A stretch of DNA of 64,000 bases, taken from NCBI GenBank assembly GCA_014379595.1, contig JACMLM010000035.1, forward strand, positions 248,001 through 312,000, written 5' to 3'. The position numbers and the translations under genes are program-made. Below, one piece after another: positions 1 through 64,000 of the stretch. The number at the start of each line of letters is the position of its first letter. Position 1 is the first letter of the stretch. Source of the DNA: Anaerolineales bacterium. Lineage in GTDB: Bacteria; Chloroflexota; Anaerolineae; Anaerolineales; Villigracilaceae. The notes beneath the pieces are model-generated. The model saw only the letters and a list, made by a program, of their open reading frames with translations, was not told the origin of the DNA and made no database searches.

Positions 1-35
1 GGTCATGCTTGAAGCGTGACTTATTTTATTTCAAG

Positions 36-41
36 TAAAAT
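36..41 (+). promoter_or_regulatory. -10 element abutting rlmB start
   Basis: TAAAAT lies exactly 7 nt before the ATG at 49, and no Shine-Dalgarno sequence precedes that ATG. Transcription starting 6-8 nt after the hexamer would begin at or next to the A of ATG, giving a leaderless mRNA. This is inferred from the same spacing seen before other genes in the window. No clear -35 hexamer is visible so close to the window edge. Confidence 0.4.
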
Positions 42-48
42 CAATAAT

Positions 49-777
49 ATGAAAGAGTTTATCTATTCCCGCAATGCTGTCTATGAAGTGCTGCAAGCCA
101 AGCGCAGACAGATATTTTCGATTGAGATCGGCGAAGGGGTGCAGGAAAAAGGCAAAATAGCTGAGATCCTCAAACTGGCTCAACAGAATAAAATAAAAGT
201 CAATCGTGTGGGGCGTCCCAAACTGGACAAGGTTCATCAGAACAATCAAGGTATTGTGGCCGAGGTCAGCGGGTATCCATATTCAGACGTAATTGAAATT
301 CTTGAAAACGCAAAAGGAGAGTTACCTTTTATGTTGATGCTTGATTCCCTGCAAGACCCGCAGAATTTTGGCACGCTCATCCGCACAGCGGAGGCGCTTG
401 GTGTGCATGGCGTGGTCATTCCAACCGCGCGCACAGTGGATGTGACTCCTGCTGTGGTCAACGCGTCATCTGGCGCGAGTGAGCATATGCTCATTGCGCA
501 GGCGAATTTGTCTCAGACAATTGATGCGCTCAAAGAGAATGATGTGTGGGTCGTCGGACTGGATCAGGCTGGGGCGGAGATCGAAGCTAGCTCTCGTCAC
601 CTCAAAGGCGCATTGGGACTCGTCGTCGGTTCGGAAGGCGAAGGCCTGCATGACCTCGTCCGCAAGAAATGTGATGTTGTTTTAAAACTTCCGATGCGTG
701 GCAAAATCGAATCATTGAACGCGGCAGTGGCAGGGTCTGTTGCGTTATATTTGGCTTATCTTTCGCGCTCGAAATAA
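49..777 (+). CDS. rlmB: 23S rRNA (guanosine-2'-O-)-methyltransferase, RlmB/TrmH family
   Basis: A SpoU/TrmH-family (SPOUT) enzyme that transfers a methyl group from SAM to a ribose 2'-OH, probably of G2251 in 23S rRNA. The N-terminal substrate-binding part (MKEFIYSRNAVYEVL) has the typical RlmB opening, with a ~240-residue length normal for the family. The three SPOUT motifs are present: QDPQNFGTLIRTAEALG (Asn106 and Arg112), GSEGEGL (about 194-200) and LPMRGKIESLNAA (about 214-226), which form the knotted cofactor pocket. A GTG at 16 would add 11 residues with no family resemblance, so ATG 49 is preferred. It stands alone, followed by an inverted repeat. TrmH-family members differ in target, so the exact nucleotide is inferred. 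Confidence 0.9.
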   Translation: MKEFIYSRNAVYEVLQAKRRQIFSIEIGEGVQEKGKIAEILKLAQQNKIKVNRVGRPKLDKVHQNNQGIVAEVSGYPYSDVIEILENAKGELPFMLMLDSLQDPQNFGTLIRTAEALGVHGVVIPTARTVDVTPAVVNASSGASEHMLIAQANLSQTIDALKENDVWVVGLDQAGAEIEASSRHLKGALGLVVGSEGEGLHDLVRKKCDVVLKLPMRGKIESLNAAVAGSVALYLAYLSRSK

Positions 778-781
778 ATTA

Positions 782-848
782 ACCGCGAAGAGCGCGAAGG
801 TCGCTAAGAAAAAAATTTTAACTTTGCGCTCTTCGCGTGCTTCGCGGT
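782..848. repeat. Inverted-repeat element of the 'CGCGAAG' family
   Basis: The arms ACCGCGAAG (782-790) and CTTCGCGGT (840-848) are perfectly complementary. Inside them are further, imperfectly paired GCGCGAAG/CTTCGCG runs around an A/T-rich centre. It fills the gap between rlmB and the GH1 gene and may act as a transcript-end hairpin. A one-armed relative (GACGCGAAGGATCGCGAAG) is at about 44633-44652. Confidence 0.7.
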
Positions 849-885
849 AAAAGAACTACTCGACTACCTAACTAGGAAACTAACT

Positions 886-2211
886 ATGCCTCAAGCAACA
901 TTTCATTTTCCAAAAGGATTTTTGTGGGGAACGGCAACAGCTTCGCATCAAGTGGAAGGTAACAACACGAATAACAATTGGTATGCCTGGGAGGAAGCGG
1001 GGCATACTATCCAGAAATCAGGTTTGGCGGCTGATTGGTGGGGCGGACGTTGGCGCGAAGACTTTGACCGTGCTGCCGAAACTGGACAGAACGCGCATCG
1101 CTTCTCTGTGGAGTGGAGTCGCATTCAACCTACACCTGATTCATGGGATGAAGATGCAATCGAAAAATATCGCAACATGCTGCGCGGATTGAGGGAACGC
1201 AACATCACAGCTTTGGTTACGCTGCATCATTTCACCGACCCATTATGGGTCACCGAAAAAGGGGGATGGGAAAACGATGAGATCGTAAAATTATTCGAAA
1301 AGTTCACGCGCAAAGTTGTAGACGCTTTGAAGGAATACAACACACTCTGGTGCACGATCAACGAGCCGAACATATATGCTTTAAGCGGATATGTGCAAGG
1401 TGCGTTTCCACCTGGAAAGCACGATCTAAAATTATCCATGCGCGTCATAGGCAATATGGTACGTGCTCATGCCGCGGCCTATCGTGCAATTCATGAACTA
1501 CAACCAGAAGCAAGAGTTGGTTACGCTTTACATTATCGCCCGATGGTTCCGCGAGTGAAATGGTCCCCATTGGACAGGCTCATGCGTAACATTCGTTACA
1601 GCGGAGTCAACATGGGATTCCCATCCGCAATCTCCACGGGCATAATGAAGTCACCTGTTGGCAATCAGAATATTCCTGAAGCTAAAGGCACACAGGATTA
1701 TCTCGGCTTGAATTATTATTCTGTTGATACAGTTTGGTTTGATATTACAAAACCTGGTGAATTGTTTTCAAACAGCGGTTATCCTAAAAATGCTGATATG
1801 AGTGATAACAATTTTCTCGCAAATATTCCCCATGGAATTTTTAATTCCATCAAATGGATTCAGAACACATATCCCAACCTGCCGATTATCATCACCGAAA
1901 ACGGCGTAGAAGATTCTGACGATCATATGCGTCCACGCTATTTGGCACAGCATCTTCATCAAGTATGGCGTGCGGTCAACTTCAACTGGCCCGTGAAGGG
2001 ATACTTCCACTGGTCACTGGTAGATAACTTCGAATGGGAACGCGGCTGGACTCAACGCTTCGGCCTGTGGGGACTCGATCTGGATACTCAAAAAAGAATC
2101 AGACGCCCATCCGTGGATCTATATGCCGAGATATGTAAAGAGAATGGCATTTCATCTGAGATGGTGCAGAAATATTGTCCCGAAGTGTTTGAGAAGATAT
2201 TCCCTTCGTAG
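886..2211 (+). CDS. Family 1 glycoside hydrolase (beta-glucosidase-like)
   Basis: A retaining GH1 enzyme of 441 residues that cleaves terminal beta-linked sugars such as glucose, galactose or fucose. The N-terminal GFLWGTATASHQVEG signature (11-25) is followed by the acid/base motif TINEP with Glu160 and the nucleophile motif ITENG with Glu338. Aglycone and glycone-site motifs NYYS (276-279) and HWSLVDNFEWERG (375-387) are also intact. There is no signal peptide, so it should act in the cytoplasm on imported di- or oligosaccharides. The start has a weak AGGA 8-11 nt upstream. A lipoprotein gene follows 12 nt after the stop, but no sugar transporter adjoins it. Sugar specificity cannot be read from the sequence. 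Confidence 0.93.
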   Translation: MPQATFHFPKGFLWGTATASHQVEGNNTNNNWYAWEEAGHTIQKSGLAADWWGGRWREDFDRAAETGQNAHRFSVEWSRIQPTPDSWDEDAIEKYRNMLRGLRERNITALVTLHHFTDPLWVTEKGGWENDEIVKLFEKFTRKVVDALKEYNTLWCTINEPNIYALSGYVQGAFPPGKHDLKLSMRVIGNMVRAHAAAYRAIHELQPEARVGYALHYRPMVPRVKWSPLDRLMRNIRYSGVNMGFPSAISTGIMKSPVGNQNIPEAKGTQDYLGLNYYSVDTVWFDITKPGELFSNSGYPKNADMSDNNFLANIPHGIFNSIKWIQNTYPNLPIIITENGVEDSDDHMRPRYLAQHLHQVWRAVNFNWPVKGYFHWSLVDNFEWERGWTQRFGLWGLDLDTQKRIRRPSVDLYAEICKENGISSEMVQKYCPEVFEKIFPS

Positions 2212-2223
2212 TTGTCACATTTT

Positions 2224-3156
2224 ATGACACAACAATTCAAACAGGTTTTTGTTATATTAGCACTATTTAGTATTTTGGTTTTAGCCAATTGCTCAACTAT
2301 TAATCAGCAGAGCACTGTAACATCCACCGCATCCCCTATAAAAACGACTTTAACATTGGCAAACACCCTGCCATCAGCAACTAATACTCCAGACATTGAA
2401 ACTGTTATATTCGAAGAGTCTGTTTCTCCAAATGGAGAATGGATTGCTGTTGTTTCCCTGACAACCACTAACACCACAAAGGATTTACTGTTTACAGTTT
2501 CAAACAATCAAACCAATCAGAAGTGGATCGTTGAACAAACAGATGTCTCGGAAATAAAGCCCTCTTCACCTACTGGGTTTATATATCCTTATGTTTTCAA
2601 GTGGTCGCAAGACAATAACCATCTATATTATTCCCATCTTTCAACCGGCGGAGATGGATGTTTTGGGCTACGGAGGCCTGGTGGACTTGACTTAAAACGG
2701 TTTGATTTATCTAGGGGTAATATGGTTGCTATTCAAAAGAGTGGGGGAACATGGATGGCGCTATCACCAGATGAAACAATTTTGGCTTACGCTAGTGGTT
2801 GGAATGGTGGAATTACAATACTAGAAGTAGAGAAAGGAAAGGAACTCATATTATCATTGCCACAGATAAAGAATGAACAGAATATGATTACTGCTACAAG
2901 CTATTTATATTGGGCACCTGATGGAAAAACATTAATATACTCGCACATGGTCGGGGTTTGTGATATCAAAATTTGGTACAGTTACATTATTCAAATAAAT
3001 CCTGAAAATGGACGACAAACTGTTCTGGTTGACCATGATGATCGTGGATTCATTCCTGTTGAATGGAATTCTCAAGATAAAATTTTATTAATTGATAATG
3101 ACAATATAAATTGGTGGCTAAACCCTTCAACGCAAGAGATTACGTCCGCAGATTAA
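2224..3156 (+). CDS. TolB-like beta-propeller lipoprotein
   Basis: About 310 residues with a type II signal peptide: an N-terminal hydrophobic stretch ending in the lipobox L-A-N-C (Cys23), then a Thr/Ser-rich linker. The mature part has five or more PD40-type blades, recognisable by repeats such as VSPNGEWIAVV, ALSPDETILAY and WAPDGKTLIYS. Such extracytoplasmic propellers are usually protein-interaction or ligand-sensing modules; no catalytic residues are evident. The start is ATG 2224; a TTG directly after the GH1 stop (2212) is a possible alternative but would only lengthen the n-region. Neither has a clear ribosome site. Co-transcription with the GH1 gene is likely from the 12-nt gap, but a functional link is not shown. 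Confidence 0.7.
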   Translation: MTQQFKQVFVILALFSILVLANCSTINQQSTVTSTASPIKTTLTLANTLPSATNTPDIETVIFEESVSPNGEWIAVVSLTTTNTTKDLLFTVSNNQTNQKWIVEQTDVSEIKPSSPTGFIYPYVFKWSQDNNHLYYSHLSTGGDGCFGLRRPGGLDLKRFDLSRGNMVAIQKSGGTWMALSPDETILAYASGWNGGITILEVEKGKELILSLPQIKNEQNMITATSYLYWAPDGKTLIYSHMVGVCDIKIWYSYIIQINPENGRQTVLVDHDDRGFIPVEWNSQDKILLIDNDNINWWLNPSTQEITSAD

Positions 3157-3185
3157 CAGTGATTAGTAATCAATGAGGAAATAAT

Positions 3186-3992
3186 ATGGACTTCAAAATA
3201 CAACTTACAGGCTTGAATCAATTGTTGTCCGCTATTTACGGGAACGACATGCAGTTAAGTGAACTGCTCCATGAACTCGGGTTTGAAGATTCGCAAATTG
3301 AGCAGTTACATGACCAGCACCTTGAGTCTGTTGTTTCCCAGTTTTTAGAAGTGATCCATAAGCGGCTAACCAATGATGCAGGCAAGGATTCTTATTATCA
3401 TATCCTGAGCCGCCGCTATGGCTTGGATGGCGAGGCTCCTGAACAACTCTCAGCAATCGCTGAAAAACAAAATCACAGCCCTGAATATTTACGTCAGTTA
3501 TTCGAAGAGATATTGCAAAGATGCCAGAGTAAGACATGGCAGGTTGAATTGAAAAAGAGCATGAAATATATTGTTGTTGCTCAATTAGACAAAATGAATG
3601 AGCGTCCCACACGCGAACATGTCGCAGAAAAATTAGGTCGCCTCGAAAATTTACGCGGCGCGGCGGATATAGCTCGCCTGGATTATGAAGCCAAACGCGC
3701 AGAAATCCTGAAGCAAATTCAATCTGAGCTGGATGCACTCGATTCTGAATATAAACCGATCCTTGAATCTGCGGATGAAAATATAGCTGTGCTGGAAAAT
3801 GAGATCAAGACCGATGTGTTGTTATATGGTGAAAGTATTTCAAACGGCATGTATCGCGCCACCTACACAAAGGGACGAGTCTCATGGGATAACGAAGGCT
3901 TGTCAAAATATGCGGCGTCTCATTCTGATGTAGTCCAATTCCGTAAGCAGGGACAGCCCATTGTTACACTAAGAGTCGTCAATAAAGACTAA
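3186..3992 (+). CDS. Unknown protein with sigma-region-4-like segment and coiled coil
   Basis: I do not recognise this 268-residue protein as a whole. Residues about 75-112 (SRRYGLDGEAP, then LSAIAEKQNHSPEYLRQL) closely follow the pattern of sigma-70 region 4 (RYGLDG..P.TL.EIA...N.S.ERVRQI), suggesting a helix-turn-helix. Residues about 155-215 are charged and helical, probably a coiled coil. The C-terminus (KGRVSWDNEGLSKYA) has a compact conserved look of the kind seen in phage Gam/Gp157-like proteins, but that resemblance is from memory and weak. A good AGGA ribosome site precedes ATG 3186. It converges with the ABC ATPase gene, leaving only 3 nt between the stops. DNA binding is inferred, not shown. 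Confidence 0.6.
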   Translation: MDFKIQLTGLNQLLSAIYGNDMQLSELLHELGFEDSQIEQLHDQHLESVVSQFLEVIHKRLTNDAGKDSYYHILSRRYGLDGEAPEQLSAIAEKQNHSPEYLRQLFEEILQRCQSKTWQVELKKSMKYIVVAQLDKMNERPTREHVAEKLGRLENLRGAADIARLDYEAKRAEILKQIQSELDALDSEYKPILESADENIAVLENEIKTDVLLYGESISNGMYRATYTKGRVSWDNEGLSKYAASHSDVVQFRKQGQPIVTLRVVNKD

Positions 3993-3995
3993 TAT

Positions 3996-4865
3996 TTAAT
4001 TTGTTTCCATTCCACGCATCAACCACATATATCCATCTTCTAACGTAGGTGAAACTGATATAGGGCTTAATTTGGGCGAAGGCACACCAAGAACACGATA
4101 TTGTGTCGCGTTTTCCATTTGCACACTGGATACCACGATTAAGTCTTTTGGGATGTTTTCATCTGTAGTAATCAATGAAACATATCCATGGGCAGTGCTC
4201 ATTAATTCACGTGGACTACCGCGAAATAAAACTTTCCCTTTTCCAATCACAGCCAAATCATTACAACTCTGATTGATATCTTCAATAATATGGGTGGATA
4301 GAATAATCGTACAGCGTGTAGCTACATCAGCAAAGACAGCACGCAAGCGCACTCTTTCTTCAGGATCAAGTCCAACTGTTGGCTCATCTACGATCACAAC
4401 TTTAGGGTCAGCTAATAATGCCTGAGCAATTCCTACTCGCTGTCTCATTCCGCCTGAATAGGTCTTCAACATGCGATCAGACACATCGCTAAGACGAACC
4501 ATCTCTAAAACGGATTCAACTTGTGCATAACGCTTGGCCTTTTGAATTACTCCTTTGAGCGTGGCAATGTAATCAAGGAATTCAAACGCAGTTAAATCGG
4601 GATGTAAACCAGCATCTTGTGGAAGATAACCAAGCACAGCCTTTGCTTTCATGCGTCCTGCGCGAGTAGAAATATCATTGCCAAACACAGTTACTTTTCC
4701 GCTGGTAGGTTCCAACAAACCTGCTATAGTTCGCATCAAGGTAGTTTTCCCGGCGCCATTTGGTCCTACCAAACCAAACATGCCTGTGCCAATATCAAGA
4801 TCTACGCCGCGCAAGGCTTGCACGTTTCCAGCATACGTTTTTGTCAGTTGAGAAACTTGAATCAT
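3996..4865 (-). CDS. ABC transporter ATP-binding protein (ABC-2 type)
   Basis: A 289-residue nucleotide-binding subunit. Walker A GPNGAGKT (34-41), Q-loop LPQD (81-84), signature YSGGM (136-140), Walker B VVIVDE (156-161) and the switch His192 (STHI) are all intact, so it should hydrolyse ATP. The class resembles the CcmA/NatA/BcrA group that drives ABC-2 exporters. It starts 2 nt after the stop of the upstream peptidase-permease fusion, so the two are co-transcribed and very probably form one transporter. The C-terminal ~70 residues beyond the ATPase core resemble the variable regulatory tail of this group. The transported substrate is unknown. Confidence 0.92.
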   Translation of the reverse strand: MIQVSQLTKTYAGNVQALRGVDLDIGTGMFGLVGPNGAGKTTLMRTIAGLLEPTSGKVTVFGNDISTRAGRMKAKAVLGYLPQDAGLHPDLTAFEFLDYIATLKGVIQKAKRYAQVESVLEMVRLSDVSDRMLKTYSGGMRQRVGIAQALLADPKVVIVDEPTVGLDPEERVRLRAVFADVATRCTIILSTHIIEDINQSCNDLAVIGKGKVLFRGSPRELMSTAHGYVSLITTDENIPKDLIVVSSVQMENATQYRVLGVPSPKLSPISVSPTLEDGYMWLMRGMETN

Positions 4866-4867
4866 GA

Positions 4868-7800
4868 TTAATGCTCTTTACGATGCCAAAGCCAAGCAAA
4901 AAGCAAAACAACAATGACTTGCGCCAAACCAGCAATTGCCGCATATAAAATATCTGAGTGCGTAGCGTATTGCGCTAAAACCTCAGGCGAAATATTTGTG
5001 TTCGGCAACCTGCCTACAAACAACACAAAAATGTAATATAGCATCACAGCTGGTCTGCCTGGCAAAATGGCTTTCAAGAAATGTCCCTGCAAAAAGATTC
5101 CCGCACCTATACTAATCACACTAATAAAAGCATAGCTCACACCCACAAGAATGGAACGGCGTGACGAAGAACGTGATGCCAATAACATCACTGTGGCGCT
5201 ATTGACCAACCCCATCCATAATAAAGTGAACCATACCTCAAGTAATTGAGAGATATGAAATGGCGCTACTAAAATCCACCATGCAAGTCCACAGATAATA
5301 AATTGTGCAATAGACATTAATAGAATACCCACCCATACTGAAAATACTTTACCCAACAAATAAATCATGCGTGGTACTGGCAGGCTATTGATAATTTCGC
5401 GCACACGAATTTGTGAGTCTGATGGAATAACGTCTGCTGTTAACACAGGAATCAACAGTGCATAGACCAACAATCCTGCGATAATAAAATATGGGATCAT
5501 TTGAAATGTCACTTCGCTTTTTGCGGTCTCTGCAGCAAGCCCGCCTAATGCAATAATGGTTTTATAACTTCGATAGGAACCCATTGAAACCAACGCGCCG
5601 ATGAAAGGCAATGTAGTCAATGCAAATGCAGATGTGCCCAGTGAACGTCTGCGCCATTGCAAGAGCAACTCAAAGCGAATCAATGCAATCCATTGTGAGA
5701 AATAAATTTTCAACGGAGAGGCTGGTACTGAATCTACTGATTCAGAAACTGAAGCAAGCTTGGGCGGGATCCGCTTCGCTCTACCCTGTTGTTTCATCCC
5801 GCCAAAGAGCAGAGTCTCAGCTTTATGAGGAATCGCTGTCAGTGCCATCATCAATAAGATGCCTGTAAGAAAAATCAACCAGCGATTGAGAATATAGTAC
5901 CGCGATGTGTTTTCAAGGAAGGGATGAATGATCCAAAGAATAGGCATACGGTCCATAAGCACATCTGCGACAGTGAAGGCTGCAAACCAAATCAGAATTA
6001 CAAATAGCACACCAACTGTTGAACGCCTTGTAATAACTGCCAGAGTCAAACCGATGGATGCAAAGAGAAACGTTGGTGCAAGCCAGCCAATGATGTCAAT
6101 TTGTAAGATGAAGGAAAATAATAAGCCAATCAAAATTTGCTGGAACAATAAAAATGAAAAACGTTCCAAAATTATCCACGCGAGCGGCCGAGGTGTAATA
6201 AGTTGAATTTCAAAAGCAGGTTCATCATCAGGTGCAAAAAGTAGAGCAGATTGGATACCAGTTGCCAATGTGATGATGTAAACAAATAAATTAGCTGGGT
6301 TTGCAGAAATATTTTGAAGATTGGCATAATCCAACAAGGTGACGACGAGCATAAGACCAATGGTGATTGCAGGAGCCAACCAACCTACGCGGCGGCGCAC
6401 CATATTCCATGCAATACCAAAACGTTGACGTGAAACCTGCCAAGCACCCATCCCGATACCTATAAGAATCGTTACTGCAAAAATATTAATCAGTAGTTTT
6501 GCAAATGGCGCGATGAACGCGGAACGCACCAAAAATTGTGTGTCAAATGTTATAGAAGAGCGTGAGTTGATGCAAGATGTATTAAGTGCCTCTGATGGCT
6601 CAATGATAAAGTTTGTGAGCATGGCTGTAGCACATGGCGATGATTGATAGACTACATGCCCAACGCCTGGAAATAAATACCACTGTGCAGTGGGAAGTGC
6701 ATCTGCAATTCGTTGTGCATAAGATGTTGGCAGGCGGGTATCATATTCACCAATAAAAATAAGAGTTGGTATATCTGCATCTGCCAATGGCAAAAGAGTC
6801 TGTTTGGGCACATCCAACCAATTCTGGCAATAGGCCTCTTGGACTTCATCTATCATCAATTGCGCTTCAGGCAGAGAGGATGAAGCGCGTTTGTCTGGCA
6901 GCGTATAAAACATTTCTTCTGTACAAAAGACTGTATTGACCAATCCGAAGGCGTGCCCCCAGCCAAATTGATCCAGATTTTTCAAAAGGTTTTCTTGCTG
7001 CTCAACAACTGAATCAAAATTACCATCATGTAAATCATAGATCAAAGCAGGTAGTACACGAGGTGGGCCTGAGATCAGAGAACCAAGGTCATTGGCATCA
7101 AATTTAAAATGGAAAGTTTTATTTGTATTCGGGTCAATTGCGGTGAGTTCAATTGGATTAGCAATAGATCCATCACGCAATTCTTGATAAACTGCTGGCA
7201 AATTGGGATAAGCTGCCTGACATGTAAAATCTTGTGAACATTTTTTAAAAAGTATCTTTAGAGAGTCTGTAACTCGTTGGGGCACATCAGGCTCTATGCG
7301 TGTGTCCAGAGGAAGCGGAGAATCAAGAATCACAGAACGTATTTCATCGGGAGCTTCACGCATGAGGATTTGAGCAAGAACTGTCCCATAAGAAAGTGAA
7401 AGTAGATTCACTTTTTCATAACCTAGTTCGCGCCAAAGGTCGCGTGCATCCAGAGCTGTATTTAAAGAGTTATATTGAGATAAGTCAATTCCTTGTTCAA
7501 GCCAATCTTCTTTACATGAATTACTTATGCTTAACCAGTCGGTGATGGGAACATCCTCGCCAAGGGCAGAACGGCGGAAAGGGTCCTCAAGCTCATGACA
7601 GTCTAAATCAGGAACAGAATTATCCACTCCACGAGGATCAAATAAAATAATGTCACGGCTGGCTAATAAGAAGTTATAGCTTGCAATCCCTTGCAATATA
7701 AATCGCATTGGGCCGCCAGGGCCTCCACTAAGTAAAACGACAGGGTCAGATTCTGGAACAGGGCTGTGACTATGAACAACTGCATAAGCAATCTGTATCA

Positions 7801-7978
7801 TTCGACCATTCAACTGAGTTCGATCTTCTGGGACAGTTAAATAGCCACATTCAACGTTTTGATCCGCAGGAAACGGAATTGGGCAGCTTGCTTGCTGTGC
7901 AGCCGTTGACTCATCTACAAAAGTAAATAAAATAATTCCAACGAAAATATGTAAGAATATTTTGATTCGTTTAGGCAT
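4868..7978 (-). CDS. Fusion of secreted S33-type alpha/beta-hydrolase with ABC-2 permease
   Basis: A 1036-residue protein. Residues 1-27 look like a signal peptide. Residues ~30-470 form an alpha/beta hydrolase like Streptomyces tripeptidyl aminopeptidases (S33): oxyanion motif SGGPGGP (84-90), nucleophile Ser196 in SLSYGT, Asp413 (GEYDTRLP), His441 (GVGHVV), and several Cys typical of the C-terminal TAP-like domain. From ~485 to the end there are about twelve hydrophobic segments in two groups, the second preceded by an arginine-rich cytoplasmic stretch as in ABC-2 permeases. The partner ATPase follows directly. The SLSYG elbow deviates from the usual G-x-S-x-G. The layout suggests a peptidase displayed outside the membrane on an exporter or a peptide-responsive transporter. 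The function is inferred. Confidence 0.8.
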   Translation of the reverse strand: MPKRIKIFLHIFVGIILFTFVDESTAAQQASCPIPFPADQNVECGYLTVPEDRTQLNGRMIQIAYAVVHSHSPVPESDPVVLLSGGPGGPMRFILQGIASYNFLLASRDIILFDPRGVDNSVPDLDCHELEDPFRRSALGEDVPITDWLSISNSCKEDWLEQGIDLSQYNSLNTALDARDLWRELGYEKVNLLSLSYGTVLAQILMREAPDEIRSVILDSPLPLDTRIEPDVPQRVTDSLKILFKKCSQDFTCQAAYPNLPAVYQELRDGSIANPIELTAIDPNTNKTFHFKFDANDLGSLISGPPRVLPALIYDLHDGNFDSVVEQQENLLKNLDQFGWGHAFGLVNTVFCTEEMFYTLPDKRASSSLPEAQLMIDEVQEAYCQNWLDVPKQTLLPLADADIPTLIFIGEYDTRLPTSYAQRIADALPTAQWYLFPGVGHVVYQSSPCATAMLTNFIIEPSEALNTSCINSRSSITFDTQFLVRSAFIAPFAKLLINIFAVTILIGIGMGAWQVSRQRFGIAWNMVRRRVGWLAPAITIGLMLVVTLLDYANLQNISANPANLFVYIITLATGIQSALLFAPDDEPAFEIQLITPRPLAWIILERFSFLLFQQILIGLLFSFILQIDIIGWLAPTFLFASIGLTLAVITRRSTVGVLFVILIWFAAFTVADVLMDRMPILWIIHPFLENTSRYYILNRWLIFLTGILLMMALTAIPHKAETLLFGGMKQQGRAKRIPPKLASVSESVDSVPASPLKIYFSQWIALIRFELLLQWRRRSLGTSAFALTTLPFIGALVSMGSYRSYKTIIALGGLAAETAKSEVTFQMIPYFIIAGLLVYALLIPVLTADVIPSDSQIRVREIINSLPVPRMIYLLGKVFSVWVGILLMSIAQFIICGLAWWILVAPFHISQLLEVWFTLLWMGLVNSATVMLLASRSSSRRSILVGVSYAFISVISIGAGIFLQGHFLKAILPGRPAVMLYYIFVLFVGRLPNTNISPEVLAQYATHSDILYAAIAGLAQVIVVLLFAWLWHRKEH

Positions 7979-7988
7979 AAGCGATGAA

Positions 7989-7996
7989 ATTATAAT
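7989..7996. promoter_or_regulatory. Shared palindromic -10 for divergent genes
   Basis: ATTATAAT contains TATAAT on the plus strand (7991-7996), 6 nt before ATG 8003. It also contains TATAAT on the minus strand (7994 to 7989), 10 nt before the peptidase-permease start at 7978. The whole divergent gap is 24 nt. Polymerase can occupy only one direction at a time, and the plus transcript would be leaderless. Confidence 0.5.
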
Positions 7997-8002
7997 GGAA
8001 GG

Positions 8003-8995
8003 ATGATGAACTTAAGTAAACTTCCTGCTGATTTCAAAGAAACCATACAGAATGTTTTTGGAGAAAAGGGAAAAGTGTTTTTAAACAACCTGCCTGATCT
8101 TGTTTACGAGGCATCCACACGCTGGGGATTGACGGATATTCAGCCTGTCTCGAATTTATCTTTTCATTTTGTGGCTTTTGCAAAACGTTCTTCGACTACG
8201 CCGCAAAATACACGCGGCTCCGCTCCCCCTTCGGGGACTTCGCAGGACGAAGATGTGATTCTCAAGATGGGAGTCGTCAACCCTGAATTGATCAGTGAAA
8301 TGACCGCCTTGAAATTATTCAATGGGAATGGCGCGTGTCGCTTACTTGAATGTGATGAGCAAAAAGGTTTTCTATTATTGGAGAGACTCAAGCCCGGAAA
8401 GATGCTCTCTGAATTGGAAGATGATGATGAACGCACGGATATTGCGGCAGATGTGATGCAGCGTATGGAGTCAGCCAGCTTGCTGGCGAATTTGCAGGAG
8501 CAAGCTCCTGCACTCCAGAATAAGTTTATGAAATTATCAGATTGGTTTGATGGGTTGAAAAGAATTCGTCCGCATTTTGATGATGGGACAGGACCATTTC
8601 CAAAGGAAATTTTGGAGCGAGTCGAATCGTTTTTACCTGAGTTATTCGCTGATAAAGACGTAAAACTTATGCACGGAGATTTTCATCACTTCAACATTCT
8701 TTTGTCAGAACGAGGCTGGCTCATCATTGACCCGAAGGGAGTCATTGGGCCGGTGGGGTACGAGGTGGGGCCGCTGATGCTAAATCCATGGGACAGCATT
8801 TCGGACGGAAGCCGCTTCAAGGTCCGCGCGGAGAGGCGGGTAAGTATCCTCTCGGAGAGATTAGGCTGGGAGCGTGAAAAGATCATTAACTGGTCAACTG
8901 CTCACGCTGTTTTATCCGCCTGGTGGAGCATTGAAGATGGAATGGATGCTGAATATTCCCTGAGTTGTGCACAAATATTTTCAGAGATTAAATAA
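8003..8995 (+). CDS. Aminoglycoside 6-phosphotransferase-like kinase (APH(6)/streptomycin kinase family)
   Basis: A 330-residue protein-kinase-like fold phosphotransferase. The catalytic loop LMHGDFHHFN has His224, Asp226 and Asn231; the metal-binding IIDPKG motif has Asp243. The pattern H-G-D-x-H-H-x-N followed by DPKG(x)GP(x)YE matches the APH(6)/hydroxyurea-induced family (Pfam APH_6_hur). Members phosphorylate streptomycin, but many genomic homologues have unknown small-molecule substrates, so resistance is not implied. Residues ~62-83 are a low-complexity insertion encoded by a palindromic repeat (8188-8253), lying before the VILKMG strand that should carry the ATP-binding lysine. There are two ATGs (8003 and 8006). 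There is no spaced ribosome site; TATAAT ends 6 nt upstream. The hairpin at 8996 follows the stop. Confidence 0.85.
   Translation: MMNLSKLPADFKETIQNVFGEKGKVFLNNLPDLVYEASTRWGLTDIQPVSNLSFHFVAFAKRSSTTPQNTRGSAPPSGTSQDEDVILKMGVVNPELISEMTALKLFNGNGACRLLECDEQKGFLLLERLKPGKMLSELEDDDERTDIAADVMQRMESASLLANLQEQAPALQNKFMKLSDWFDGLKRIRPHFDDGTGPFPKEILERVESFLPELFADKDVKLMHGDFHHFNILLSERGWLIIDPKGVIGPVGYEVGPLMLNPWDSISDGSRFKVRAERRVSILSERLGWEREKIINWSTAHAVLSAWWSIEDGMDAEYSLSCAQIFSEIK
8188..8253. repeat. Palindromic repeat inserted in frame in the kinase gene
   Basis: The ends TTCTTCG (8188-8194) and CGAAGA (8248-8253) are inverted. Between them are two small palindromic cores: GCGGCTCCGC and CCCCTTCGGGG. The stretch is Pro/Ser/Thr-coding, unlike the flanking protein, and sits where family members normally have a short beta-turn. 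The composition resembles the intergenic palindrome at 63296. Confidence 0.55.
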
Positions 8996-9020
8996 AACAC
9001 CCTCCAAATGGGAGGGTGTT
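8996..9020. terminator. Bidirectional hairpin terminator between convergent genes
   Basis: AACACCCTCC and GGGAGGGTGTT pair around an AAAT loop. It directly follows the kinase stop. Read on the minus strand it is followed by TTTTATTT and lies just downstream of the small membrane-protein gene. Confidence 0.8.
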
Positions 9021-9036
9021 ATTGAAATTAAAAAAA

Positions 9037-9195
9037 TTACAAGCCAAGAATGCTAAAAACAAATACACCCAAAGCCAGAACGCCAATGATCTTTTTGAAC
9101 AGATCTGAATTTAAAGCGGGGATAAAAACGGCCAAACCATACAATAGGAAGAACAACCAAATACACCAACTTGCAAGGGTTTCAGGCAATTGCAT
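9037..9195 (-). CDS. Small two-helix membrane protein (52 aa)
   Basis: An open frame too short for ordinary gene calling. It starts at ATG 9195 with a good GGAG ribosome site 7-8 nt upstream and ends with TAA at 9037, 17 nt before a terminator hairpin followed by T-rich DNA. The peptide begins MQLPETLASWCIW and has two hydrophobic segments (about 8-25 and 34-51) separated by a short polar loop (NSDLFKK). This is typical of small inner-membrane proteins of unknown role. Ribosome site, membrane topology and terminator together make it likely to be a real gene. A plus-strand open frame across the same DNA (9050-9250) lacks these supports. I do not recognise a family. Confidence 0.7.
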   Translation of the reverse strand: MQLPETLASWCIWLFFLLYGLAVFIPALNSDLFKKIIGVLALGVFVFSILGL

Positions 9196-9345
9196 TTCAA
9201 CGCTCCTCGGATATATAGTGCCGGCAGAATTACCAACTAGATTAAGATAACCCTGTGATAATTAAATATTGGCGGGCCTAACGACCTGCCTAAATAAGAT
9301 AACCCCGTTCCTAATGAAGGGTTGCGAACACTGCCCAAGCCTGAA

Positions 9346-9354
9346 TGGTACAAT
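9346..9354 (+). promoter_or_regulatory. Extended -10 immediately upstream of the ABC exporter gene
   Basis: TGGTACAAT is an extended -10 (TGnTACAAT) ending 6 nt before ATG 9361. There is no ribosome site, so a leaderless transcript is likely. The rest of 9196-9345 holds no gene; it contains several ATAACCC(T/C) words of unknown meaning. Confidence 0.5.
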
Positions 9355-9360
9355 TAATAA

Positions 9361-11124
9361 ATGGCTTCCATTTCCATTCCCGCAGAATTCACTTTACACC
9401 GTAAAAATTCCTATAACCGTACAACCGCCATCCGCTGGATCATTTCGCATGCGCGCCCATACACCTGGATCGTCGTGATGATCATTATCGGCGCAATAGG
9501 GAACGCAGCGCTGGCGGCCTATGTGCCGGCGTTAACAGGCAATGCCTTCAATGCAATGATCAAAATTCCAGCTGATACATCCGTGTTGCTGCCTCTTGCC
9601 ATCACGCTCGGTATATCGCAGATCATCCGCGGTGTGCTGCAATTGGGGCGCAACTTCGGTGCAGAGCTGATGGCGCAATTCATGGAACGCGATATTCGCG
9701 ATGAGTTGTACCTTTCATTGCTTGGCAAAAGCATGACCTTTCATAATTTACAGCCCGTGGGCGATACCATGGCACGTGCCACAAACGATGTACGCGAAGT
9801 GAACTTCATGTTCAACCCCGGCGTGAATCTTGTGGTGGGTTCGTTCATGTTCATCCTTATGCTGTTCTTTGCCGCGCCGCGTTATCATCCATCTCTGCTC
9901 CTCACTCCTGCCATTTTTACTGTCTTTTATTTCGTTGGGCTGGCGCGTTATCTAAAAACGCTTGCGCCGATCACAGATGAAGTCCGCGCCACCTTCGGCA
10001 AAATGAATACACATCTGTCCGAATCACTGGATGGTGTGGAGATCATGAAAGGCGCAGCGCAGGAAGATGCGGAAGTTGATCGGTTCGTCATAAACGCCCG
10101 ACGTGTACGTGATGCGTTTGTCCGCCAGGGTGATCTCGAGGGACGTTACATTGCCATGCTTTTACTCGGTACTGCCTATGCCGGTGGACTCGTCCATGCG
10201 TTACTGCTGTTCCGCGCCGGCACAATTGACCTCGGTTCTGTCATCGCATACTTCGGTCTGCTCCGCCTTTTGGAATTTCCAACCTTCACAGCTACCTGGG
10301 CCTATTCACAAATTTCGTCGGGACTTTCAAGCGCCCGCCGAATTCTAGAATTGATCAACCGCGAGTCACAGCTTGATCAAAACGCGGCCGGCCTGACCTC
10401 AGGCATGCGCGGCGAAATTGAATTTCGCGGCGTCTCATTTGCCTATCCTAATGGTGAATCTGTTATTGAGGATGTTTCCTTCAAAGTGAAACAGGGACAA
10501 ACCGTCGCCATCGTTGGGCAAACAGGTGCGGGAAAAACATCTCTAGCAAAATTGATCAATCGCACGTATGACACAACTGCAGGTCAGGTGTTGATCGACG
10601 GCGTGGATGTGCGCGAATGGAATCTCGCTTCATTACGTGAACAAATTTCCATAATCGAACAGGATATCTTTTTATTCTCCCGTTCTCTAAGTGACAACAT
10701 CGCTTTCGGCAAACCCGGCGCGACAAAAGAAGAGATCATTGCCGCATCGATTGCAGCACAGGCACATGACTTCATCCTTGAGTTTGACCAGACCTATGGA
10801 ACTGTTGTCGGTGAACGCGGTGTCACTCTCTCTGGCGGACAACGTCAGCGCATCGCTCTCGCTCGTGCGTTTCTCACTGATCCACGCATTCTCGTGCTTG
10901 ATGATTCCACATCTGCAATTGACTCGGCCACCGAAGATAAAATTCAGCGTGCCATTTCCAACGCCGCCCGTGGACGTACTACCTTTATCATTACGCATCG
11001 CCTGTCACAGATCCGCTGGGCAGATTTGATCATCGTTTTCCGTAAAGGCAAGATCGCCGCAATCGGCACACATGATGATCTAATGAAAACATCCGAAGCA
11101 TATTCAAGAATTTTTAGAGATTGA
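9361..11124 (+). CDS. Heterodimeric ABC exporter half, Walker-B-degenerate subunit
   Basis: A type IV (ABCB-like) exporter half of 587 residues: six-helix transmembrane domain (about 30-330) and an ATPase domain (about 350-587). Walker A GQTGAGKTS (386-394), signature LSGGQ (490-494), Walker B LVLDD (511-515) and His546 are present. The catalytic glutamate after Walker B is Asp515 instead, the hallmark of the non-catalytic site in exporters such as TM287/288 and BmrCD. Its partner at 11240 has the complementary defect. Substrates of such pairs are usually hydrophobic drugs, lipids or peptides; nothing here fixes it. The start follows from the adjacent extended -10 at 9346. Confidence 0.93.
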   Translation: MASISIPAEFTLHRKNSYNRTTAIRWIISHARPYTWIVVMIIIGAIGNAALAAYVPALTGNAFNAMIKIPADTSVLLPLAITLGISQIIRGVLQLGRNFGAELMAQFMERDIRDELYLSLLGKSMTFHNLQPVGDTMARATNDVREVNFMFNPGVNLVVGSFMFILMLFFAAPRYHPSLLLTPAIFTVFYFVGLARYLKTLAPITDEVRATFGKMNTHLSESLDGVEIMKGAAQEDAEVDRFVINARRVRDAFVRQGDLEGRYIAMLLLGTAYAGGLVHALLLFRAGTIDLGSVIAYFGLLRLLEFPTFTATWAYSQISSGLSSARRILELINRESQLDQNAAGLTSGMRGEIEFRGVSFAYPNGESVIEDVSFKVKQGQTVAIVGQTGAGKTSLAKLINRTYDTTAGQVLIDGVDVREWNLASLREQISIIEQDIFLFSRSLSDNIAFGKPGATKEEIIAASIAAQAHDFILEFDQTYGTVVGERGVTLSGGQRQRIALARAFLTDPRILVLDDSTSAIDSATEDKIQRAISNAARGRTTFIITHRLSQIRWADLIIVFRKGKIAAIGTHDDLMKTSEAYSRIFRD

Positions 11125-11130
11125 TATCTC

Positions 11131-11223
11131 GTCATTGCGAGGAGCGCACTTGGTCTTCGCGACGAAGCAATCCCAGCACCATAGGAGATTGCTTCGTCGG
11201 GCTAACGCCCTCCTCGCAATGAC
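11131..11223. repeat. MITE-like palindromic element (GTCATTGCGAGGAG ends)
   Basis: A 93-bp element with perfect 14-bp terminal inverted repeats, GTCATTGCGAGGAG (11131-11144) and CTCCTCGCAATGAC (11210-11223). Inner inverted arms are CGAAGCAATC / GATTGCTTCG. It sits between the two ABC exporter genes and carries no reading frame of its own. A diverged relative is at 46546-46634. Confidence 0.85.
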
Positions 11224-11239
11224 ATGACAATGAGGATTT

Positions 11240-13054
11240 ATGGGCTTCTTTGCCGGACTTAACGACGAAAAATACGACCGCCAATATACCGACCGTGAAC
11301 TCACGCGCCGTATGGTTGGCTTCTTCAATACACAAGTAAATCGACTGGTGCTCTCCACCATTATCATTATCATTCTGGCCTTTATTGGCGCGTCACTACC
11401 GGTTGTGGTCAGCCGCATGATCGATACACTCCGTGATCGACCGTCGCCGCAAGCGATCGCATCAGTGGGCCTCGCACTCATGGGTGTTGGAATCGGCTTA
11501 TGGGGATTGAACTGGGCAAGGCGTAGTCTGATCGTGCGCGCTGTGGGAGATGTAATTCTCGAGCTGCGTAAGCGTGCATTCCGCGCTGCCGTTGAACATG
11601 ATCTCTCGTTCTACGATCAATTCTCCTCAGGCAGAATCGTCTCACGCATCACATCTGATACGAATGATTTCGGCCAGCTCGTGGTCATCATCGCCGATGT
11701 TGCCTCACAAATGATCCAGGCTTTTATTCTCGGCGTGGTGCTTGTTCGCACTGAATTGCGCCTGTCATTATTATTATTTGCTTTCATGCCAATTATCTTT
11801 GGTGTTGCAGCAGGCTTTCGCACCCTGGCGCGTATCGTAACCAAACGCGGCATGAAAGCCATGGCAGATGTCAACGCAGCAATCAAGGAAACCATCAGCG
11901 GCATTTCAATTGCGAAGAATTTTCGTCAGGAAGAAAGCATCTTCAAATCATTTGACGAATCGAATCAACAGTCCTATCAAGTTAACATACGGCGCGGGTT
12001 TGTATTATCGCTTGTCTTCCCGACACTCAATGCACTCTCAGGTGTTTTTGTTGGCTTGTTGATCTATGCGGGCGGTTTGAGTGCAGAGAAAGGTCTTGTG
12101 ACTATCGGCGCATGGTATCTCTTTATCATGAGTCTTGATCAATTCTTTTTCCCCATCTTAAACCTTACTTCCTTTTGGGCACAAATTCAGGGCGGCTTAT
12201 CCGCTGCGGAACGCGTTTTTGCATTGATCGATGCAGACCCGAATGTGATCCAAAAAGAAAAGCAGGATGTGCCGGGACTCAAAGGTGAGATCAAATTTGA
12301 GAATTTCGATTTCAGTTATTCGGATAAAGAACCGATCCTGCGTAACTTCAACCTGCTCATACAACCCGGAGAAACTCTGGCTTTAGTCGGGCACACGGGC
12401 GCAGGGAAATCGTCCATTGCCAAATTGATCGCTCGCTTTTATGAATATCAACATGGGAATTTATCCATAGATGGGCGTGACATCCGCACATTTGATCTTG
12501 CGCAATATCGTCGTCAATTGGGTATCGTCTCACAAGTCCCATTTCTATTTTCAGGTTCTGTGATCGATAATATCCGTTATGCTGCACCCGGAGTTCCTGA
12601 AGAGGAAATGCTCAAACTCGCCAAAAAGATCGGCGATGGTGAGTGGCTTGAAACTCTGCCTGAAGGCCTGCATACAGAAGTAGGCGAACGCGGGAACAGA
12701 CTCTCCATGGGTCAGCGTCAACTTGTGGCACTGATGCGTGTGCTCGTGCAAAAACCTGCCATCTTTATTTTGGATGAAGCCACCGCCAGCATTGACCCGT
12801 TCACTGAATGGCAAATTCAACAGGCATTAAATCTCATTTTGAAAAACACAACCAGTATTCTGATCGCGCACCGTCTATCCACCGTCAAAGCTGCGGATAG
12901 GATCGTTGTCATGCAAAAGGGCTCTATTATTGAAGAAGGCAACCATGATGGACTCTTAAATCAAAAAGGACATTATGCCGAGTTATACAATACATATTTT
13001 AGGCATCAAAGCCTTTCTTATATTGAGCAAGTGAAAGAGATGGTTGGAAAATAA
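11240..13054 (+). CDS. Heterodimeric ABC exporter half, signature-degenerate subunit
   Basis: A 604-residue ABC exporter half with an N-terminal six-helix domain (about 35-320) and C-terminal ATPase. Walker A GHTGAGKSS (384-392) and Walker B ILDE with catalytic Glu513 are intact, but the signature is LSMGQ (488-492), with Met replacing Gly490. In heterodimers this signature faces the Walker A/B of the partner, here the subunit with Asp515, so both defects fall in one site and the other site stays canonical. The ribosome site GAGGAT lies just before ATG 11240. The genes are separated by a palindromic element but remain co-directional. The strong terminator at 13061 ends the unit. Confidence 0.93.
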   Translation: MGFFAGLNDEKYDRQYTDRELTRRMVGFFNTQVNRLVLSTIIIIILAFIGASLPVVVSRMIDTLRDRPSPQAIASVGLALMGVGIGLWGLNWARRSLIVRAVGDVILELRKRAFRAAVEHDLSFYDQFSSGRIVSRITSDTNDFGQLVVIIADVASQMIQAFILGVVLVRTELRLSLLLFAFMPIIFGVAAGFRTLARIVTKRGMKAMADVNAAIKETISGISIAKNFRQEESIFKSFDESNQQSYQVNIRRGFVLSLVFPTLNALSGVFVGLLIYAGGLSAEKGLVTIGAWYLFIMSLDQFFFPILNLTSFWAQIQGGLSAAERVFALIDADPNVIQKEKQDVPGLKGEIKFENFDFSYSDKEPILRNFNLLIQPGETLALVGHTGAGKSSIAKLIARFYEYQHGNLSIDGRDIRTFDLAQYRRQLGIVSQVPFLFSGSVIDNIRYAAPGVPEEEMLKLAKKIGDGEWLETLPEGLHTEVGERGNRLSMGQRQLVALMRVLVQKPAIFILDEATASIDPFTEWQIQQALNLILKNTTSILIAHRLSTVKAADRIVVMQKGSIIEEGNHDGLLNQKGHYAELYNTYFRHQSLSYIEQVKEMVGK

Positions 13055-13060
13055 GCGATA

Positions 13061-13095
13061 AAAAATCCCGATGAATTTTATTCATCGGGATTTTT
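13061..13095. terminator. Strong bidirectional terminator
   Basis: A perfect 15-bp stem (AAAAATCCCGATGAA with TTCATCGGGATTTTT) around a TTTTA loop. It gives a U-run in both directions and separates the convergent ABC exporter and potassium-uptake operons. Confidence 0.92.
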
Positions 13096-13100
13096 ATTAG

Positions 13101-13781
13101 TTACAAAATTGAACGATCTGGTGGTTCAAGCAGGGTAGCCAGTTTCTTGGCACCTTCGTCATCTGTCACTGCCAGCACCTCGTCACCTTCTTTAAGTGAC
13201 ATCGTACCACGTGGCAGTGTGATATGCCCGTCACGGATGATGGCGGCAATCACACATTGATCAGGCAAGCCAAGGTCTTTGAGTTGAACACCCACAGCTT
13301 TTGCACCCGGCGGAACTTTCTCCTCAACCACTGAATAACGTCCACGGCGAAGCTTGAGCAAGGTCATCATATCGCCAAGTGACATTTCCTCCTGAATGAG
13401 GTGTGCCATTACGTCAGCTTGATTAATCGTCTCATCTACATGGAAGTTTTTATCGAACAACCACGCATTGCGAGGGTTATTGATACGTGCAATCGTGCGC
13501 TTTACTTTGAACATGGTCCGCGCCAGATAGCACAACACCAGGTTGGCCGCATCATCATTTGTGCAAGCCACGATCACGTTTGCCTTATCCAAACCAGCCA
13601 GTTTCAACACACTTGGGTCTGTGGCAATCCCTTCGTAGATCACTTCGGTTGGAAGTTCATGATGAAGAAGCCCAAGCAGGTCACGCCGATGCTCCACCAG
13701 GCGCACCTCATAATTTTGTGCGATCAATTGAGTAGCAAGTTGGGCGCCGGTTCTCCCGCCGCCAGCTATGAACACAAACAT
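13101..13781 (-). CDS. TrkA/RCK-type potassium regulator (second of pair)
   Basis: A 226-residue protein with an N-terminal Rossmann RCK_N domain (GGGRTG near residue 7-12, acidic strand end VEH) and a C-terminal RCK_C domain (about 140-220; LKEGDEVLAVT). Family members bind NAD(H), ATP/ADP or, in RCK_C, cyclic di-AMP, and gate potassium transporters from the cytoplasm. Start M at 13781 is chosen because GGAGG sits 6 nt upstream; a start 7 codons earlier would overlap the previous gene. It starts 1 nt after that gene's stop. The coupling of two RCK genes and a KimA-like permease suggests both are cytoplasmic regulators of the same transporter. Confidence 0.9.
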   Translation of the reverse strand: MFVFIAGGGRTGAQLATQLIAQNYEVRLVEHRRDLLGLLHHELPTEVIYEGIATDPSVLKLAGLDKANVIVACTNDDAANLVLCYLARTMFKVKRTIARINNPRNAWLFDKNFHVDETINQADVMAHLIQEEMSLGDMMTLLKLRRGRYSVVEEKVPPGAKAVGVQLKDLGLPDQCVIAAIIRDGHITLPRGTMSLKEGDEVLAVTDDEGAKKLATLLEPPDRSIL

Positions 13782-13782
13782 A

Positions 13783-14448
13783 TTAAGCCTCCGTTCCTTC
13801 ATGCAAGTGTGAACGCAAAGCTGTTACACCTTCCAATGTAGCACTTACAGTAAGAATATCGCCGCTTTGTAGTTTTGCTGCGGGGGATGGCAATTCTGCG
13901 CGGCCTGCACGTGTGAGCGCGGCAACTACAATCCCATTGCAACCACTCATAAGATCGGAAATGGCACTCCCATCCCATTTTGCAGGAATAAACATTTCAT
14001 ATAGTTCCACCTCACCGTTTCCAGCAGAGAAGACTGCACGGAAAGACGGGTCAATAAGAAGTTCCTGCAAACGCTCTGCACCCCAGGCCGTGGAACTGAC
14101 GATCTGCAGTCCAAAGGACTCGAGCATATCGCGCATGGCAGGGTCATAATTGCGGACCAGCACTTGTTTCACTTGCGGATAATGTGCGCGAACCGCATGA
14201 CCAATAACCGCATTCATTGTGTCTGAATTGGTTACAACGGCAATGCCGTCGGCTTTGTCCATGCCGGCACGCTCAAATGTATCAGCTGAAAGCGCTTCCC
14301 CTTCAACGGTGCGCCCACGAAAGTCTGAATGGATGCGGTTGAAGGAATTCTGGTTGTTATCTACAACAACCACCTGATGCCCATTTTTGAATAGTCGGAA
14401 GGCGAGCTCTGCTCCAACCCTTCCACATCCTACAACAATAAAATTCAT
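13783..14448 (-). CDS. TrkA/RCK-type potassium regulator (first of pair)
   Basis: A 221-residue RCK_N plus RCK_C protein. The nucleotide-binding glycine motif GCGRVG (7-12), the acidic VVVVDNN strand end and the C-terminal LQSGDILTVSAT are typical TrkA features. The AAGGAG ribosome site lies 8 nt before ATG 14448, 12 nt after the permease stop. It is similar in plan but clearly diverged from its neighbour, so this is an old duplication or a functional heteromer. Which ligand it senses is not visible. Confidence 0.9.
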   Translation of the reverse strand: MNFIVVGCGRVGAELAFRLFKNGHQVVVVDNNQNSFNRIHSDFRGRTVEGEALSADTFERAGMDKADGIAVVTNSDTMNAVIGHAVRAHYPQVKQVLVRNYDPAMRDMLESFGLQIVSSTAWGAERLQELLIDPSFRAVFSAGNGEVELYEMFIPAKWDGSAISDLMSGCNGIVVAALTRAGRAELPSPAAKLQSGDILTVSATLEGVTALRSHLHEGTEA

Positions 14449-14460
14449 ATCAATAACTCC

Positions 14461-16428
14461 TTAATGTTCGTGATGTTCATGTACATGATAGGGTACATTG
14501 GTAATCACGATGCCATGCTGATGTTTAAGTTGGTCGCGAAGAATATTGGCAGTGTTGGTATGCAGCGTGCCGCTCAAACGATTTTCTGAAACAAATTCAG
14601 GCACCACAATGGTGATCGTTTCACCAGGCTGACGCTGCTTCGCAACTCCGGCAATGTATCCCAATAAAGGTTCAACGAAGAGGCGATAGGGAGAATCCAA
14701 CATAACCAGACGCACTCCTTCGCCCCACTTTTCCCATTTCTGACGGACTCTTTCAGCATCTACCGGCTCAATCACAACATGAACAGCCGTTACATCGTCA
14801 GACAGCATGCGCGCATAACGAAGTGCTGCCAATGTACCTTGATGCACTCCGCTGACAGGCATAATGACCCGATGACGGATGGTTTGGGGGGGGATGATAC
14901 CGAAATTATCAAGGGACAATTTTTTGGCAAGATTGTTATAGTGACGATGGATCAACCAAAGGATCGCAACCAGAACGGGAATAAGCACCAATACAATATA
15001 CGCACCATCATTGAATTTTGTCACAGCAAAGACCAATATGACAATCGCAGTACAGAGGGCACCGAAACCATTTGTAACCATTTTCAATTTCCAGAGCGGG
15101 TCAAAGCGCAGGGTTGAACCACGTTCAGTGATTTCCTCACCGGGCTTAAGACGCCCGGACTTTCTCCAGCGCAACGCCATTCCAAATTGAGAAAAAGTAA
15201 ATGAAAGGAACACACCAATTGCATATAACGGAATAAGACGTGTGACACTAGCTTGAAAGATCACGATCAAGATAGAGGCAATGATCGCGAGAGCCACAAT
15301 GCCGCGAGAGTAAACGAGGCGGCTACCGCGATATGTCAACTGACGCGGTAAAAATCCATCTTTTGCTATAAGAGCGCTTAAGCGGGGAAAACCTGCAAAG
15401 GCCGTGTTGGCAGCCAGGAGCAAAATAACGGTAGTCGCCAGAATGGAAGCAATATAAAGGAAACCCTGACCGTTAAATACTGTACGTACCAATTGCGAAA
15501 TAACTGTTTCAAACTCTGATGGCACAGCATCAATTTGAACGGTAAGAAAAGATATTCCCAAAAATAGAGTCGCTAAAATAACAGCCATCCAGACCAGGGT
15601 AATCCCTGCATTTTTACTACGCGGTTCTTTGAACGCGGTAATACCATTTGAGATCGCTTCAATTCCCGTTAGAGCAGCAGTACCGCTGGAAAATGCATGC
15701 AGGAGCAAAAATGGAGTTAAGACTGCCAGTACTCCATGTGTCTCAATAAGCTCAGGCGGGTCAATCACAACGCCAAGAGATCCGCTGAAATATTTCACCA
15801 ATCCCACTATTATCGCAAAGATCATGATAATAATAAAGAAAAAACTGGGAATAGCAATCGCCGCACCAGATTCCTTCACGCCGCGTAAATTGATCACTGT
15901 AATCAACATCACAGCCACAACCGCAATATATACGCGATACTCATAAGCTTCTGGAAAAGCTGAGATGATCTGCGCCACCCCTGAAGAAATGGATACAGAA
16001 ACAGTAAGAATGTAATCCATTAAGAGTGACGATGCCGCGACCAGTGCGGACACTTCTCCTATATTGTCACGAGCTACAATATAAGCGCCGCCGCCATCAG
16101 GATAGGCATGAATGATCTGCTCATAAGAGATGGAAACAATTGCAAGCAGAAAAACAATTGCAATAGAGATCGGGAATACGTACCCAAAAGCCTGAGTCCC
16201 TGCTAATGCCAAAATCACCAAAATTTCCTGGGTGGCATAAGCATTCGATGAGAGAGCATCGGAAGCGAATACGGCGAGGCCAACCTTTTTACTGATTGTC
16301 TCATGCGCGGCATCCGCTGTGGATAAAGGCCGCCCAATAAACCAGGAACGCCAGGTTTTTGGAGGCTTGTAATCTGTTGTACGTTCGATAATGGATGTTG
16401 TTTGCGAATTATTTTCGTGGTTATTCAT
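14461..16428 (-). CDS. KimA-like potassium importer (APC superfamily)
   Basis: A 655-residue membrane protein with about twelve transmembrane segments (about 45-480) and a cytoplasmic C-terminal domain of about 170 residues. The N-terminus (FIGRPLSTADAAHE, then VGLAVFASDALSSNAYATQE) follows the pattern of Bacillus KimA (YdaO), a high-affinity K+/H+ symporter of the KUP group within APC. In KimA the C-terminal domain controls activity and binds cyclic di-AMP. Here that domain resembles a universal-stress-protein fold (RHRVIMPVSGVHQG). The two TrkA/RCK genes that follow in one operon strongly support potassium transport over amino-acid transport. No clear ribosome site precedes the ATG. The promoter and 5' hairpin are at 16461-16492. 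Confidence 0.82.
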   Translation of the reverse strand: MNNHENNSQTTSIIERTTDYKPPKTWRSWFIGRPLSTADAAHETISKKVGLAVFASDALSSNAYATQEILVILALAGTQAFGYVFPISIAIVFLLAIVSISYEQIIHAYPDGGGAYIVARDNIGEVSALVAASSLLMDYILTVSVSISSGVAQIISAFPEAYEYRVYIAVVAVMLITVINLRGVKESGAAIAIPSFFFIIIMIFAIIVGLVKYFSGSLGVVIDPPELIETHGVLAVLTPFLLLHAFSSGTAALTGIEAISNGITAFKEPRSKNAGITLVWMAVILATLFLGISFLTVQIDAVPSEFETVISQLVRTVFNGQGFLYIASILATTVILLLAANTAFAGFPRLSALIAKDGFLPRQLTYRGSRLVYSRGIVALAIIASILIVIFQASVTRLIPLYAIGVFLSFTFSQFGMALRWRKSGRLKPGEEITERGSTLRFDPLWKLKMVTNGFGALCTAIVILVFAVTKFNDGAYIVLVLIPVLVAILWLIHRHYNNLAKKLSLDNFGIIPPQTIRHRVIMPVSGVHQGTLAALRYARMLSDDVTAVHVVIEPVDAERVRQKWEKWGEGVRLVMLDSPYRLFVEPLLGYIAGVAKQRQPGETITIVVPEFVSENRLSGTLHTNTANILRDQLKHQHGIVITNVPYHVHEHHEH

Positions 16429-16460
16429 AAAGACCAGCTATGGACTAAATTTATGCCCTG

Positions 16461-16492
16461 CACCTTATGCTTGAGCACAAGGCGTGATTATA
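16461..16492 (-). promoter_or_regulatory. kimA-like promoter with 5'-terminal hairpin
   Basis: TATAAT (minus strand, 16492-16487) is followed at the expected transcript start by a 10-bp hairpin (16461-16484; arms CGCCTTGTGC and GCATAAGGTG with two G-U pairs, 4-nt loop). The 78-nt gap is too short for a ydaO-type cyclic di-AMP riboswitch. Confidence 0.45.
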
Positions 16493-16506
16493 GTACAAAT
16501 CCAATT

Positions 16507-19500
16507 TTATGCGGATTTTGATTCTTTCGGTTGTGTCAGGGGAATCTGCAAATAAAATGTACTGCCCTTGCCCAATTCACTATCGACCCACACACGGCCG
16601 CCATGATTGGTTGCGATGGAGTGGACAATGGCAAGCCCCAGACCCGAACCGGGCTGTATACGTGTTTCACGTTGCTTACCTCGATAGAATTTTTCGAACA
16701 GACGAGGCAGATCGTCTGGTGCTATGCCCGGGCCAGAATCTGCCACTGAGAAGGTTAAATAACCTGGCTGTGAAAGCGTGCGAACAATCACACGGCCGCC
16801 ATCAGGGGTATATTTAATGGCATTCTCCACAAGGTTATACACGGCCTGATTTAAAAGTGCCTCATCTGCTTCTACTGCATCGGGCATATCCTTGGGAAGT
16901 TCCAGGCTTAGCTCAATATTTTTGTGTGTTGCTTGCAATTGCAGTGTACTTGTCACACGCTCAATGATATCCAAAACTGTCACGTGCTCAACCTGAAGCC
17001 CCACACCGATCTCAATACGTCCAAGGTCAAGCAGGTTGTTAACCAAGCGGGACATATTCTCCACACCGGAAATGATCTTCTTCACATAGCCTTGCTGCTG
17101 TTCATTTAGTTCGCCGACCATTTCAAGCATGGTGGCATAACCGCGCATAAGAGTAAGAGGCGAACGCAAGTCGTGACTAACTGTTGCCACGAACTCTGAT
17201 TTCATTGAATCCAATTCCTTGAAATGCGTTATATCGCGCATGATACATACACGCCCGATCTGCCGTCCTTCCACCATCACAGAAGATGCTGTTGCAAGAT
17301 ATGTACGTTTATCTTCCATTACGAGTTCAGTGGATTGATTTTCTGTGGTTGTGCTTTGTAATAAGGCAAGCAAAGGTCTAAGCTTCACAACCTTTTCGGT
17401 TTTCATTCCGATATCAGTACTCTTTTTCTCGCTTTGACCCAAAGCAACTACCGCCGCACGATTCGTCAACAGCAGCCGATTGCGATGATCCGTTACCAGG
17501 ACTGGGTCAGGCGTGGAATTGAGAATTGCTTCCAACTGACGGCGTGAGGCTTCCACATTCAAGAATAAATGTGCATTTGCAACTGCCAAGGCAGCCTGAC
17601 CTGTTAACGTAGTAACAAAACGGATATCTGAATCAGAGAACAAGCGCGGCTGTTCAAAGCCTGCCCATACCACACCGTAATAACGATTCTCATGCCGTAA
17701 TGCCACCGCCAATAACGCAAGAGGCTGAGCTAGTTTGGGGTCAAAATCCAATTCGCGCGAACGGCTGAGGTTGGGCAACACAATTTTTTCCTGACTCTGA
17801 GCCAGCGCAAGGATCTGGTCATCGAGATGGGCATATATATCCTGACCTGATGCATAGCGGGAAGGCAGTTCAACAAACGTTTCAGGAAATATACTTGGAG
17901 AAAGCACCACACGTACTGAATTAGCGCCTGTGGAAGATAAGATGGCGTCCAATACAGGTTTGACAGCATCCTGCATTTCCAAGCTCGAAGCCACATCCTG
18001 ACTCACACGTAAAAGACTATTGATTTCTTCGAGGCGCCCCTGCAAACTGGAACGCATTTTTTCAAATGCACCGCGCAATTGACCGACTTCATCCACGCCA
18101 TCCACTTGAAGAGGATGATCAAGATTACCCTGTGACATGCGATTGGCTTCCGCAGCAAGGCTCTGCAGCGAACCCGTTACAACTCTCAGCCCAACACGCA
18201 AAATGATCAATGCTACCAATGCCAGAAAAATGATCATCAGCGAAAGCGGCATGGCAATATTCAATGCAAGCTGCTGTGCCTGTTGCGCGGGGATGGTTAA
18301 TACAACGGCCCACGGACGCCCGATCACAGGCTGATAATAAACGAGTTGCCGTGTGCCATCTGTAGCGGTGTCATCATAAAAGATAGGTTCCGTTCCACGT
18401 TGACCGTTATATGCAGTTACCAGTTGAGTAGTGTCCGAATGATAGATGATGCGGCCATCCTCATCCAGTAAAAGGCCGGTGCCGCCGAGGTCTTTCATAT
18501 TATTGATACTTTCGATCAACGGAAAAGTAAGCGGATTCGTGACAAGCGTGGTGCGCCCAATCAACACGCGCTGAACTTGATTTGAAGAATCCAGAATATT
18601 TACGAGAAAAGAAACTTTTGCAGAATCAGTCACAGATAAAGGTGGAATCGAATATATCTGCGTGAGTACACCGCTTGAAGCCAAAGCCAGACCAGTATTT
18701 TCAGATGGATTCAAAGTAAAGCCGGCTTTCGCAGTTTCGGGATACCCCGCTAACAGTTCATGTGTGTCTGCATCCAGTACAAAAAATTGATCAAAGTATG
18801 GCACAGCCTGAATACGTAAACCGATAATAGATGTTAACTCGTCGCCTGTGGCATCCAACATACGCGGCTCAGAAGCCAACTGCACAGCAAGGTTCTGCCC
18901 AGTTTCAAGAAAGAATGGCACGCTTTGTGCTGCTGATTCCCCGGCACTGGATAGGCGATCTTCCAGCATCTCGCGTGCAGCACGACCAGCCACTATCCAA
19001 TCTCCGATCAATAAAGTTAAAAGTAAAAGAGCAATGAATGTACTTACTGCAAAGATAAAGCGTGCTTCGAGACTCTTCTCGCTTGGCGAAGGCTGCAGCG
19101 GTTGTTTGCTGCCCCACATGACAGAAGATGCCGAAGAAACGATCTGTGCCACAATGCCGGCAATCAGCATTTCGCCGCCAAAGGCAAGAGTGACAATACC
19201 CGCATTGCTTAATGCAAAATCCAAACGCGCAGTGGCAGGGATGTTCATACCCCACTGGGTAAACAAAGCACTAATTATATAAAACAAAATATGGAACGGG
19301 ATCAATAACAGCGCACCCACAAGCGGCTGACGCAATAATGCATAAGCCCGCGTGCGGTATCGCTGGCGCATATTTGTTGCGAACCATGCTCCCATTAAAG
19401 CAAGTTCAAGAATGGAGAAGAGAGAATATGTATCCCAGACGCCGCGTAAAACTCCTGCCAATGCGCCAAGTACAGCTGCACCTATTGGCCCAATCAAACC

Positions 19501-19812
19501 TCCAGCCAACAGCCAGGGAATGGCAGAAAAAATCATCAGCGCCGAACCCGGTGCATCGGCCGGTAAGCCGGGCAAAGGTCGGGCTGATGCAGATGAAAGT
19601 CTTAGTCCAATAAATAAGCTGGTAGCGGGGATCAAAATCAAAAAGAAAAGAAAAAATCCCCACTCACGTCTCTTCCACGCTGGCTGATATACGCGCCAAT
19701 GGATCAACAAATAAACCAGCATCCCCAACAATAATGCCCACACCACCCAGCCTGCAAGTGTTGGCGGCGCGGGGAATGGGATGCTTGCAAGAAGTGTAAA
19801 AAGAAAATCCAT
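16507..19812 (-). CDS. Multidomain membrane sensor histidine kinase
   Basis: An 1101-residue hybrid-sensing kinase without receiver domain. Order: about six or seven N-terminal helices (1-250), a further helix (~260-280), an extracytoplasmic Cache-like region (~285-540), a helix (~545-570), HAMP (~570-625), GAF (~650-790), PAS (~800-860), HisKA with phospho-acceptor His880 (TVSHDLRSP), and HATPase with N box (NAIKYTP) and G boxes (DSGPGIA, GSGLGLA). The start is M at 19812: TATAAT ends 7 nt upstream, and an upstream TTG (19842) would place that promoter inside the gene. No response regulator adjoins, so its partner is elsewhere. Ligand unknown; the cytoplasmic GAF/PAS pair suggests more than one input. 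Confidence 0.9.
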   Translation of the reverse strand: MDFLFTLLASIPFPAPPTLAGWVVWALLLGMLVYLLIHWRVYQPAWKRREWGFFLFFLILIPATSLFIGLRLSSASARPLPGLPADAPGSALMIFSAIPWLLAGGLIGPIGAAVLGALAGVLRGVWDTYSLFSILELALMGAWFATNMRQRYRTRAYALLRQPLVGALLLIPFHILFYIISALFTQWGMNIPATARLDFALSNAGIVTLAFGGEMLIAGIVAQIVSSASSVMWGSKQPLQPSPSEKSLEARFIFAVSTFIALLLLTLLIGDWIVAGRAAREMLEDRLSSAGESAAQSVPFFLETGQNLAVQLASEPRMLDATGDELTSIIGLRIQAVPYFDQFFVLDADTHELLAGYPETAKAGFTLNPSENTGLALASSGVLTQIYSIPPLSVTDSAKVSFLVNILDSSNQVQRVLIGRTTLVTNPLTFPLIESINNMKDLGGTGLLLDEDGRIIYHSDTTQLVTAYNGQRGTEPIFYDDTATDGTRQLVYYQPVIGRPWAVVLTIPAQQAQQLALNIAMPLSLMIIFLALVALIILRVGLRVVTGSLQSLAAEANRMSQGNLDHPLQVDGVDEVGQLRGAFEKMRSSLQGRLEEINSLLRVSQDVASSLEMQDAVKPVLDAILSSTGANSVRVVLSPSIFPETFVELPSRYASGQDIYAHLDDQILALAQSQEKIVLPNLSRSRELDFDPKLAQPLALLAVALRHENRYYGVVWAGFEQPRLFSDSDIRFVTTLTGQAALAVANAHLFLNVEASRRQLEAILNSTPDPVLVTDHRNRLLLTNRAAVVALGQSEKKSTDIGMKTEKVVKLRPLLALLQSTTTENQSTELVMEDKRTYLATASSVMVEGRQIGRVCIMRDITHFKELDSMKSEFVATVSHDLRSPLTLMRGYATMLEMVGELNEQQQGYVKKIISGVENMSRLVNNLLDLGRIEIGVGLQVEHVTVLDIIERVTSTLQLQATHKNIELSLELPKDMPDAVEADEALLNQAVYNLVENAIKYTPDGGRVIVRTLSQPGYLTFSVADSGPGIAPDDLPRLFEKFYRGKQRETRIQPGSGLGLAIVHSIATNHGGRVWVDSELGKGSTFYLQIPLTQPKESKSA

Positions 19813-19819
19813 TTGTTGA

Positions 19820-19825
19820 ATTATA
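19820..19825 (-). promoter_or_regulatory. -10 element abutting sensor-kinase start
   Basis: Perfect TATAAT on the minus strand ends 7 nt before ATG 19812 in a 39-nt gap. There is no ribosome site. It implies a leaderless kinase mRNA started independently of the upstream acyltransferase gene. Confidence 0.55.
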
Positions 19826-19851
19826 GCGCTAATTAATTGCAAAATTCCTTG

Positions 19852-20565
19852 TTAAGAGGAATATGCGCCGTGATATTTTTCTGGAAGCAGACTCGCCAGC
19901 TCCTGCATGATCTGATGTGTACCTTGAGTCACCGTTTCATGCCGCCCTTCAACCTGCTCATTCAACCTGAATATTTTCCCCGCTTTGACATGCACGCGCG
20001 CGCGTCGAAATCTTTTCATTTGCCCATATACATTTTCATTTTCAGTGCCAGTAATGGCAATTGGCAGGATCGCTGCGCCAGACTTATAGGCAAGAAAAGC
20101 TGCACCGCCGGTGCCTTCTTCCAGTGCACCGGTGAGCGAATATCTGCCTTCAGGTGCAATAACAATAATTCTTCCTTCGGCAAAACCTTTTAATGCGGCG
20201 CGTAAGGCACGTGTATCCGCCTGACCACGATGTAACCAGATGATGCCGTACCAATCCATTAATTTTCCAAGAATGGGAACATCATACAATTCGATCTTGC
20301 CCAGCGCATCAGGAGGAAAAGGAAATGTTGAGATCAAGGCAGGCACATCTGAATCCCCAAGATGATTAATGACCACTAACAGAGGTCCTTTACTGGGAAG
20401 ATTTTCCATTCCCTCTGATGTAACGTTCAAACAAATTTTTGCTATAAGTTTCATCAAGCCAAGTGCAAAAGCTCGAAAAGCGCGGCGGACACGTGTTATC
20501 TCTGGCAGGCGCACCAACGCAGGCCGCCATACTTCGCTCACTGGTTTGGATAGAGGCTCAGTCAT
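19852..20565 (-). CDS. PlsC-type 1-acylglycerol-3-phosphate acyltransferase
   Basis: A 237-residue LPLAT-fold acyltransferase. Motif I N-H-x4-D (NHLGDSD) holds the catalytic His/Asp; motif III EGRYSLTG binds the phosphate. Such enzymes acylate lysophosphatidic acid or related lysolipids at the membrane. The next upstream gene (20586) is a paralogue, so the two may perform different positions or acceptors in phospholipid synthesis. A 20-nt gap separates them. A cytidylate kinase lies upstream, as often seen in bacterial genomes. Exact acceptor is not predictable. Confidence 0.88.
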   Translation of the reverse strand: MTEPLSKPVSEVWRPALVRLPEITRVRRAFRAFALGLMKLIAKICLNVTSEGMENLPSKGPLLVVINHLGDSDVPALISTFPFPPDALGKIELYDVPILGKLMDWYGIIWLHRGQADTRALRAALKGFAEGRIIVIAPEGRYSLTGALEEGTGGAAFLAYKSGAAILPIAITGTENENVYGQMKRFRRARVHVKAGKIFRLNEQVEGRHETVTQGTHQIMQELASLLPEKYHGAYSS

Positions 20566-20585
20566 TTATTTGTGACACTCATTTG

Positions 20586-21278
20586 TTAAATGGTAAGTGC
20601 CTGCCCCGCATAGACGCCGTGATATTCTTCAGGTAAAAGCCCGGCAATATAACGCATGACAAGGTCGGCATTCTTCTGTCTTGCATCTCTGCGTTCTGCA
20701 CCTTTCTCGTTCATTTGTGCAAAATGAATGGGTTTGCCAATTCGCATTTCAAGTTGAGGCCTTTCTCCACGTTTCGCGCGCTGCCAAAAATCATCAGTCG
20801 TGCCTACAAGCCCAACAGGAATAACAGGAACTTGAGCATGTTCGATAATATAGCCGATACCCGGCATGGCCCGTTTCATGGCTAACTCATGTGAACGTCC
20901 GCCTTCGGGGGCAATAACCAAGGGCCTGCCCATCTTCAAAATTGCCAAAATCTTCTCGAGTAATACGCGATCATAATCGCCGCGATGGACTGGGATGACG
21001 CCATACATCGAAAGGAGAGTTCCCTGTCCTTTTTTCTCGAACACATCTGCTGCGCCAATGGCTTCAGATTGTTCAGGCCAGAAACAAAGGACAAGCGGCG
21101 GATCAAAGATCGAAATGTGATTCATGGCGATCACATAAGGTTTGCCAAGTGGAACATTTTCTTTTCCCACAACTTTTATACGCCCCAAAATGCGGAATAA
21201 TATACCAACACCAAAACGCAAACCAGTACGATTTAATTTTATGTGGAAGGGGACACTATAGTTTTTTGTTGACATCAT
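20586..21278 (-). CDS. PlsC-type acyltransferase (paralogue)
   Basis: A 230-residue LPLAT-family protein with motif I NHISIFD (N-H-x4-D) and motif III EGGRSHE. The C-terminal EEYHGVYAG resembles the LPEKYHGAYSS end of the neighbour at 19852, supporting common origin. The start has tandem ATGs (21278 and 21275) without a clear ribosome site. It lies directly after the terminator hairpin that follows cmk, so it probably has its own promoter or depends on read-through. Confidence 0.88.
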   Translation of the reverse strand: MMSTKNYSVPFHIKLNRTGLRFGVGILFRILGRIKVVGKENVPLGKPYVIAMNHISIFDPPLVLCFWPEQSEAIGAADVFEKKGQGTLLSMYGVIPVHRGDYDRVLLEKILAILKMGRPLVIAPEGGRSHELAMKRAMPGIGYIIEHAQVPVIPVGLVGTTDDFWQRAKRGERPQLEMRIGKPIHFAQMNEKGAERRDARQKNADLVMRYIAGLLPEEYHGVYAGQALTI

Positions 21279-21286
21279 TCATTCAT

Positions 21287-21320
21287 AAAAAATGCTCTTG
21301 CTGCTATTTCTGCAAGAGCA
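21287..21320 (-). terminator. Intrinsic terminator after cmk
   Basis: Read on the minus strand, TGCTCTTGC and GCAAGAGCA form a 9-bp stem followed immediately by TTTTTT. It ends 8 nt before the next acyltransferase ATG, so it could also act as an attenuator for that gene. Confidence 0.85.
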
Positions 21321-21328
21321 AAGATATA

Positions 21329-22012
21329 TTATTTACATAATTCCAAGACACTCTCAAAGACTTTATCAGCATCTATCTTATCTGAATTGATAATGACTGC
21401 GTCTTCCGCCGGGCGTAGGGGTGCAACCGCACGGGTGGAATCAACGTGGTCACGTTCGATCATTTTCTTGAGAATCTCGTCATAATCGGCTTTGTCACCG
21501 CGTGCAGTGACCTCGTTATATCTGCGTTTGGCACGTTCCTCTGCGCTTGCATCCAAATAGACTTTTATATCTGCTTCAGGTAAAACCACTGTGCCAATGT
21601 CACGTCCAACCATTACTACTTTGCCGCGCAAACCAATACGGCGCTGCTGCTCAGATAATGCCTGGCGCACACCGGAATATGCGGATACCACAGAAACGTT
21701 TGCATCCACATCATCACCGCGCATATCCCAGGTGACATCTTTGTCGCCAATCAGCACATCACAGCCACGGCCGTCATTTTTTGATGGAGGCCGAATATCG
21801 ATTTGTGCTTTTTGTGCAAGGGCGGTGATCGTTGCTTCGTCACGCAGATCCATATCATGTTGAAGTGCGATCCATGTAATAGCGCGATACATTACACCGG
21901 TATCAAAGAAAAGATAACCAAGTGTGTCGGCAAGTCTTCGCCCAAGCGTGGTTTTGCCCGATGCAGCAGGGCCGTCAAGTGCGATGATGGAGGCGGGAAT
22001 ATTTTTTGTCAT
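21329..22012 (-). CDS. cmk: Cytidylate kinase
   Basis: A 227-residue nucleoside monophosphate kinase that phosphorylates CMP and dCMP. P-loop GPAASGKTT (14-22), the CMP-binding region FFDTGVMYRA, the insert-domain GRDIGTVV and the lid RAKRRYNE are all present; the length is normal. It follows the Agl23-like gene after a 72-nt gap and is closed by a clear terminator. ATG 22012 has no strong ribosome site; the preceding DNA is A/T-rich. Confidence 0.95.
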   Translation of the reverse strand: MTKNIPASIIALDGPAASGKTTLGRRLADTLGYLFFDTGVMYRAITWIALQHDMDLRDEATITALAQKAQIDIRPPSKNDGRGCDVLIGDKDVTWDMRGDDVDANVSVVSAYSGVRQALSEQQRRIGLRGKVVMVGRDIGTVVLPEADIKVYLDASAEERAKRRYNEVTARGDKADYDEILKKMIERDHVDSTRAVAPLRPAEDAVIINSDKIDADKVFESVLELCK

Positions 22013-22084
22013 ATTTTTTATTTTCTTAAGCCTGGATGCATCAGCAGTACAACTGCTGGTGGAACTATGAATAAAGATGATGAA

Positions 22085-23857
22085 CTAAGGAGTTGTTACT
22101 TCAGGCACAGAGTCAATGAAGAGATCATCGCGTGCCCAAAGGATAATTGTCTCGCCAGACTGGGGCATTTCACGCAAGGTGATCCATCGAATCCAATCAT
22201 TGGGCAAGGTTTCATTCCACATGGGGGTTTGTCTCCAGTTGAAATCCTGCCCTCGATAAGCAGAGACAAGTACCGGGTCCGTTTGAATCGAGGTGACAAC
22301 TAAAGATGGCGAAGTGGATATATCCAAAGCTTCAACAACACTCACGTGATGCGCACGTAATGTCCATTCAAGTGCGGGAGAATCCAGGCCAACAATGATC
22401 ACAGGTGCAGAAAAATCATCTCCGGTACCCCATTCAGAAAGATCACGTACTGTGGATTCTAAAAGATGCGCTTGCATGGGAATGGATGGAGACCACCATA
22501 ATTCCGGGAAGGCTAATCCGCGCAAGCCTGCAGAACCCAGTGTGCCGCCAAATCCCAACACACCTAACGCGAGTGCCAATCCCAACACGCCACCGAGACG
22601 TGCAATACGCATTGACCAGCCCGCTGCAACCAGCAACAGACTCAACACGAGCAGAAATAAAGCACCAATAAAAAGCCAATAACGCGTGACATATTCGCGC
22701 GTATCTGATGGAATCCACACCATGCCTGAGAAATCAAGCCATGCAAAGACCCAAATAAATGCGGTTAGGAAAATAACACCACCTACCTCGTTTCGTTCTT
22801 CAGGCAGGATATCAACATTGCGCACAAGTTCTAATGCGGCTAATACACAAAGTGGAACGAGCACCCAGGCGAGATCAGTTACCTGACGTGATGGAATAAA
22901 TACTGCAAGCAATAAAGAGACGAGAAACCAGATGCTCAACGGAATGATGAGCGTGCTTCCTCTACGCCAGCCGCGAATGATGACGAGCAATGCAAGTAAA
23001 AACGTCAACGGTTGATAGACAAGAAGAGAGAGAAACAATCTGTTTGGGGGAACATCTGAAGTAATTAACCAACTGTTGATAAAAGCAGGGATGGAAGCTA
23101 ATGCGGCACTTATTCCATTGGGTGCAATGAAGAAGAGCGTGCCTGCAGTGATGAAAGTAATTATGAAAGGCAGGAGAGCCGAACGGAGAGTAGTTCGATA
23201 ATCGGTAATTGGTGATTCGTGATACGGAATATGTGATGCGTAATCGGTAGTTGTTGAATCGGTTGAGATGGTTTCAAGATCGGTGGCAGGTTTGGATGAG
23301 CGGCGGAGTTGCAATCCCTGATTGATCGCCCATGTGATTCCAAGGCCGAGAATGCCAGTCCAGATGGATGGTCCGCTCAGGAGGGCGAGGGCAGCGAAGA
23401 AGCCTGCAAGGCTCGGTTTGTTTCTAGAAAAGAATCCCCATGCGAAGATCAGAAATGTGATCGCTAATATCGGACTCGCTACCTGACGAGATAGGGCGGT
23501 AAGGCCGGGGTCTAGAGCAATGAAAAAGGCGAGAATCAGGCCCGGGCGGGGTTTGATCCGTTCAAATAAAAGAGGCGCAAAGACAAGCACACTACCTGCA
23601 AAAGCAGATATTAATCGTGCAAGGAAATCAGTCCCAGCTCCGTAAAGAAAAAATAAAATTGATGTGGAAAGGATGTAAAAAGGATGTGGGCTGAGCGTGG
23701 GCCTGAGGCCTTGTGCGAGATGAAGTGCCTGCAAGGCGGGTTCGGCTTCGACATCTGTAAGTGGCATTGAGCCGAGTTGGATAAAACGCAAGCCGAGGGC
23801 GATAAGAAAGGCCAACAGGTAGAGCCAGCCTTCGTTTTTGAAATGTCGGTAAGTCAT
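22085..23857 (-). CDS. Agl23/ArnT-like membrane glycosyltransferase (GT-C)
   Basis: A 590-residue polytopic protein with roughly twelve helices. The first periplasmic loop carries the acidic motif LTDVEAEPALQALHLAQG, the layout expected of GT-C enzymes that use lipid-linked sugars (PMT/ArnT/TIGR03663, now called Agl23). It should work on the outer face of the membrane. The C-terminal ~150 residues are soluble and extracytoplasmic. Residues ~197-222 are encoded by a heptanucleotide repeat tract and are unlike the rest (Ser/Thr/His/Tyr-rich). A TACAAT ends 7 nt before ATG 23857, with no ribosome site. It is grouped with the DUF2298 proteins, as is usual in Chloroflexota and some archaea. Confidence 0.8.
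   Translation of the reverse strand: MTYRHFKNEGWLYLLAFLIALGLRFIQLGSMPLTDVEAEPALQALHLAQGLRPTLSPHPFYILSTSILFFLYGAGTDFLARLISAFAGSVLVFAPLLFERIKPRPGLILAFFIALDPGLTALSRQVASPILAITFLIFAWGFFSRNKPSLAGFFAALALLSGPSIWTGILGLGITWAINQGLQLRRSSKPATDLETISTDSTTTDYASHIPYHESPITDYRTTLRSALLPFIITFITAGTLFFIAPNGISAALASIPAFINSWLITSDVPPNRLFLSLLVYQPLTFLLALLVIIRGWRRGSTLIIPLSIWFLVSLLLAVFIPSRQVTDLAWVLVPLCVLAALELVRNVDILPEERNEVGGVIFLTAFIWVFAWLDFSGMVWIPSDTREYVTRYWLFIGALFLLVLSLLLVAAGWSMRIARLGGVLGLALALGVLGFGGTLGSAGLRGLAFPELWWSPSIPMQAHLLESTVRDLSEWGTGDDFSAPVIIVGLDSPALEWTLRAHHVSVVEALDISTSPSLVVTSIQTDPVLVSAYRGQDFNWRQTPMWNETLPNDWIRWITLREMPQSGETIILWARDDLFIDSVPEVTTP
23191..23268. repeat. Heptanucleotide-period tract inside the Agl23-like gene
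   Basis: From 23199, ten consecutive 7-nt units follow one another without a break: TAATCGG, TAATTGG, TGATTCG, TGATACG, GAATATG, TGATGCG, TAATCGG, TAGTTGT, TGAATCG, GTTGAGA. The core is T-R-A-T-N-S-G. One unit (TAGTTCG) plus a single extra base precedes them. The frame stays open across it. Confidence 0.85.
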
Positions 23858-23864
23858 GGGCGCA

Positions 23865-23870
23865 ATTGTA
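23865..23870 (-). promoter_or_regulatory. -10 element abutting the Agl23-like gene start
   Basis: TACAAT on the minus strand, ending 7 nt before ATG 23857. No ribosome site lies between. Same geometry as at 36, 7991, 9349 and 19820. Confidence 0.5.
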
Positions 23871-23927
23871 ATCGGTTAAATTGAGTAGGTGAAAGTCGTT
23901 GATAGCTCAATGCGAGACGATATTTTG

Positions 23928-26474
23928 CTATGGCACTTCGTAAATTATGACAGTGCCTTGCTCAAAGATTGGTTTAAGATACGTTTTGAATTTCTCTTCA
24001 TTGACATTCATGGATGAACGTTCGAGGTTGCCAATATAAATATAACGGATGTTATATTTCTCAATGATGAGTTGAGCTTCTTCCCAGCGGACTGTAGTGT
24101 AAAGCTTTATGATGTCGTCGTTGCGGGAACCTTGCGGTTCGTAACTGCCGCGCCATTGTGCTTCATGTCCCTTCCAGCCCAGTACAGTTTGCATACCTGT
24201 GAACATGGAAATGCGCCCGTAGGCACTGTAGCCATCTCCAACTGCTTCAGTAATCACTCCATCAGGCTGAGTATGCAGGAATTCAATCGCGGCAGCTTCC
24301 TCAGGATTCTCACGTTTGATACGGTCAAAGTCATCGAGTGTGAAACCATATGTTGGTTTAAAGTTATTGGTCTTTGTGAGCACACCAAAGACGGGATACA
24401 ACAAACCTATAAAAATAACAATACCGATCATAACGCGAAAGCCAATAGTAGCCACTAAATTATGCAGATTTCGCAAAAGGTATGCAACTGCAAATGCGGC
24501 AACGAGGCTCCATAACATCCACGCTTGATAATAGAACTTGAAGACAGTGTTAATACGATAACCAAATTGATCTCGCAAATAGACAAACTCAGGAGCAAGG
24601 ACAAGGATCGTTCCGAGTGTGAGAATTAGCAGGACAAATTGATTTGAGGTTTGTGATTTGTGATTTACGATTTCTGATTGAGGGTCAACCAGCTCTGAAC
24701 GCTCTGTGATGAGCGTATCAAGACCACCAGTTTCGGATTGATGGTTACTCGCAAATAAATGAGCGAGTGATGGAATGAATAATGCCAACAAAGTAATGAG
24801 ACTTCCAATATAAGTCAGTCGCCGTAGCAGTGTTGCACCGAAGAATTGACTTGCATTCATACCCTGCCCCGCAAGAAAAGATATGACAAAATCTTTTTCC
24901 ACAAAGGATGCGATCCAGCTAATAAGCAATGAAAGAATCCAGAGGAAAAATACAAAGCCAAGGCCAAGTAGAAAGCCGCGCTTCCAATTAAATTGAATCC
25001 TTTCACCACGCCACAAATAAATAAGATATGCAAAGATTGGAATGAGAAGTGTGCCCCACATCATCCACAAATGCACTCCGCGCGTGGGATACATAAAGTT
25101 GGGCAAAAGTCCACCCGCTTGAGATGAGAACCCAAGATAGAACGGAAAATATAAAAGAACAGAAAGTATTCCAAGTGGCAAACCAAACATGAACAAATCT
25201 TCAACACGATTCCAGTGCCAACCATCTTCGTTCGCACGCCAAAAGACGTAAGCAGCGACAATCAACGTGGCCCCCACCAGAATATCCCAGGTGTTGAGAA
25301 AAGCCAGTCCTCCGATAACCAGAGCTGAAAATAAAAAGCCTGCATAATTAATATGCAGTTGTGCACCGAGCAAAAAGCGCTCTAATTTAATCGTGCCGCG
25401 CCACCCGCCGAGAAAAAGATTTAATGCCACAGCAATTGCGAGCAAGCTAAATGGAATTGCAAGCACATGCGGATGCAAGTCACCGAGCAGGAAAGAGAAG
25501 AATGGAAATTCGTCAATAACCTCTTTGAATCCGCCAACCATGTCGTAGTCCTGGATGATACGGGACGAACGCCACCACCATAAATAACGTTCAAGTGGCA
25601 GCCAGTGAAATGGAATTGCAGGCACTTGCGAGAGTTCTTTCATATCAAGCCATGCCCAAAATTGGCTTGAGTATTCACCTGTCGAAGAATCTTTTTGCCA
25701 AAATAATCCACCCTGATGGAGAATTTCGAGCAGAGCACCAAAATTGGAAACTAATAATAGAAAGAGAGGAGCGAGGAGAGCACTGAAAGTAGAATGAGGT
25801 TTGCTAACTTGTGCATCTGAAGATTGTTGATCATCTGTGGACTGTTGTGTATAGCCTGTTTTCGTAAGCAAGTTATATAAAATGCCATATGAACCAACCG
25901 CGCCCAATGCAAAGATAAGTGATGTCATTAGGTTGTGCGCCATGCTGCCCGTAACATTTGAGATTCGCGCAAGCATGGCTGTCATCACATAGCCGAAGTA
26001 ATAATATGAAATTGCATATCCAGATAGCCACGGATCCTGTGGAGGAAAGACTGGTGAACGCAAGATGCCGTTAATGAAAGCCAATTCCATTGGCCGCTCG
26101 GTGCCGTTCAGATCAGGGTTGGCCGAGCGTACAAAGGCCATGAATGCGAATGCAATAAAAAATAAAATTTCTGTTGTAATAACGAGAGTTGTATTGGACT
26201 TAATAAAATTTACAATTTCAAATTGACGATTAACAATAGACCATATACTTAAACCAATAAGGAAAGCCAGCGCAAGTAGAATGCCGCCCATGTCATTTTG
26301 TGCAATGCCAAACGATGCAAACAGCCAAAAAATATATCCCCAGATCAACAAACCTGCGGCGCGTGATAATGTGTAGCCTCTATCTGCAAGCGCAGGAAAT
26401 AAATAATGCGCCAGCGGAAAAGTCAGCCAGCCGAGGAGAGTGATGATAATGTACCAGATGAAGAATGAGGTCAT
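23928..26474 (-). CDS. DUF2298 (Chlor_Arch_YYY) polytopic membrane protein
   Basis: An 848-residue membrane protein with about eighteen hydrophobic segments. The DUF2298 signature region reads GTERPMELAFINGILRS, then FPPQDPWLSGYAISYYYFGY, with the tyrosine cluster that named the domain. A short soluble C-terminal domain (about 730-848) ends in YIYIGNLER. The family occurs in Chloroflexota and archaea, usually near GT-C glycosyltransferases. It is probably itself a GT-C-type enzyme or helper of surface polysaccharide/glycoprotein assembly, though its activity is unproven. Two heptanucleotide tracts (24641-24682 and 26207-26241) lie inside it. It begins 11 nt after the DUF952 stop, within a repeat tract, and lacks a ribosome site. 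Confidence 0.82.
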   Translation of the reverse strand: MTSFFIWYIIITLLGWLTFPLAHYLFPALADRGYTLSRAAGLLIWGYIFWLFASFGIAQNDMGGILLALAFLIGLSIWSIVNRQFEIVNFIKSNTTLVITTEILFFIAFAFMAFVRSANPDLNGTERPMELAFINGILRSPVFPPQDPWLSGYAISYYYFGYVMTAMLARISNVTGSMAHNLMTSLIFALGAVGSYGILYNLLTKTGYTQQSTDDQQSSDAQVSKPHSTFSALLAPLFLLLVSNFGALLEILHQGGLFWQKDSSTGEYSSQFWAWLDMKELSQVPAIPFHWLPLERYLWWWRSSRIIQDYDMVGGFKEVIDEFPFFSFLLGDLHPHVLAIPFSLLAIAVALNLFLGGWRGTIKLERFLLGAQLHINYAGFLFSALVIGGLAFLNTWDILVGATLIVAAYVFWRANEDGWHWNRVEDLFMFGLPLGILSVLLYFPFYLGFSSQAGGLLPNFMYPTRGVHLWMMWGTLLIPIFAYLIYLWRGERIQFNWKRGFLLGLGFVFFLWILSLLISWIASFVEKDFVISFLAGQGMNASQFFGATLLRRLTYIGSLITLLALFIPSLAHLFASNHQSETGGLDTLITERSELVDPQSEIVNHKSQTSNQFVLLILTLGTILVLAPEFVYLRDQFGYRINTVFKFYYQAWMLWSLVAAFAVAYLLRNLHNLVATIGFRVMIGIVIFIGLLYPVFGVLTKTNNFKPTYGFTLDDFDRIKRENPEEAAAIEFLHTQPDGVITEAVGDGYSAYGRISMFTGMQTVLGWKGHEAQWRGSYEPQGSRNDDIIKLYTTVRWEEAQLIIEKYNIRYIYIGNLERSSMNVNEEKFKTYLKPIFEQGTVIIYEVP
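24641..24682. repeat. Heptanucleotide-period tract inside DUF2298 gene
   Basis: Six perfect-length units: GATTTGA, GGTTTGT, GATTTGT, GATTTAC, GATTTCT, GATTGAG, with core GATTT. On the coding strand they give the polar loop EIVNHKSQTSNQ (residues ~598-611) between two membrane segments. Confidence 0.85.
26207..26241. repeat. Heptanucleotide-period tract near the DUF2298 N-terminus
   Basis: Five 7-nt units: AATTTAC, AATTTCA, AATTGAC, GATTAAC, AATAGAC. They encode part of a short loop (NRQFEIVNFI) between helices. Confidence 0.6.
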
Positions 26475-26475
26475 G

Positions 26476-26510
26476 TTTTAGTGATCAGTTGTCAGTGGAC
26501 AGTAATGTTG
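26476..26510. repeat. Heptanucleotide-period tract across the DUF952 3' end
   Basis: Units TTTTAGT, GATCAGT, TGTCAGT, GGACAGT, AATGTTG share an ending AGT. The tract includes the DUF952 stop codon, its last residues (STLLSTDN) and nearly the whole gap to the next start. Confidence 0.8.
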
Positions 26511-26859
26511 AGGGCAAAGAAAATTTCCCTTGTTCAGAATCAGGTATAAAGTCCACAACAGATGCGACTGCTGTTAAGTTGATGGGGCCAAAGATGTGAG
26601 GAAATGAATCGGATTCGGAAATGCCAGGGGCAGGAAGTCCAGCAGGCGCTTCCCACTTAAGCTCGGGCTTGAGTTTTGTTTCGTCAAGTTTTAACAATAC
26701 GAGGTCATTACGATCCCGATAAAAAGCATTTGCAACATGGAGAACTTGTTTTTCTGTAGAGCAATGAATAAAACCTTCTGTACTTAAACTTGGCGCAACA
26801 TATTCACCTCGTGTTTGCGCATCGTCCCATTCGGCGCGGGATGTAATATGCAGGATCAT
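26485..26859 (-). CDS. DUF952 family protein
   Basis: A 124-residue protein with the DUF952 pattern: ITSRAEWDDAQTRGEY at the start, then EGFIHCST (Phe-Ile-His-Cys-Ser) and a terminal FPHIFGPINL. Members are small, single-domain and annotated as glutathione S-transferase-like or ADP-ribosyltransferase-fold proteins without agreed function. The ATG overlaps the stop of the giant upstream gene by four bases (ATGA), so translation is coupled. Its last codons come from a heptanucleotide tract, replacing the normal C-terminus with a few extra residues. Why a cytoplasmic DUF952 protein sits between two DUF2298 membrane proteins is not clear. Confidence 0.85.
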   Translation of the reverse strand: MILHITSRAEWDDAQTRGEYVAPSLSTEGFIHCSTEKQVLHVANAFYRDRNDLVLLKLDETKLKPELKWEAPAGLPAPGISESDSFPHIFGPINLTAVASVVDFIPDSEQGKFSLPSTLLSTDN

Positions 26860-29800
26860 GGCAAGACCTCATAGATGGTTGTGTGCTTATCGTGATAGAC
26901 AGTTTTCCAATATTCGCCTTCGAACTGTTCAAACTTGGCAAGACCATCTGGGACACCCTCGAGAGCAGGATACACATTGCGTTCAAGCTGACCGACAATA
27001 ATATATTTAACCTGATACTTCTTCAAAAATCTACGTGCCAATTCAATATCTATCGTTGTATAGAATGTGCCAATCTCATCCACACGTTGTTGAACGGTTA
27101 TAGATGCGGGCCCGCGCTGCTGGCGTTGATGAAAATTCCAACCGACAATGCCTGGCAAGCCGGTATAGATGGTCATGCGTGTGCACCAGCGGTATTCAGT
27201 ACAATTGGCTTCCACGATAACAGGCGAACCTTCAACATTATCCTGCAGCCAGCGGATGGCATCATAATCCTCGCTCAACTCCATTGGCTGACCATCCCAA
27301 TGCTGGGAATATTTCATGAAGGTTATGCCGTCAAGCGTTCGAGGCGTAAGCGGATTCATACGGTCAGTCATCTTATCGGTTGTGGCGGTAATTGTGAAAA
27401 GAAAAGCACCCGCAAACAAGGCATACAACCCAACCTGAAAGATCGTGCGCCAACGCAAACGCCAAAATGGAAATATATTAAACAACCACCCAAAAGCCGC
27501 AGCTGCGCTTACAGCTAGCAATATCCACGCTTGTAAATATAATTTGAAGACTGTATTCATACGGCCAATATCGCCCACGAGCACAACAACTTCCACTGCG
27601 AGGGTGAGCACCAGCGCAGTACCGATCATTAACAACACGCCGCGTTTGATATCAGGCATGCCCGGACGAAGAAGTAAAATTGCCGCCCAAGCTGCAAGGG
27701 GCAAAGCTATCAAGCCAGCGCGCACACCATCTACCGCTGAGAAAACCATCAACGCAACCACAACTGCAATACCTATTTCGATGAATAAAGCATATTCACG
27801 TAGTTTACTTAAATGTGAAACCGGTGTCGATGCCATCCATTCGCGCGTTTCCCATGCCAGCCATGCAACAATAATAAAGAGGAACAAGCCCCATTGAGTA
27901 ATATATGATGAGATCGGTGTATGCGAACCGCGCCACGGATCGATTGCGCCATAGCTCTGACCATACCAATGCGTAAATGGTGAATATAACAATGAACCAA
28001 GTATATACAGCAACGCTACAGCGCCCATCGCAACAAGAGCACGCCCAAGCCAATCCGGTAAATTGAATCGGCCTTTCCATGCAAAGTTACGATACAACGT
28101 ATATGCCAGTGCAAGTGCAGCCAGCGGGAAATATGTATACAAGTCCCATGTATTTGTTGGTCTAAGCGCACCCACCATCAATGCCCCAATACTAAATGTA
28201 GCGATCCACTCTTTGAGGCTCATTTGTGCTTTTGATTTGATAAATGAAACTGCCCATGCAATAATGAACAACGTAAGCGGCATTACGATCATGTGCGCAT
28301 GCATATCGCTATATAAGAAGGTAAATAATGGGAACTCTGTGATCGGCTCCACATCATTTGGCGCAGGAATCACACGACTCGGGAGCCAATACCAATCACC
28401 CGGGCCAATTGGTAATTGAGCGCCGCCAATACTAAGGAAAATTCCTTTGAAAGCCCAGCCCCATTTTTGAATGATGTTAGCGTCCACAGGCACAAGTCCA
28501 CCGGGCGCGGCTACTCGTATAAAGCTGTTGAACAACAAGCGTATCGTTCCAAGATTACCCAGTAAAAGGGTCATGAACGAAGCAGCTAGACCGGAAATCA
28601 ATCGAACATCGATTTCAGATGTATTGCCTTCATCTTTTTGTCCGCGATCCAGCAAATTCCATCCGACTGTAAATGCACCAATGGCGATCAACGCAAACCA
28701 TGTTGGCAAAATAAAGTTATATGCAATCGATGGCACAATGCCCAGCAACTTTACGGGTGTGCCAACCAGCACGAAACCATAATAGTAATAATTAATGTAA
28801 CCACCCGCATACCACGGGTCATATGGCGGGAAGCTCGTGCTCTTCAAAACAGCATTGAAATACGAAAAATCCATGGGCCGCTCACCGCCCTTCGCGGGAT
28901 GCCACATATCCGAATTGCCGAGCCGAATTAAAAGATCGATCAGGAAGAAGACGAAAAAGAGAATCTCCACCATCACGAAGAATCTGCGATTTGAATTCCA
29001 ATCTTCTTTGAACTGGTCTCTGCGATTCATCCATAAGCTGAACCCTGTCACAGCAACAATGACAAATGCCACACTGATGGAGACTCGTGTATAAGGTATG
29101 CCGATCGAGCCTCCCATCCATGAAAGCCATGCAATCAGAACCAGCCCAACAATGCGCCCCAGCGGATATGCATACTGACGAATCCCCGGCAAAGCCAAAC
29201 GCGCAATTGGGTAAGCAACAAGTCCTAATATGAAGATGAACAAATACCAAACTAAAACACCCACAATGGGATATTTATTCTGTACCCAATCGTAATCAAA
29301 CAAGTCAGACCATGTACCGCCTGCCCGCTGTTCTGCAAGGCGTGTATCAGGCAGCATCAGGTCCTTGTAATCACTGGCATTTGTCGGCAGGAGATGAACG
29401 ACATTCGTCAAATCTACTGAGCTGAGCAGTGAAGATACTTCTGTTAAGTTAAAATCCTTTGTCTTTTGAAAGATTAATACTTTGGGATGATCGTAAAAGG
29501 TGAAAGCTTCTTCCGCAGCCTGATCGTTAATGACCAACGGACCAAATGTCGGATATGATTCAAAAACCTCAACCAATTCAAAACCTAAATTACCTTTGTA
29601 TTGACCGGGCTGTGCAACACGATAACAATGGATAATATCTTCGCCTGCCGGGCAGCCCAGCAATTCTCGATAATACAATGTAGTAAGCGGAAATCTTTCC
29701 GGCAAGCGAGTGATCTGACCATACTGATGATTGGTGGGGATGAGGATATAGTCTGATTGGTTGAGTGTTTCTACAAATCGATTTAATTTGTCCGCGTTAT

Positions 29801-31751
29801 CGTCCCAATATACCTGAAAGATCAAGTCACCGCGATACATGCCACCAAAGGGATCATAACCATCCACACGGAAGGGCAAACCAAAATCGTAATCGGTCTC
29901 ATTGGCGAGCGATGAACCAGTCAATGCGAGGCCGCTGCCTGATGTCTCGATCTTCAAAATATAGGGTTGACCTTTGAGAACAGGAATCGCTTGATCAAAT
30001 GAAAAAGAAACTGATGGGCCGCGCGGATCATCAGTTGAAAAATAATCCACCACTTGTGAAGCAGTTCCTAATACAGTATCCGGTGCAGCAGAAGAAAAAA
30101 GAGTCAGCACAATGGTTGAAGATGAAGCGGAATCCATTGCATGACCAAGCTCTATCCCGGAGACCTGCCCATCCACATTGGGAGTAAATGTAGCAATATA
30201 TGGCGTATCTGCTTGAATCAACGTACCTGTGGGAAAACCTAAAGGCTGGTTATACGTCCCATCCTCTGTTTGGATATGAATGTTTATGGGGCCAGGAATG
30301 TTTTGAAAGATCCAACGCGAGGCGGCCATCCGCGTTTCATCTCGCAGATAAATACTTTGAAAAGCAAACGCCCATATTGCAGTTAACACAAGGACTGTCA
30401 CGCCGATTACGCTGGCCAAAATAGTTGTGGAACGTTTAAGGGTTCCAACCTTCCAATTTGCCAGCTCAAAAATAAACCACGTAGCCATCATACATAAAAG
30501 TGGATAGATCGGCAGTTGATAACGCATGGTGGGGTTAAATTGAAAAGATTGCCATATAAAGTAAAACGCTGTCCAACACCATAACAATAAATGTTTATAT
30601 TCACCTTTGAAGATGCGCCAGCCCATCAACAAAAAACCAGCCCATGCAAGAATACCTAGGGGAAGTCCCAGACCCCAAACGGTTAAATTTGTAAATGAAT
30701 ATAAATGCGAGCGTCGTGCCCATTGCAAATTCCAAGGCAGATCGGCCTCGCCAGAGGCTTGCACACGTTGTTCACTGATATTCGCAACCCACTGTGGATT
30801 AAGTCCCAGCCCGATGAATGCATAAGGCTGAAAGATGCGGAAAGATATAATCGTTGCCAATCCGCCTGCGATCAAAAAAACAGCGATTATTGACCAGTGG
30901 GCAGTATTCAGTCTTCTGTTTTTATCGTATAGGAAATAACGAACAATGAACGCGCCTGGTAAAACAATGGCCATGGCCGCCGCATTGATTTTGGATGCCA
31001 TGGCCATACCAAGCGCAAATCCAAAACCAATACTTAACCAAAAAAGAGGGTTGCGAAAAAAATCTGTAATGCGTAATTGGTAATCTGTAATTCGTTTTGG
31101 GGGATTTTCCTGTTCTTCTAACTCCCGATCACTGATATCTATTTCGTGTTCTCTGTTCTCTGTTCTCCGATGCTCAATAACCCCAACAGCAAAATAGAGC
31201 GCCAAAAACATAAACAAATTGACAAAAAGATCAGATGTGAAAAAATGAGACTGTTGAATCTGCATCACTGCAAATGCTGAAAAAGTTGCGGCAAATAACC
31301 CTACACGCCGCCCATACAGTTTTGAAACGAACAAATACAAAATAAATATAGTGAACAAGTCTGCAAGCGCAGAGAATTGACGCGCAAAATATTTGGAATT
31401 ACTAACGTTATCTGTCATTTCCATGGCATAACGAACCACGGTCATCGGCAGGTTGCCGTATACAAAAAAAGCATGTCCGCGGTTGTGTGGATTCAGCGTC
31501 GAACTAGCTGTATCAAAATATTCCCCAACTGTTAACCAACGTTTTTGGTCAGGCGGGCACGCATCTATTGGAACAAGAGGATCATTGCATGTTTGAGCAC
31601 GTAAATTATCCAGCACACCGCTCAGGAATAATTCATCCGGGTGTTGATGGTAACCTTCACCCCAATTTGCACCCCCTAAACGTAAATATCCCGCCAGCAG
31701 CAGGACGAGAATGAAAAGCAGATCATAAAGCCACGCGCGTTTTTCGGTCAT
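26856..31751 (-). CDS. Giant GT-C glycosyltransferase/DUF2298 fusion membrane protein
   Basis: At 1631 residues this is the largest protein in the window. Residues ~1-560 resemble an ArnT/PMT-type GT-C enzyme, with the acidic first-loop motif YHQHPDELFLSGVL. Residues ~570-830 are a soluble extracytoplasmic region rich in beta-strand patterns. From ~860 to the end is a complete DUF2298 domain (GGERPMDFSYFNAVLKS, FPPYDPWYAGGYINYYYYG) that parallels the free 848-residue protein. This fusion suggests that GT-C and DUF2298 units act together in exporting and assembling a surface glycan. GAGGTGAT precedes ATG 31751. A cytoplasmic loop at ~190-230 is made of heptanucleotide repeat sequence (31061-31175). 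Confidence 0.82.
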   Translation of the reverse strand: MTEKRAWLYDLLFILVLLLAGYLRLGGANWGEGYHQHPDELFLSGVLDNLRAQTCNDPLVPIDACPPDQKRWLTVGEYFDTASSTLNPHNRGHAFFVYGNLPMTVVRYAMEMTDNVSNSKYFARQFSALADLFTIFILYLFVSKLYGRRVGLFAATFSAFAVMQIQQSHFFTSDLFVNLFMFLALYFAVGVIEHRRTENREHEIDISDRELEEQENPPKRITDYQLRITDFFRNPLFWLSIGFGFALGMAMASKINAAAMAIVLPGAFIVRYFLYDKNRRLNTAHWSIIAVFLIAGGLATIISFRIFQPYAFIGLGLNPQWVANISEQRVQASGEADLPWNLQWARRSHLYSFTNLTVWGLGLPLGILAWAGFLLMGWRIFKGEYKHLLLWCWTAFYFIWQSFQFNPTMRYQLPIYPLLCMMATWFIFELANWKVGTLKRSTTILASVIGVTVLVLTAIWAFAFQSIYLRDETRMAASRWIFQNIPGPINIHIQTEDGTYNQPLGFPTGTLIQADTPYIATFTPNVDGQVSGIELGHAMDSASSSTIVLTLFSSAAPDTVLGTASQVVDYFSTDDPRGPSVSFSFDQAIPVLKGQPYILKIETSGSGLALTGSSLANETDYDFGLPFRVDGYDPFGGMYRGDLIFQVYWDDNADKLNRFVETLNQSDYILIPTNHQYGQITRLPERFPLTTLYYRELLGCPAGEDIIHCYRVAQPGQYKGNLGFELVEVFESYPTFGPLVINDQAAEEAFTFYDHPKVLIFQKTKDFNLTEVSSLLSSVDLTNVVHLLPTNASDYKDLMLPDTRLAEQRAGGTWSDLFDYDWVQNKYPIVGVLVWYLFIFILGLVAYPIARLALPGIRQYAYPLGRIVGLVLIAWLSWMGGSIGIPYTRVSISVAFVIVAVTGFSLWMNRRDQFKEDWNSNRRFFVMVEILFFVFFLIDLLIRLGNSDMWHPAKGGERPMDFSYFNAVLKSTSFPPYDPWYAGGYINYYYYGFVLVGTPVKLLGIVPSIAYNFILPTWFALIAIGAFTVGWNLLDRGQKDEGNTSEIDVRLISGLAASFMTLLLGNLGTIRLLFNSFIRVAAPGGLVPVDANIIQKWGWAFKGIFLSIGGAQLPIGPGDWYWLPSRVIPAPNDVEPITEFPLFTFLYSDMHAHMIVMPLTLFIIAWAVSFIKSKAQMSLKEWIATFSIGALMVGALRPTNTWDLYTYFPLAALALAYTLYRNFAWKGRFNLPDWLGRALVAMGAVALLYILGSLLYSPFTHWYGQSYGAIDPWRGSHTPISSYITQWGLFLFIIVAWLAWETREWMASTPVSHLSKLREYALFIEIGIAVVVALMVFSAVDGVRAGLIALPLAAWAAILLLRPGMPDIKRGVLLMIGTALVLTLAVEVVVLVGDIGRMNTVFKLYLQAWILLAVSAAAAFGWLFNIFPFWRLRWRTIFQVGLYALFAGAFLFTITATTDKMTDRMNPLTPRTLDGITFMKYSQHWDGQPMELSEDYDAIRWLQDNVEGSPVIVEANCTEYRWCTRMTIYTGLPGIVGWNFHQRQQRGPASITVQQRVDEIGTFYTTIDIELARRFLKKYQVKYIIVGQLERNVYPALEGVPDGLAKFEQFEGEYWKTVYHDKHTTIYEVLP
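31061..31175. repeat. Compound heptanucleotide-period tract in the giant gene
   Basis: The first part, 31062-31094, consists of TAATNNG units: TAATGCG, TAATTGG, TAATCTG, TAATTCG. The second part, about 31117-31175, has 7-nt units including CTAACTC, CCGATCA, CTGATAT, CTATTTC, GTGTTCT, CTGTTCT, CTGTTCT, CCGATGC. They encode the charged loop containing TENREHEIDISDRELEEQ and RITDYQLRITDF. Confidence 0.85.
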
Positions 31752-31843
31752 ATCACCTCACGCCACACCCGCACTCCCTGGCACTGCCCGCCAAGGCATG
31801 TGTGCGTACGGTGCAAGTGTTGCGAATCAATCGTCAATAACGG

Positions 31844-34000
31844 TTATTGCTCCACCATGAAAATGAAAAAATCCTTGTTTTCATAAGTTGAAGTATAGCG
31901 GGTCAGGATACCATTCGGATAGAGTTCCTTAAGAAGTTTCTCAGTTTCCACATCCTCGCGCCAAAAGATAAACATCTTTGGAGCAGGGGCGCTCAATGAT
32001 TCAGAAAGCCTCTCGGGAAATAAAGCAAGATCACGGTCGGGAATCCCCGCCCATACACCTGGCAAACGCGTATCCAACCAATGTGGATAGGGCACAATCC
32101 AAATTGTGTCTGTCTGTCCGTATTTGTCACGAAAGTCACTGATCACCATTCCAAGCTCAGATGTATTCCATGCACCTGCCCTGAAATTTAAATTAAATTT
32201 ATTGAAGACAAGGTCATAGTTCTGATAAGCAGATGCCGCCAGTAGTATCCCGGTCAAAGTATAGGCGATGAAAACACGTTTCTTTTCGGTCCCCAAGCCT
32301 GCCACCAAACCTTCAAGCGCCAGCGCACTGACAAGGATTACTGCTATTGAAGCGCCGCCTGAGCGATTCAATGCAGGGTTTTCATCAGGGTATGCCAGCG
32401 AAAGAACGGATGGCATGATCAACACAGGAATGGAAATCAGCAGGAACAGGTCACGCCAGTCCCGTTGACGGATATAGCGTATGATCAATAATACAAGGCC
32501 GATCACAAACAAAGCACCCGTCACAATATCCAATGCAGGACGGTTTGGCAGTGAATTCACCCAGATATTGCCGTTATCCCAATTGAACATAAGCAAGCCG
32601 CGATATAAATTAGAAAAGAATATCTGCCAGGCAGGCCCAGGCAGCGGGGTTTCCATGGATGTTAAGCGGGTAAAAGCTCGTTCCCCAAACATGGCAGGGT
32701 TCGCGATCCAATAACGTAGAAGAGGCAGAAAAACAAAGAGAGAGGTCACTACAATAATAACAAGCCACCATAACGCTTGTTGGCGTGTCTCTTTTGATCT
32801 GTTGTGTATTAAATAAATAATGAAAGCTATTACCACAAGGATGGGCACTATGCGGAACGGGCTATACCCATGCAGGCCAAGCCCGAGGAAAATGCCAGAG
32901 AGTAGGAAATCGTTTCGGTTTCGAGTACGCAGGCCTCGGATCAAATAAAGAAGCGTGGGCGCAGCGAAGAGTGGATAAAGAGGAAAGCGAAGTCCAATAC
33001 GTGAAATCACGTTCGGCCAGTATGCAATCCCAAAAAGAAAAAGTGCAAAGAGTCCGACCCGTGAACCACCGATTTCCTTACCGAGCAGATAAATATAAGG
33101 AAGTGTAAGAACGCCGAGCAATGCAGTGCCAAGCTTGAGGCTTAAATAGGAAAGCCCGGTGCCAAAGACATTGGCAACCAGCAGAGTCCAATACATTTGA
33201 ATGGCTTCGCGGCCAGTATTGCGCGGGAAGAAAACGCTATATTCGCCAAGCGAGACATCATATACATCCAGGATCTTTTCAGCATGGTCGCTGAATGGCT
33301 CTGAAGGAATGGATGCTGTTTGATATAGACGATAAAAGAGCGAAATAGCAAGCACACCAACAATCAATATGTTCCATAATACTTTTTTCTTTTGTGTTTC
33401 CGGGGTTGTCTCCTGTCTAACTTTCGGAAGTTTTATCCAAAAGGCATAGACAAGAAAGCCAATTGCCAACACCCAAAGGGTAACGTTAGTAAATGTAAAT
33501 AGGCCATCCCCAAAAAACCAAAAGGCAAACGACGCAAAAATAATGGAAAGAAAAAATGGGATAAGACGCGTGGTGAGGCCATCAGGTGTTTGTTTTTGAA
33601 GAGGGAGCGCAGGCAAGTGCCATTCGTCTTTGATATATGCCCAAATCACGAAGCCTACTGCAAAAACATACAATGCAATACTGATGTTTACCTGGCGGTT
33701 TGGTGGCTCCAAGATAAACTGGCCGCCAAGTGCAAGCAAAAGCGCGGCGATAGAACGCCATGGGAAATAAGAAGCACGCGCAGGCTCTTCTGGTTTCTGT
33801 TCTTCTATTGGATGAGCAACTTCATCGACAAGCGTGCGGTTAAGCTCCTCACGGCGGCGTGCATCCCATAAAGAACGAATGAAATTAAAGAAGGATGACC
33901 AGTCTTTGGTGACTGATTTATACAGGTCAAGAACTGTGGGTTCCTGCTGTGACTCGTTTTCTTGAGATTCGGGAATTGGAAATTGGGAATCGTTGCTCAT
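31844..34000 (-). CDS. ArnT/PMT-like GT-C glycosyltransferase
   Basis: A 718-residue membrane protein. A cytoplasmic N-terminal ~80 residues is followed by three or four helices, a cytoplasmic loop, then the GT-C core: first-loop SVFFPRNTGREAIQMYWTLL and the repeated helices typical of dolichyl-/undecaprenyl-phosphate-sugar-dependent transferases (GT39/GT83-like). The C-terminal ~130 residues are soluble and external. The first codons (MSNDSQFPIPES) are encoded by a heptanucleotide tract. It lies 92 nt upstream of the giant fusion and 13 nt after the methyltransferase gene, so it belongs to the same glycan operon. Donor and acceptor unknown. Confidence 0.8.
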   Translation of the reverse strand: MSNDSQFPIPESQENESQQEPTVLDLYKSVTKDWSSFFNFIRSLWDARRREELNRTLVDEVAHPIEEQKPEEPARASYFPWRSIAALLLALGGQFILEPPNRQVNISIALYVFAVGFVIWAYIKDEWHLPALPLQKQTPDGLTTRLIPFFLSIIFASFAFWFFGDGLFTFTNVTLWVLAIGFLVYAFWIKLPKVRQETTPETQKKKVLWNILIVGVLAISLFYRLYQTASIPSEPFSDHAEKILDVYDVSLGEYSVFFPRNTGREAIQMYWTLLVANVFGTGLSYLSLKLGTALLGVLTLPYIYLLGKEIGGSRVGLFALFLFGIAYWPNVISRIGLRFPLYPLFAAPTLLYLIRGLRTRNRNDFLLSGIFLGLGLHGYSPFRIVPILVVIAFIIYLIHNRSKETRQQALWWLVIIVVTSLFVFLPLLRYWIANPAMFGERAFTRLTSMETPLPGPAWQIFFSNLYRGLLMFNWDNGNIWVNSLPNRPALDIVTGALFVIGLVLLIIRYIRQRDWRDLFLLISIPVLIMPSVLSLAYPDENPALNRSGGASIAVILVSALALEGLVAGLGTEKKRVFIAYTLTGILLAASAYQNYDLVFNKFNLNFRAGAWNTSELGMVISDFRDKYGQTDTIWIVPYPHWLDTRLPGVWAGIPDRDLALFPERLSESLSAPAPKMFIFWREDVETEKLLKELYPNGILTRYTSTYENKDFFIFMVEQ
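33962..33996. repeat. Heptanucleotide-period tract at GT-C start codon
   Basis: Units TTGAGAT, TCGGGAA, TTGGAAA, TTGGGAA, TCGTTGC, each 7 nt, spanning codons 2-13 of the gene starting at 34000. The start of translation may therefore have been remodelled by the repeat. Confidence 0.7.
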
Positions 34001-34013
34001 TCAACCATGCTCT

Positions 34014-34727
34014 TTATTTCTTTTTTGCTATCACCAAAATACTCTCGCCCCATGTTCGGGGCAAAAACACGAAACCTGTAATGGCCTGCAAACCGCCAAG
34101 TGAACCAAATAATAACTTCTGAATCTGTTTTGGAACATAACGAATGTATGGCACATCCCAAAAGCCATCTGAAAAGACACGCTTGAGTTCAAAACCCGCA
34201 TTTTGTATCAATGTGAGCCATTCCTGAGGCTGTTTCAATGAGATGTGCGTGGGGTCTTGATAACCGATCCACTTCTCGCCTTTCCACGGCTTGAGTAAAG
34301 ATCCAAGATTCGGAGTGGCGAGAATCAAATACCCGCCTTTCTGCGTGACACGTCCGATTTCATTAATCGCCTTTTCGGGATTCGGCAAATGCTCCACAAT
34401 ATGTTTGATGATCACAACATTGAAGGAGCTATTGGTAAATGGTAATTCCTGAGCAGATGCAGTTTGCAATGACGATTTATTTACAATAGATTTGGATTCT
34501 TTAACCGCCCAATGATTCAGGTCAATACCTACCGTTTCAAACGTATCTTCAAGCTGGGCTACCAAATGCCCCATGCCCAATCCCACCTCAAGCATACGCG
34601 CTCCGCGGGTTCCATAGCGCCTTGCCAGCATGGCAAAGAATCGATTAGACCACCAATACATACTATATTTGGCAAATGTGATATTGGCGTACGTGTGTGT
34701 AGAGAAATATTTTTCGTCGAAAGACAT
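34014..34727 (-). CDS. Class I SAM-dependent methyltransferase
   Basis: A 237-residue methyltransferase. Motif I LEVGLGMGHL binds SAM, the acidic post-I residue is in VGIDLN, and motifs FNVVIIKHIVEHLPNP and GGYLILATPN complete the Methyltransf_11-type core. Start M at 34727 (MSFDEKYFST) is preferred. The longer frame to 34763 would be encoded by a TACA-rich repeat and starts inside it. Given the surrounding glycosyltransferases, it probably methylates a sugar or lipid intermediate of the surface glycan. The substrate is unknown. Confidence 0.82.
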   Translation of the reverse strand: MSFDEKYFSTHTYANITFAKYSMYWWSNRFFAMLARRYGTRGARMLEVGLGMGHLVAQLEDTFETVGIDLNHWAVKESKSIVNKSSLQTASAQELPFTNSSFNVVIIKHIVEHLPNPEKAINEIGRVTQKGGYLILATPNLGSLLKPWKGEKWIGYQDPTHISLKQPQEWLTLIQNAGFELKRVFSDGFWDVPYIRYVPKQIQKLLFGSLGGLQAITGFVFLPRTWGESILVIAKKK

Positions 34728-34740
34728 GGAGTAAGCACGC

Positions 34741-34796
34741 AGGTATACAAGTATTATGTACACAGGTATACAAGCTTGCCTGTGTACATGTTTACA
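34741..34796. repeat. GTATACAAG/TGTACA-rich repeat tract upstream of methyltransferase
   Basis: AGGTATACAAG occurs at 34741 and again at 34764, with GTACA words between and after (TGTACAC, TGTACATG, TTTACA). Spacing is close to multiples of 7 with insertions. It fills the gap between the two methyltransferase genes. Confidence 0.65.
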
Positions 34797-34799
34797 TTT

Positions 34800-35570
34800 C
34801 TACTTCTTTCTCGCGATATAAAAAGTAAATGTCCCATTCTCAACTGGTTCTGGTGATGAATATTTTTTGACATATTTTTCCGTCAGAGCCAGGTTCCATT
34901 TTGTGCGGGCAATGATCCATTTGCCTGTCAGCAGACGTGCCACAACCGACGGAATGCCAAAATAGTGTCCCCATTCTAACACGCGCATGGAGGCAGGCGA
35001 AAAATAATTCCATGAACGTTCAAGGGTAAAGCCTGCACGTTCGAGGCGTGCCTGCCAAATATTAGGCTCATCAGCATGGGAGACACGGGAAATTTTCCTG
35101 AACCATTCCGTGTAACCTTTGCCCAACACCTTCGAAATGGACAATTCGCTTAAGTATCTCGTGTTCGGCACACAGAAATAAAAAGGCGCATTGGGTTTTA
35201 ATACGCGAGCCGTGTCTGCAAGAACTGCATCAATATGAGGAATATGTTCCAAGACCGAGTTGCTGAATCCACTGGCGAAATGATTGGAAGGAAAAGGTGA
35301 GTGCGCACCATCCGCTTCTACCAAAGATTTGTACGCGCCGAATTTCTTTGCTTCGTGAATAGGACCATGCCAGGGATCAAGGCCTACATCTAATTTCTGG
35401 TCAAATGTTAGGGATGCGAAATGACCGTCACCACAACCTACATCATACACAGGTGAGGGAAGAGATAGATCTTGATAATAAGAGGATTCAATCGCACGCA
35501 GGAACGCACGAAAGTAAGGCAGGTCTCTTAATTGGAGGAAAAGAAAATCCTTAGATCGATGAGTGAGCAC
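34800..35570 (-). CDS. SAM-dependent methyltransferase, glycan locus
   Basis: A 256-residue class I methyltransferase: YDVGCGDGHFA is motif I, VGLDPWHG carries the acidic residue, and SNSVLEHIPHIDAVL plus PNAPFYFCVPN follow in the usual order. The start is a GTG at 35570 that shares one base with the stop of the upstream GT4 gene. GAGGAAAT precedes it, so translation is coupled. The C-terminal region (LEWGHYFGIPSVVAR) suits a sugar-acceptor enzyme but specificity is not visible. Confidence 0.82.
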   Translation of the reverse strand: MLTHRSKDFLFLQLRDLPYFRAFLRAIESSYYQDLSLPSPVYDVGCGDGHFASLTFDQKLDVGLDPWHGPIHEAKKFGAYKSLVEADGAHSPFPSNHFASGFSNSVLEHIPHIDAVLADTARVLKPNAPFYFCVPNTRYLSELSISKVLGKGYTEWFRKISRVSHADEPNIWQARLERAGFTLERSWNYFSPASMRVLEWGHYFGIPSVVARLLTGKWIIARTKWNLALTEKYVKKYSSPEPVENGTFTFYIARKK

Positions 35571-36727
35571 TATTTCCTCATCAATTTTTCAAATAATTTT
35601 TCATATTCCTGTGCAATTGAATCAGGGTCATAGGCTTTCTTAATCGCCTCAATATCTCCCTCATATTTTTCAGGTTCATCCAAAACAGACAGAATTGCAT
35701 CAGCCAGGCTTTCTGCATTTCCAATTTCAGAGACTTTGCCCATTCCATGCATCAGGACGGGCTGCCTCACACCGGGCAATGCTGATGGGACTGATGGCAC
35801 TCCGTTTATCATGGCTTCGATCTGTACGAGACCAAAAGCCTCAGTTGAATTAAGAGATGGTACGGTTAATACATCAAGGTTGGGATATAACGCCGCCATT
35901 TGAACGGGGTCAAGATTTCCTAAAAATCTCCAATGCCCGCTGGCTTGATATTCAAGGATCCGTGGAATGAGGCGGTCATAATATTTCTGTTCACCCATAA
36001 CATGGCGATATTGCCCGGCAAACAGAACCTGTGCCTTCGGATATTTTTCCAGGATGCGTGGCATCGCATCCAACAGGACCTCGACCCCTTTTTCTGTGAC
36101 GAAACGTGCAGCCATACCGATGACAGGCTTTCGCTCTTCAAGACGATTTGCCATAGCAAAAGCGGAAACCGCTTCAGGTTCAGGATCAGGTAATTCGACA
36201 GGAGGCAGGATCGGGGTCAGTTTTGATGCGTATCGTGAGAGGTATGGAGAATTATCCGCATAGTCCTGTGTATAAGTGACGATATGATCCGCTAAAAGTC
36301 CAGCCATGTTGTTTTGAAATTGAACAACAAAATTCACAAATCGGTTGAAGCCACCAGATGGAAGCAATAAATCGCAGTGATAAGTAAGTACTGCAGGTTT
36401 GCGGAAGAGGCGAGCACGCAACGCGACACCGGGAGCATCAAATTGAGGTAAGTGCATTTGGACAACATCGTGTTGTTTAACAAGCCTTGTCGCGACAAAT
36501 CCGAAAGTTGGTGCGATCACGCCTTTGCTGACGCGTGCCACAACAGGCACACGAATAACTTTCACGCCATCCATGATTTCTTCTCGTGGAAGAGATGGAT
36601 CATATTGAGTGGTCATTACAGTCACTTCATGTCCGCGTTTGACAAAAGCACGAGCCAGACGCTCGGCGTAAATGGTAAGGCCCGAAGTATGTGGGCGATA
36701 GTAGGTGAGAACAGTTAATATTTTCAT
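35570..36727 (-). CDS. GT4-family glycosyltransferase
   Basis: A 385-residue GT-B fold retaining glycosyltransferase. The N-terminal domain begins with ILTVLTYYRPHTSGLTIYAE, which is the donor-independent GT4 signature. The C-terminal domain has GMAARFVTEKGVEVLLDA and the E-x7-E element (STEAFGLVQIEAM) that contacts the nucleotide sugar. It is cytoplasmic and membrane-associated and probably builds the lipid-linked precursor that the downstream GT-C enzymes use. A TATAAT lies 11 nt before ATG 36727, leaving almost no leader. It is the first gene of the minus-strand run down to 22 kb. Confidence 0.9.
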   Translation of the reverse strand: MKILTVLTYYRPHTSGLTIYAERLARAFVKRGHEVTVMTTQYDPSLPREEIMDGVKVIRVPVVARVSKGVIAPTFGFVATRLVKQHDVVQMHLPQFDAPGVALRARLFRKPAVLTYHCDLLLPSGGFNRFVNFVVQFQNNMAGLLADHIVTYTQDYADNSPYLSRYASKLTPILPPVELPDPEPEAVSAFAMANRLEERKPVIGMAARFVTEKGVEVLLDAMPRILEKYPKAQVLFAGQYRHVMGEQKYYDRLIPRILEYQASGHWRFLGNLDPVQMAALYPNLDVLTVPSLNSTEAFGLVQIEAMINGVPSVPSALPGVRQPVLMHGMGKVSEIGNAESLADAILSVLDEPEKYEGDIEAIKKAYDPDSIAQEYEKLFEKLMRK

Positions 36728-36861
36728 AAGGCGAAGAGATTATACACCACGAAAAACAGTCCTTTATTCGGGGTCATTTAAAGAAACAGTGTGGTTTAAT
36801 AAATTGTGCCATTGATGGCTTAATGAATTGAAAGATTTTGCTACTTTAGAGGAGATGATGG

Positions 36862-37845
36862 ATGAAATTTTCAAATAAGATATTTATACTGATGATTATA
36901 TTTATACTAAGTGCCTGTGCCGTACCAGAAACTGCCACGCCTGAACCTGTTCCCACACCAACAGCAATTTCAACGGAGATTCCCATGTCAGAAGTTGTTC
37001 TTAACTCATTACTAAGTATACAAGATGCAGACAGCTTATCGCTAAAAGATCCTTACGGAGTGGCTGTTGATTCTGAAGGTAATATTTATATTTCTGATTC
37101 GGGACACTCACGTATTTTAAAATTGGATTCGGATGGCAATCTGCTGGCATCATGGAATAAAAAGGGAAGCGGCGATGGCGAATTTAACTCCATGGGATTC
37201 GGCGGATTGGCCGTGGACAAGCAAGGCAACGTATTTGTCGTAGATAACGGCAATCATCGTATTCAAAAATTTGATAGCAGCGGAAAGTTCATCACTGCCT
37301 GGGGGACAGAGGGAACTGACGAAGGTCAATTTGTGCGCGCTATAGGCATCGCAACAGATGCGGACGGGAATGTGTATGTTACCGATGATGGCAACCCATT
37401 CGTACAGAAATTCGATAATGCTGGAAACTTCTTAATGAGATTCGGCGGCAACGGTAAAGAGAACGGCCAATTCAGTCATGCAACAGGGATCGCGGTGGAT
37501 GGCAATGGCAATATCTTTGTCGCAGATTATGAAAATAAAAAGGTGCAGAAATTTGATTCTCAGGGAAAGTTCATCACCACCTGGAATTTGGGTGATGACA
37601 TCGGTGTAAAAGGAACTCCCGAAGGAATTGCAGTAGATTCGCAAGGCAGAGTTTATGTCAGCGAGTATGCGGCAGGACGAATACAGGTCTTTAGTAATGA
37701 TGGTGAAATGTTATGGGCATGGGGCAGTAAAAACCTATCCGCTGGCAGTTTTTCACGCCCCACCAGTATTGCACTGGATAATCGAGGAAGGATGTATATT
37801 GTGAATCAATCTGGCAATTCGGTGAATGTATATCAATTGCTGTAG
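36862..37845 (+). CDS. NHL-repeat lipoprotein
   Basis: A 327-residue lipoprotein with lipobox L-S-A-C (Cys at about 19), a Pro/Thr-rich linker, then six NHL-type blades (GVAVDSEGNIYISDSG, GLAVDKQGNVFVVDNG and so on) forming a beta-propeller outside the membrane. NHL propellers bind proteins, glycans or peptides, and some are lyases; no catalytic residues are assigned here. It is the only plus-strand gene in the 14-44 kb region. GAGGAGATGATGG precedes ATG 36862, and it ends with its own terminator. Confidence 0.85.
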   Translation: MKFSNKIFILMIIFILSACAVPETATPEPVPTPTAISTEIPMSEVVLNSLLSIQDADSLSLKDPYGVAVDSEGNIYISDSGHSRILKLDSDGNLLASWNKKGSGDGEFNSMGFGGLAVDKQGNVFVVDNGNHRIQKFDSSGKFITAWGTEGTDEGQFVRAIGIATDADGNVYVTDDGNPFVQKFDNAGNFLMRFGGNGKENGQFSHATGIAVDGNGNIFVADYENKKVQKFDSQGKFITTWNLGDDIGVKGTPEGIAVDSQGRVYVSEYAAGRIQVFSNDGEMLWAWGSKNLSAGSFSRPTSIALDNRGRMYIVNQSGNSVNVYQLL

Positions 37846-37888
37846 TCGCAGCTATATTTCGACTCAAGACTACATCCCTCATCTGTAG

Positions 37889-37926
37889 ATAGCCTTGGAT
37901 ACGTATCTCCAAGGCTATGATTTTTT
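37889..37926 (+). terminator. Terminator after the NHL lipoprotein
   Basis: ATAGCCTTGG and CCAAGGCTAT form a 10-bp stem with a palindromic loop (ATACGTATCT), followed by GA and TTTTTT. Confidence 0.85.
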
Positions 37927-37931
37927 ACTTC

Positions 37932-39452
37932 TTACGAACCTGTATAAGGCTTATTCACCTCCTCTAATTTTGTTTTCAACTCACCAAGCATCTCATTTGC
38001 AATGTCCATCTCCAACTGGGACAAGTCATTCATCTCTTCCGGATCATTTTTTACGTCATACAACTTTACCAAATCTTTTCCGCCGAGCTCGGAATAACCA
38101 AAGTAATAGTGAAGTTTATAATGCCCCTTGATTACGGTAGTAGAAGCCATCTTTAAAAGGTCATTATGGGCAGTGTCATGAGAACGGACAGAAAATATGC
38201 TTCTCTCCGATTCGTTGCTCGATTGTCTATATGGGGGGAGCAGAATTCCGCTTGACCAGTCAGGTATTTTTATTCCAGCCCAATTTGCCACTGTTGGCAG
38301 GAGATCAACCATACTGGTTGTATCATAAATATCCACTCTCGCATTGACAGCAGGATCAAAAATAAGCAAAGGGACATTAATTACAGGTTGATAAAGCGCA
38401 TTCGTCATATGTCCCTTAATTCCACGTTCAAACATTTCACCATGATCTGATGTTAAAACAAGGAGTGTGTTTTCCAGCAAGCCGGAAGATTCCATAAATT
38501 CAAACAAACGGCCAAACTCATAATCCACGTTCAAGACGAATTCATCGTAATTGGTACGATGAAAAAACAAATCGACTTCTTCGTTGGTAAACAAATCCCT
38601 GGGTTTATTTAACGGCTGATACCCGTCATTTCGGAAGTGGCCGGCAAATTTCCTCTCAGGCCTGTATGGATCATGAGGGGGAAGAAAATGAAAATATCCA
38701 AACATCGGCTTTTGAATGGCTGTCATACGTTGGGCAAGCCAGTCAATGGCATCACTCAGAATGAAGCCATTATCAGCACGAGCGGTTGGCAGCCCTCGTG
38801 GGTATTGCGATCTATATCTCGATAAATAGCTTGATTCGATGAAAGAGATTATTCGAGACAAAAAGAGTGAATAGGCTTGGCCCTCTTCATTTATTTTTAC
38901 ATTCCGCACCCAGCTTACGGATGAAACGTCCTTGTCGTTCTTGAATATTTTCTGCATCAGGGCGTCAGATGACGGCAAAAAAAGATCATCCTTTGGCACC
39001 CACTCGTCAATGTGTCTGCTAAACTGGTTAAAAAATGTATTTACCCATTCATTATGCGAATAGGAAATTCTATAATACTCATTAAATACTGAAAATATAT
39101 TACGGTCTATAAAGTCTTCAGAGACCGTTCCATTAGGCTGCAAAGCGCGGTGAGTCCAGGGCAGTGTACCTGTTAGTATCGAAGCTGTACCGGATGTTGT
39201 GAAGTTACTTCCTGCATGGTGATTGTGATAAACAATGGCCCGCTCCGCTAATTTTGATATGTTCGGCGTGGTTTCCCTGGCATATCCATACAAGGACATA
39301 TTGTAGGCAGAAAAGGCATCAAAGACCACTATGATCACGTTTTTTTTATCAGACTGCAGTTTCAAAGATTTATTCACCTTTGAACCAAGCAGCCCAAGCG
39401 GAAGCATTCCAGCGAGTTTAAGGAAGTCTCGCCTATTCATATCAGGTTTCAT
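37932..39452 (-). CDS. Sulfatase/phosphotransferase-fold enzyme with Tat signal
   Basis: A 506-residue alkaline-phosphatase superfamily protein. The N-terminus has a twin-arginine signal (NRRDFLKLAG). Metal-site elements are visible: FDAFSAYN at the first site, SDHGEMF (Asp/His) near 330, and NVPLLIFDP. At the nucleophile position the usual C/S-x-P-x-R is replaced by Thr85 (TTSGTASILTG), with no Cys, Ser or Arg in register, so formylglycine formation is not expected. Thr nucleophiles occur in LtaS/EptA-like phosphotransferases, so phosphoethanolamine or glycerol-phosphate transfer to a surface glycan is an alternative to sulfate hydrolysis. Start 39452 has GGATGAGA upstream and lies 7 nt after the preceding stop. 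Confidence 0.75.
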   Translation of the reverse strand: MKPDMNRRDFLKLAGMLPLGLLGSKVNKSLKLQSDKKNVIIVVFDAFSAYNMSLYGYARETTPNISKLAERAIVYHNHHAGSNFTTSGTASILTGTLPWTHRALQPNGTVSEDFIDRNIFSVFNEYYRISYSHNEWVNTFFNQFSRHIDEWVPKDDLFLPSSDALMQKIFKNDKDVSSVSWVRNVKINEEGQAYSLFLSRIISFIESSYLSRYRSQYPRGLPTARADNGFILSDAIDWLAQRMTAIQKPMFGYFHFLPPHDPYRPERKFAGHFRNDGYQPLNKPRDLFTNEEVDLFFHRTNYDEFVLNVDYEFGRLFEFMESSGLLENTLLVLTSDHGEMFERGIKGHMTNALYQPVINVPLLIFDPAVNARVDIYDTTSMVDLLPTVANWAGIKIPDWSSGILLPPYRQSSNESERSIFSVRSHDTAHNDLLKMASTTVIKGHYKLHYYFGYSELGGKDLVKLYDVKNDPEEMNDLSQLEMDIANEMLGELKTKLEEVNKPYTGS

Positions 39453-39459
39453 GTTATTC

Positions 39460-40029
39460 TCATCCAACATTTCTAATAAGCACAATGATCAAAGCCATAA
39501 AGTCAACCAACAAATAAACTATAGTCAATAATGAAACTCTATCAACCATGTCAAGAATTATTCTTAAAATCTTGTCGTTCTTATAAATGATTAAGATCGG
39601 CAAAACTACAGATGGAACTATAAAAAATAGAATAATAAAATATATATTTCTCAAGGGATGAGCAGATCGAACAAGAAACCCTAACAGCACATCCGGAGCA
39701 TCCCAACTCTGCAATACAACCAACTGGGTTAATATTGCCCATAAGGCAAGCACCAAAACCAACATACTTGTAATTGCAAGTCTCCTATCCTTTCCCCACC
39801 ATTGAGAAATTAACAGTCCGCAGAAAGAAGCCGCCAGGAAAAACAAAAGGCTCTCAAAAAAAGCGAATATCATTCCGTATGAAACTACACCTATGGCATC
39901 CCAAAAATTTGTACGTTCGGCCACCCAGGATACATCACGAAAAGCCAACAACAAGGTCCAGAAATGAAGTGGAAAAGCGCAAATAAGAAAAAGTGACCAT
40001 AAATCTTGTTTCGAATAATATTTCTTCAT
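39460..40029 (-). CDS. Small polytopic membrane protein, unknown
   Basis: 189 residues with four or five hydrophobic segments and a short Lys-rich N-terminus (MKKYYSKQDL). I do not recognise a family. GGAG lies about 10 nt before ATG 40029. It is immediately followed by the Tat-exported sulfatase-fold gene, with 7 nt between them, so it may assist or anchor that enzyme, as membrane domains do in fused phosphotransferases such as EptA and LtaS. That reading is an inference from position only. Confidence 0.6.
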   Translation of the reverse strand: MKKYYSKQDLWSLFLICAFPLHFWTLLLAFRDVSWVAERTNFWDAIGVVSYGMIFAFFESLLFFLAASFCGLLISQWWGKDRRLAITSMLVLVLALWAILTQLVVLQSWDAPDVLLGFLVRSAHPLRNIYFIILFFIVPSVVLPILIIYKNDKILRIILDMVDRVSLLTIVYLLVDFMALIIVLIRNVG

Positions 40030-40066
40030 AATTTTATAGCTCCGAGTGTAGCAAATGGAATTTTTT

Positions 40067-41098
40067 CTAAAACAACTCTTTATTTTCCTTCACCCATTCA
40101 AACAACTTCTCCACTCCTTCTTCCACATTGACCTTTGGCTTCCATCCTAATTCCTTTTCTGCTTTGCTAATATCGGCGTAGAAAACACGCTGGTCACCTG
40201 GGCGCCAATCTGCGCGTGCAAATTCAATCGCATCACCAAGCAGTTTTTCCAGTTTTGGATGAAATTCCGTCCATACGGAGATCGTATTTTCTGATCCGCC
40301 TCCTAGATTGAACACCTGACCTTTTACCTTATCAATATTTTGAACAGCAAGATCATAGGCATTGGTCAAATCATCAACATAAAGCATATCGCGTAATTGT
40401 TTACCATCGCCATTAATGGTAATGTTTCGTCCCATTATTGCTGCAATCATGAACCATGCCATCCACCCTTGATCTTCAATACCAAATTGTCTTGGGCCGT
40501 ATATTGCAGATTGACGAAACACCACTGTAGGCAAATCATAAATACGTGCATAGTCGCGCACATATTGATCACCTGCTCCTTTTGAACAGCCATACGGCGA
40601 GTGAAAATCCAAAGGCTGTGTTTCAGGGCAGCCATTTACCAAATCTTTATATATCCAACGTGTTGCTTCTTCTTTTAACTCAACATCTTCCATCCCGCCA
40701 TATACTTTATTCGTAGATGCATAAATAAATGTTGGATTTCTATTTGATAGGCGCGCACCTTCCAAGACATTGAACGTACCCAATGCATTGGCTTCAAAGT
40801 CATTTCTGGGATTGATCACAGATGTTGTCACTGCAACCTGACCTGCCAAATGCACGATCACATCTGCGCTTTTAGCTGCTTCAGCGATGCTATCGGCATC
40901 ACGCACATCCCCAACGACTACATCGAAAGCCTTTTCCCCAAATTTCTGCTTCAACCAATCAAGGTTGCGCGGTGCGCCTGCACGAGTGAAATTATCATAG
41001 ATGGTTACTTTCGCTTCGTGGCCACGCGAAAGCAAACGATGGACATAGTTTGAGCCGATAAAGCCCGCTCCACCTGTAATTAGATATTGTTTAGTCAT
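40067..41098 (-). CDS. NAD-dependent epimerase, CDP-paratose 2-epimerase-like
   Basis: A 343-residue extended SDR. NAD-binding GGAGFIGSN (8-16), catalytic Ser/Thr and the Y-x3-K motif (YGCSK) are intact. The stretch YDNFTRAGAPRNLDWL, then STNKVYGG and RQSAIYGPRQFG, then EDQGWMAWF follow the CDP-paratose/CDP-tyvelose 2-epimerase pattern closely. This converts a 3,6-dideoxy or related nucleotide sugar in the cytoplasm for polysaccharide use. A cluster of GTs downstream supports that role. The other dideoxysugar enzymes are not in this window. AGAGG precedes ATG 41098. Confidence 0.82.
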   Translation of the reverse strand: MTKQYLITGGAGFIGSNYVHRLLSRGHEAKVTIYDNFTRAGAPRNLDWLKQKFGEKAFDVVVGDVRDADSIAEAAKSADVIVHLAGQVAVTTSVINPRNDFEANALGTFNVLEGARLSNRNPTFIYASTNKVYGGMEDVELKEEATRWIYKDLVNGCPETQPLDFHSPYGCSKGAGDQYVRDYARIYDLPTVVFRQSAIYGPRQFGIEDQGWMAWFMIAAIMGRNITINGDGKQLRDMLYVDDLTNAYDLAVQNIDKVKGQVFNLGGGSENTISVWTEFHPKLEKLLGDAIEFARADWRPGDQRVFYADISKAEKELGWKPKVNVEEGVEKLFEWVKENKELF

Positions 41099-41119
41099 GA
41101 ATTATTAACCTCTTTATCA

Positions 41120-41776
41120 TTACCTGCTATTGTTATGTACAAAAAGACGAATTGTAATTACTCCGAAAATGAATCCGCCGATGTGTGCCCACCACGCAAC
41201 TCCGCTCATATCTGCACCCTGCAAAGCGAGCCAGCCTGAAAATAATTGTAAAACAAACCAAAAACCAAGAAAAATAACGGCTCGGACTTCAACAAGTGTA
41301 AAAAGGAAAAAGATGGGGACGAGGCTTACGATCCGCGCACGAGGGAAAAGAATTAAATATGCTCCAAGTACACCTGCGATTGCGCCGCTCGCTCCGACTA
41401 TCGGCTGATCACTTGCAGTGGAGAAATATACTTGTAATAATGCAGCAGCTGTTCCGCTTAATAAATAAAAGATGAGATATCGTCCACTGCCTATTTTATC
41501 TTCAATATTATCCCCAAAGATAATAAGAATCCACATATTGCTTAAGATATGAAACCAGCCGCCATGCAGGAACATGCTGCTGAAGATCGTAGCCCATGTT
41601 TCAGCGGAATTGGATATCAATTGAAACGGTATCAGCCCCCAGGTATGAATGAAACGATAGAGTCCTTCATCGCTCAGTTTTAATTCGTAGTAGAACACGA
41701 TGCCATTTAAGAGTATCAATATCCAATTGACGATTGGGAACCTGCGCGAACGCAAGGTATCGTAAAGAGGAAACAT
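41120..41776 (-). CDS. Rhomboid intramembrane serine protease
   Basis: A 218-residue six-helix protein. Catalytic Ser130 is in GASGA, catalytic His198 in AHIGGFIFG; His76 and Asn80 (HILSN) are the oxyanion-hole residues. It should cleave single-pass membrane substrates within the bilayer. It starts 3 nt after the stop of the upstream flippase-like gene, so translation is probably coupled. There is no sign of a nearby substrate, although several lipoproteins and single-span proteins lie in the window. Confidence 0.93.
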   Translation of the reverse strand: MFPLYDTLRSRRFPIVNWILILLNGIVFYYELKLSDEGLYRFIHTWGLIPFQLISNSAETWATIFSSMFLHGGWFHILSNMWILIIFGDNIEDKIGSGRYLIFYLLSGTAAALLQVYFSTASDQPIVGASGAIAGVLGAYLILFPRARIVSLVPIFFLFTLVEVRAVIFLGFWFVLQLFSGWLALQGADMSGVAWWAHIGGFIFGVITIRLFVHNNSR

Positions 41777-41779
41777 TAA

Positions 41780-42778
41780 TTAATCTTTTTTATTTCTAAA
41801 ACTCATCAATTGTTGATAAATACCTGAAAGCGTTTGGCCTTCACTTAATAAACCAATGCCGCCGATCACTCCGCTGTTCAAATAATTATAAAGCCGCATA
41901 CATAACGCTGCTGCAAGAGATGTGGATTCATCATTAGTGAATATCGTTAGCGCAGCCACAATTGCCCCTTCAAATGTTCCTACTGCTCCAGGCAAAGACG
42001 GTATTGCTCCACCAAATGCCGCAGCACCAAGACCGAACAACCCCCAACTAAGCTGCGCATTCGGAAAAAATGCCAGCATAATCACATAATATCCAGCCAG
42101 AGCAATCGCCCAATCCAGAGTCATCCAAAACATAAAACGCAAAAACAACCATCCATCTGTCAGCACACCAAGCCCAGTAAAAAACGACTCCAGGAAACTA
42201 CCTCCGATTTTTTGCAAGGAGGGCCAACGCGAACTGAGTTTATGGAAAAGACCAAGCGCCCACTGATTGTTATGAGCAAGGATATACATCATTACAAGCC
42301 CAATTAATACAATTACACCAACAATATATCCGATTCGTTCTGAACCTTCAGTTTCGGCCACAAATGGTAATGCAGGTATGGCAGCCAAAAGCAATGCTGC
42401 AGAGAAAGCAAGGTCAACTATACGTTCAATCACAATTGTGGGAATGATCTCGCCGAAAGGTAAGCCAGATTTTCTACTTAGCAAAAACGCGCGTCCAACT
42501 TCGCCAAGGCGAAAAGGCAAAAAGTTATTAAGCAAATATCCTTCGCCAGCGGAGAACAACACATCTTTATAAGTAGGTTTATCACGTAATAATGTATGCC
42601 AAACTTTCCCACGAATGAACATCCATATAAATGATATAGGGATTGATAAAACGAGTAAACGATAATCGGCCCCGCGAATGGCAGCCAGCATCTTGCTGAA
42701 ATCAACGAAATACAAGATCGTCGCGATCAAGATAATGCTAACCAATGCACCGGGCAGCCAGCGTTTTATATCTTTCAT
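41780..42778 (-). CDS. LPG-synthase-TM/AglD-like flippase-family membrane protein
   Basis: 332 residues with about eight helices, matching the UPF0104/LPG_synthase_TM family (PF03706): FIWMFIRGKVWHTLLRDKP, the LLNNFLPFRLGEVGRAFLLSRK signature and a PSLPGAVGTFEGAI loop. The MprF-type flippase half and archaeal AglD belong here. No aminoacyl-transfer domain is present, so a transport or transfer role with lipid-linked sugars is more likely than lysyl-lipid synthesis. It follows lepA after 18 nt. Confidence 0.85.
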   Translation of the reverse strand: MKDIKRWLPGALVSIILIATILYFVDFSKMLAAIRGADYRLLVLSIPISFIWMFIRGKVWHTLLRDKPTYKDVLFSAGEGYLLNNFLPFRLGEVGRAFLLSRKSGLPFGEIIPTIVIERIVDLAFSAALLLAAIPALPFVAETEGSERIGYIVGVIVLIGLVMMYILAHNNQWALGLFHKLSSRWPSLQKIGGSFLESFFTGLGVLTDGWLFLRFMFWMTLDWAIALAGYYVIMLAFFPNAQLSWGLFGLGAAAFGGAIPSLPGAVGTFEGAIVAALTIFTNDESTSLAAALCMRLYNYLNSGVIGGIGLLSEGQTLSGIYQQLMSFRNKKD

Positions 42779-42796
42779 AAGTTTCGTTACCTTGTA

Positions 42797-44596
42797 TTAA
42801 TCATCATCCAGTTTCAAAACTGCCATGAATGCATCCTGCGGAATTTCGACATTACCAACCATTTTCAGGCGCTTCTTACCACGTTTTTGTTTTTCGAGCA
42901 ATTTCTTCTTACGAGAAATATCACCACCATAACATTTTGCCAATACATCCTTACGTGTGGCTTTTACATTCGCGCGTGAAATGATACGCCCACCTGATGC
43001 AGCTTGAATGGCTACATCATATAACTGACGTGGGATCAAATCTTTAAGTTTTGTGATGAGACGCTGTCCTTTATGGAAAGCATCTTTCTCATGGACAATG
43101 GCTGCCAATGCATCTACAGGTTCACCATTGACGAGAATTTCCAGCTTCTGCAGTTTATCCACCCGATATTCTAGGAATTGATAATCAAGGGATGCATAAC
43201 CTTTGGTACGTGACTTTAATAAGTCGAAAAAATCTATGATAATTTCAGCAAGTGGAATTTCAAAATCCAGCTGTACTCGGTGGGGTGCTGGATATTCCTG
43301 TTTCTTGAAAATGCCGCGGCGTTTGGTGACTAATTCCATAATCGGGCCGTAATAATCTGTCGGCGTGATGATCTCGATATTCATCCATGGTTCGCGCACT
43401 TCCACGATCTTGCTTGGGTCGGGTAATTCAGCAGGCGAGTCAACGGTGACGACTTCGTTACTAATCGTCAACACTTCATATTCTACTGAAGGCGCGGTAA
43501 ACAAAACATCCAGATCATATTCACGTTCAATACGTTCCTGAATAATTTCCATGTGAAACAAGCCGAGAAAGCCTGCACGAAAACCAAAACCCAATGCCTG
43601 CGATGTTTCAGGCTGGAATGTCAATGAAGCATCGTTGAGCTGCAATTTATCCAGAGACTCGCGTAAGGTAGTGTAATCATCTGCTTCGACTGGATAGATA
43701 CCTGCGAAGACCATCGGCTTGGGGACATGGTAACCGGGCAAAGGTTCAAGCGCAGGTGCGGATGCGAGTGTGATCGTATCGCCCACGCGGCATTCATGCA
43801 CAGTTTTAAATCCCGTTGCGATATAGCCCACTTCGCCAGAGCCAAGCGTATCGACAGGTTTCATGCCCGGGATAAAGATACCAATTTCCACCGGACGCAA
43901 ATCTAATTTTGTTGCCAACATACGCAGCACATCCGTGGACTTGATCTTGCCTTCCATGATACGCACATACGCGATCACGCCTTTATATGAATCATAATGT
44001 GCGTCAAAGATCAACGCGCGGACAGGTTTATCATCCACATCTTTTGGAGGCGGTACACGCCGTACGATTTCCTCAAGCACTTGTTCCACATTCAAGCCTT
44101 CTTTTGCTGAAATGCGGATGACCGAATCAGGATCAATCCCAAGCAGGGCGCCTACATCTTCAGCCACTTCGTCGGGACGGGCTGAGGGGAGGTCAATTTT
44201 ATTGATAACAGGAACAAGTGTCAGGTCGGCATCGAGCGCCTGATATAGATTCGCAAGAGTCTGCGCTTCGATCCCCTGAGTCGCATCTACAACTAAAATC
44301 GCACCTTCGCAGGCTTTAAGCGCGCGGCTGACTTCATAGCCGAAGTCTACGTGGCCGGGCGTGTCAATTAAATTCATCTCATATCTTTGATTGTCTTGTG
44401 CGGTAAAAAACATGCGAACAGCAGATGACTTGATCGTGACGCCTTTTTCACGTTCGAGGTCCATGCTGTCGAGGGTCTGCTCGGTCATGTCTCGATCTGA
44501 GATGGCGCCTGTTAATTGAAGCAGGCGGTCTGCAAGCGTGGATTTGCCATGGTCAACATGGGCGATGATACAAAAATTACGGATATGTTCTGTCAT
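42797..44596 (-). CDS. lepA: Elongation factor 4 (LepA)
   Basis: A 599-residue translational GTPase that back-translocates or remodels stalled ribosomes. G1 AHVDHGKST (14-22), G2/G3 DTPGHVDF, G4 NKID and the LepA-specific C-terminus (YGGDISRKKKLLEKQK) are intact, and the length is normal. ATG 44596 gives the conserved MTEHIRNFCI start. An upstream extension to 44758 is rejected because it would translate the repeat. TATACT lies 11 nt upstream, so the leader is about 4 nt. Confidence 0.96.
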   Translation of the reverse strand: MTEHIRNFCIIAHVDHGKSTLADRLLQLTGAISDRDMTEQTLDSMDLEREKGVTIKSSAVRMFFTAQDNQRYEMNLIDTPGHVDFGYEVSRALKACEGAILVVDATQGIEAQTLANLYQALDADLTLVPVINKIDLPSARPDEVAEDVGALLGIDPDSVIRISAKEGLNVEQVLEEIVRRVPPPKDVDDKPVRALIFDAHYDSYKGVIAYVRIMEGKIKSTDVLRMLATKLDLRPVEIGIFIPGMKPVDTLGSGEVGYIATGFKTVHECRVGDTITLASAPALEPLPGYHVPKPMVFAGIYPVEADDYTTLRESLDKLQLNDASLTFQPETSQALGFGFRAGFLGLFHMEIIQERIEREYDLDVLFTAPSVEYEVLTISNEVVTVDSPAELPDPSKIVEVREPWMNIEIITPTDYYGPIMELVTKRRGIFKKQEYPAPHRVQLDFEIPLAEIIIDFFDLLKSRTKGYASLDYQFLEYRVDKLQKLEILVNGEPVDALAAIVHEKDAFHKGQRLITKLKDLIPRQLYDVAIQAASGGRIISRANVKATRKDVLAKCYGGDISRKKKLLEKQKRGKKRLKMVGNVEIPQDAFMAVLKLDDD

Positions 44597-44632
44597 ATGC
44601 GTGCGAAAGTATACCCGAGATTTAACTACAAA

Positions 44633-44878
44633 GGACGCGAAGGATCGCGAAGTTTTAAAAGAAAATCGGTGGTTGAGTAGCCCTGAGCGACAGCAAAGGG
44701 CATACACTTGCACCGCACTACGTTTGGTACAGTGCGGTGTCGAAACCACCACTATCATGTTTACTTTTTATTTTAAGTTTTCTTGTCATTTGGTAGTCTC
44801 GACACCTGCACTGCACAAGCTCAGCGCGGTGCAAATGTACGGACGAGAAGAACTCTCGCCCTACTCGACCACCAGGGT
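44633..44878. repeat. Cluster of compound inverted repeats between lepA and the TIR gene
   Basis: Three pieces occupy nearly all of the 289-bp gap. A one-armed CGCGAAG element at 44633-44652. A palindrome at 44668-44750 with ends GGTGGTT / AACCACC and inner stem CACCGCACT / AGTGCGGTG. A third from TGGTAGTCTCGA (44791) to TCGACCACCA (~44873). All lack coding sense. Confidence 0.7.
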
Positions 44879-44885
44879 ATTCATT

Positions 44886-46454
44886 CTATTTCTTCGCAGG
44901 GAACCAACGCTTTGCATCGCGCCTGTTCCTGAAGAAAACAAACCCTATCGTGACAATTCCAAGAAGGTAAATATATTCAGCAATATTAACAAAACTGGCA
45001 GCGATTTCATCTTCACCGACACCGGCATCAATCATTCCTTCAGCTATCCTGCCATCCAGGTCTTTCTGCCACAGGGTTAATATACCCAAACCAACCACTC
45101 CTATAAGAATGGGCCACAAACGGGAGAAAAGACCTGTTCGACTGGTCAACCCGCTCACCATAAAATAGGCAAGCCCACCAAACAAAACCATATTCACTAC
45201 AAGCTCAACAAGCTCTGATGTAAACAGGGCGTCTGGCGGAGAAATTATGTACTGCAAGGCTGAGCCAATATTGACCATGGTCAGGAAAATAATGAAATAG
45301 TAAATTGCAGTAATCAACGGTGAATAGACAGTTTGCGAGCTGACAGGCCGCATTCCTAACGCTTTGAGAAGTTCCTTTGGATTTGGCAATAACTGTGCAA
45401 TTGTATCGAGTCCGCGAACACCGGGGCGGAAGTCGATCCATTGGATTCTGGATAATTTTTTGGAGATATTGTTATTTGTTTGGATAAGGATCGGGAAAAG
45501 CATTTGCTTTTCAGGAATAGCTTCAGTATCTGATTTGAAGAGGGAAATTAAAGCGAATACGGCCTTTGCATCTTGAATATTATCTACTTGAGAGTGACCA
45601 TATTTCTTGAGGGTTTCGATCAAATCATTGGCAATGGCGCGATCTTGCACAGCGTAATCCACATAAAACGATATAGGCGTGGGATTCTGAATCTTTGCAT
45701 CATAAGGGTTGATATATTTGGGAATGATCGCTTCTGGTTTCCCCCACCTTTGCATGGCTGAAGAGCGAAGAATGAAAAGTAGGATCAATCCAAAGACAAA
45801 ACCTATCAATACGACAGAATCCAGAGATGGATCATCATAAACAATCACTGAAAGCAGTGATGCGATTGGCAGTGCCAATAAAGCAGTTTGCACATGGGTG
45901 AAATTAAAATTACGTTTGTAGATCCTATAAGGCAGTGGAACCAATATCCAGGGAATGAATAAGGTCCAATATTCAAAAAGAGAGATGAGCGCTACGACTG
46001 CACTTACCGCAACAGCCAAGAATACAATCCACGGGGCTTTGAAACCAGTCTCTGGAACTGGATGTTCCTCTTGAATTGGTTGTTTTAATTGCGAAAGCAA
46101 CTCTTCCAACCCCGCTTTATAACTGCCGCGAAAATCCACCCATTCAAATTTTTCCAACTCTTTGGGCAGATCCACAGCTTCAAAGATCAATAGTATAAAG
46201 CGTTTGTTTGTTTTCAAAAAATGCTGCCATTCGAGAGCTACATAATCTGAAGCAATAGATGCATTGGATACGACTAGCAAAACAGTATCAGCTTCTTGTA
46301 ATCCTTTATCGATCTGTACATTCCAGGGAGAGCCGGGAACCAGCGCGCGATAATCCAGCCAAACATCATAATTTTCGCCTTCAAGTTTGCTTACCAAATC
46401 ATCCACAAAGCCAAGCTCACGGCGTGAATAACTCATAAAAATATTTTTGGTCAT
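44886..46454 (-). CDS. TIR-domain membrane protein with second degenerate TIR-like domain
   Basis: 522 residues. Residues 1-130 form a TIR domain: IFMSYSRRE opens it, LDYRALVPGSPW is the BB-loop region and the predicted NADase glutamate is Glu75 (SDYVALEW). About four helices follow (~145-235). Residues ~275-385 look like a second TIR-like fold (PISFYVDYAVQDRAIANDLI and PILIQ...RIQWIDFRPG) without a catalytic Glu. Three or four more helices end the protein. TIR enzymes hydrolyse or cyclise NAD+ in defence and cell-death signalling. This TIR-TM-TIR-like-TM layout is unusual. AGAGGAGAT precedes ATG 46454, and TATAAT is at 46474-46479. It is not adjacent to a known Thoeris or STAND partner. Confidence 0.82.
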   Translation of the reverse strand: MTKNIFMSYSRRELGFVDDLVSKLEGENYDVWLDYRALVPGSPWNVQIDKGLQEADTVLLVVSNASIASDYVALEWQHFLKTNKRFILLIFEAVDLPKELEKFEWVDFRGSYKAGLEELLSQLKQPIQEEHPVPETGFKAPWIVFLAVAVSAVVALISLFEYWTLFIPWILVPLPYRIYKRNFNFTHVQTALLALPIASLLSVIVYDDPSLDSVVLIGFVFGLILLFILRSSAMQRWGKPEAIIPKYINPYDAKIQNPTPISFYVDYAVQDRAIANDLIETLKKYGHSQVDNIQDAKAVFALISLFKSDTEAIPEKQMLFPILIQTNNNISKKLSRIQWIDFRPGVRGLDTIAQLLPNPKELLKALGMRPVSSQTVYSPLITAIYYFIIFLTMVNIGSALQYIISPPDALFTSELVELVVNMVLFGGLAYFMVSGLTSRTGLFSRLWPILIGVVGLGILTLWQKDLDGRIAEGMIDAGVGEDEIAASFVNIAEYIYLLGIVTIGFVFFRNRRDAKRWFPAKK

Positions 46455-46473
46455 GGATAATCTCCTCTAGTGA

Positions 46474-46479
46474 ATTATA
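46474..46479 (-). promoter_or_regulatory. -10 element of the TIR gene
   Basis: TATAAT on the minus strand, 19 nt before ATG 46454, with the ribosome site AGAGGAGAT in between. An inverted repeat (46494-46530) lies just upstream. Confidence 0.5.
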
Positions 46480-46493
46480 TAACCCTACATTAG

Positions 46494-46530
46494 AAAACGA
46501 AACCCGCTGAGGTGGAGTTCGTTTCGTTTT
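46494..46530. repeat. AAAACGAAAC inverted repeat upstream of the TIR promoter
   Basis: AAAACGAAAC (46494-46503) and GTTTCGTTTT (46521-46530) form a 10-bp stem around a 17-nt loop. It is placed at the -35 position of the TIR promoter, so it could be an operator. It could also be a stray terminator, as ATTTT follows on the plus strand. Confidence 0.5.
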
Positions 46531-46545
46531 ATTTTACCAACTGTA

Positions 46546-46634
46546 TGTCGTGGCGAGGGTGCTCTTCCCGAAGCAATCTCCCTATTAAGCGAGGAGACTG
46601 CTTCGGCAAAGACCAAGATCGCCTCGCAGCGACA
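46546..46634. repeat. Second MITE-like palindromic element
   Basis: Ends TGTCGTGGCGAGG (46546-46558) and CCTCGCAGCGACA (46622-46634), inner arms CCGAAGCAATCTCC / GGAGACTGCTTCGG. It shares GCGAGG ends and the GAAGCAATC core with the element at 11131-11223. The rest of the divergent gap 46455-46761 holds only the promoters described separately. Confidence 0.75.
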
Positions 46635-46730
46635 TGTAATAATGACATATGCGAACAGTTGTATATATCACTTTCCGCCAAGAGTGAGTAGAATATAGAA
46701 ACCCCAGCGGGGTAAATACGTATTTATTTA

Positions 46731-46755
46731 TTGTGCGTATCTGCGCACAAAGGAG
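46731..46755 (+). promoter_or_regulatory. Hairpin abutting the ribosome site of the SPFH gene
   Basis: TTGTGCG and CGCACAA form a 7-bp stem with a 6-nt loop (46731-46750). Its last two bases are the first two of the AAAGGAG ribosome site (46749-46755). It could limit or position ribosome access. Confidence 0.45.
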
Positions 46756-46761
46756 AAAAAA

Positions 46762-48729
46762 ATGTTTGGCTTGCCCGTATATTATTATGTAATAGCAGCA
46801 TTGGTAATACTATTTTTTCTGTCGGGGATTCGCTTTATTCCCAACAACCGCATCGGTGTAATCGAAAAACGATTCACCACGAAAGGCTCTGTAAAATCAG
46901 GCTTTATTGCCATGAATGGCGAAGCTGGTTACCAGCCGCGCATCTTGCGTGGTGGTCTACACTACCTGATGCCGATTCAGTATGTTGTCCATATGATGCC
47001 TTTGGTGACCATTTCCCAAGGCAAGATCGGATATGTCTTCGCACGTGACGGTAAACAACTGGACCCTGCACAAGTGTTGGCATCCAATGCCACTGTGACT
47101 GATTTTCAGGATGTGGAAAGCTTTCTAAAAAACGGCGGACAACGCGGTCCGCAGCGCCGCATTTTGCGTGAAGGTACGTACGCGTTCAACCTTGTGCAAT
47201 TCATCGTCATCACGGAAGAACGAATTTACACATTATCGCTTAGCAAGGAAGAAGGCGATACGATTCGCGGCATGGCGCAAGTGATCGCAGAACGCGGCGG
47301 ATTCCGTCCTGTGGTTATTAAAGATACAGACGATACAATTGGTGTAGTCACCGTTCATGATGGCCCATCACTCTCACAGGGTGAGATCATAGCCCCTGTA
47401 GTTGGTGATGAACCTGCTCAGACAGATACTTATCATAATAAATTTCAGGATGCTGATAACTTCCTGCGAGCCGGCGGACTGCGTGGACGTCAGTTACAAG
47501 TATTGGTCGAAGGTACATACTACGTAAATCGCTTGTTCGGCACGATCGAAATGATCCAGAAGACGATCATTGAAGTTGGTAACGTAGGCGTGGTCGTTTC
47601 ATACACAGGCGAAACGGGAGCTGACCTTTCAGGCTCAGAATATCGTCACGGTGAGCTGGCATCCAAAGGCAACCGTGGTATTTGGAATGAGCCTCTCCTG
47701 CCCGGTAAATATGCTTTCAATACTTATGCCGGGAAAGTTATTTCCGTCCCCACCACCAACTTCATCCTGAAATGGATCCGCGCTGATTTTGGCGCACACA
47801 AGTTCGATGAAAATCTGACCGAAGTCTCGCTCATCACAAAGGATGCGTTTGAACCGTCACTGCCTCTTTCAGTCGTTGTTCACATTGACTATCAGAAGGC
47901 TCCGCTCGTCATCCAACGTTTTGGTGATGTTAAAAAACTGGTGGAACAAACCCTCGACCCGATGGTGTCCGCCTACTTCAAGAACGTTGGTCAGACGCGC
48001 ACGCTCATTCAACTCTTGCAAGACCGCAGTGCCATTCAACAGCAGTCCAGCCTCGAGATGAAGGAAAAGTTTGAGCACTACAATCTGGAATTGGAGGAAG
48101 TGCTGATTGGTACACCGTCTTCGCCGGAGAATGATACTCAAATTGAGACGATCCTTAACCAGTTACGTTCGCGCCAGGTGGCTGCTGAACAAGTGGAGAC
48201 ATACGGCCAACAGGAAAAGGCGTCCGTCAAGGAACGTGAGCTAAAAGAAGCTCAATCCCGCGCTCAAATGCAAACGAGACTGACCGAAGCCGAGTTGAAC
48301 ATCAACATCCAAACGGACCAGGGTAAAGCGGAATATCAACGCTCCCTGCAACAGGCGCAACAGATCCGCGCATTGGCAGAAGCGGAAGCTGAAAAGATCG
48401 CCCGCATCGGTATCGCGCAGGCGCTTGCCACCGAAGAACAAGTCCGCGCTTATGGCGGCCCGCAATTCCAGGTGACTCAGCAAGTGCTCAACCGATTCGC
48501 GGATGCCATTCAATCCTCCGGTGTAGACGTGGTGCCGCGTGTGGTGGTTGGTGGAAACAATGCAGAAGGTGGCGGAAGTACTTCCAGCAATGTAATGGAA
48601 GGTTTGCTGACCATGCTGTTATCAGACCGCTTCGGCGCTTTGCAAAATGATTCAGCGCAAAGTAAACGTTCTCCTGAGGCAGATGCCTTGCGAGAACAAA
48701 TACGAAAAGATATGGAAAAGAAGAAGTAA
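46762..48729 (+). CDS. SPFH/band-7 (flotillin-like) membrane protein
   Basis: 655 residues: an N-terminal helix (4-22), then a long SPFH domain (about 30-430) containing the NRIGVIEKRF strand and repeated TYYVNRLFGTIEMI/GTYAFNLVQFIVI units, and an extended coiled coil (about 440-580: AEAEKIARIGIAQALA). A glycine-rich segment and charged tail end it. Flotillin-like proteins organise membrane microdomains and scaffold other membrane proteins. It faces a TIR protein divergently and precedes an LRR-Roc-COR gene, so it may scaffold membrane signalling proteins here. The strong AAAGGAG site fixes the start. Confidence 0.88.
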   Translation: MFGLPVYYYVIAALVILFFLSGIRFIPNNRIGVIEKRFTTKGSVKSGFIAMNGEAGYQPRILRGGLHYLMPIQYVVHMMPLVTISQGKIGYVFARDGKQLDPAQVLASNATVTDFQDVESFLKNGGQRGPQRRILREGTYAFNLVQFIVITEERIYTLSLSKEEGDTIRGMAQVIAERGGFRPVVIKDTDDTIGVVTVHDGPSLSQGEIIAPVVGDEPAQTDTYHNKFQDADNFLRAGGLRGRQLQVLVEGTYYVNRLFGTIEMIQKTIIEVGNVGVVVSYTGETGADLSGSEYRHGELASKGNRGIWNEPLLPGKYAFNTYAGKVISVPTTNFILKWIRADFGAHKFDENLTEVSLITKDAFEPSLPLSVVVHIDYQKAPLVIQRFGDVKKLVEQTLDPMVSAYFKNVGQTRTLIQLLQDRSAIQQQSSLEMKEKFEHYNLELEEVLIGTPSSPENDTQIETILNQLRSRQVAAEQVETYGQQEKASVKERELKEAQSRAQMQTRLTEAELNINIQTDQGKAEYQRSLQQAQQIRALAEAEAEKIARIGIAQALATEEQVRAYGGPQFQVTQQVLNRFADAIQSSGVDVVPRVVVGGNNAEGGGSTSSNVMEGLLTMLLSDRFGALQNDSAQSKRSPEADALREQIRKDMEKKK

Positions 48730-48737
48730 TGAAAATG

Positions 48738-48766
48738 GGACTGGTCATTGTGACCAGTCCTTTTTT
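48738..48766 (+). terminator. Terminator after SPFH gene
   Basis: GGACTGGTCA and TGACCAGTCC form a perfect 10-bp stem with a TTG loop, followed by TTTTTT. Confidence 0.93.
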
Positions 48767-48990
48767 ATTAAACGCGTTGTCTCTAGCGTCAAAACTTATT
48801 CAACCATTCCTGTATTACACCAAGTGATGGTTTCTGTTGTATGCAGAGCGCTTCACTTAATAACGGGAGTTGGTTCTGTTTCGAGCAACATTTATTCACG
48901 CCCTTGCTCTACCCCAATATGATCGTCCGACTAATCACGCAACGGGATGAAAGGGATGTTAATGAAAGCCTAGGATGAGAATGTGGAGAG
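48767..48990. other. Gene-free intergenic stretch
   Basis: Between the SPFH terminator and the -10 of the LRR-Roc-COR gene I find no open frame with a ribosome site, no strong hairpin and no copy of the dispersed repeats described elsewhere. Confidence 0.5.
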
Positions 48991-48996
48991 TATAAT
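48991..48996 (+). promoter_or_regulatory. -10 element of the LRR-Roc-COR gene
   Basis: Perfect TATAAT, 45 nt before ATG 49042, with no good -35 hexamer. The leader would be about 38 nt and ends with GGTGAGGT as ribosome site. Confidence 0.45.
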
Positions 48997-49041
48997 TATT
49001 TCAATTTTTAAAAATGGTTTCCTAAGTGATGGTGAGGTTAT

Positions 49042-52000
49042 ATGTCAAAGAAAACAACTTTCAGAAAAGCAAGAAAACCTAAAAGCCCTGAAGAAAAACC
49101 AAAATCATCGCTTCTTGAAAAAGAAACATTGACATCCGATGAATTGCTCACCATTATTGAGCAGGCTCACGATGAGGAATGGGAAAAACTCGATTTAAGC
49201 GGAAAAGGTATCACTGAATTAATACCAGACATTGGAAAATTGAGTAAATTAAAGTATCTTGATTTAGGAATTGGATATTTGCAGGACAAGGTATTGACAA
49301 ACAATTTATCAAGCTTGCCTAATGAAATTGGGAAACTCAAAAACTTACGAATACTAGATATCAGCAACAATAAACTGACATCGCTACCGCAGTCTATTAG
49401 TCAACTCCAAAGGTTGACTGAATTAGAGTTATATCAGAATCTATTTATGATAGTACCAGAGCCTATTAGTCAACTTACAAACCTAGAAACACTTAGGCTT
49501 GGCAGTAACCAACTAACATCTGTACCAGAATGGATTGGCCAACTTATTAACTTGAAGGCGTTAATAATTAATAGGTCGCAAATTCAAGAGCTTCCAATAT
49601 CTCTCGCTCAATTAAAAAATTTACGGCAAGTTTTTTTTGGATATAACAATGTAATCCCGGAAGAACTTGGCTTACTTATAAAACTTGAAATTCTCTCACT
49701 TCATGAGGATGGACTAAGAACAGTTCCCAATTTCGTCAGAAGGTTGACGAATCTAAGAGTGCTTCTTTTGAATTCTAATCAGTTGTCAGAAGTTCCCGAG
49801 TGGATCGATGAATTTAAAAACCTTGAAAATCTGTGGCTGCAAAATAATTTATTAAGATCACTTCCCCCTTCTATTGCACGGCTTGAAAATCTTGGTAACC
49901 TCCAGCTACAAAACAACCCTCTCAACCCGGCGTTAAAAAGCGCTAATTCCGGTGGGATAGGTGCAGTTAGGGCCTTCTTAGGGAGTCTTGCAAAGGGGTT
50001 TGAAACACTTTTTGAAGCAAAGCTTATATTGGTCGGAGAGGGTGGTGTCGGAAAAACTACATTATTAAAGGCACTTAGTGGGAAAGAACCTAAGAAAGGT
50101 GAAGTGACTACACATGGAGTAAGTGTTGATGTGAACTCGATGTATTTGCAACACCCTATAAACGATAGCATAATGTTTCAATTTAATGCTTGGGATTTTG
50201 GCGGGCAGGAAGTTTATCGCGTAACGCACCAGTTCTTTTTTAGCAAACGCTCAGTTTACTTGATAGTGTGGGAACCACGTATAGGTGTCGAGCAAAGTCA
50301 AGTGGAAGATTGGCTAAAACTTATTCGCCTACGCGTCGGAAATGACGCAAAAGTGATTATTGTTTCAACACATGCAAAGACAGGACAAAGGATTGCACGA
50401 ATTGATAAACCTGTTTTCTTTCGCGATTATGGCTCAATGATTGTAGATTTTATAGAGGTAGATAGTCTTGAGTCTGACGCTGACAGTCCCAATGAAAAAT
50501 ACAACATTCCAAAACTCAAGAATTTGATTGCCAATGCCGCAAAGGACTTAGAGCAAATGGGCATGCCTTTTGCTACTAACTGGAAGGCTGCGCGTGATGA
50601 ACTAGTTGAATTAGGTAAAACAATGCCGCGAGTAAGTTACACCAAGTTTTCTGAAGTGTGTGCTCGCTATGAACTTGATAAAATATCGACAAAAACTTTG
50701 TCAGGCTTGATGCACGACTTGGGCTATATCGTTTATTATGGTGACGATGATCGCATGAAAGATGATGTCGTACTTCAGCCAGAATGGCTTACTAAAGCAA
50801 TTAGTTTTGTACTGGAAGACCGTGCTACGCAGGAGCGAGGCGGCATTTTACCAGACAGTCATTTAGAAGATGTTTGGTTAAAGCATAATTTCAAAGAAGA
50901 GCCACATTACGATAAAGAACTCTATCCTTTCTTTCTTCGGTTGATGGAAAAATATGATGTTTCTTATCGTTTGCAAGACAGTGATGCCAGTCTTGTAGCA
51001 CAACATGTACCGCAAGTGCGCCCAAATTTGCCGTGGCAACCTGATGAAGTACCAAAAGAAAATCAACGCAGGCTTGGAATGGTCTGCGTGATGGATGAAG
51101 CGCCACCGGGGCTGGTACCATGGATGATTGTTCGCACGCATGATTATGCCTATGAATTGGACAATCACCGCTTGCATTGGCAAAAGGGAATGTTCTTGAG
51201 TTACAAAGAACATGGTGAGTCTATGCTTGAATTGCGTGATAGAGAGTTTCATATTTATACTCAGGCTTTTGGATATCCAGAATTTTTTGCAAATGTTTTA
51301 CGTCAAACTTTACAAAAATTGATAAACGATAACTGGCCAGGTTTGGAAGGTCATTATCACTTTGCAGTACCGTGTAAAACAAGTGTTGATGGAAATCCAT
51401 GTAAGGGTCGATTTCGAATTGACGCATTAGCTATCTTTGCTCAAAAAGGATTAACTCAAATTCCTTGCCAGGTTTGTTATGAACCCCAAGATATTATGAA
51501 TTTGTTGTATGGATTTGAAGAAGAGAACCCGCGCGAGCAACTTTCTAACATTCAAGCCGAACTTGTCGGAGGTTTTGCTGATCTCAAGGCAAGGCTTGAT
51601 GGCTTGGAAAGCCGAATTTCCAACTATGTGATGGCAATCATGCGAGCAATGGCAAACGAAGCAAAGGAGGGACCTCGCCTGTTTACTCTTGAACCCACGG
51701 ATGGAAACTGGCATAGAGTTATTAAAGCCAAATATCGAATCCACCTTTGGTGTGAAGCTGAAGGTTGTCAGCACCCTGTCACTGAAAAAGGTGGGGGAGT
51801 TTACGAATTCAAATCTACACGCGAATGGGTAAGAAAAATTGCACCTTATGCCAACTTTCTTGCTGGCATGTTAAAAACTATTGTTCCAATGATAACGCCA
51901 GCTGTTGATACTATTTTTGGAGCAAAAACCATAGAAAAACTTAACATTGGTGACCATCTCAGTTTAATGAGTGAGCTGGTTAGCAATTTGCCCGAAGAAC

Positions 52001-52215
52001 TCAAAATCTCTGATTCAGGTGGAATACGAGATGGCATACTAAGTGACGACGAACGTTCGGGCTTATTGGCTTTGCATTCTCTTTTGAAAGAATTAGACCC
52101 TCAACAAAAGAAAATAGGATTGCGTCGGGTCCCAACCTACACGGGAGATTTTGCATGGGTCTGCAAGAAGCATTACGATTTGATGCAACCGAAGATACCT
52201 GAGAAGATTGAGTAG
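49042..52215 (+). CDS. LRR-Roc-COR (ROCO) GTPase
   Basis: 1057 residues. A charged N-terminus (1-45) is followed by about ten leucine-rich repeats (50-300, e.g. LPNEIGKLKNLRILDISNNKL). The Roc GTPase has P-loop GEGGVGKTT (332-340) and switch II WDFGGQE (384-390). At the G4 position the sequence is STHAKTG, lacking the Asp of the usual THxD/NKxD. The COR domain follows (about 500-760; VVLQPEWLTKAISFVLED). Cys778, Cys787, Cys809 and Cys812 form a likely zinc site. The C-terminus contains YRIHLWCEAEGCQHPV and ends near TYTGDFAWVCKKHYDLM, typical of large bacterial ROCO proteins. These GTPases cycle by dimerisation; their bacterial roles are largely unknown. Confidence 0.9.
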   Translation: MSKKTTFRKARKPKSPEEKPKSSLLEKETLTSDELLTIIEQAHDEEWEKLDLSGKGITELIPDIGKLSKLKYLDLGIGYLQDKVLTNNLSSLPNEIGKLKNLRILDISNNKLTSLPQSISQLQRLTELELYQNLFMIVPEPISQLTNLETLRLGSNQLTSVPEWIGQLINLKALIINRSQIQELPISLAQLKNLRQVFFGYNNVIPEELGLLIKLEILSLHEDGLRTVPNFVRRLTNLRVLLLNSNQLSEVPEWIDEFKNLENLWLQNNLLRSLPPSIARLENLGNLQLQNNPLNPALKSANSGGIGAVRAFLGSLAKGFETLFEAKLILVGEGGVGKTTLLKALSGKEPKKGEVTTHGVSVDVNSMYLQHPINDSIMFQFNAWDFGGQEVYRVTHQFFFSKRSVYLIVWEPRIGVEQSQVEDWLKLIRLRVGNDAKVIIVSTHAKTGQRIARIDKPVFFRDYGSMIVDFIEVDSLESDADSPNEKYNIPKLKNLIANAAKDLEQMGMPFATNWKAARDELVELGKTMPRVSYTKFSEVCARYELDKISTKTLSGLMHDLGYIVYYGDDDRMKDDVVLQPEWLTKAISFVLEDRATQERGGILPDSHLEDVWLKHNFKEEPHYDKELYPFFLRLMEKYDVSYRLQDSDASLVAQHVPQVRPNLPWQPDEVPKENQRRLGMVCVMDEAPPGLVPWMIVRTHDYAYELDNHRLHWQKGMFLSYKEHGESMLELRDREFHIYTQAFGYPEFFANVLRQTLQKLINDNWPGLEGHYHFAVPCKTSVDGNPCKGRFRIDALAIFAQKGLTQIPCQVCYEPQDIMNLLYGFEEENPREQLSNIQAELVGGFADLKARLDGLESRISNYVMAIMRAMANEAKEGPRLFTLEPTDGNWHRVIKAKYRIHLWCEAEGCQHPVTEKGGGVYEFKSTREWVRKIAPYANFLAGMLKTIVPMITPAVDTIFGAKTIEKLNIGDHLSLMSELVSNLPEELKISDSGGIRDGILSDDERSGLLALHSLLKELDPQQKKIGLRRVPTYTGDFAWVCKKHYDLMQPKIPEKIE

Positions 52216-52257
52216 TTTGATAAAGCCATTCTTTTCTATGAAACTAGGACACAACAC

Positions 52258-52291
52258 AAAAGAGACAGTCATTTAAGATGACTGTCTCTTT
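52258..52291 (+). terminator. Terminator after LRR-Roc-COR gene
   Basis: AAAGAGACAGTCAT and ATGACTGTCTCTTT form a 14-bp stem around TTAAG. It lies between convergent genes and can serve both. Confidence 0.88.
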
Positions 52292-52316
52292 AGTTTAAAA
52301 CGGAACACGTGCCAAA

Positions 52317-52940
52317 CTACATTTTTGCCAGCAGTTCCCTTTTCTTTGTCTGAAATTCTGCATCGGTCAAAATGCCCTGCTTGCGCAATTCATCCAGCTC
52401 CGCGATCTGCGCAGGAATGCTCTCAGCGCGTTGAGCGTTAGTGCCTGTCCCTTCGTAGCCGAGCTTCTCTTTGGCATTCAGCATCGCAGTCTTGAACTTG
52501 ACCGGGTCACCGATCCGCTTGAATAGGTTATCTCCAGTTTCGCTGGCGGTGAGAATCTCGACATCCCCAAAATCGAACATCCTGCCAAAGAAGGATTGAG
52601 TCATCTTAACGTCGTTCACCTTTTCCAGCGAAGAATCAACCACATCCTTGCTAAATATACCGGAGACCTGGATCACGCGGCGGTTGGTCACAATATACTG
52701 GCGGTTGTTCCAGGTCAGAATATCCCACAGCATAATGGCAAGCGGAATCAATAGCAGCAGAAAACCAAACCCCGCCAGTGGATTAACCATTGTGGTCAAC
52801 GCAGATATGGCCGCGATCGCGATCAGCGTCACAACAATTTCTGCAATGATCGAACTGAAGAGCACAAATCCATGCTGGCGTGTGACCAGTAGAATCCGCT
52901 CGTTTTCACCTAACATGCTCTGGATGTAATTCTTTTCCAT
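52317..52940 (-). CDS. PH-domain (YdbS-like) membrane protein with SHOCT tail
   Basis: 207 residues. Two adjacent helices (about 25-70), then a bacterial PH domain (YIVTNRRVIQVSGIFSKDVVDSSLEKVNDV, about 80-150) and a C-terminal SHOCT motif (AELDELRKQGILTDAEFQTKKRELL). SHOCT helices are common oligomerisation or targeting tails in Gram-positive-type bacteria. The function of this family is unknown; membrane association is expected. AGGAG lies 9 nt before ATG 52940. It diverges from the sigma factor gene. Confidence 0.88.
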   Translation of the reverse strand: MEKNYIQSMLGENERILLVTRQHGFVLFSSIIAEIVVTLIAIAAISALTTMVNPLAGFGFLLLLIPLAIMLWDILTWNNRQYIVTNRRVIQVSGIFSKDVVDSSLEKVNDVKMTQSFFGRMFDFGDVEILTASETGDNLFKRIGDPVKFKTAMLNAKEKLGYEGTGTNAQRAESIPAQIAELDELRKQGILTDAEFQTKKRELLAKM

Positions 52941-53037
52941 AATTATTCTCCTGTCCTGAACGAGAAAATCAAGATATTGAATATTGTACTCTTTTAAAAT
53001 GAAGGTTTTGAGGCCGACCCCTGTCTAATGGAATAGA

Positions 53038-53595
53038 ATGAGGACAATGGATTACCAATCGCTTGAGCTTTGCAAAGCTGGGGATGCACTCTCCATCGAA
53101 AAAATGATACAGGAATACCAAAAGGATGTGTACCGACTGGCACTCTCCATTCTTGACGACCCTGACGAGGCCGAAGATGGAACACAGGAAACTTTCATCT
53201 CTGCACTTCGGGCTTTGAATTCGTTTCATGGCGATTCATCATTCAAGACCTGGCTTTTTTCCATCGCGATCAATATCTGCCGCACCCGCCTGCAGCGACG
53301 TGCAGCCAGAGAAAAATTAAAACAAATTACGTTGGGAATTTTTCGTATCAAAAGCAAAGATAACAATTTACCCGAAGAGACGCTTATTCAAAACGAGGCG
53401 GATACAAACATCTGGCGTGCCATTCAACAACTCGATGACAAGCATAGCATCCCGATCGTCCTGCGCTATTATCACGATCTATCCATTTCTGAAATTGCCG
53501 AAACCCTCAAAATTCCACAGGGTACTGTTCACTCTCGCCTGAACATCGCGCGCGAACGCATCCGTTTATTTTTAAAGAAGAGTCAAAATGACTGA
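53038..53595 (+). CDS. ECF-type RNA polymerase sigma factor
   Basis: 185 residues. Region 2 (LALSILDDPDEAEDGTQE, then WLFSIAINICRTRLQRR) and region 4 (LSISEIAETLKIPQGTVHSR) are joined by a normal-length linker; there is no region 3. It redirects RNA polymerase to promoters controlled by the signal that its anti-sigma factor senses. Two starts are possible (53038 and 53047). A TCTAAT ends 8 nt before 53038, which favours that one. The stop overlaps the anti-sigma gene by 8 nt, so the pair is co-translated. No target promoter can be assigned from this window. Confidence 0.95.
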   Translation: MRTMDYQSLELCKAGDALSIEKMIQEYQKDVYRLALSILDDPDEAEDGTQETFISALRALNSFHGDSSFKTWLFSIAINICRTRLQRRAAREKLKQITLGIFRIKSKDNNLPEETLIQNEADTNIWRAIQQLDDKHSIPIVLRYYHDLSISEIAETLKIPQGTVHSRLNIARERIRLFLKKSQND

Positions 53596-55276
53596 TATCA
53601 CACACAAGCAAGCAAAAATCTATCTATATGCCGGTCTGGATGGATTACTCACCGATGATCAACGCATCGAACTTAAAGCGCATCTTCATGACTGTGAGGC
53701 CTGCCGCGCCGAATCTGAATCATTATCCACGCTGACAACGCGCCTGCAAAGCAGTCTCCATACCCGATGGGATTCGCAGCTCGATCCTATAGTACTGACA
53801 AACGTTCAATTAAAAACTCGGAGAATCATCATGACCAACCGATTCAATCTTGGATTAAAAACACTCGCAAGCGTAGCTACGTTAATTATTTTGGGATTTG
53901 TTGTTAACTCCGCCATCTCACAATTGCGTAATACTTCGATTACTGCAAATGGAACTCAAAATGTTGGAAATGCAATTCCTACGTTAGAACAATTTCCATC
54001 AATTGCTACAGACAAATCCAACGGCGAGTGGATCGCATTTATTGGAGGAAAAGTAGTTCCTTTCCTTGATACAAATGCTTTAACTTTCACTTCAGATGTA
54101 TACCTAATTCATCCTGATGGAACTGATCTGACAAATATAACCAATACCACCAACGAAACTTATTTTAACTTGCAATGGTCACCCAATGGAGAGCAATTCA
54201 TCTTTTTAAAAACCCGGGCTAACAACAAAATAGAAATACTAAGAGGAAATTCAGGGGGGTGGACGGTTCTCACAGAAACGAATATTGATACTGATTATCG
54301 TTGGTCGCCAAACAGCAAACAAATTGCCTTTATCGACAACCCTAATGGAAACTATGATATTTTTACAATTAATGTAGACGGAAGCAATAACCCACAATTA
54401 AAACAATTAACGAATGATCCCAGTCAGGATACTGGAATGATCTGGTCGCCGGATGGAAGTAAGATCGTTTATAAGAGAACAAATGGCGACCAGCTTTCAA
54501 TCCGCGTGATGAATGCTGACGGTTCAAATCAGATGGAAATTGCCCACGGAACAGGTATAGTAAATCTGCAATGGTCGTATGATGGACAATCTATTTACGC
54601 CACAACAAATTTTGAGGCTGGCTGGCTCGAATGTGAGACGTGTCTTAATGGCCCGGCAGTTTATCATATCAGCGCAGATGGTAAATCAATTGCCCAGATC
54701 TTTAATACAAATAATACTTTCAGTGAAGGGGATAAAGCAAAGATAGGGATCTTTGCTTTATATGATACCCCTCAAGACTCGGTTTATTTCAGACTACAAG
54801 ATTATTCTTCTATTCTCTTGAAATCATCCGGCCTGTGGGGTTCCTGGATACTCACAGATGGAAAAAAAACTCAAGCGATTGGTGAAATGGATCCTCATCA
54901 GACTTGCAAGACAACCCAGGGCAATCTTCTTGAAGAACATATTTCTCCAAACAAACAATTTTCAGTAGTATCCAATTTTTGTGCCGGCGGATTCCATCTA
55001 TATCTTGCTGACCGCAATCCACCAACGCCGGAAAAACAGCTTATCCATTTATTAATGCTCCCCCTATCGACTGGAGGAGTAGGAGCCAATGGCAACTGGC
55101 TTCCAATGATCTGGTCACCTGATGGGCGCTCAGTCATGTATATGAGTAATAGCACTAGTATTTATCTGTTAAATATAGAGAGAGCTTTGCAAGACCCAAC
55201 GACGACACCAGCTCCAATTACGAATAGCGAAGATATACAGTCGATCTATGAATTCCAATGGCAGCCTCGGCCTTAA
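53588..55276 (+). CDS. Anti-sigma factor with extracytoplasmic TolB-like sensor
   Basis: 562 residues. The N-terminal ZAS zinc motif has His32-x3-Cys36-x2-Cys39 (HLHDCEACRAE), which binds the cognate sigma factor. A transmembrane helix follows (about 93-113; TLASVATLIILGFVV). The extracytoplasmic part (about 140-562) is a TolB/PD40 beta-propeller with blades such as WSPNGEQFIFLKT, WSPNSKQIAFID and WSPDGSKIVYKR. A propeller makes a large sensor for an external ligand, unlike the small tails of common anti-sigma factors. The 8-nt overlap with the sigma gene supports pairing. Confidence 0.9.
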   Translation: MTDITHKQAKIYLYAGLDGLLTDDQRIELKAHLHDCEACRAESESLSTLTTRLQSSLHTRWDSQLDPIVLTNVQLKTRRIIMTNRFNLGLKTLASVATLIILGFVVNSAISQLRNTSITANGTQNVGNAIPTLEQFPSIATDKSNGEWIAFIGGKVVPFLDTNALTFTSDVYLIHPDGTDLTNITNTTNETYFNLQWSPNGEQFIFLKTRANNKIEILRGNSGGWTVLTETNIDTDYRWSPNSKQIAFIDNPNGNYDIFTINVDGSNNPQLKQLTNDPSQDTGMIWSPDGSKIVYKRTNGDQLSIRVMNADGSNQMEIAHGTGIVNLQWSYDGQSIYATTNFEAGWLECETCLNGPAVYHISADGKSIAQIFNTNNTFSEGDKAKIGIFALYDTPQDSVYFRLQDYSSILLKSSGLWGSWILTDGKKTQAIGEMDPHQTCKTTQGNLLEEHISPNKQFSVVSNFCAGGFHLYLADRNPPTPEKQLIHLLMLPLSTGGVGANGNWLPMIWSPDGRSVMYMSNSTSIYLLNIERALQDPTTTPAPITNSEDIQSIYEFQWQPRP

Positions 55277-55278
55277 AA

Positions 55279-55329
55279 AAATAAAGAGGTAGCCGCCCGT
55301 GCAGCACAGGCGGCTACCTCTTTATTTTT
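55279..55329 (+). terminator. Terminator after anti-sigma gene
   Basis: AAATAAAGAGGTAGCCGCC and GGCGGCTACCTCTTTATTT form a long stem with a short loop (CGTGCAGCACA), ending in a U-run. Confidence 0.92.
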
Positions 55330-55408
55330 AATTAATTTCATCAAACAAGAGTGTTCAAAATTACATAATTGTAATGAATTTTTACTCAAGTTATTGGCAT
55401 GGCAAGAG

Positions 55409-55414
55409 TACAAT
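55409..55414 (+). promoter_or_regulatory. -10 element of the Kelch gene pair
   Basis: TACAAT, about 40 nt before the chosen start 55455; the transcript would include the GGAGG ribosome site at 55446-55450. No -35 match at 17 nt spacing. Confidence 0.35.
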
Positions 55415-55454
55415 GACAGCCACTCAAAAAAAACACTTACTAGTGGAGGAAATT

Positions 55455-56981
55455 ATGCAGGAACCACAAACAACTAATCCCCCAACACCCATAGACAGAT
55501 TTCGTCAGTGGATAAAGACTCTGGTAGGCAATACATTTTCCGCGCCTTATCTGCCGATCTTATTGACTGTGTTTTATATCACCACGGTCATTACACATCT
55601 GGCAGTCGTCTTGATGAGTCAACCGCTTTCATATTGGAACAATCCTCAAAATGCTGTGGGGCTTGGCATGTTTGGCGAAAAGCTCTCCATGGGGGCTGTC
55701 CCATTGATCGTACTTACGATAATTTATCTGGTCATTGGAACACTGCTCTTAAGTTTTATGAATTATCGCTGGAGTTTTATAGGCTGGCTGACCGCAGAAT
55801 TTTTACATTTTTTTCTCATCCAAGAGATGATCAGCAATTGTTATATCAGCCGCTGGTCCGTGCTTTTCGGCGGAGTCTGTCAATCAATGGACGATGGTCT
55901 TTTCTGGGTGATCGGCGCTATCGTGGTTGGAATTCTTTTGGTCTTTACATTCCAACCTGCAGAATTCTCGCTTGAAAACAAGAAGATCCAAAAAGGAATT
56001 TCCTACACATCGGGATTCATTCCCGTTGTGTGGATCGTGGTACTGGTTATCGGAGTGATTCTATCAGCGCAAAAACCTGCTTATGGCTGGGTTCCGGTTG
56101 AAGTAAAAAATGGACCCGGCCCGCTGCGCGAAGCGGAATCTGCTTATGACATCAAACGTAATCGATTGGTGATGTTCGGCGGTCAGGAAAGTTATATCGG
56201 AAACGAACAGTGGAATTACAAAACCGATACATGGGAATGGGACGGAAATCAATGGATCAACATGCCTTCGCAGAAAGTTCCGCAGGGGCGCGCCGACCAT
56301 GGCATGGCGTATGATGAAAAACGCGGCGTGACCGTCCTCTTCGGCGGAGTCAACAACGGCCAGCGATTATCCGACACCTGGGAATGGGATGGCAAGTCGT
56401 GGAAGGAAATAAATCCCCCCAATTATCCATCCATGCGTTCAGGGCATGAAATGATCTATGACCAGGTCCGCGAGAAAATTATCATGTACGGCGGTTATGG
56501 CAACGACATCTTCTATAACGATGCATGGGAATGGGATGGCAAAAACTGGACATGGATCCCATTGGAAAGCGGTGCGCCGACGGCCAGTGTATTCGCGCTT
56601 GCTTACGACCCGAATCAAAATTACGCCTTCGGTTTTCTAAGCGGAACAGGAGGCACCTGGCACTGGGAGGAAAATACGTGGACAAGGTTCTACCCTGAAA
56701 TAGAACCAAGCAATCGCGGTTGGTCAACTCTTGTGTATGATCCAATACGAGAGTTATTCTTCATCTTCGGCGGTTACTCTCAAGATATATGGCTCAACGA
56801 TACGTGGACATATAACGGCAGTGAATGGAAGGAATTTACAAGCAGTGGTGTGAAGCCATCTGCCCGTGCCGATATGGTCGTCTGGTATGACCCCATCCGC
56901 GAACATGTCATGCTCTTTGGTGGGTATGGCGCAGACGCCATCTATAACGATACATGGGAATTTATTCCTCCCGAAGAATAA
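55455..56981 (+). CDS. Kelch-repeat membrane protein (first of tandem pair)
   Basis: 508 residues. Three or four helices lie in the first ~190 residues (with YRWSFIGWLTAEFLHFF and a conserved SRWS), another at ~205-225. The rest is an extracytoplasmic propeller of six Kelch-type blades, each containing DTWEWDG or a variant (TWEWDGNQWINM, DTWEWDGKSWKE, DAWEWDGKNWTW). Start 55455 is set by GGAGG and by matching the neighbour's N-terminus; a longer frame from 55374 has no counterpart there. Kelch propellers bind proteins or glycans; enzymatic activity is not evident. It is separated from its paralogue by 9 nt. Confidence 0.82.
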   Translation: MQEPQTTNPPTPIDRFRQWIKTLVGNTFSAPYLPILLTVFYITTVITHLAVVLMSQPLSYWNNPQNAVGLGMFGEKLSMGAVPLIVLTIIYLVIGTLLLSFMNYRWSFIGWLTAEFLHFFLIQEMISNCYISRWSVLFGGVCQSMDDGLFWVIGAIVVGILLVFTFQPAEFSLENKKIQKGISYTSGFIPVVWIVVLVIGVILSAQKPAYGWVPVEVKNGPGPLREAESAYDIKRNRLVMFGGQESYIGNEQWNYKTDTWEWDGNQWINMPSQKVPQGRADHGMAYDEKRGVTVLFGGVNNGQRLSDTWEWDGKSWKEINPPNYPSMRSGHEMIYDQVREKIIMYGGYGNDIFYNDAWEWDGKNWTWIPLESGAPTASVFALAYDPNQNYAFGFLSGTGGTWHWEENTWTRFYPEIEPSNRGWSTLVYDPIRELFFIFGGYSQDIWLNDTWTYNGSEWKEFTSSGVKPSARADMVVWYDPIREHVMLFGGYGADAIYNDTWEFIPPEE

Positions 56982-56990
56982 GAGCAGATT

Positions 56991-58517
56991 ATGGAACAGC
57001 CTTTAAAAAACCCTGCATTTTTAAATTTGAATCATTGGCGCGCAAAAGTAAAAACACTTGCGGGCAATGTTTTTAGTGCACCTTATCTTCCCAAAAACTT
57101 TGTTTTGTTTTTCCTGCTTACCAGCATTACACACTTTGCAATTATGCTGATGAACTATTCCACCTCTTACTGGCATAGCGATCTCACAGCACAAGGGATA
57201 GCGCCCGGCAGTGCATACCAAACAAGCCCAATAGATTGGCTAATTGTTTCAGTTATTTATCTTTCTCTGGCTCTCTTCTGCCTGACCGTATTCAATTACC
57301 GTTGGAGTTTGATCGGTTGGCTCACGGCAGAGGTGATCCACTTTTATGGAATGAGCAGATGGCTGGAAAACTGCAACTTCAGCCGCTGGTCCATATCGGC
57401 GGGCGCATTCTGCGAATCGTTTGATGTAAGAATATTTTGGATTATCGCCGCAATCCCGGTTGGATTCCTATTTGCCACGAATTTACATCCCAGCGGATAT
57501 TCACTCCCAAAGCAAAAATTGGAAAAGGGAATTTCGCGCGCTGCCATGGCTTTTTCAGCTGCGTGGGGTTTGCTCCTGCTTACAGGAATGATCGCATCCG
57601 CTCAAAAACCAACTTCGGGCTGGGTACCGCTTGAGCTGGATACGAATCCACCTCCACTGGAACACTCTGCCTATGCTTATGATACAAAGCGCAACAAGCT
57701 GGTCATGTTCGGCGGCGCAAATTATGTTAATGACCAATGGATCTATAAAAACGAAACATGGGAATGGGATGGAAAAAAGTGGCTGAACGTATCTCCGCCG
57801 CCGGAGGATAGTCCAAAAGGTCGCACAAGCACGGGCATGGCCTATGATGAAGAAAGAGGCGTGATCGTGCTATACGGAGGCTATAACAAAAGCAGCACCC
57901 TCTGCGATACATGGGAATGGGACGGCGAAAAGTGGCGTTGGTTGTGTCCGCTTAATTGTCCCGGCGCACGCCTTGGGCATGAAATGTATTACGACCCCAT
58001 TCGCAAGAAAGTTGTGCTATATGGCGGCAGCAATAATAAAACTTATTTCAACGATGCCTGGGAATGGGATGGTACCAACTGGGCAAAGATAGAGATGAAA
58101 GGTGACTCACCGGTTGCTAGTCAATACGCTCTCGCTTATAACCCTGATGAAGAATTCGCATTCGGTCTGCTGAGTGGTTCCCCCGGCGGCACATGGACTT
58201 TCAAAGACGATCAATGGACTCGTCTATCCCCTGGCATCGAACCCAGCAATCGCAGCGGAACAAGACTGGTATATGAACCTCAGCGAAAAGTTTTCGTCAC
58301 TTTTGGCGGATACACAAACGACACCACCTTGAACGACACCTGGTTCTTTGACAACAAAATTTGGAGGCAGTTCACAGATACAAAACTCCAGCCGCCCATC
58401 CGCTCGAATATGGTTATCTGGTACGACCAGGTTCGCAAACATATTATGCTCTTCGGCGGATATAACGGCAGCAATGTATACAACGATACATGGGAACTTA
58501 TTCTCCCAGATAAATAA
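56991..58517 (+). CDS. Kelch-repeat membrane protein (second of tandem pair)
   Basis: 508 residues, exactly the length of its upstream neighbour and colinear with it: the same KTLAGNVFSAPYLP stretch near the start, the YRWSLIGWLTAEVIHF helix, SAQKPTSGWVPLE before the propeller and six DTWEWDG blades. The two have clearly diverged, so this is an old tandem duplication. The ribosome site is weak, suggesting translational coupling. Both may face the cell exterior as a heteromer. A terminator follows directly. Confidence 0.82.
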   Translation: MEQPLKNPAFLNLNHWRAKVKTLAGNVFSAPYLPKNFVLFFLLTSITHFAIMLMNYSTSYWHSDLTAQGIAPGSAYQTSPIDWLIVSVIYLSLALFCLTVFNYRWSLIGWLTAEVIHFYGMSRWLENCNFSRWSISAGAFCESFDVRIFWIIAAIPVGFLFATNLHPSGYSLPKQKLEKGISRAAMAFSAAWGLLLLTGMIASAQKPTSGWVPLELDTNPPPLEHSAYAYDTKRNKLVMFGGANYVNDQWIYKNETWEWDGKKWLNVSPPPEDSPKGRTSTGMAYDEERGVIVLYGGYNKSSTLCDTWEWDGEKWRWLCPLNCPGARLGHEMYYDPIRKKVVLYGGSNNKTYFNDAWEWDGTNWAKIEMKGDSPVASQYALAYNPDEEFAFGLLSGSPGGTWTFKDDQWTRLSPGIEPSNRSGTRLVYEPQRKVFVTFGGYTNDTTLNDTWFFDNKIWRQFTDTKLQPPIRSNMVIWYDQVRKHIMLFGGYNGSNVYNDTWELILPDK

Positions 58518-58519
58518 CA

Positions 58520-58557
58520 AAAGAAAGAGACTGGCTAATAGCCAGTCTCTTTCTTTT
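58520..58557 (+). terminator. Terminator after Kelch pair
   Basis: AAAGAAAGAGACTGGCT and AGCCAGTCTCTTTCTTT pair around a short AATA-type loop, followed by TTTTT. Confidence 0.92.
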
Positions 58558-58579
58558 TACTCCTGATTTAGTTAACAAG

Positions 58580-58608
58580 TTGTGTTTGCATGGGATTTAT
58601 TGTATAGT
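58580..58608 (+). promoter_or_regulatory. Promoter of the creatininase-family gene
   Basis: TTGTGT (58580-58585) and TATAGT (58603-58608) are separated by 17 nt, the standard housekeeping spacing. The transcript start falls ~35 nt before ATG 58650. Confidence 0.6.
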
Positions 58609-58649
58609 GATGACAAGCAAAATTTTAAACAAAAAGGAGAATCTAAATC

Positions 58650-59450
58650 ATGCGTTGGGAAGAATTAACAGGTGATCTTTTTCCAGAAGCTGTTCAAAAA
58701 GCGGAGGGTGTATGCCTTCTGCCATTATCTTGTATTGAACGGCATGCGCATCACATGCCGCTTGGTACAGATATGTTAATTGGCCGTGAAGTAGTTAATC
58801 GTATTGCTGCTCTCGAACCAGCCATTGTGTTTCCAGATTTTATCTTTACCCAAGTTCTTGAAGCGCGGCATTATCCCGGTTGTATTGGCATTGATGCAGA
58901 CCTGACCATTCGCCTGCTTGAAAATACCTGTAGTGAGATAGCACGCAACGGACTCAAGAAAATCGTTATTGTCAACGCGCATGGAGGCAATGACTATCTC
59001 ATGCATTACTTCGCGCAAATCCAGTTGGCAACTCCTCGCGATTATGTGGTCTATGTCGTGCAACCAGATTTCAGCGCGGAAGATGAAGCGGCGGTCAAAG
59101 CTCAATGGGATACCCCGGTGGATGGTCATGCAGGCGAAAAGGAAACCAGCGCGATTCTTGTCATCCGCCCGGACTTGGTGAGGCATGAAGCGTTATCAGC
59201 TGATAAAGAGGGATATCCGCTTGAAAGACTCAAGCATCTGCGTGATCTGAACATTGATGTGGGCATCTGGTGGTTTGCAGATCATCCCAGCCACTACTGC
59301 GGAGATGGCACACCTGCTACAAAAGATAAAGGTGAGCTTTGGCTCTCTGCGCGGGCACGGGCTTTTGCAAAGGCGGTCCGCGCAATCAAAGATGATACGG
59401 AAACCAAACGTTTGCAAGATGAGTTTTTCGGAATGGTCAATCAGAGTTAA
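58650..59450 (+). CDS. Creatininase-family amidohydrolase
   Basis: 266 residues. Metal-ligand motifs are intact: IERHAHHMPLGTD (Glu30, His32, Asp41), NAHGGN and DGHAGEKETS. The family includes creatininase, mycofactocin peptidase MftE and the FAPy-type deformylase of riboflavin/F420 synthesis (ArfB). No mycofactocin or F420 genes adjoin, so the substrate is open. It is cytoplasmic and probably a zinc-dependent hexamer. The start has AAGGAG 9 nt upstream and its own promoter and terminator, so it is a single-gene unit. Confidence 0.9.
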   Translation: MRWEELTGDLFPEAVQKAEGVCLLPLSCIERHAHHMPLGTDMLIGREVVNRIAALEPAIVFPDFIFTQVLEARHYPGCIGIDADLTIRLLENTCSEIARNGLKKIVIVNAHGGNDYLMHYFAQIQLATPRDYVVYVVQPDFSAEDEAAVKAQWDTPVDGHAGEKETSAILVIRPDLVRHEALSADKEGYPLERLKHLRDLNIDVGIWWFADHPSHYCGDGTPATKDKGELWLSARARAFAKAVRAIKDDTETKRLQDEFFGMVNQS

Positions 59451-59454
59451 ATAA

Positions 59455-59483
59455 AATGAGACTGGTTTATCACCAGTCTCATT
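59455..59483. terminator. Bidirectional terminator between convergent genes
   Basis: AATGAGACTGGT and ACCAGTCTCATT pair around TTATC, with T-rich DNA after it on both strands. Confidence 0.9.
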
Positions 59484-59500
59484 CTTTATCGCTACTATTA

Positions 59501-60388
59501 CTAAGGCAAATCTACTGTGATATCCGCCTGCCATTCCATATCTAGAAAATTTCCTTCGCTATCGGTCAGGTTGCCGCTTATATTAATTTGATATTCACCT
59601 TCTTCTACGATAGCACCGCCGCTTTCCCACTTGTAGACATTATCCTCAAACACCCAGGAATTACATACCTCATCTCCTCCAAAGATACAGTAGGCGGCAT
59701 TTTCCTCGACGTTCACGTATACAGTATCACCGTCTATGGCTGCCGTGAAACTGACATCATTAACTCCATCGTTCTCGCCGATCTCTAGTCCGTTTTTCAG
59801 AATGACAAAGCGCATCAGATAGTCTTCTGAAAATTCAACGGAACAATCATAGACATCACCATTATCCAAAATAGTTCCGCCCTGACCACAGGTGCCCGGC
59901 CCCGGGCTCACTTGAGATGTACTTGGAAGTGAAGGTGGAGGAGTCCCATAGGCCACTGCTGGTAAATCGGCCAATTCGACATTACAAGATATATATTGGG
60001 CACCCGCACTTACCCAACCTTCATCCTGCGTATCAGTATCCTGTACATATGCCCAGCTTCCGCCGGGGATTCCTTGAGGTGCGAATCCCAAAGGAGTCAC
60101 AACACTATTGGCAGGCAAACCCCTGATCGGAGGGCGGTATGCAGTGCCGGGTCCAAAGCGCAGATTCAGATCCTGAAGGACATTACAGCTTGGGTCAGTG
60201 CCGGCAGGAGTTTCCACTTTAATAGTAGGTGTAGGCGGCGCTGTCTCTGTATCTCCGGGTTCAGTTTGAATTTCCTGAACGTCAGTTGCTTCAGGCAACG
60301 AAGTTACTGAGCCAGACAAATCACACGCAAGAATAGCCAATATCGCTGCAATAGGTAATATCATCTGAGAAAAAATATTTCGATTCAT
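59501..60388 (-). CDS. SH3-like-domain lipoprotein
   Basis: 295 residues. A type II signal ends at Cys22 (AILAC), a Thr/Glu/Pro-rich linker follows, then a bacterial SH3-like domain (about 68-135; LNLRFGPGTAYRP and WAYVQDTDTQDEGWVSAG), which usually binds peptidoglycan or peptides. A beta-rich C-terminal domain (about 170-295) with two pairs of cysteines ends it. The ATG shares one base with the stop of the STAND gene (TAATG) and GGAGG precedes it. It is therefore the last gene of the small protein-STAND operon and its likely envelope component. Confidence 0.85.
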   Translation of the reverse strand: MNRNIFSQMILPIAAILAILACDLSGSVTSLPEATDVQEIQTEPGDTETAPPTPTIKVETPAGTDPSCNVLQDLNLRFGPGTAYRPPIRGLPANSVVTPLGFAPQGIPGGSWAYVQDTDTQDEGWVSAGAQYISCNVELADLPAVAYGTPPPSLPSTSQVSPGPGTCGQGGTILDNGDVYDCSVEFSEDYLMRFVILKNGLEIGENDGVNDVSFTAAIDGDTVYVNVEENAAYCIFGGDEVCNSWVFEDNVYKWESGGAIVEEGEYQINISGNLTDSEGNFLDMEWQADITVDLP

Positions 60389-63285
60389 TAATTACCTCCG
60401 TTCAATTCATTGTATAACTGTTGAATTTCTTCAAGTTTTGGCTGGCAATATTTTTTAATAATGTCGTTTTGAATAATTAAATCAGGTGAGCCTTCCCCAT
60501 TAAGAATACATTGATTAAATGCATCGATTGATTTTTGATAGGCGACCAGTGCCTGCTCAAAATCCTGATTGGCTTCAAACGCAGCACCCTGCCATTGATA
60601 GACAGTACCAAGGTATTCATGAGTCTGAACAAGATAACGGCGATAGGATTCATGTTCGGGAATCGCAACCTCAAACACGGGGCGAACTTCTTCAAGAAAT
60701 TCTATGGATTTATCAAAAGCAACTAATGCAGAAGTTACATCTTCCTGTACAAGTAAAGTTGCACCTTTTTGTCGATAAGCGCTTCCCAAGGCCAGCCGTG
60801 CAAGGTCTTTATCAAGATTATCCAATAATTCAGTGTCAGGATTTAATTCCAATACCTTTTCATAAGCTTCAATTCCTTGTTCTGCGAACAGCAAGGATTG
60901 AGAATCAACTGTTTCATCCAAAAGCTCTGCTGACCTTTTCATATAAACACTGCCAAGTCCAAGATAAGCCTTCGCATACTGATCATTCAAGGCAATGGAC
61001 TTAAGATATGCATCCTCAGCTTTTTGCCAAAGTTCTTCCTGTCTTTTGGGTTCAAATTCTGCGAGGAAAAGATATTCACGACCTAGAAAGAATTGAACGA
61101 TTTCAGATTCTGGTGCAGCCTCTTCTGCTTTAAGAAAAGCATCCAGAGCATCTTGCGTTTGACCCAGTTGTTCCTGAGCGAGTCCCATTGCTATAAACGC
61201 TACTGCAATAGATTGATCTTGCAATTCACTCTGCACACTGATACCGGGATCATTCAAGTCTACAACGCGAATGGGATCACCGATCTGTGTACTGCCTTGA
61301 ATATCTTCAAATTTATATTCGTTTTGCGGAGCGATCCAGAAACTGAGGATCAACTGCGGCGGAGTGGAGCGTGTATCTATATATCCATATAACAATAGAT
61401 CGGCATTAAGTTCAGATGCTGTTTCTTCAGCCGTATCGGGTTGTACTAATTTCACACTTGTTCTTGTAAAAATATTGCTTTCATTAGGCCATATGACTAA
61501 ATTTGAATCTTCCTTTTTAAGTTCATTCCTCAAATAGTTTACGGTCCACTCGCTCATTTGCTGGCCAGCTTTTGAAGAATGGATTTCACCATTTGCATCC
61601 ATTTCACCAAATTCAGCGACAGCAATATTGAAAATTCCTTCAGGCATCACACGAGGCGCAAACGCACCATTGATACCCAGTATCACTATAACAACGATAA
61701 TTGCGAGCGCGGCTTGAATCCAACGGGCGCGAATTAACTTTGTAGATTGCCCAGCCTCTTTTCGCGCGGTCTTCTGGCCGGCATCTAAAAATTCCTGTTC
61801 AGCAAGGCTAATCAAATCCCCATTGGACTTTACCCACTCCAATGTTTGCTTGAGCCTCACGCCGCGATAAAGAGCACCAGAGTCGCGCCCAAGTTTTAGC
61901 CAATCATTTGCATCTTCCGTCAACTGACGATGAAGAATTAATCCTTGTCGATTCTGATTCAACCAATCACGTAACGTAGGCCACTCTCGGATCAATGCTT
62001 CGTGAGCAACTTCTACTACACGCGTATCGCCCGGCTCCAATGTGCCTGTCGTTACTAAACGCGCGTCAGTAAGAATACTTAACACTGCATCAATGGTGTT
62101 GACATCCGTTGCGCGAGTTATCAATTCAGAAAAAGCAGCACGACGACGAGTATCTAAAGAGTCCTCGCCCATCTCAGCTAGTTTGATAAAGATCATGCGC
62201 GCGATAGGTTGTTGCTCGGTACTTAATCTTTGACGAAAAACTGTCTCAGCGGTTTGAGCGATCGCGCCTCTGACTCCGCCCGCAGCTGTGTATCCCGAAA
62301 CAGTCAGGACTCTTCCCCGACGGCGTTTCCACGTTTCAAGTAGGGCATGAGATAAAAGCGGAAGCGCGCCAGGTTCACTTCCCAGATCATCAAGAATAAC
62401 TTCAACCAACCCTTCTTGCACTTTCCAATTTCCCAAAGCAGCAGGAAGCAATATGGCACGCTTCAACTCATCTCGACTCATCGCGCCGATAAATTCCTGA
62501 TTTTGTGAAACCAGTTCTCGGAGTCGGTCTTGAAACGCGAGTTGAGTATAAAAATCCGCTCGCAGAGTTAATAAAATAGTGATCGGCTGTGAATTATCTG
62601 GGTCAATCGCATGAAGCAAATTTTCGATGAAAGCCCCGCGTTCTTCATCATGATGACATTGTGTAAAAACTTCTTCAAATTGATCGATGATTAGAAGTAA
62701 ATGTTTTTTATTATTTTGCGCCAGCACACGGCGTGCAATGAGGCTTAACGAATTTGAGTCTTGAGCCAAGTCAGCGCGCAAAGTTGTTAAGGCACTGACC
62801 GATCCAGAATCCCGAGTCAGACTTGCAGCAAGGGCATCCAGTGGATGAGCACTAGGGCTGAGAATGCGAATATCCCATTGACCGCTATCTGTAGGCGGCA
62901 CCGAACCATCGGCCAATCTTTCACCGCGCCGTAAGGCCGGGATAACACCTGCTCTCACGATGGAAGATTTACCACTCCCCGAAGCACCGATGACTGTTAG
63001 AAAGCGTGTATGAGTGAGACGGCCAACGATTTTTGCGATAAGATTTTCGCGGCCAAAGAAACGGTCGGCATCTTTTTCATCAAAATATTGCAGCCCTTGA
63101 AAAGGTGGCTCGCCGGGTTCGGGAGGTAGATTCTCAAGGTCTTTGACTTCTGCATTGCTAACAATAGTAGATTTGATGTTAACAACCGCGCCGCGAAAAT
63201 CACCGGAGAGATCATAGCTATCTCCGGAAGATGCGCTGCTTTTTTTGGCGCGCGGTTTTTTAGGGGATTCAGACTTTTTGGTCAT
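60388..63285 (-). CDS. nSTAND1 ATPase with N-terminal shared motif, TM helix and TPR array
   Basis: 965 residues. A Lys/Ser-rich head is followed by a motif at 24-43 (YDLSGDFRGAVVNIKSTIVS) that matches residues 5-24 of the neighbouring small protein. The nSTAND1 domain follows: YFDEKDADRFFGRE (67-80), Walker A GASGSGKS (100-107), Walker B LLLIIDQFEE with Asp201, and LTLRADF. A winged-helix region ends near 450. One membrane helix (~517-538) leads to a CsgG/TolB-N-like domain (~545-680; LNADLLLYGYI) and TPRs (~690-955). STAND ATPases are signal-gated switches. The motif plus a paired partner resembles NLR/effector amyloid-motif pairs. No enzymatic effector domain is fused. Confidence 0.85.
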   Translation of the reverse strand: MTKKSESPKKPRAKKSSASSGDSYDLSGDFRGAVVNIKSTIVSNAEVKDLENLPPEPGEPPFQGLQYFDEKDADRFFGRENLIAKIVGRLTHTRFLTVIGASGSGKSSIVRAGVIPALRRGERLADGSVPPTDSGQWDIRILSPSAHPLDALAASLTRDSGSVSALTTLRADLAQDSNSLSLIARRVLAQNNKKHLLLIIDQFEEVFTQCHHDEERGAFIENLLHAIDPDNSQPITILLTLRADFYTQLAFQDRLRELVSQNQEFIGAMSRDELKRAILLPAALGNWKVQEGLVEVILDDLGSEPGALPLLSHALLETWKRRRGRVLTVSGYTAAGGVRGAIAQTAETVFRQRLSTEQQPIARMIFIKLAEMGEDSLDTRRRAAFSELITRATDVNTIDAVLSILTDARLVTTGTLEPGDTRVVEVAHEALIREWPTLRDWLNQNRQGLILHRQLTEDANDWLKLGRDSGALYRGVRLKQTLEWVKSNGDLISLAEQEFLDAGQKTARKEAGQSTKLIRARWIQAALAIIVVIVILGINGAFAPRVMPEGIFNIAVAEFGEMDANGEIHSSKAGQQMSEWTVNYLRNELKKEDSNLVIWPNESNIFTRTSVKLVQPDTAEETASELNADLLLYGYIDTRSTPPQLILSFWIAPQNEYKFEDIQGSTQIGDPIRVVDLNDPGISVQSELQDQSIAVAFIAMGLAQEQLGQTQDALDAFLKAEEAAPESEIVQFFLGREYLFLAEFEPKRQEELWQKAEDAYLKSIALNDQYAKAYLGLGSVYMKRSAELLDETVDSQSLLFAEQGIEAYEKVLELNPDTELLDNLDKDLARLALGSAYRQKGATLLVQEDVTSALVAFDKSIEFLEEVRPVFEVAIPEHESYRRYLVQTHEYLGTVYQWQGAAFEANQDFEQALVAYQKSIDAFNQCILNGEGSPDLIIQNDIIKKYCQPKLEEIQQLYNELNGGN

Positions 63286-63295
63286 AACTATGTAA

Positions 63296-63364
63296 TGTCA
63301 TTCTGAGCGGAGCGAAGAATCTCTGAGACTATCGTAGAGACCCTTCGCTCCGCTCAGGGAATCA
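63296..63364. repeat. Palindromic repeat (CTGAGCGGAGCGAAG family)
   Basis: A perfect 15-bp inverted repeat, CTGAGCGGAGCGAAG (63303-63317) and CTTCGCTCCGCTCAG (63343-63357), extended imperfectly by GTCATT / GGAATCAC outside. It fills the gap between the small protein and the STAND gene and may act as a processing hairpin or attenuator between them. Confidence 0.85.
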
Positions 63365-63400
63365 CGATTAAGTGTATTGTTAATTAAGAAGGAGAAACAC

Positions 63401-63784
63401 TCATACGCCGATCAATTTTGCAACTGTCAACGCGATCTGGCTAGCAATGGTGACTACAACAGGCATCACATCTGCCAGATTCTGAGCCGCTTGCTTTAAG
63501 CCGTCACCGGTAATTTGCACCATAGTTTTGTTAGGGTTTTCGGCTTTGGCTGTATCCACCAATACTTTGGCCGTTTCAGCAACCGCCTCAGCTTGTTCCT
63601 GACTCTGCTCAGGGACTTTTTGCAAGGCCTCGCTTAACTGTCCGATCAATCCTTCTAATTCCTTGCGGGCATCTGAGTCATCCGTGCGGATCTGACCTAC
63701 GCTTTGCTGCACATTCGTCAGAGTGGATTTAATATTAATGATCGACCCACGAAAATCACCGGATAAGTTGATTCGATCTGGCAT
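63401..63784 (-). CDS. Small helical protein sharing the STAND N-terminal motif
   Basis: 127 residues. Residues 5-24 (INLSGDFRGSIINIKSTLTN) match the STAND ATPase's 24-43. A Gln/Glu/Ala-rich helical middle (about 28-90) follows, then an amphipathic-to-hydrophobic C-terminal segment (about 90-127; LADVMPVVVTIASQIALTVAKLI). There is no signal peptide. I do not recognise a named family. The layout (short motif plus a helix bundle ending in a hydrophobic helix) fits a membrane-active partner recruited through the shared motif, but this is inferred. AAAGGAG lies 8 nt before ATG 63784. It is first in the operon. Confidence 0.75.
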   Translation of the reverse strand: MPDRINLSGDFRGSIINIKSTLTNVQQSVGQIRTDDSDARKELEGLIGQLSEALQKVPEQSQEQAEAVAETAKVLVDTAKAENPNKTMVQITGDGLKQAAQNLADVMPVVVTIASQIALTVAKLIGV

Positions 63785-63862
63785 GATGGACTCCTTTTGG
63801 AATATAACTCTCAGGTAGGTTCACAATTTTGGGGTTTAATTCTATGATTAAATGTTTCCATG

Positions 63863-63890
63863 ATTCTAGCATCGAAACCGAAAACTTCAA
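63863..63890 (-). promoter_or_regulatory. Promoter of the small protein-STAND operon
   Basis: Minus strand TTGAAG (63890-63885) and TAGAAT (63868-63863) with a 16-nt spacer, about 75 nt before ATG 63784. Confidence 0.5.
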
Positions 63891-63967
63891 GTACCAAAAT
63901 AAATTACACTGGATATAATAATTCTGCTCTGCGGCTCATCAATGCTACAATTCAATAGTAAATTCCC

Positions 63968-64000
63968 ATGAAAATATCAACCTATTCCAAACCCTTACCC
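63968..64000 (+). CDS. Possible start of a gene cut by the window edge
   Basis: An ATG at 63968 opens an 11-codon frame (MKISTYSKPLP) running off the end. TACAAT at 63946-63951 lies 16 nt upstream. There is no ribosome site, so the call is tentative. Confidence 0.3.
   Translation, partial: MKISTYSKPLP

Follow-up and report, generated by a model that had tools for sequence, protein, structure and literature searches.

Heptad-repeat DNA, known mainly from cyanobacteria, occupies flexible protein linkers in an uncultured member of the Chloroflexota and returns in those linkers across many species of its genus, and the genes that carry it remain unbroken. We analyzed a 64-kb stretch of an Anaerolineales genome (the window), together with orthologous loci and genomic backgrounds of relatives, and all comparisons rest on one genome per species. 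The explanation we favor, and consider reasonably probable, is that arrays like the STRR repeats of cyanobacteria establish themselves in DNA that tolerates them and that slippage in 7-bp steps then renews them where they stand, largely neutrally.

Period-7 tracts in the window

Segments were scored at lag 7 with +1 for a match and -1 for a mismatch, and a score of at least 11 was taken as strong. Five segments of the window reached this cut-off (Table 1), whereas 10 order-2 Markov simulations produced 0.4 on average. At other lags the same cut-off gave 1 (lag 4), 0 (5), 3 (6), 0 (8), 1 (9), 0 (10), 2 (11), 0 (12), and 0 (13), with 3 at lag 14, which is twice the period. Five period-7 tracts thus exceed chance by a wide margin, another two are weak, and a further array has period 8. 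An earlier note on this DNA had listed seven heptad tracts; those at 23191, 24641, 26207, and 31061 are strong, those at 26476 and 33962 only weak, and the irregular one at 34741 contains no lag-7 segment at all, its period being 8 (34758-34803, score 10). The strong TGTTCTC tract was missing from that list; it is the only window tract that qualifies as a perfect 7n3 heptamer SSR, the others being imperfect. All eight lag-7 segments scoring at least 9 start within 23195-33966, a clustering matched in 1 of 200,000 random draws (5e-6; 1.5e-4 once tracts in the same linker were merged), and the rest of the window, as the note had stated, is free of period-7 segments of comparable strength.

Table 1. 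Repeat tracts and genes of the locus (window positions; strand given for genes)
Feature	Position	Strand	Context or match	Lag-7 score
Degenerate heptad tract, TCGGTAA/TTCGTGA type	23195..23249		590-aa ORF, aa 203-221	18 (strong)
Heptad tract, TTTGTGA type, ~5 units	24643..24679		848-aa DUF2298 protein, aa 599-611 (linker 575-610)	18 (strong)
Heptad tract	26204..26248		848-aa DUF2298 protein, aa 76-91 (linker 79-87)	12 (strong)
Weak CAGT-type heptad tract	26480..26503		Covers 3' end of DUF952 gene	9
Linker of 1631-aa protein, aa 268-296	30864..30950		Weak lag-7 segment from 30895	
Heptad tract GTAATNN	31061..31091		1631-aa PMT/DUF2298 protein, hot linker aa 197-231	12 (strong)
TGTTCTC x3, exact	31147..31167		Linker aa 197-231 of 1631-aa protein; TRF	14 (strong)
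Weak heptad tract	33966..33990		N terminus of 718-aa PMT_2 protein	10
Irregular period-8 array, inverted half (AGGTANAC / GTNTACCT)	34740..34803		5' end of 249-aa methyltransferase ORF as called	
590-aa protein	22085..23857	-	Weak TIGR03663 match, below cut-off	
848-aa DUF2298 / chlor_Arch_YYY protein, three hot linkers	23928..26474	-	PF10060 3.5e-104; TIGR03662 1.8e-138	
DUF952 protein	26485..26859	-	Domain match	
1631-aa fusion, PMT_2-like N half and DUF2298 C half, four hot linkers	26856..31751	-	Domain matches	
718-aa PMT_2 protein	31844..34000	-	Domain match	

That the tracts are chance, or a low-complexity artefact of AT-rich linkers, is hardly credible. Of the seven tracts reported, two are weak and a third has a period other than 7, and certain heptad classes (for example TTCTTTC) are simply runs of pyrimidines, but the signal is specific to its lag both in the window and in the tract-free linkers described below, and 282 kb of orthologous loci contained 69 period-7 tracts, whereas each other lag from 4 to 13 gave between 0 and 6. 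The comparison of the lag-7 signal with shuffled controls had been set beforehand, and the signal exceeded simulations and shuffles alike.

The window tracts lie mostly within genes, as had been noted. A weak CAGT-type tract spans the DUF952 gene's 3' end; three relatives (L003, L011, and L030) carry CAGT-type tracts at the same gene junction. The period-8 array has a stronger inverted counterpart at the upstream end of the L003 ortholog (gene 11403-10666; array 11382-11477, score 44). The two large tract-bearing membrane proteins are probably sugar-transfer enzymes. AlphaFold2 prediction with 8 sequences had a mean pLDDT of 56, with linkers 203-229 and 568-609 among the stretches below 50, and the best Foldseek matches (AglB, E 2.7e-4; DPY19, E 3.0e-4; TM ~0.3) only hint at a GT-C fold. 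The 590-aa protein, for which no Pfam family match was found, has an indel-rich stretch at 179-225 that bears a tract in 1/5 relatives, and the indel-rich sites of the 718-aa protein had no tract scoring at least 13 in the 6-12 relatives covered.

Concentration at the locus and spread through genomes

The tracts had been thought to be confined to this glycan locus. However, 705 kb sampled elsewhere in the host genome contained 20 period-7 tracts with a score of at least 13, where lags 8, 10, and 13 gave 4, 2, and 1 and lags 6, 9, and 12 gave 5, 8, and 10. What does hold is their concentration: in the 29 best-matching of 36 same-genus genomes, the locus carried 64 tracts in 215 kb compared with 86 in 1761 kb of same-genus background. 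This concentration is real, at 4.7- to 6-fold above background, the smaller factor coming from 20 background genomes picked irrespective of tract count; the backgrounds of G001, G009, G015, G017, G029, and G036 had been chosen after their loci proved tract-rich. Intergenic DNA did not equal the locus in density, with 18.1 tracts per 100 kb in non-coding background and 3.3 in background ORFs, against 29.7 in this mostly coding locus. By a simple longest-ORF caller, 52 of the 86 background tracts fell in ORFs and 34 in non-coding DNA, so they are not mainly intergenic as STRRs are, although their density is higher in non-coding DNA.

Heptad tracts were also found in MutS2, PriA, tRNA synthetases, and HypF, and all three MutS2 genes examined carry heptads in the same linker, each different. 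Therefore, tracts that occur genome-wide and in such proteins are not a device of surface-glycan genes.

The host belongs to Chloroflexota and is not a cyanobacterium, and relatives L034-L036 are labeled Chloroflexota, Chloroflexi, or Anaerolineales. Within the order, tracts scoring at least 13 numbered 0 in 100 kb (G048), 0 in 77 kb (G050), 5 in 100 kb (G057), and 9 in 87 kb (G039), and in four genomes that are relatives only at the phylum level (L117-L120) the DUF2298 loci had none scoring at least 11. No period-7 tract was found in 50 kb of E. coli. In 81 kb of Tolypothrix plasmid DNA, tracts scoring at least 13 comprised 0 of period 7 and 4 of period 8, so that this DNA could not act as a cyanobacterial positive control.

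Recurrent repeats in the linkers of two membrane proteins

Among the 64 tracts at the 29 same-genus loci, 45 lie in seven hypervariable (hot) linkers of the two DUF2298/PMT-type proteins and 19 outside the six aligned ORFs as aligned; none lies in these ORFs outside the hot linkers. In the 1631-aa protein, tracts occupy the four linkers in 10/21 (aa 197-231, cores mostly different), 8/22 (aa 268-296, strong tracts), 9/21, and 9/22 relatives, and in the 848-aa protein the three linkers in 4/20 (aa 79-87), 6/19, and 4/14 (aa 575-610), all of these being biased estimates of occupancy because the linkers were defined by the tracts themselves. Locus L035, being the same contig as L008, was left out of the tract, relic, and length counts, and L036 out of the linker-length counts.

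The linkers keep a period-7 imprint even where no tract is detectable. In the 89 orthologous linker sequences without a tract scoring at least 13, lag-7 matching was 0.331 compared with 0.251 (SD 0.005) in codon-order shuffles, and at each of the seven sites it lay above all 200 shuffles. The 194 other indel-rich stretches gave 0.260 vs 0.251, within the largest of 100 shuffles. A repeat at the protein level cannot cause this imprint, because 7 is not a multiple of 3, and a periodicity that outlives its sequence calls for ongoing renewal. Tracts occupied 48/137 hot-linker sequences, which were preselected by tracts, compared with 13/251 intergenic gaps of 60-120 nt; tolerance alone is insufficient for this occupancy, since intergenic DNA should bear 7-bp steps better.

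Linker-length differences between species showed no preference for multiples of 7 aa (141/1113 pairs, 12.7% vs 14.3% by chance), and linkers with a tract were longer at p < 0.05 at only two of the seven sites (pooled p 0.083); both results weigh against the favored explanation. Locally, however, gaps spanning exactly 7 aa were common (18 runs, compared with 10 runs of 6 aa and 4 runs of 8 aa), and linker 79-87 of the 848-aa protein measured 25 aa in 15/20 sequences and 32 (three times), 34, and 39 aa in the rest.

The earlier note had proposed a role in diversifying surface-glycan enzymes. The tracts of the two main proteins lie in unconserved linkers, which gives no indication that the enzyme itself is being diversified, and the frames are open in nearly all orthologs. 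A related proposal, that these are contingency loci at which unit gain or loss switches the PMT/DUF2298 enzymes on and off within a population, draws on the fact that every 7-bp step shifts the frame, and in G015 (L030) the 1631-aa homolog does change frame across an 8-unit tract (5058-5113). However, a second frame change in L030 has no tract and several more occur in L028 (G017), so assembly error or decay fits equally; apart from L030 and L028, none of the 26 loci had pieces of this homolog in different frames, and 54 aligned pieces of the two proteins contained no in-frame stop. Moreover, the 172 tracts had no long perfect, slippage-prone repeat (longest perfect run 4.1 units, median 2.1), and similar tracts occur in probably essential genes, for example those of tRNA synthetases. 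Phase variation is therefore not supported, and we regard contingency switching as very unlikely.

Unit structure and relation to known heptamer repeats

Neighboring units are more alike than distant ones, as tandem duplication predicts. Unit similarity fell from 0.704 at lag 7 through 0.613, 0.538, and 0.466 to 0.438 at lag 35 (controls 0.24-0.28), and similarity at lag 14 was 0.610 compared with 0.542 (SD 0.012) when unit order was permuted. The tracts are slippage-like, in line with the earlier suggestion of local slippage or recombination, and slippage itself is the probable enzymatic step.

Although most tracts are direct, some are inverted. Counting tracts of score at least 13 for inverted arrays and unit classes, 29/172 had a self-complement score of at least 12, against 0.9 expected from random segments and 3.05 from column-permuted tracts; both window tracts 23195 and 24643 scored below 8. 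Miniature mobile elements, hairpin-forming heptad arrays of ~50-70 nt inserted in frame into genes, could produce such a pattern. REPINs and Rickettsia palindromic elements would be comparable. Heptad arrays do occur in ORFs, inverted arrays are far above chance with 21 of the 29 best being 50-72 nt long, and (GACSRTR)x3 matched 47/57 genus genomes, with up to 74 partly overlapping matches in one and 0 for the reversed control. Against this, most tracts are not inverted, length changes at orthologous sites are rarely element-sized, the genome has two copies of the TAATNNN core x4, one of them here, and the 14.8-kb locus has a single other match in its own genome, of 30 bases and outside the tracts. 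The locus tracts therefore lack near-identical dispersed copies in their own genome, let alone the fixed ends of a REPIN or MITE, and a mobile element is an unlikely source.

Distant sites share unit codes. Among 100 tracts outside the locus, 220 pairs shared a unit class, whereas 100 permutations averaged 66 and reached at most 97, and degenerate families such as GAC-S-R-Y-D and CAGT-N-AT recurred. The GAC family numbered 43 sites, 20 of them in orthologous loci and not independent, so the test was repeated on the 23 others: at these background sites, in 11 genomes, the variable columns were constrained, column 5 being C in 1/92 and column 6 T or C in 83/92, and at 18/23 the letters were predicted better by other genomes than by local composition. 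A reversed GACNNNN x5 pattern proved unfit as a neutral control, CAG heptads being themselves abundant, and the idea that the family is limited to one taxonomic family was dropped after two GAC sites were found in G039, from another family of the order. Relatives including G122 and G138 carry exact CAGTTAT (TAACTGA) arrays, and (CAGTNAT)x3 had no match in the host genome.

Shared codes could mean that selection maintains the heptads as protein-binding sites or as mRNA hairpins, and the hairpin arrays at aa 1028-1058, found in several species with differing arms, would suit this; hairpin STRRs have been suggested as transcript stabilizers in cyanobacteria (PMC2670836). However, independent selection on each unit would not make similarity fall with distance, only 46/155 same-site pairs share a unit class, with the core often changing between species, and within-tract variation was not concentrated by column beyond a uniform-mutation null (575 vs 634, SD 33; 79 tracts). 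A binding role is thus improbable, and this lack of column concentration also sits uneasily with shared unit codes.

Our favored account of renewal by slippage would run as follows. The genomes of the lineage would hold a limited number of dispersed heptad families, whose arrays would sit wherever the DNA can bear them, in intergenic stretches and in protein linkers that are not conserved. There, tandem duplication or loss of 7-bp units would renew the array while point mutation erodes it, by replication slippage or by template switching that may also yield inverted, hairpin-forming arrays. In ORFs only frame-keeping changes would survive, and the seven linkers would be old array sites that have kept periodicity but not sequence across the genus, the arrays being mostly neutral passengers. 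A bolder possibility, which we consider rather unlikely, is a self-propagating heptad family with recurring codes (GAC-S-R-Y-D; CAGT-N-AT) that colonizes linkers of conserved or essential proteins in frame and continually rewrites them; linker peptides across the lineage would then be encoded by repeats instead of being molded one residue at a time, and a dedicated activity for copying or template switching would drive the process.

Among known systems, the arrays are of the cyanobacterial STRR kind, as the earlier note had supposed, in having tandem imperfect 7-bp units in several dispersed families, though the original description has a cyanobacterial host. STRRs or degenerate heptanucleotide repeats, described from the hupSL and hoxW regions and the P6b stem of the tRNA-Leu intron, share the imperfect 7-bp unit, copy-number differences, and, for part of the present arrays, predicted hairpin folding (PMC2670836, PMC3488679); the present arrays differ in lying in Chloroflexota, often in ORFs and in linkers recurring genus-wide. 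Judged by its letters, CAGT-N-AT contains, as CAGTTAT, the TAACTGA repeat of cyanobacteria and Beggiatoaceae, but in the Beggiatoaceae genome described by MacGregor (2015, PMC4679880) most copies immediately precede start codons; that text does not contain the string "chloroflex". Heptamers were the most abundant long simple sequence repeats of Mrazek (2007, as described in PMC4679880 and PMC4692102), and perfect 7n3 repeats had a median category of +1.00 in the 8 Chloroflexi genera of Huang and Mrazek (2014, PMC4060949), with polymerase slippage proposed. The heptamer excess is shared here, whereas the 2014 survey counted exact tandem units and the present arrays are degenerate, many in coding linkers. 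REPINs (PMC3116915) and PARCELs, the latter located in coding sequence (PMC2996958), are likewise dispersed short palindromic or dyad-symmetric elements, but neither a fixed element sequence nor a fixed peptide motif was seen here. The phase-variation repeats of the Haemophilus influenzae hmw genes are also tandem 7-bp units (PMC8262952), whereas the present tracts include no long perfect array and give no clear evidence of on/off alleles.

The hmw heptamers act in a promoter, and bacterial heptamer arrays more generally have been noted for decades with no agreed origin. Orthologous linkers across many species offer a natural time series in which the slippage idea becomes testable. Linkers of conserved proteins (MutS2, PriA, tRNA synthetases, DUF2298/PMT) can consist of repeat DNA, and such repeat-made linkers bear on annotation, on alignment, and on the origin of disordered protein segments.

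Heptad tracts at the locus and in the genome

We scored heptad tracts, degenerate tandem repeats with a 7-base period, by lag-7 matching (+1/-1). In a lag-k segment scan of the window, five lag-7 segments scored at least 11 (at 23195, 24643, 26204, 31061 and 31147), and 10 order-2 Markov simulations averaged 0.4 such segments. The lag-7 signal described in the earlier note exceeds this control; other lags gave 0 to 3 segments each at that score. Tandem Repeats Finder returned period-7 arrays at 24640-24679 and 31147-31167 in the reported region and two further short period-7 arrays in the window, at 4894 and 7319. Most of the seven tracts listed earlier do have period 7, but those at 26476 and 33962 score only 9 and 10, and the period of the one at 34741 is 8. 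At this strength, as the note had stated, none occur elsewhere in the window, with zero period-7 segments scoring at least 9 beyond 22000-36000.

The claim that such tracts are confined to the glycan locus does not hold. Outside the window, 705 kb of this genome (4.47 Mb, 72 contigs) contained 20 period-7 tracts with a score of at least 13; there, lags 8, 10 and 13 gave 4, 2 and 1 tracts at this score and lags 6, 9 and 12 gave 5, 8 and 10. What stands is enrichment. In the 29 best-matching of 36 same-genus genomes searched, the orthologous locus carries 64 tracts in 215 kb (29.7 per 100 kb), with 8 of the 29 loci tract-free, and the same-genus background carries 86 tracts in 1761 kb (4.9 per 100 kb). 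For 20 genomes with background chosen regardless of tracts, the counts were 29 in 143 kb and 12 in 277 kb, a factor of 4.7. Background tracts fall in non-coding DNA (34/86, in 10.7% of the DNA) and in ORFs (52/86).

Nor are the tracts a feature of surface-glycan enzymes, as they are also present in valyl- and glycyl-tRNA synthetases, HypF, PriA (three tracts in genome G015) and MutS2. A biotin carboxylase tract is pyrimidine-rich (TTCTTTC). MutS2 carries heptad arrays in its own linkers: the three genes found among all loci examined (L059, L129 and L132, the other two being 77 and 83% identical to L059) all have heptads in the linker that precedes the Smr domain, with the sequence differing between genes, and heptads at a second place occur in two of them.

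Three relatives of the 1631-aa protein, 57-73% identical, come from Chloroflexota, Chloroflexi and Anaerolineales MAGs, and the host is therefore not a cyanobacterium. A putative GT-C-type glycosyltransferase locus is plausible, based on its gene families and on a weak resemblance to AglB and DPY19 in the 848-aa protein, modelled with low confidence. An intergenic 30-base stretch at 31775-31804 recurs in inverted orientation (93%) elsewhere in this genome, on contig C15; it looks like a G+C-rich repeat rather than a heptad.

Features of the window, with the number of relatives in which each linker holds a tract
Kind	Feature	Position	Annotation	Relatives with tract
Gene with tract inside or at its ends	590-aa protein		weak TIGR03663 match	
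Gene with tract inside or at its ends	848-aa protein		DUF2298 / chlor_Arch_YYY	
Gene with tract inside or at its ends	DUF952 gene			
Gene with tract inside or at its ends	1631-aa fusion		PMT_2-like half + DUF2298 half	
Gene with tract inside or at its ends	718-aa protein		PMT_2	
Linker	1631-aa protein	aa 197-231		10/21
Linker	1631-aa protein	aa 276-288		8/22
Linker	1631-aa protein	aa 431-448		9/21
Linker	1631-aa protein	aa 1035-1050		9/22
Linker	848-aa protein	aa 79-87		4/20
Linker	848-aa protein	aa 203-231		6/19
Linker	848-aa protein	aa 575-610		4/14
Other protein	TIR-domain protein	44886-46454	signalling or defence candidate	
Other protein	LRR-Roc-COR protein	49042-52215	signalling or defence candidate	
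Other protein	nSTAND1-TPR protein	60388-63285	signalling or defence candidate	

Tracts and a lag-7 imprint in protein linkers

Among the 64 locus tracts, 45 lie in seven variable linkers of the 1631-aa and 848-aa proteins, which we defined from the tracts and call hot linkers, and 19 lie outside the six ORFs as aligned, for example at gene junctions. The remaining indel-rich places of these two proteins hold zero tracts, and each protein has one tract position outside its indel-rich regions. Tracts occupy 48 of 137 hot-linker sequences; among 251 intergenic gaps 60-120 nt long, 13 have one.

We then considered the 89 hot-linker sequences without a tract scoring at least 13, using codon-order shuffles as the control. 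Lag-7 self-matching was 0.331 against 0.251 (SD 0.005) in shuffles, and lag 14 reached 0.309. Lags 10, 11 and 13 showed no excess, while lags 5 and 8 were slightly raised, at 0.259 (shuffle maximum 0.260) and 0.266 (shuffle maximum 0.261). The lag-7 value was above all 200 shuffles at 7/7 sites, although these figures are not independent probabilities because the sequences share descent. In 194 sequences from other indel-rich places, lag 7 gave 0.260 compared with 0.251 in shuffles (100 shuffles reached 0.260 at most), with a bigger excess at lag 5 (0.275). Hot-linker residues are only 21-52% identical to those of the window, so unrenewed periodicity would be expected to fade; we infer that linker periodicity has probably been renewed over time.

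Unit families and inverted arrays

Distinct tracts share unit codes. Across 100 tracts outside the locus, from the window's genus and two other genera of its order, 220 pairs shared a unit class against a permutation mean of 66 and maximum of 97. An unbiased search of 2.45 Mb with every triplet core, as [XYZ]NNNN x4, gave 1054 matches; a single block-shuffled copy gave 44, with overlaps and both strands counted in each case. The top core was GAC, with 43 sites, 20 in orthologous loci and 23 elsewhere. Of the 92 units at those 23 sites (11 genomes), 1 has C in column 5 and 83 have T or C in column 6, a preference that solitary GACNNNN lacks, and at 18/23 sites the letters are predicted better by other genomes than by local composition. 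Column constraint within single tracts is absent, although unit codes are common to distinct sites.

(GACSRTR)x3 is present in 47/57 genus genomes, with 0 matches for the reversed control. In a phylum sample it occurs in 8/151 genomes, all from the window's taxonomic family (8/12 sampled members); the reversed control matches in 6 genomes outside that family, so other heptad families exist in them. One genome from another family of the order (G039) has two GAC sites. (CAGTNAT)x3, absent from the window's own genome, occurs in 11/201 genomes, seven in the window's family and four elsewhere; this unit family contains TAACTGA, whose arrays are described in one source as common to Beggiatoaceae, Cyanobacteria and Bacteroidetes (PMC4679880). 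The richest heptad family varies by genome. CAGNNNN x5, counted as reversed control with overlaps included, gave 234 matches in G034 and 5 in G222, so heptad load differs greatly within one genus.

Some tracts are self-complementary: 29/172 have a self-complement score of at least 12, against 0.9 expected from random segments and 3.05 from column-permuted tracts. Many of these look like about four heptads, then a spacer, then four heptads in reverse complement, a build also found in period-8 arrays. Degenerate period-8 arrays accompany those of period 7 (34 with a score of at least 13, 10 of them with a self-complement score of at least 12; examples include L003 11382-11477, L090 14539, L112 9125 and L135 15169). 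A mobile hairpin element is the main rival to dispersal with renewal in place, the account favoured for the tracts as a whole. Cyanobacterial STRRs, usually 7-bp repeats, are described as able to form hairpins (PMC2670836), and degenerate heptanucleotide repeats in P6b of a tRNA-Leu intron, reported to vary in copy number, pair into a hairpin (PMC3488679).

Change within arrays and their likely origin

In 44 direct tracts of at least 42 nt, unit matching dropped with distance over lags 7 to 35 (0.704, 0.613, 0.538, 0.466 and 0.438, the lag-7 value itself inflated by tract choice at that lag), with control lags at 0.24-0.28. Permuting unit order gave 0.542 against 0.610 seen at lag 14 and 0.527 against 0.461 seen at lag 28. 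Such a drop is the expectation under local tandem duplication. In the 848-aa protein, the linker at aa 72-96 measures 25 aa in 15/20 sequences; the remaining five measure 32 (three), 34 and 39 aa, so that four of five length changes are whole 21-nt sets. Over all sites, however, multiples of 7 aa show no excess (141/1113). Perfect runs are short, with a median of 2.1 units and none above 4.1. Unit class is shared by 46/155 pairs at orthologous sites against 47/912 at different sites, and arrays thus appear partly inherited per site and partly replaced.

A contingency locus, in which arrays would switch reading frame, is a weak alternative. Frame changes between aligned pieces of the 1631-aa homolog occur only in L028 and L030, among 26 loci, and the two proteins are free of in-frame stops across 54 aligned pieces, with part-gene coverage at some loci. 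The sole change at a tract, across the 8-unit tract 5058-5113 of L030 (G015), is accompanied by another in the same gene, near 4250, where there is no tract.

Heptamers have been described as over-represented, with slippage proposed (PMC4692102), and Huang and Mrazek list a Chloroflexi median category of +1.00 for perfect 7n3 repeats (PMC4060949). The papers listed, from a collection with few subscription journals, included none on such repeats in Chloroflexota or within linkers of proteins, which is weak evidence of absence. The best account is one in which STRR-like arrays would be dispersed through the genome, renewed in place via slippage or template switching, and tolerated in protein linkers.
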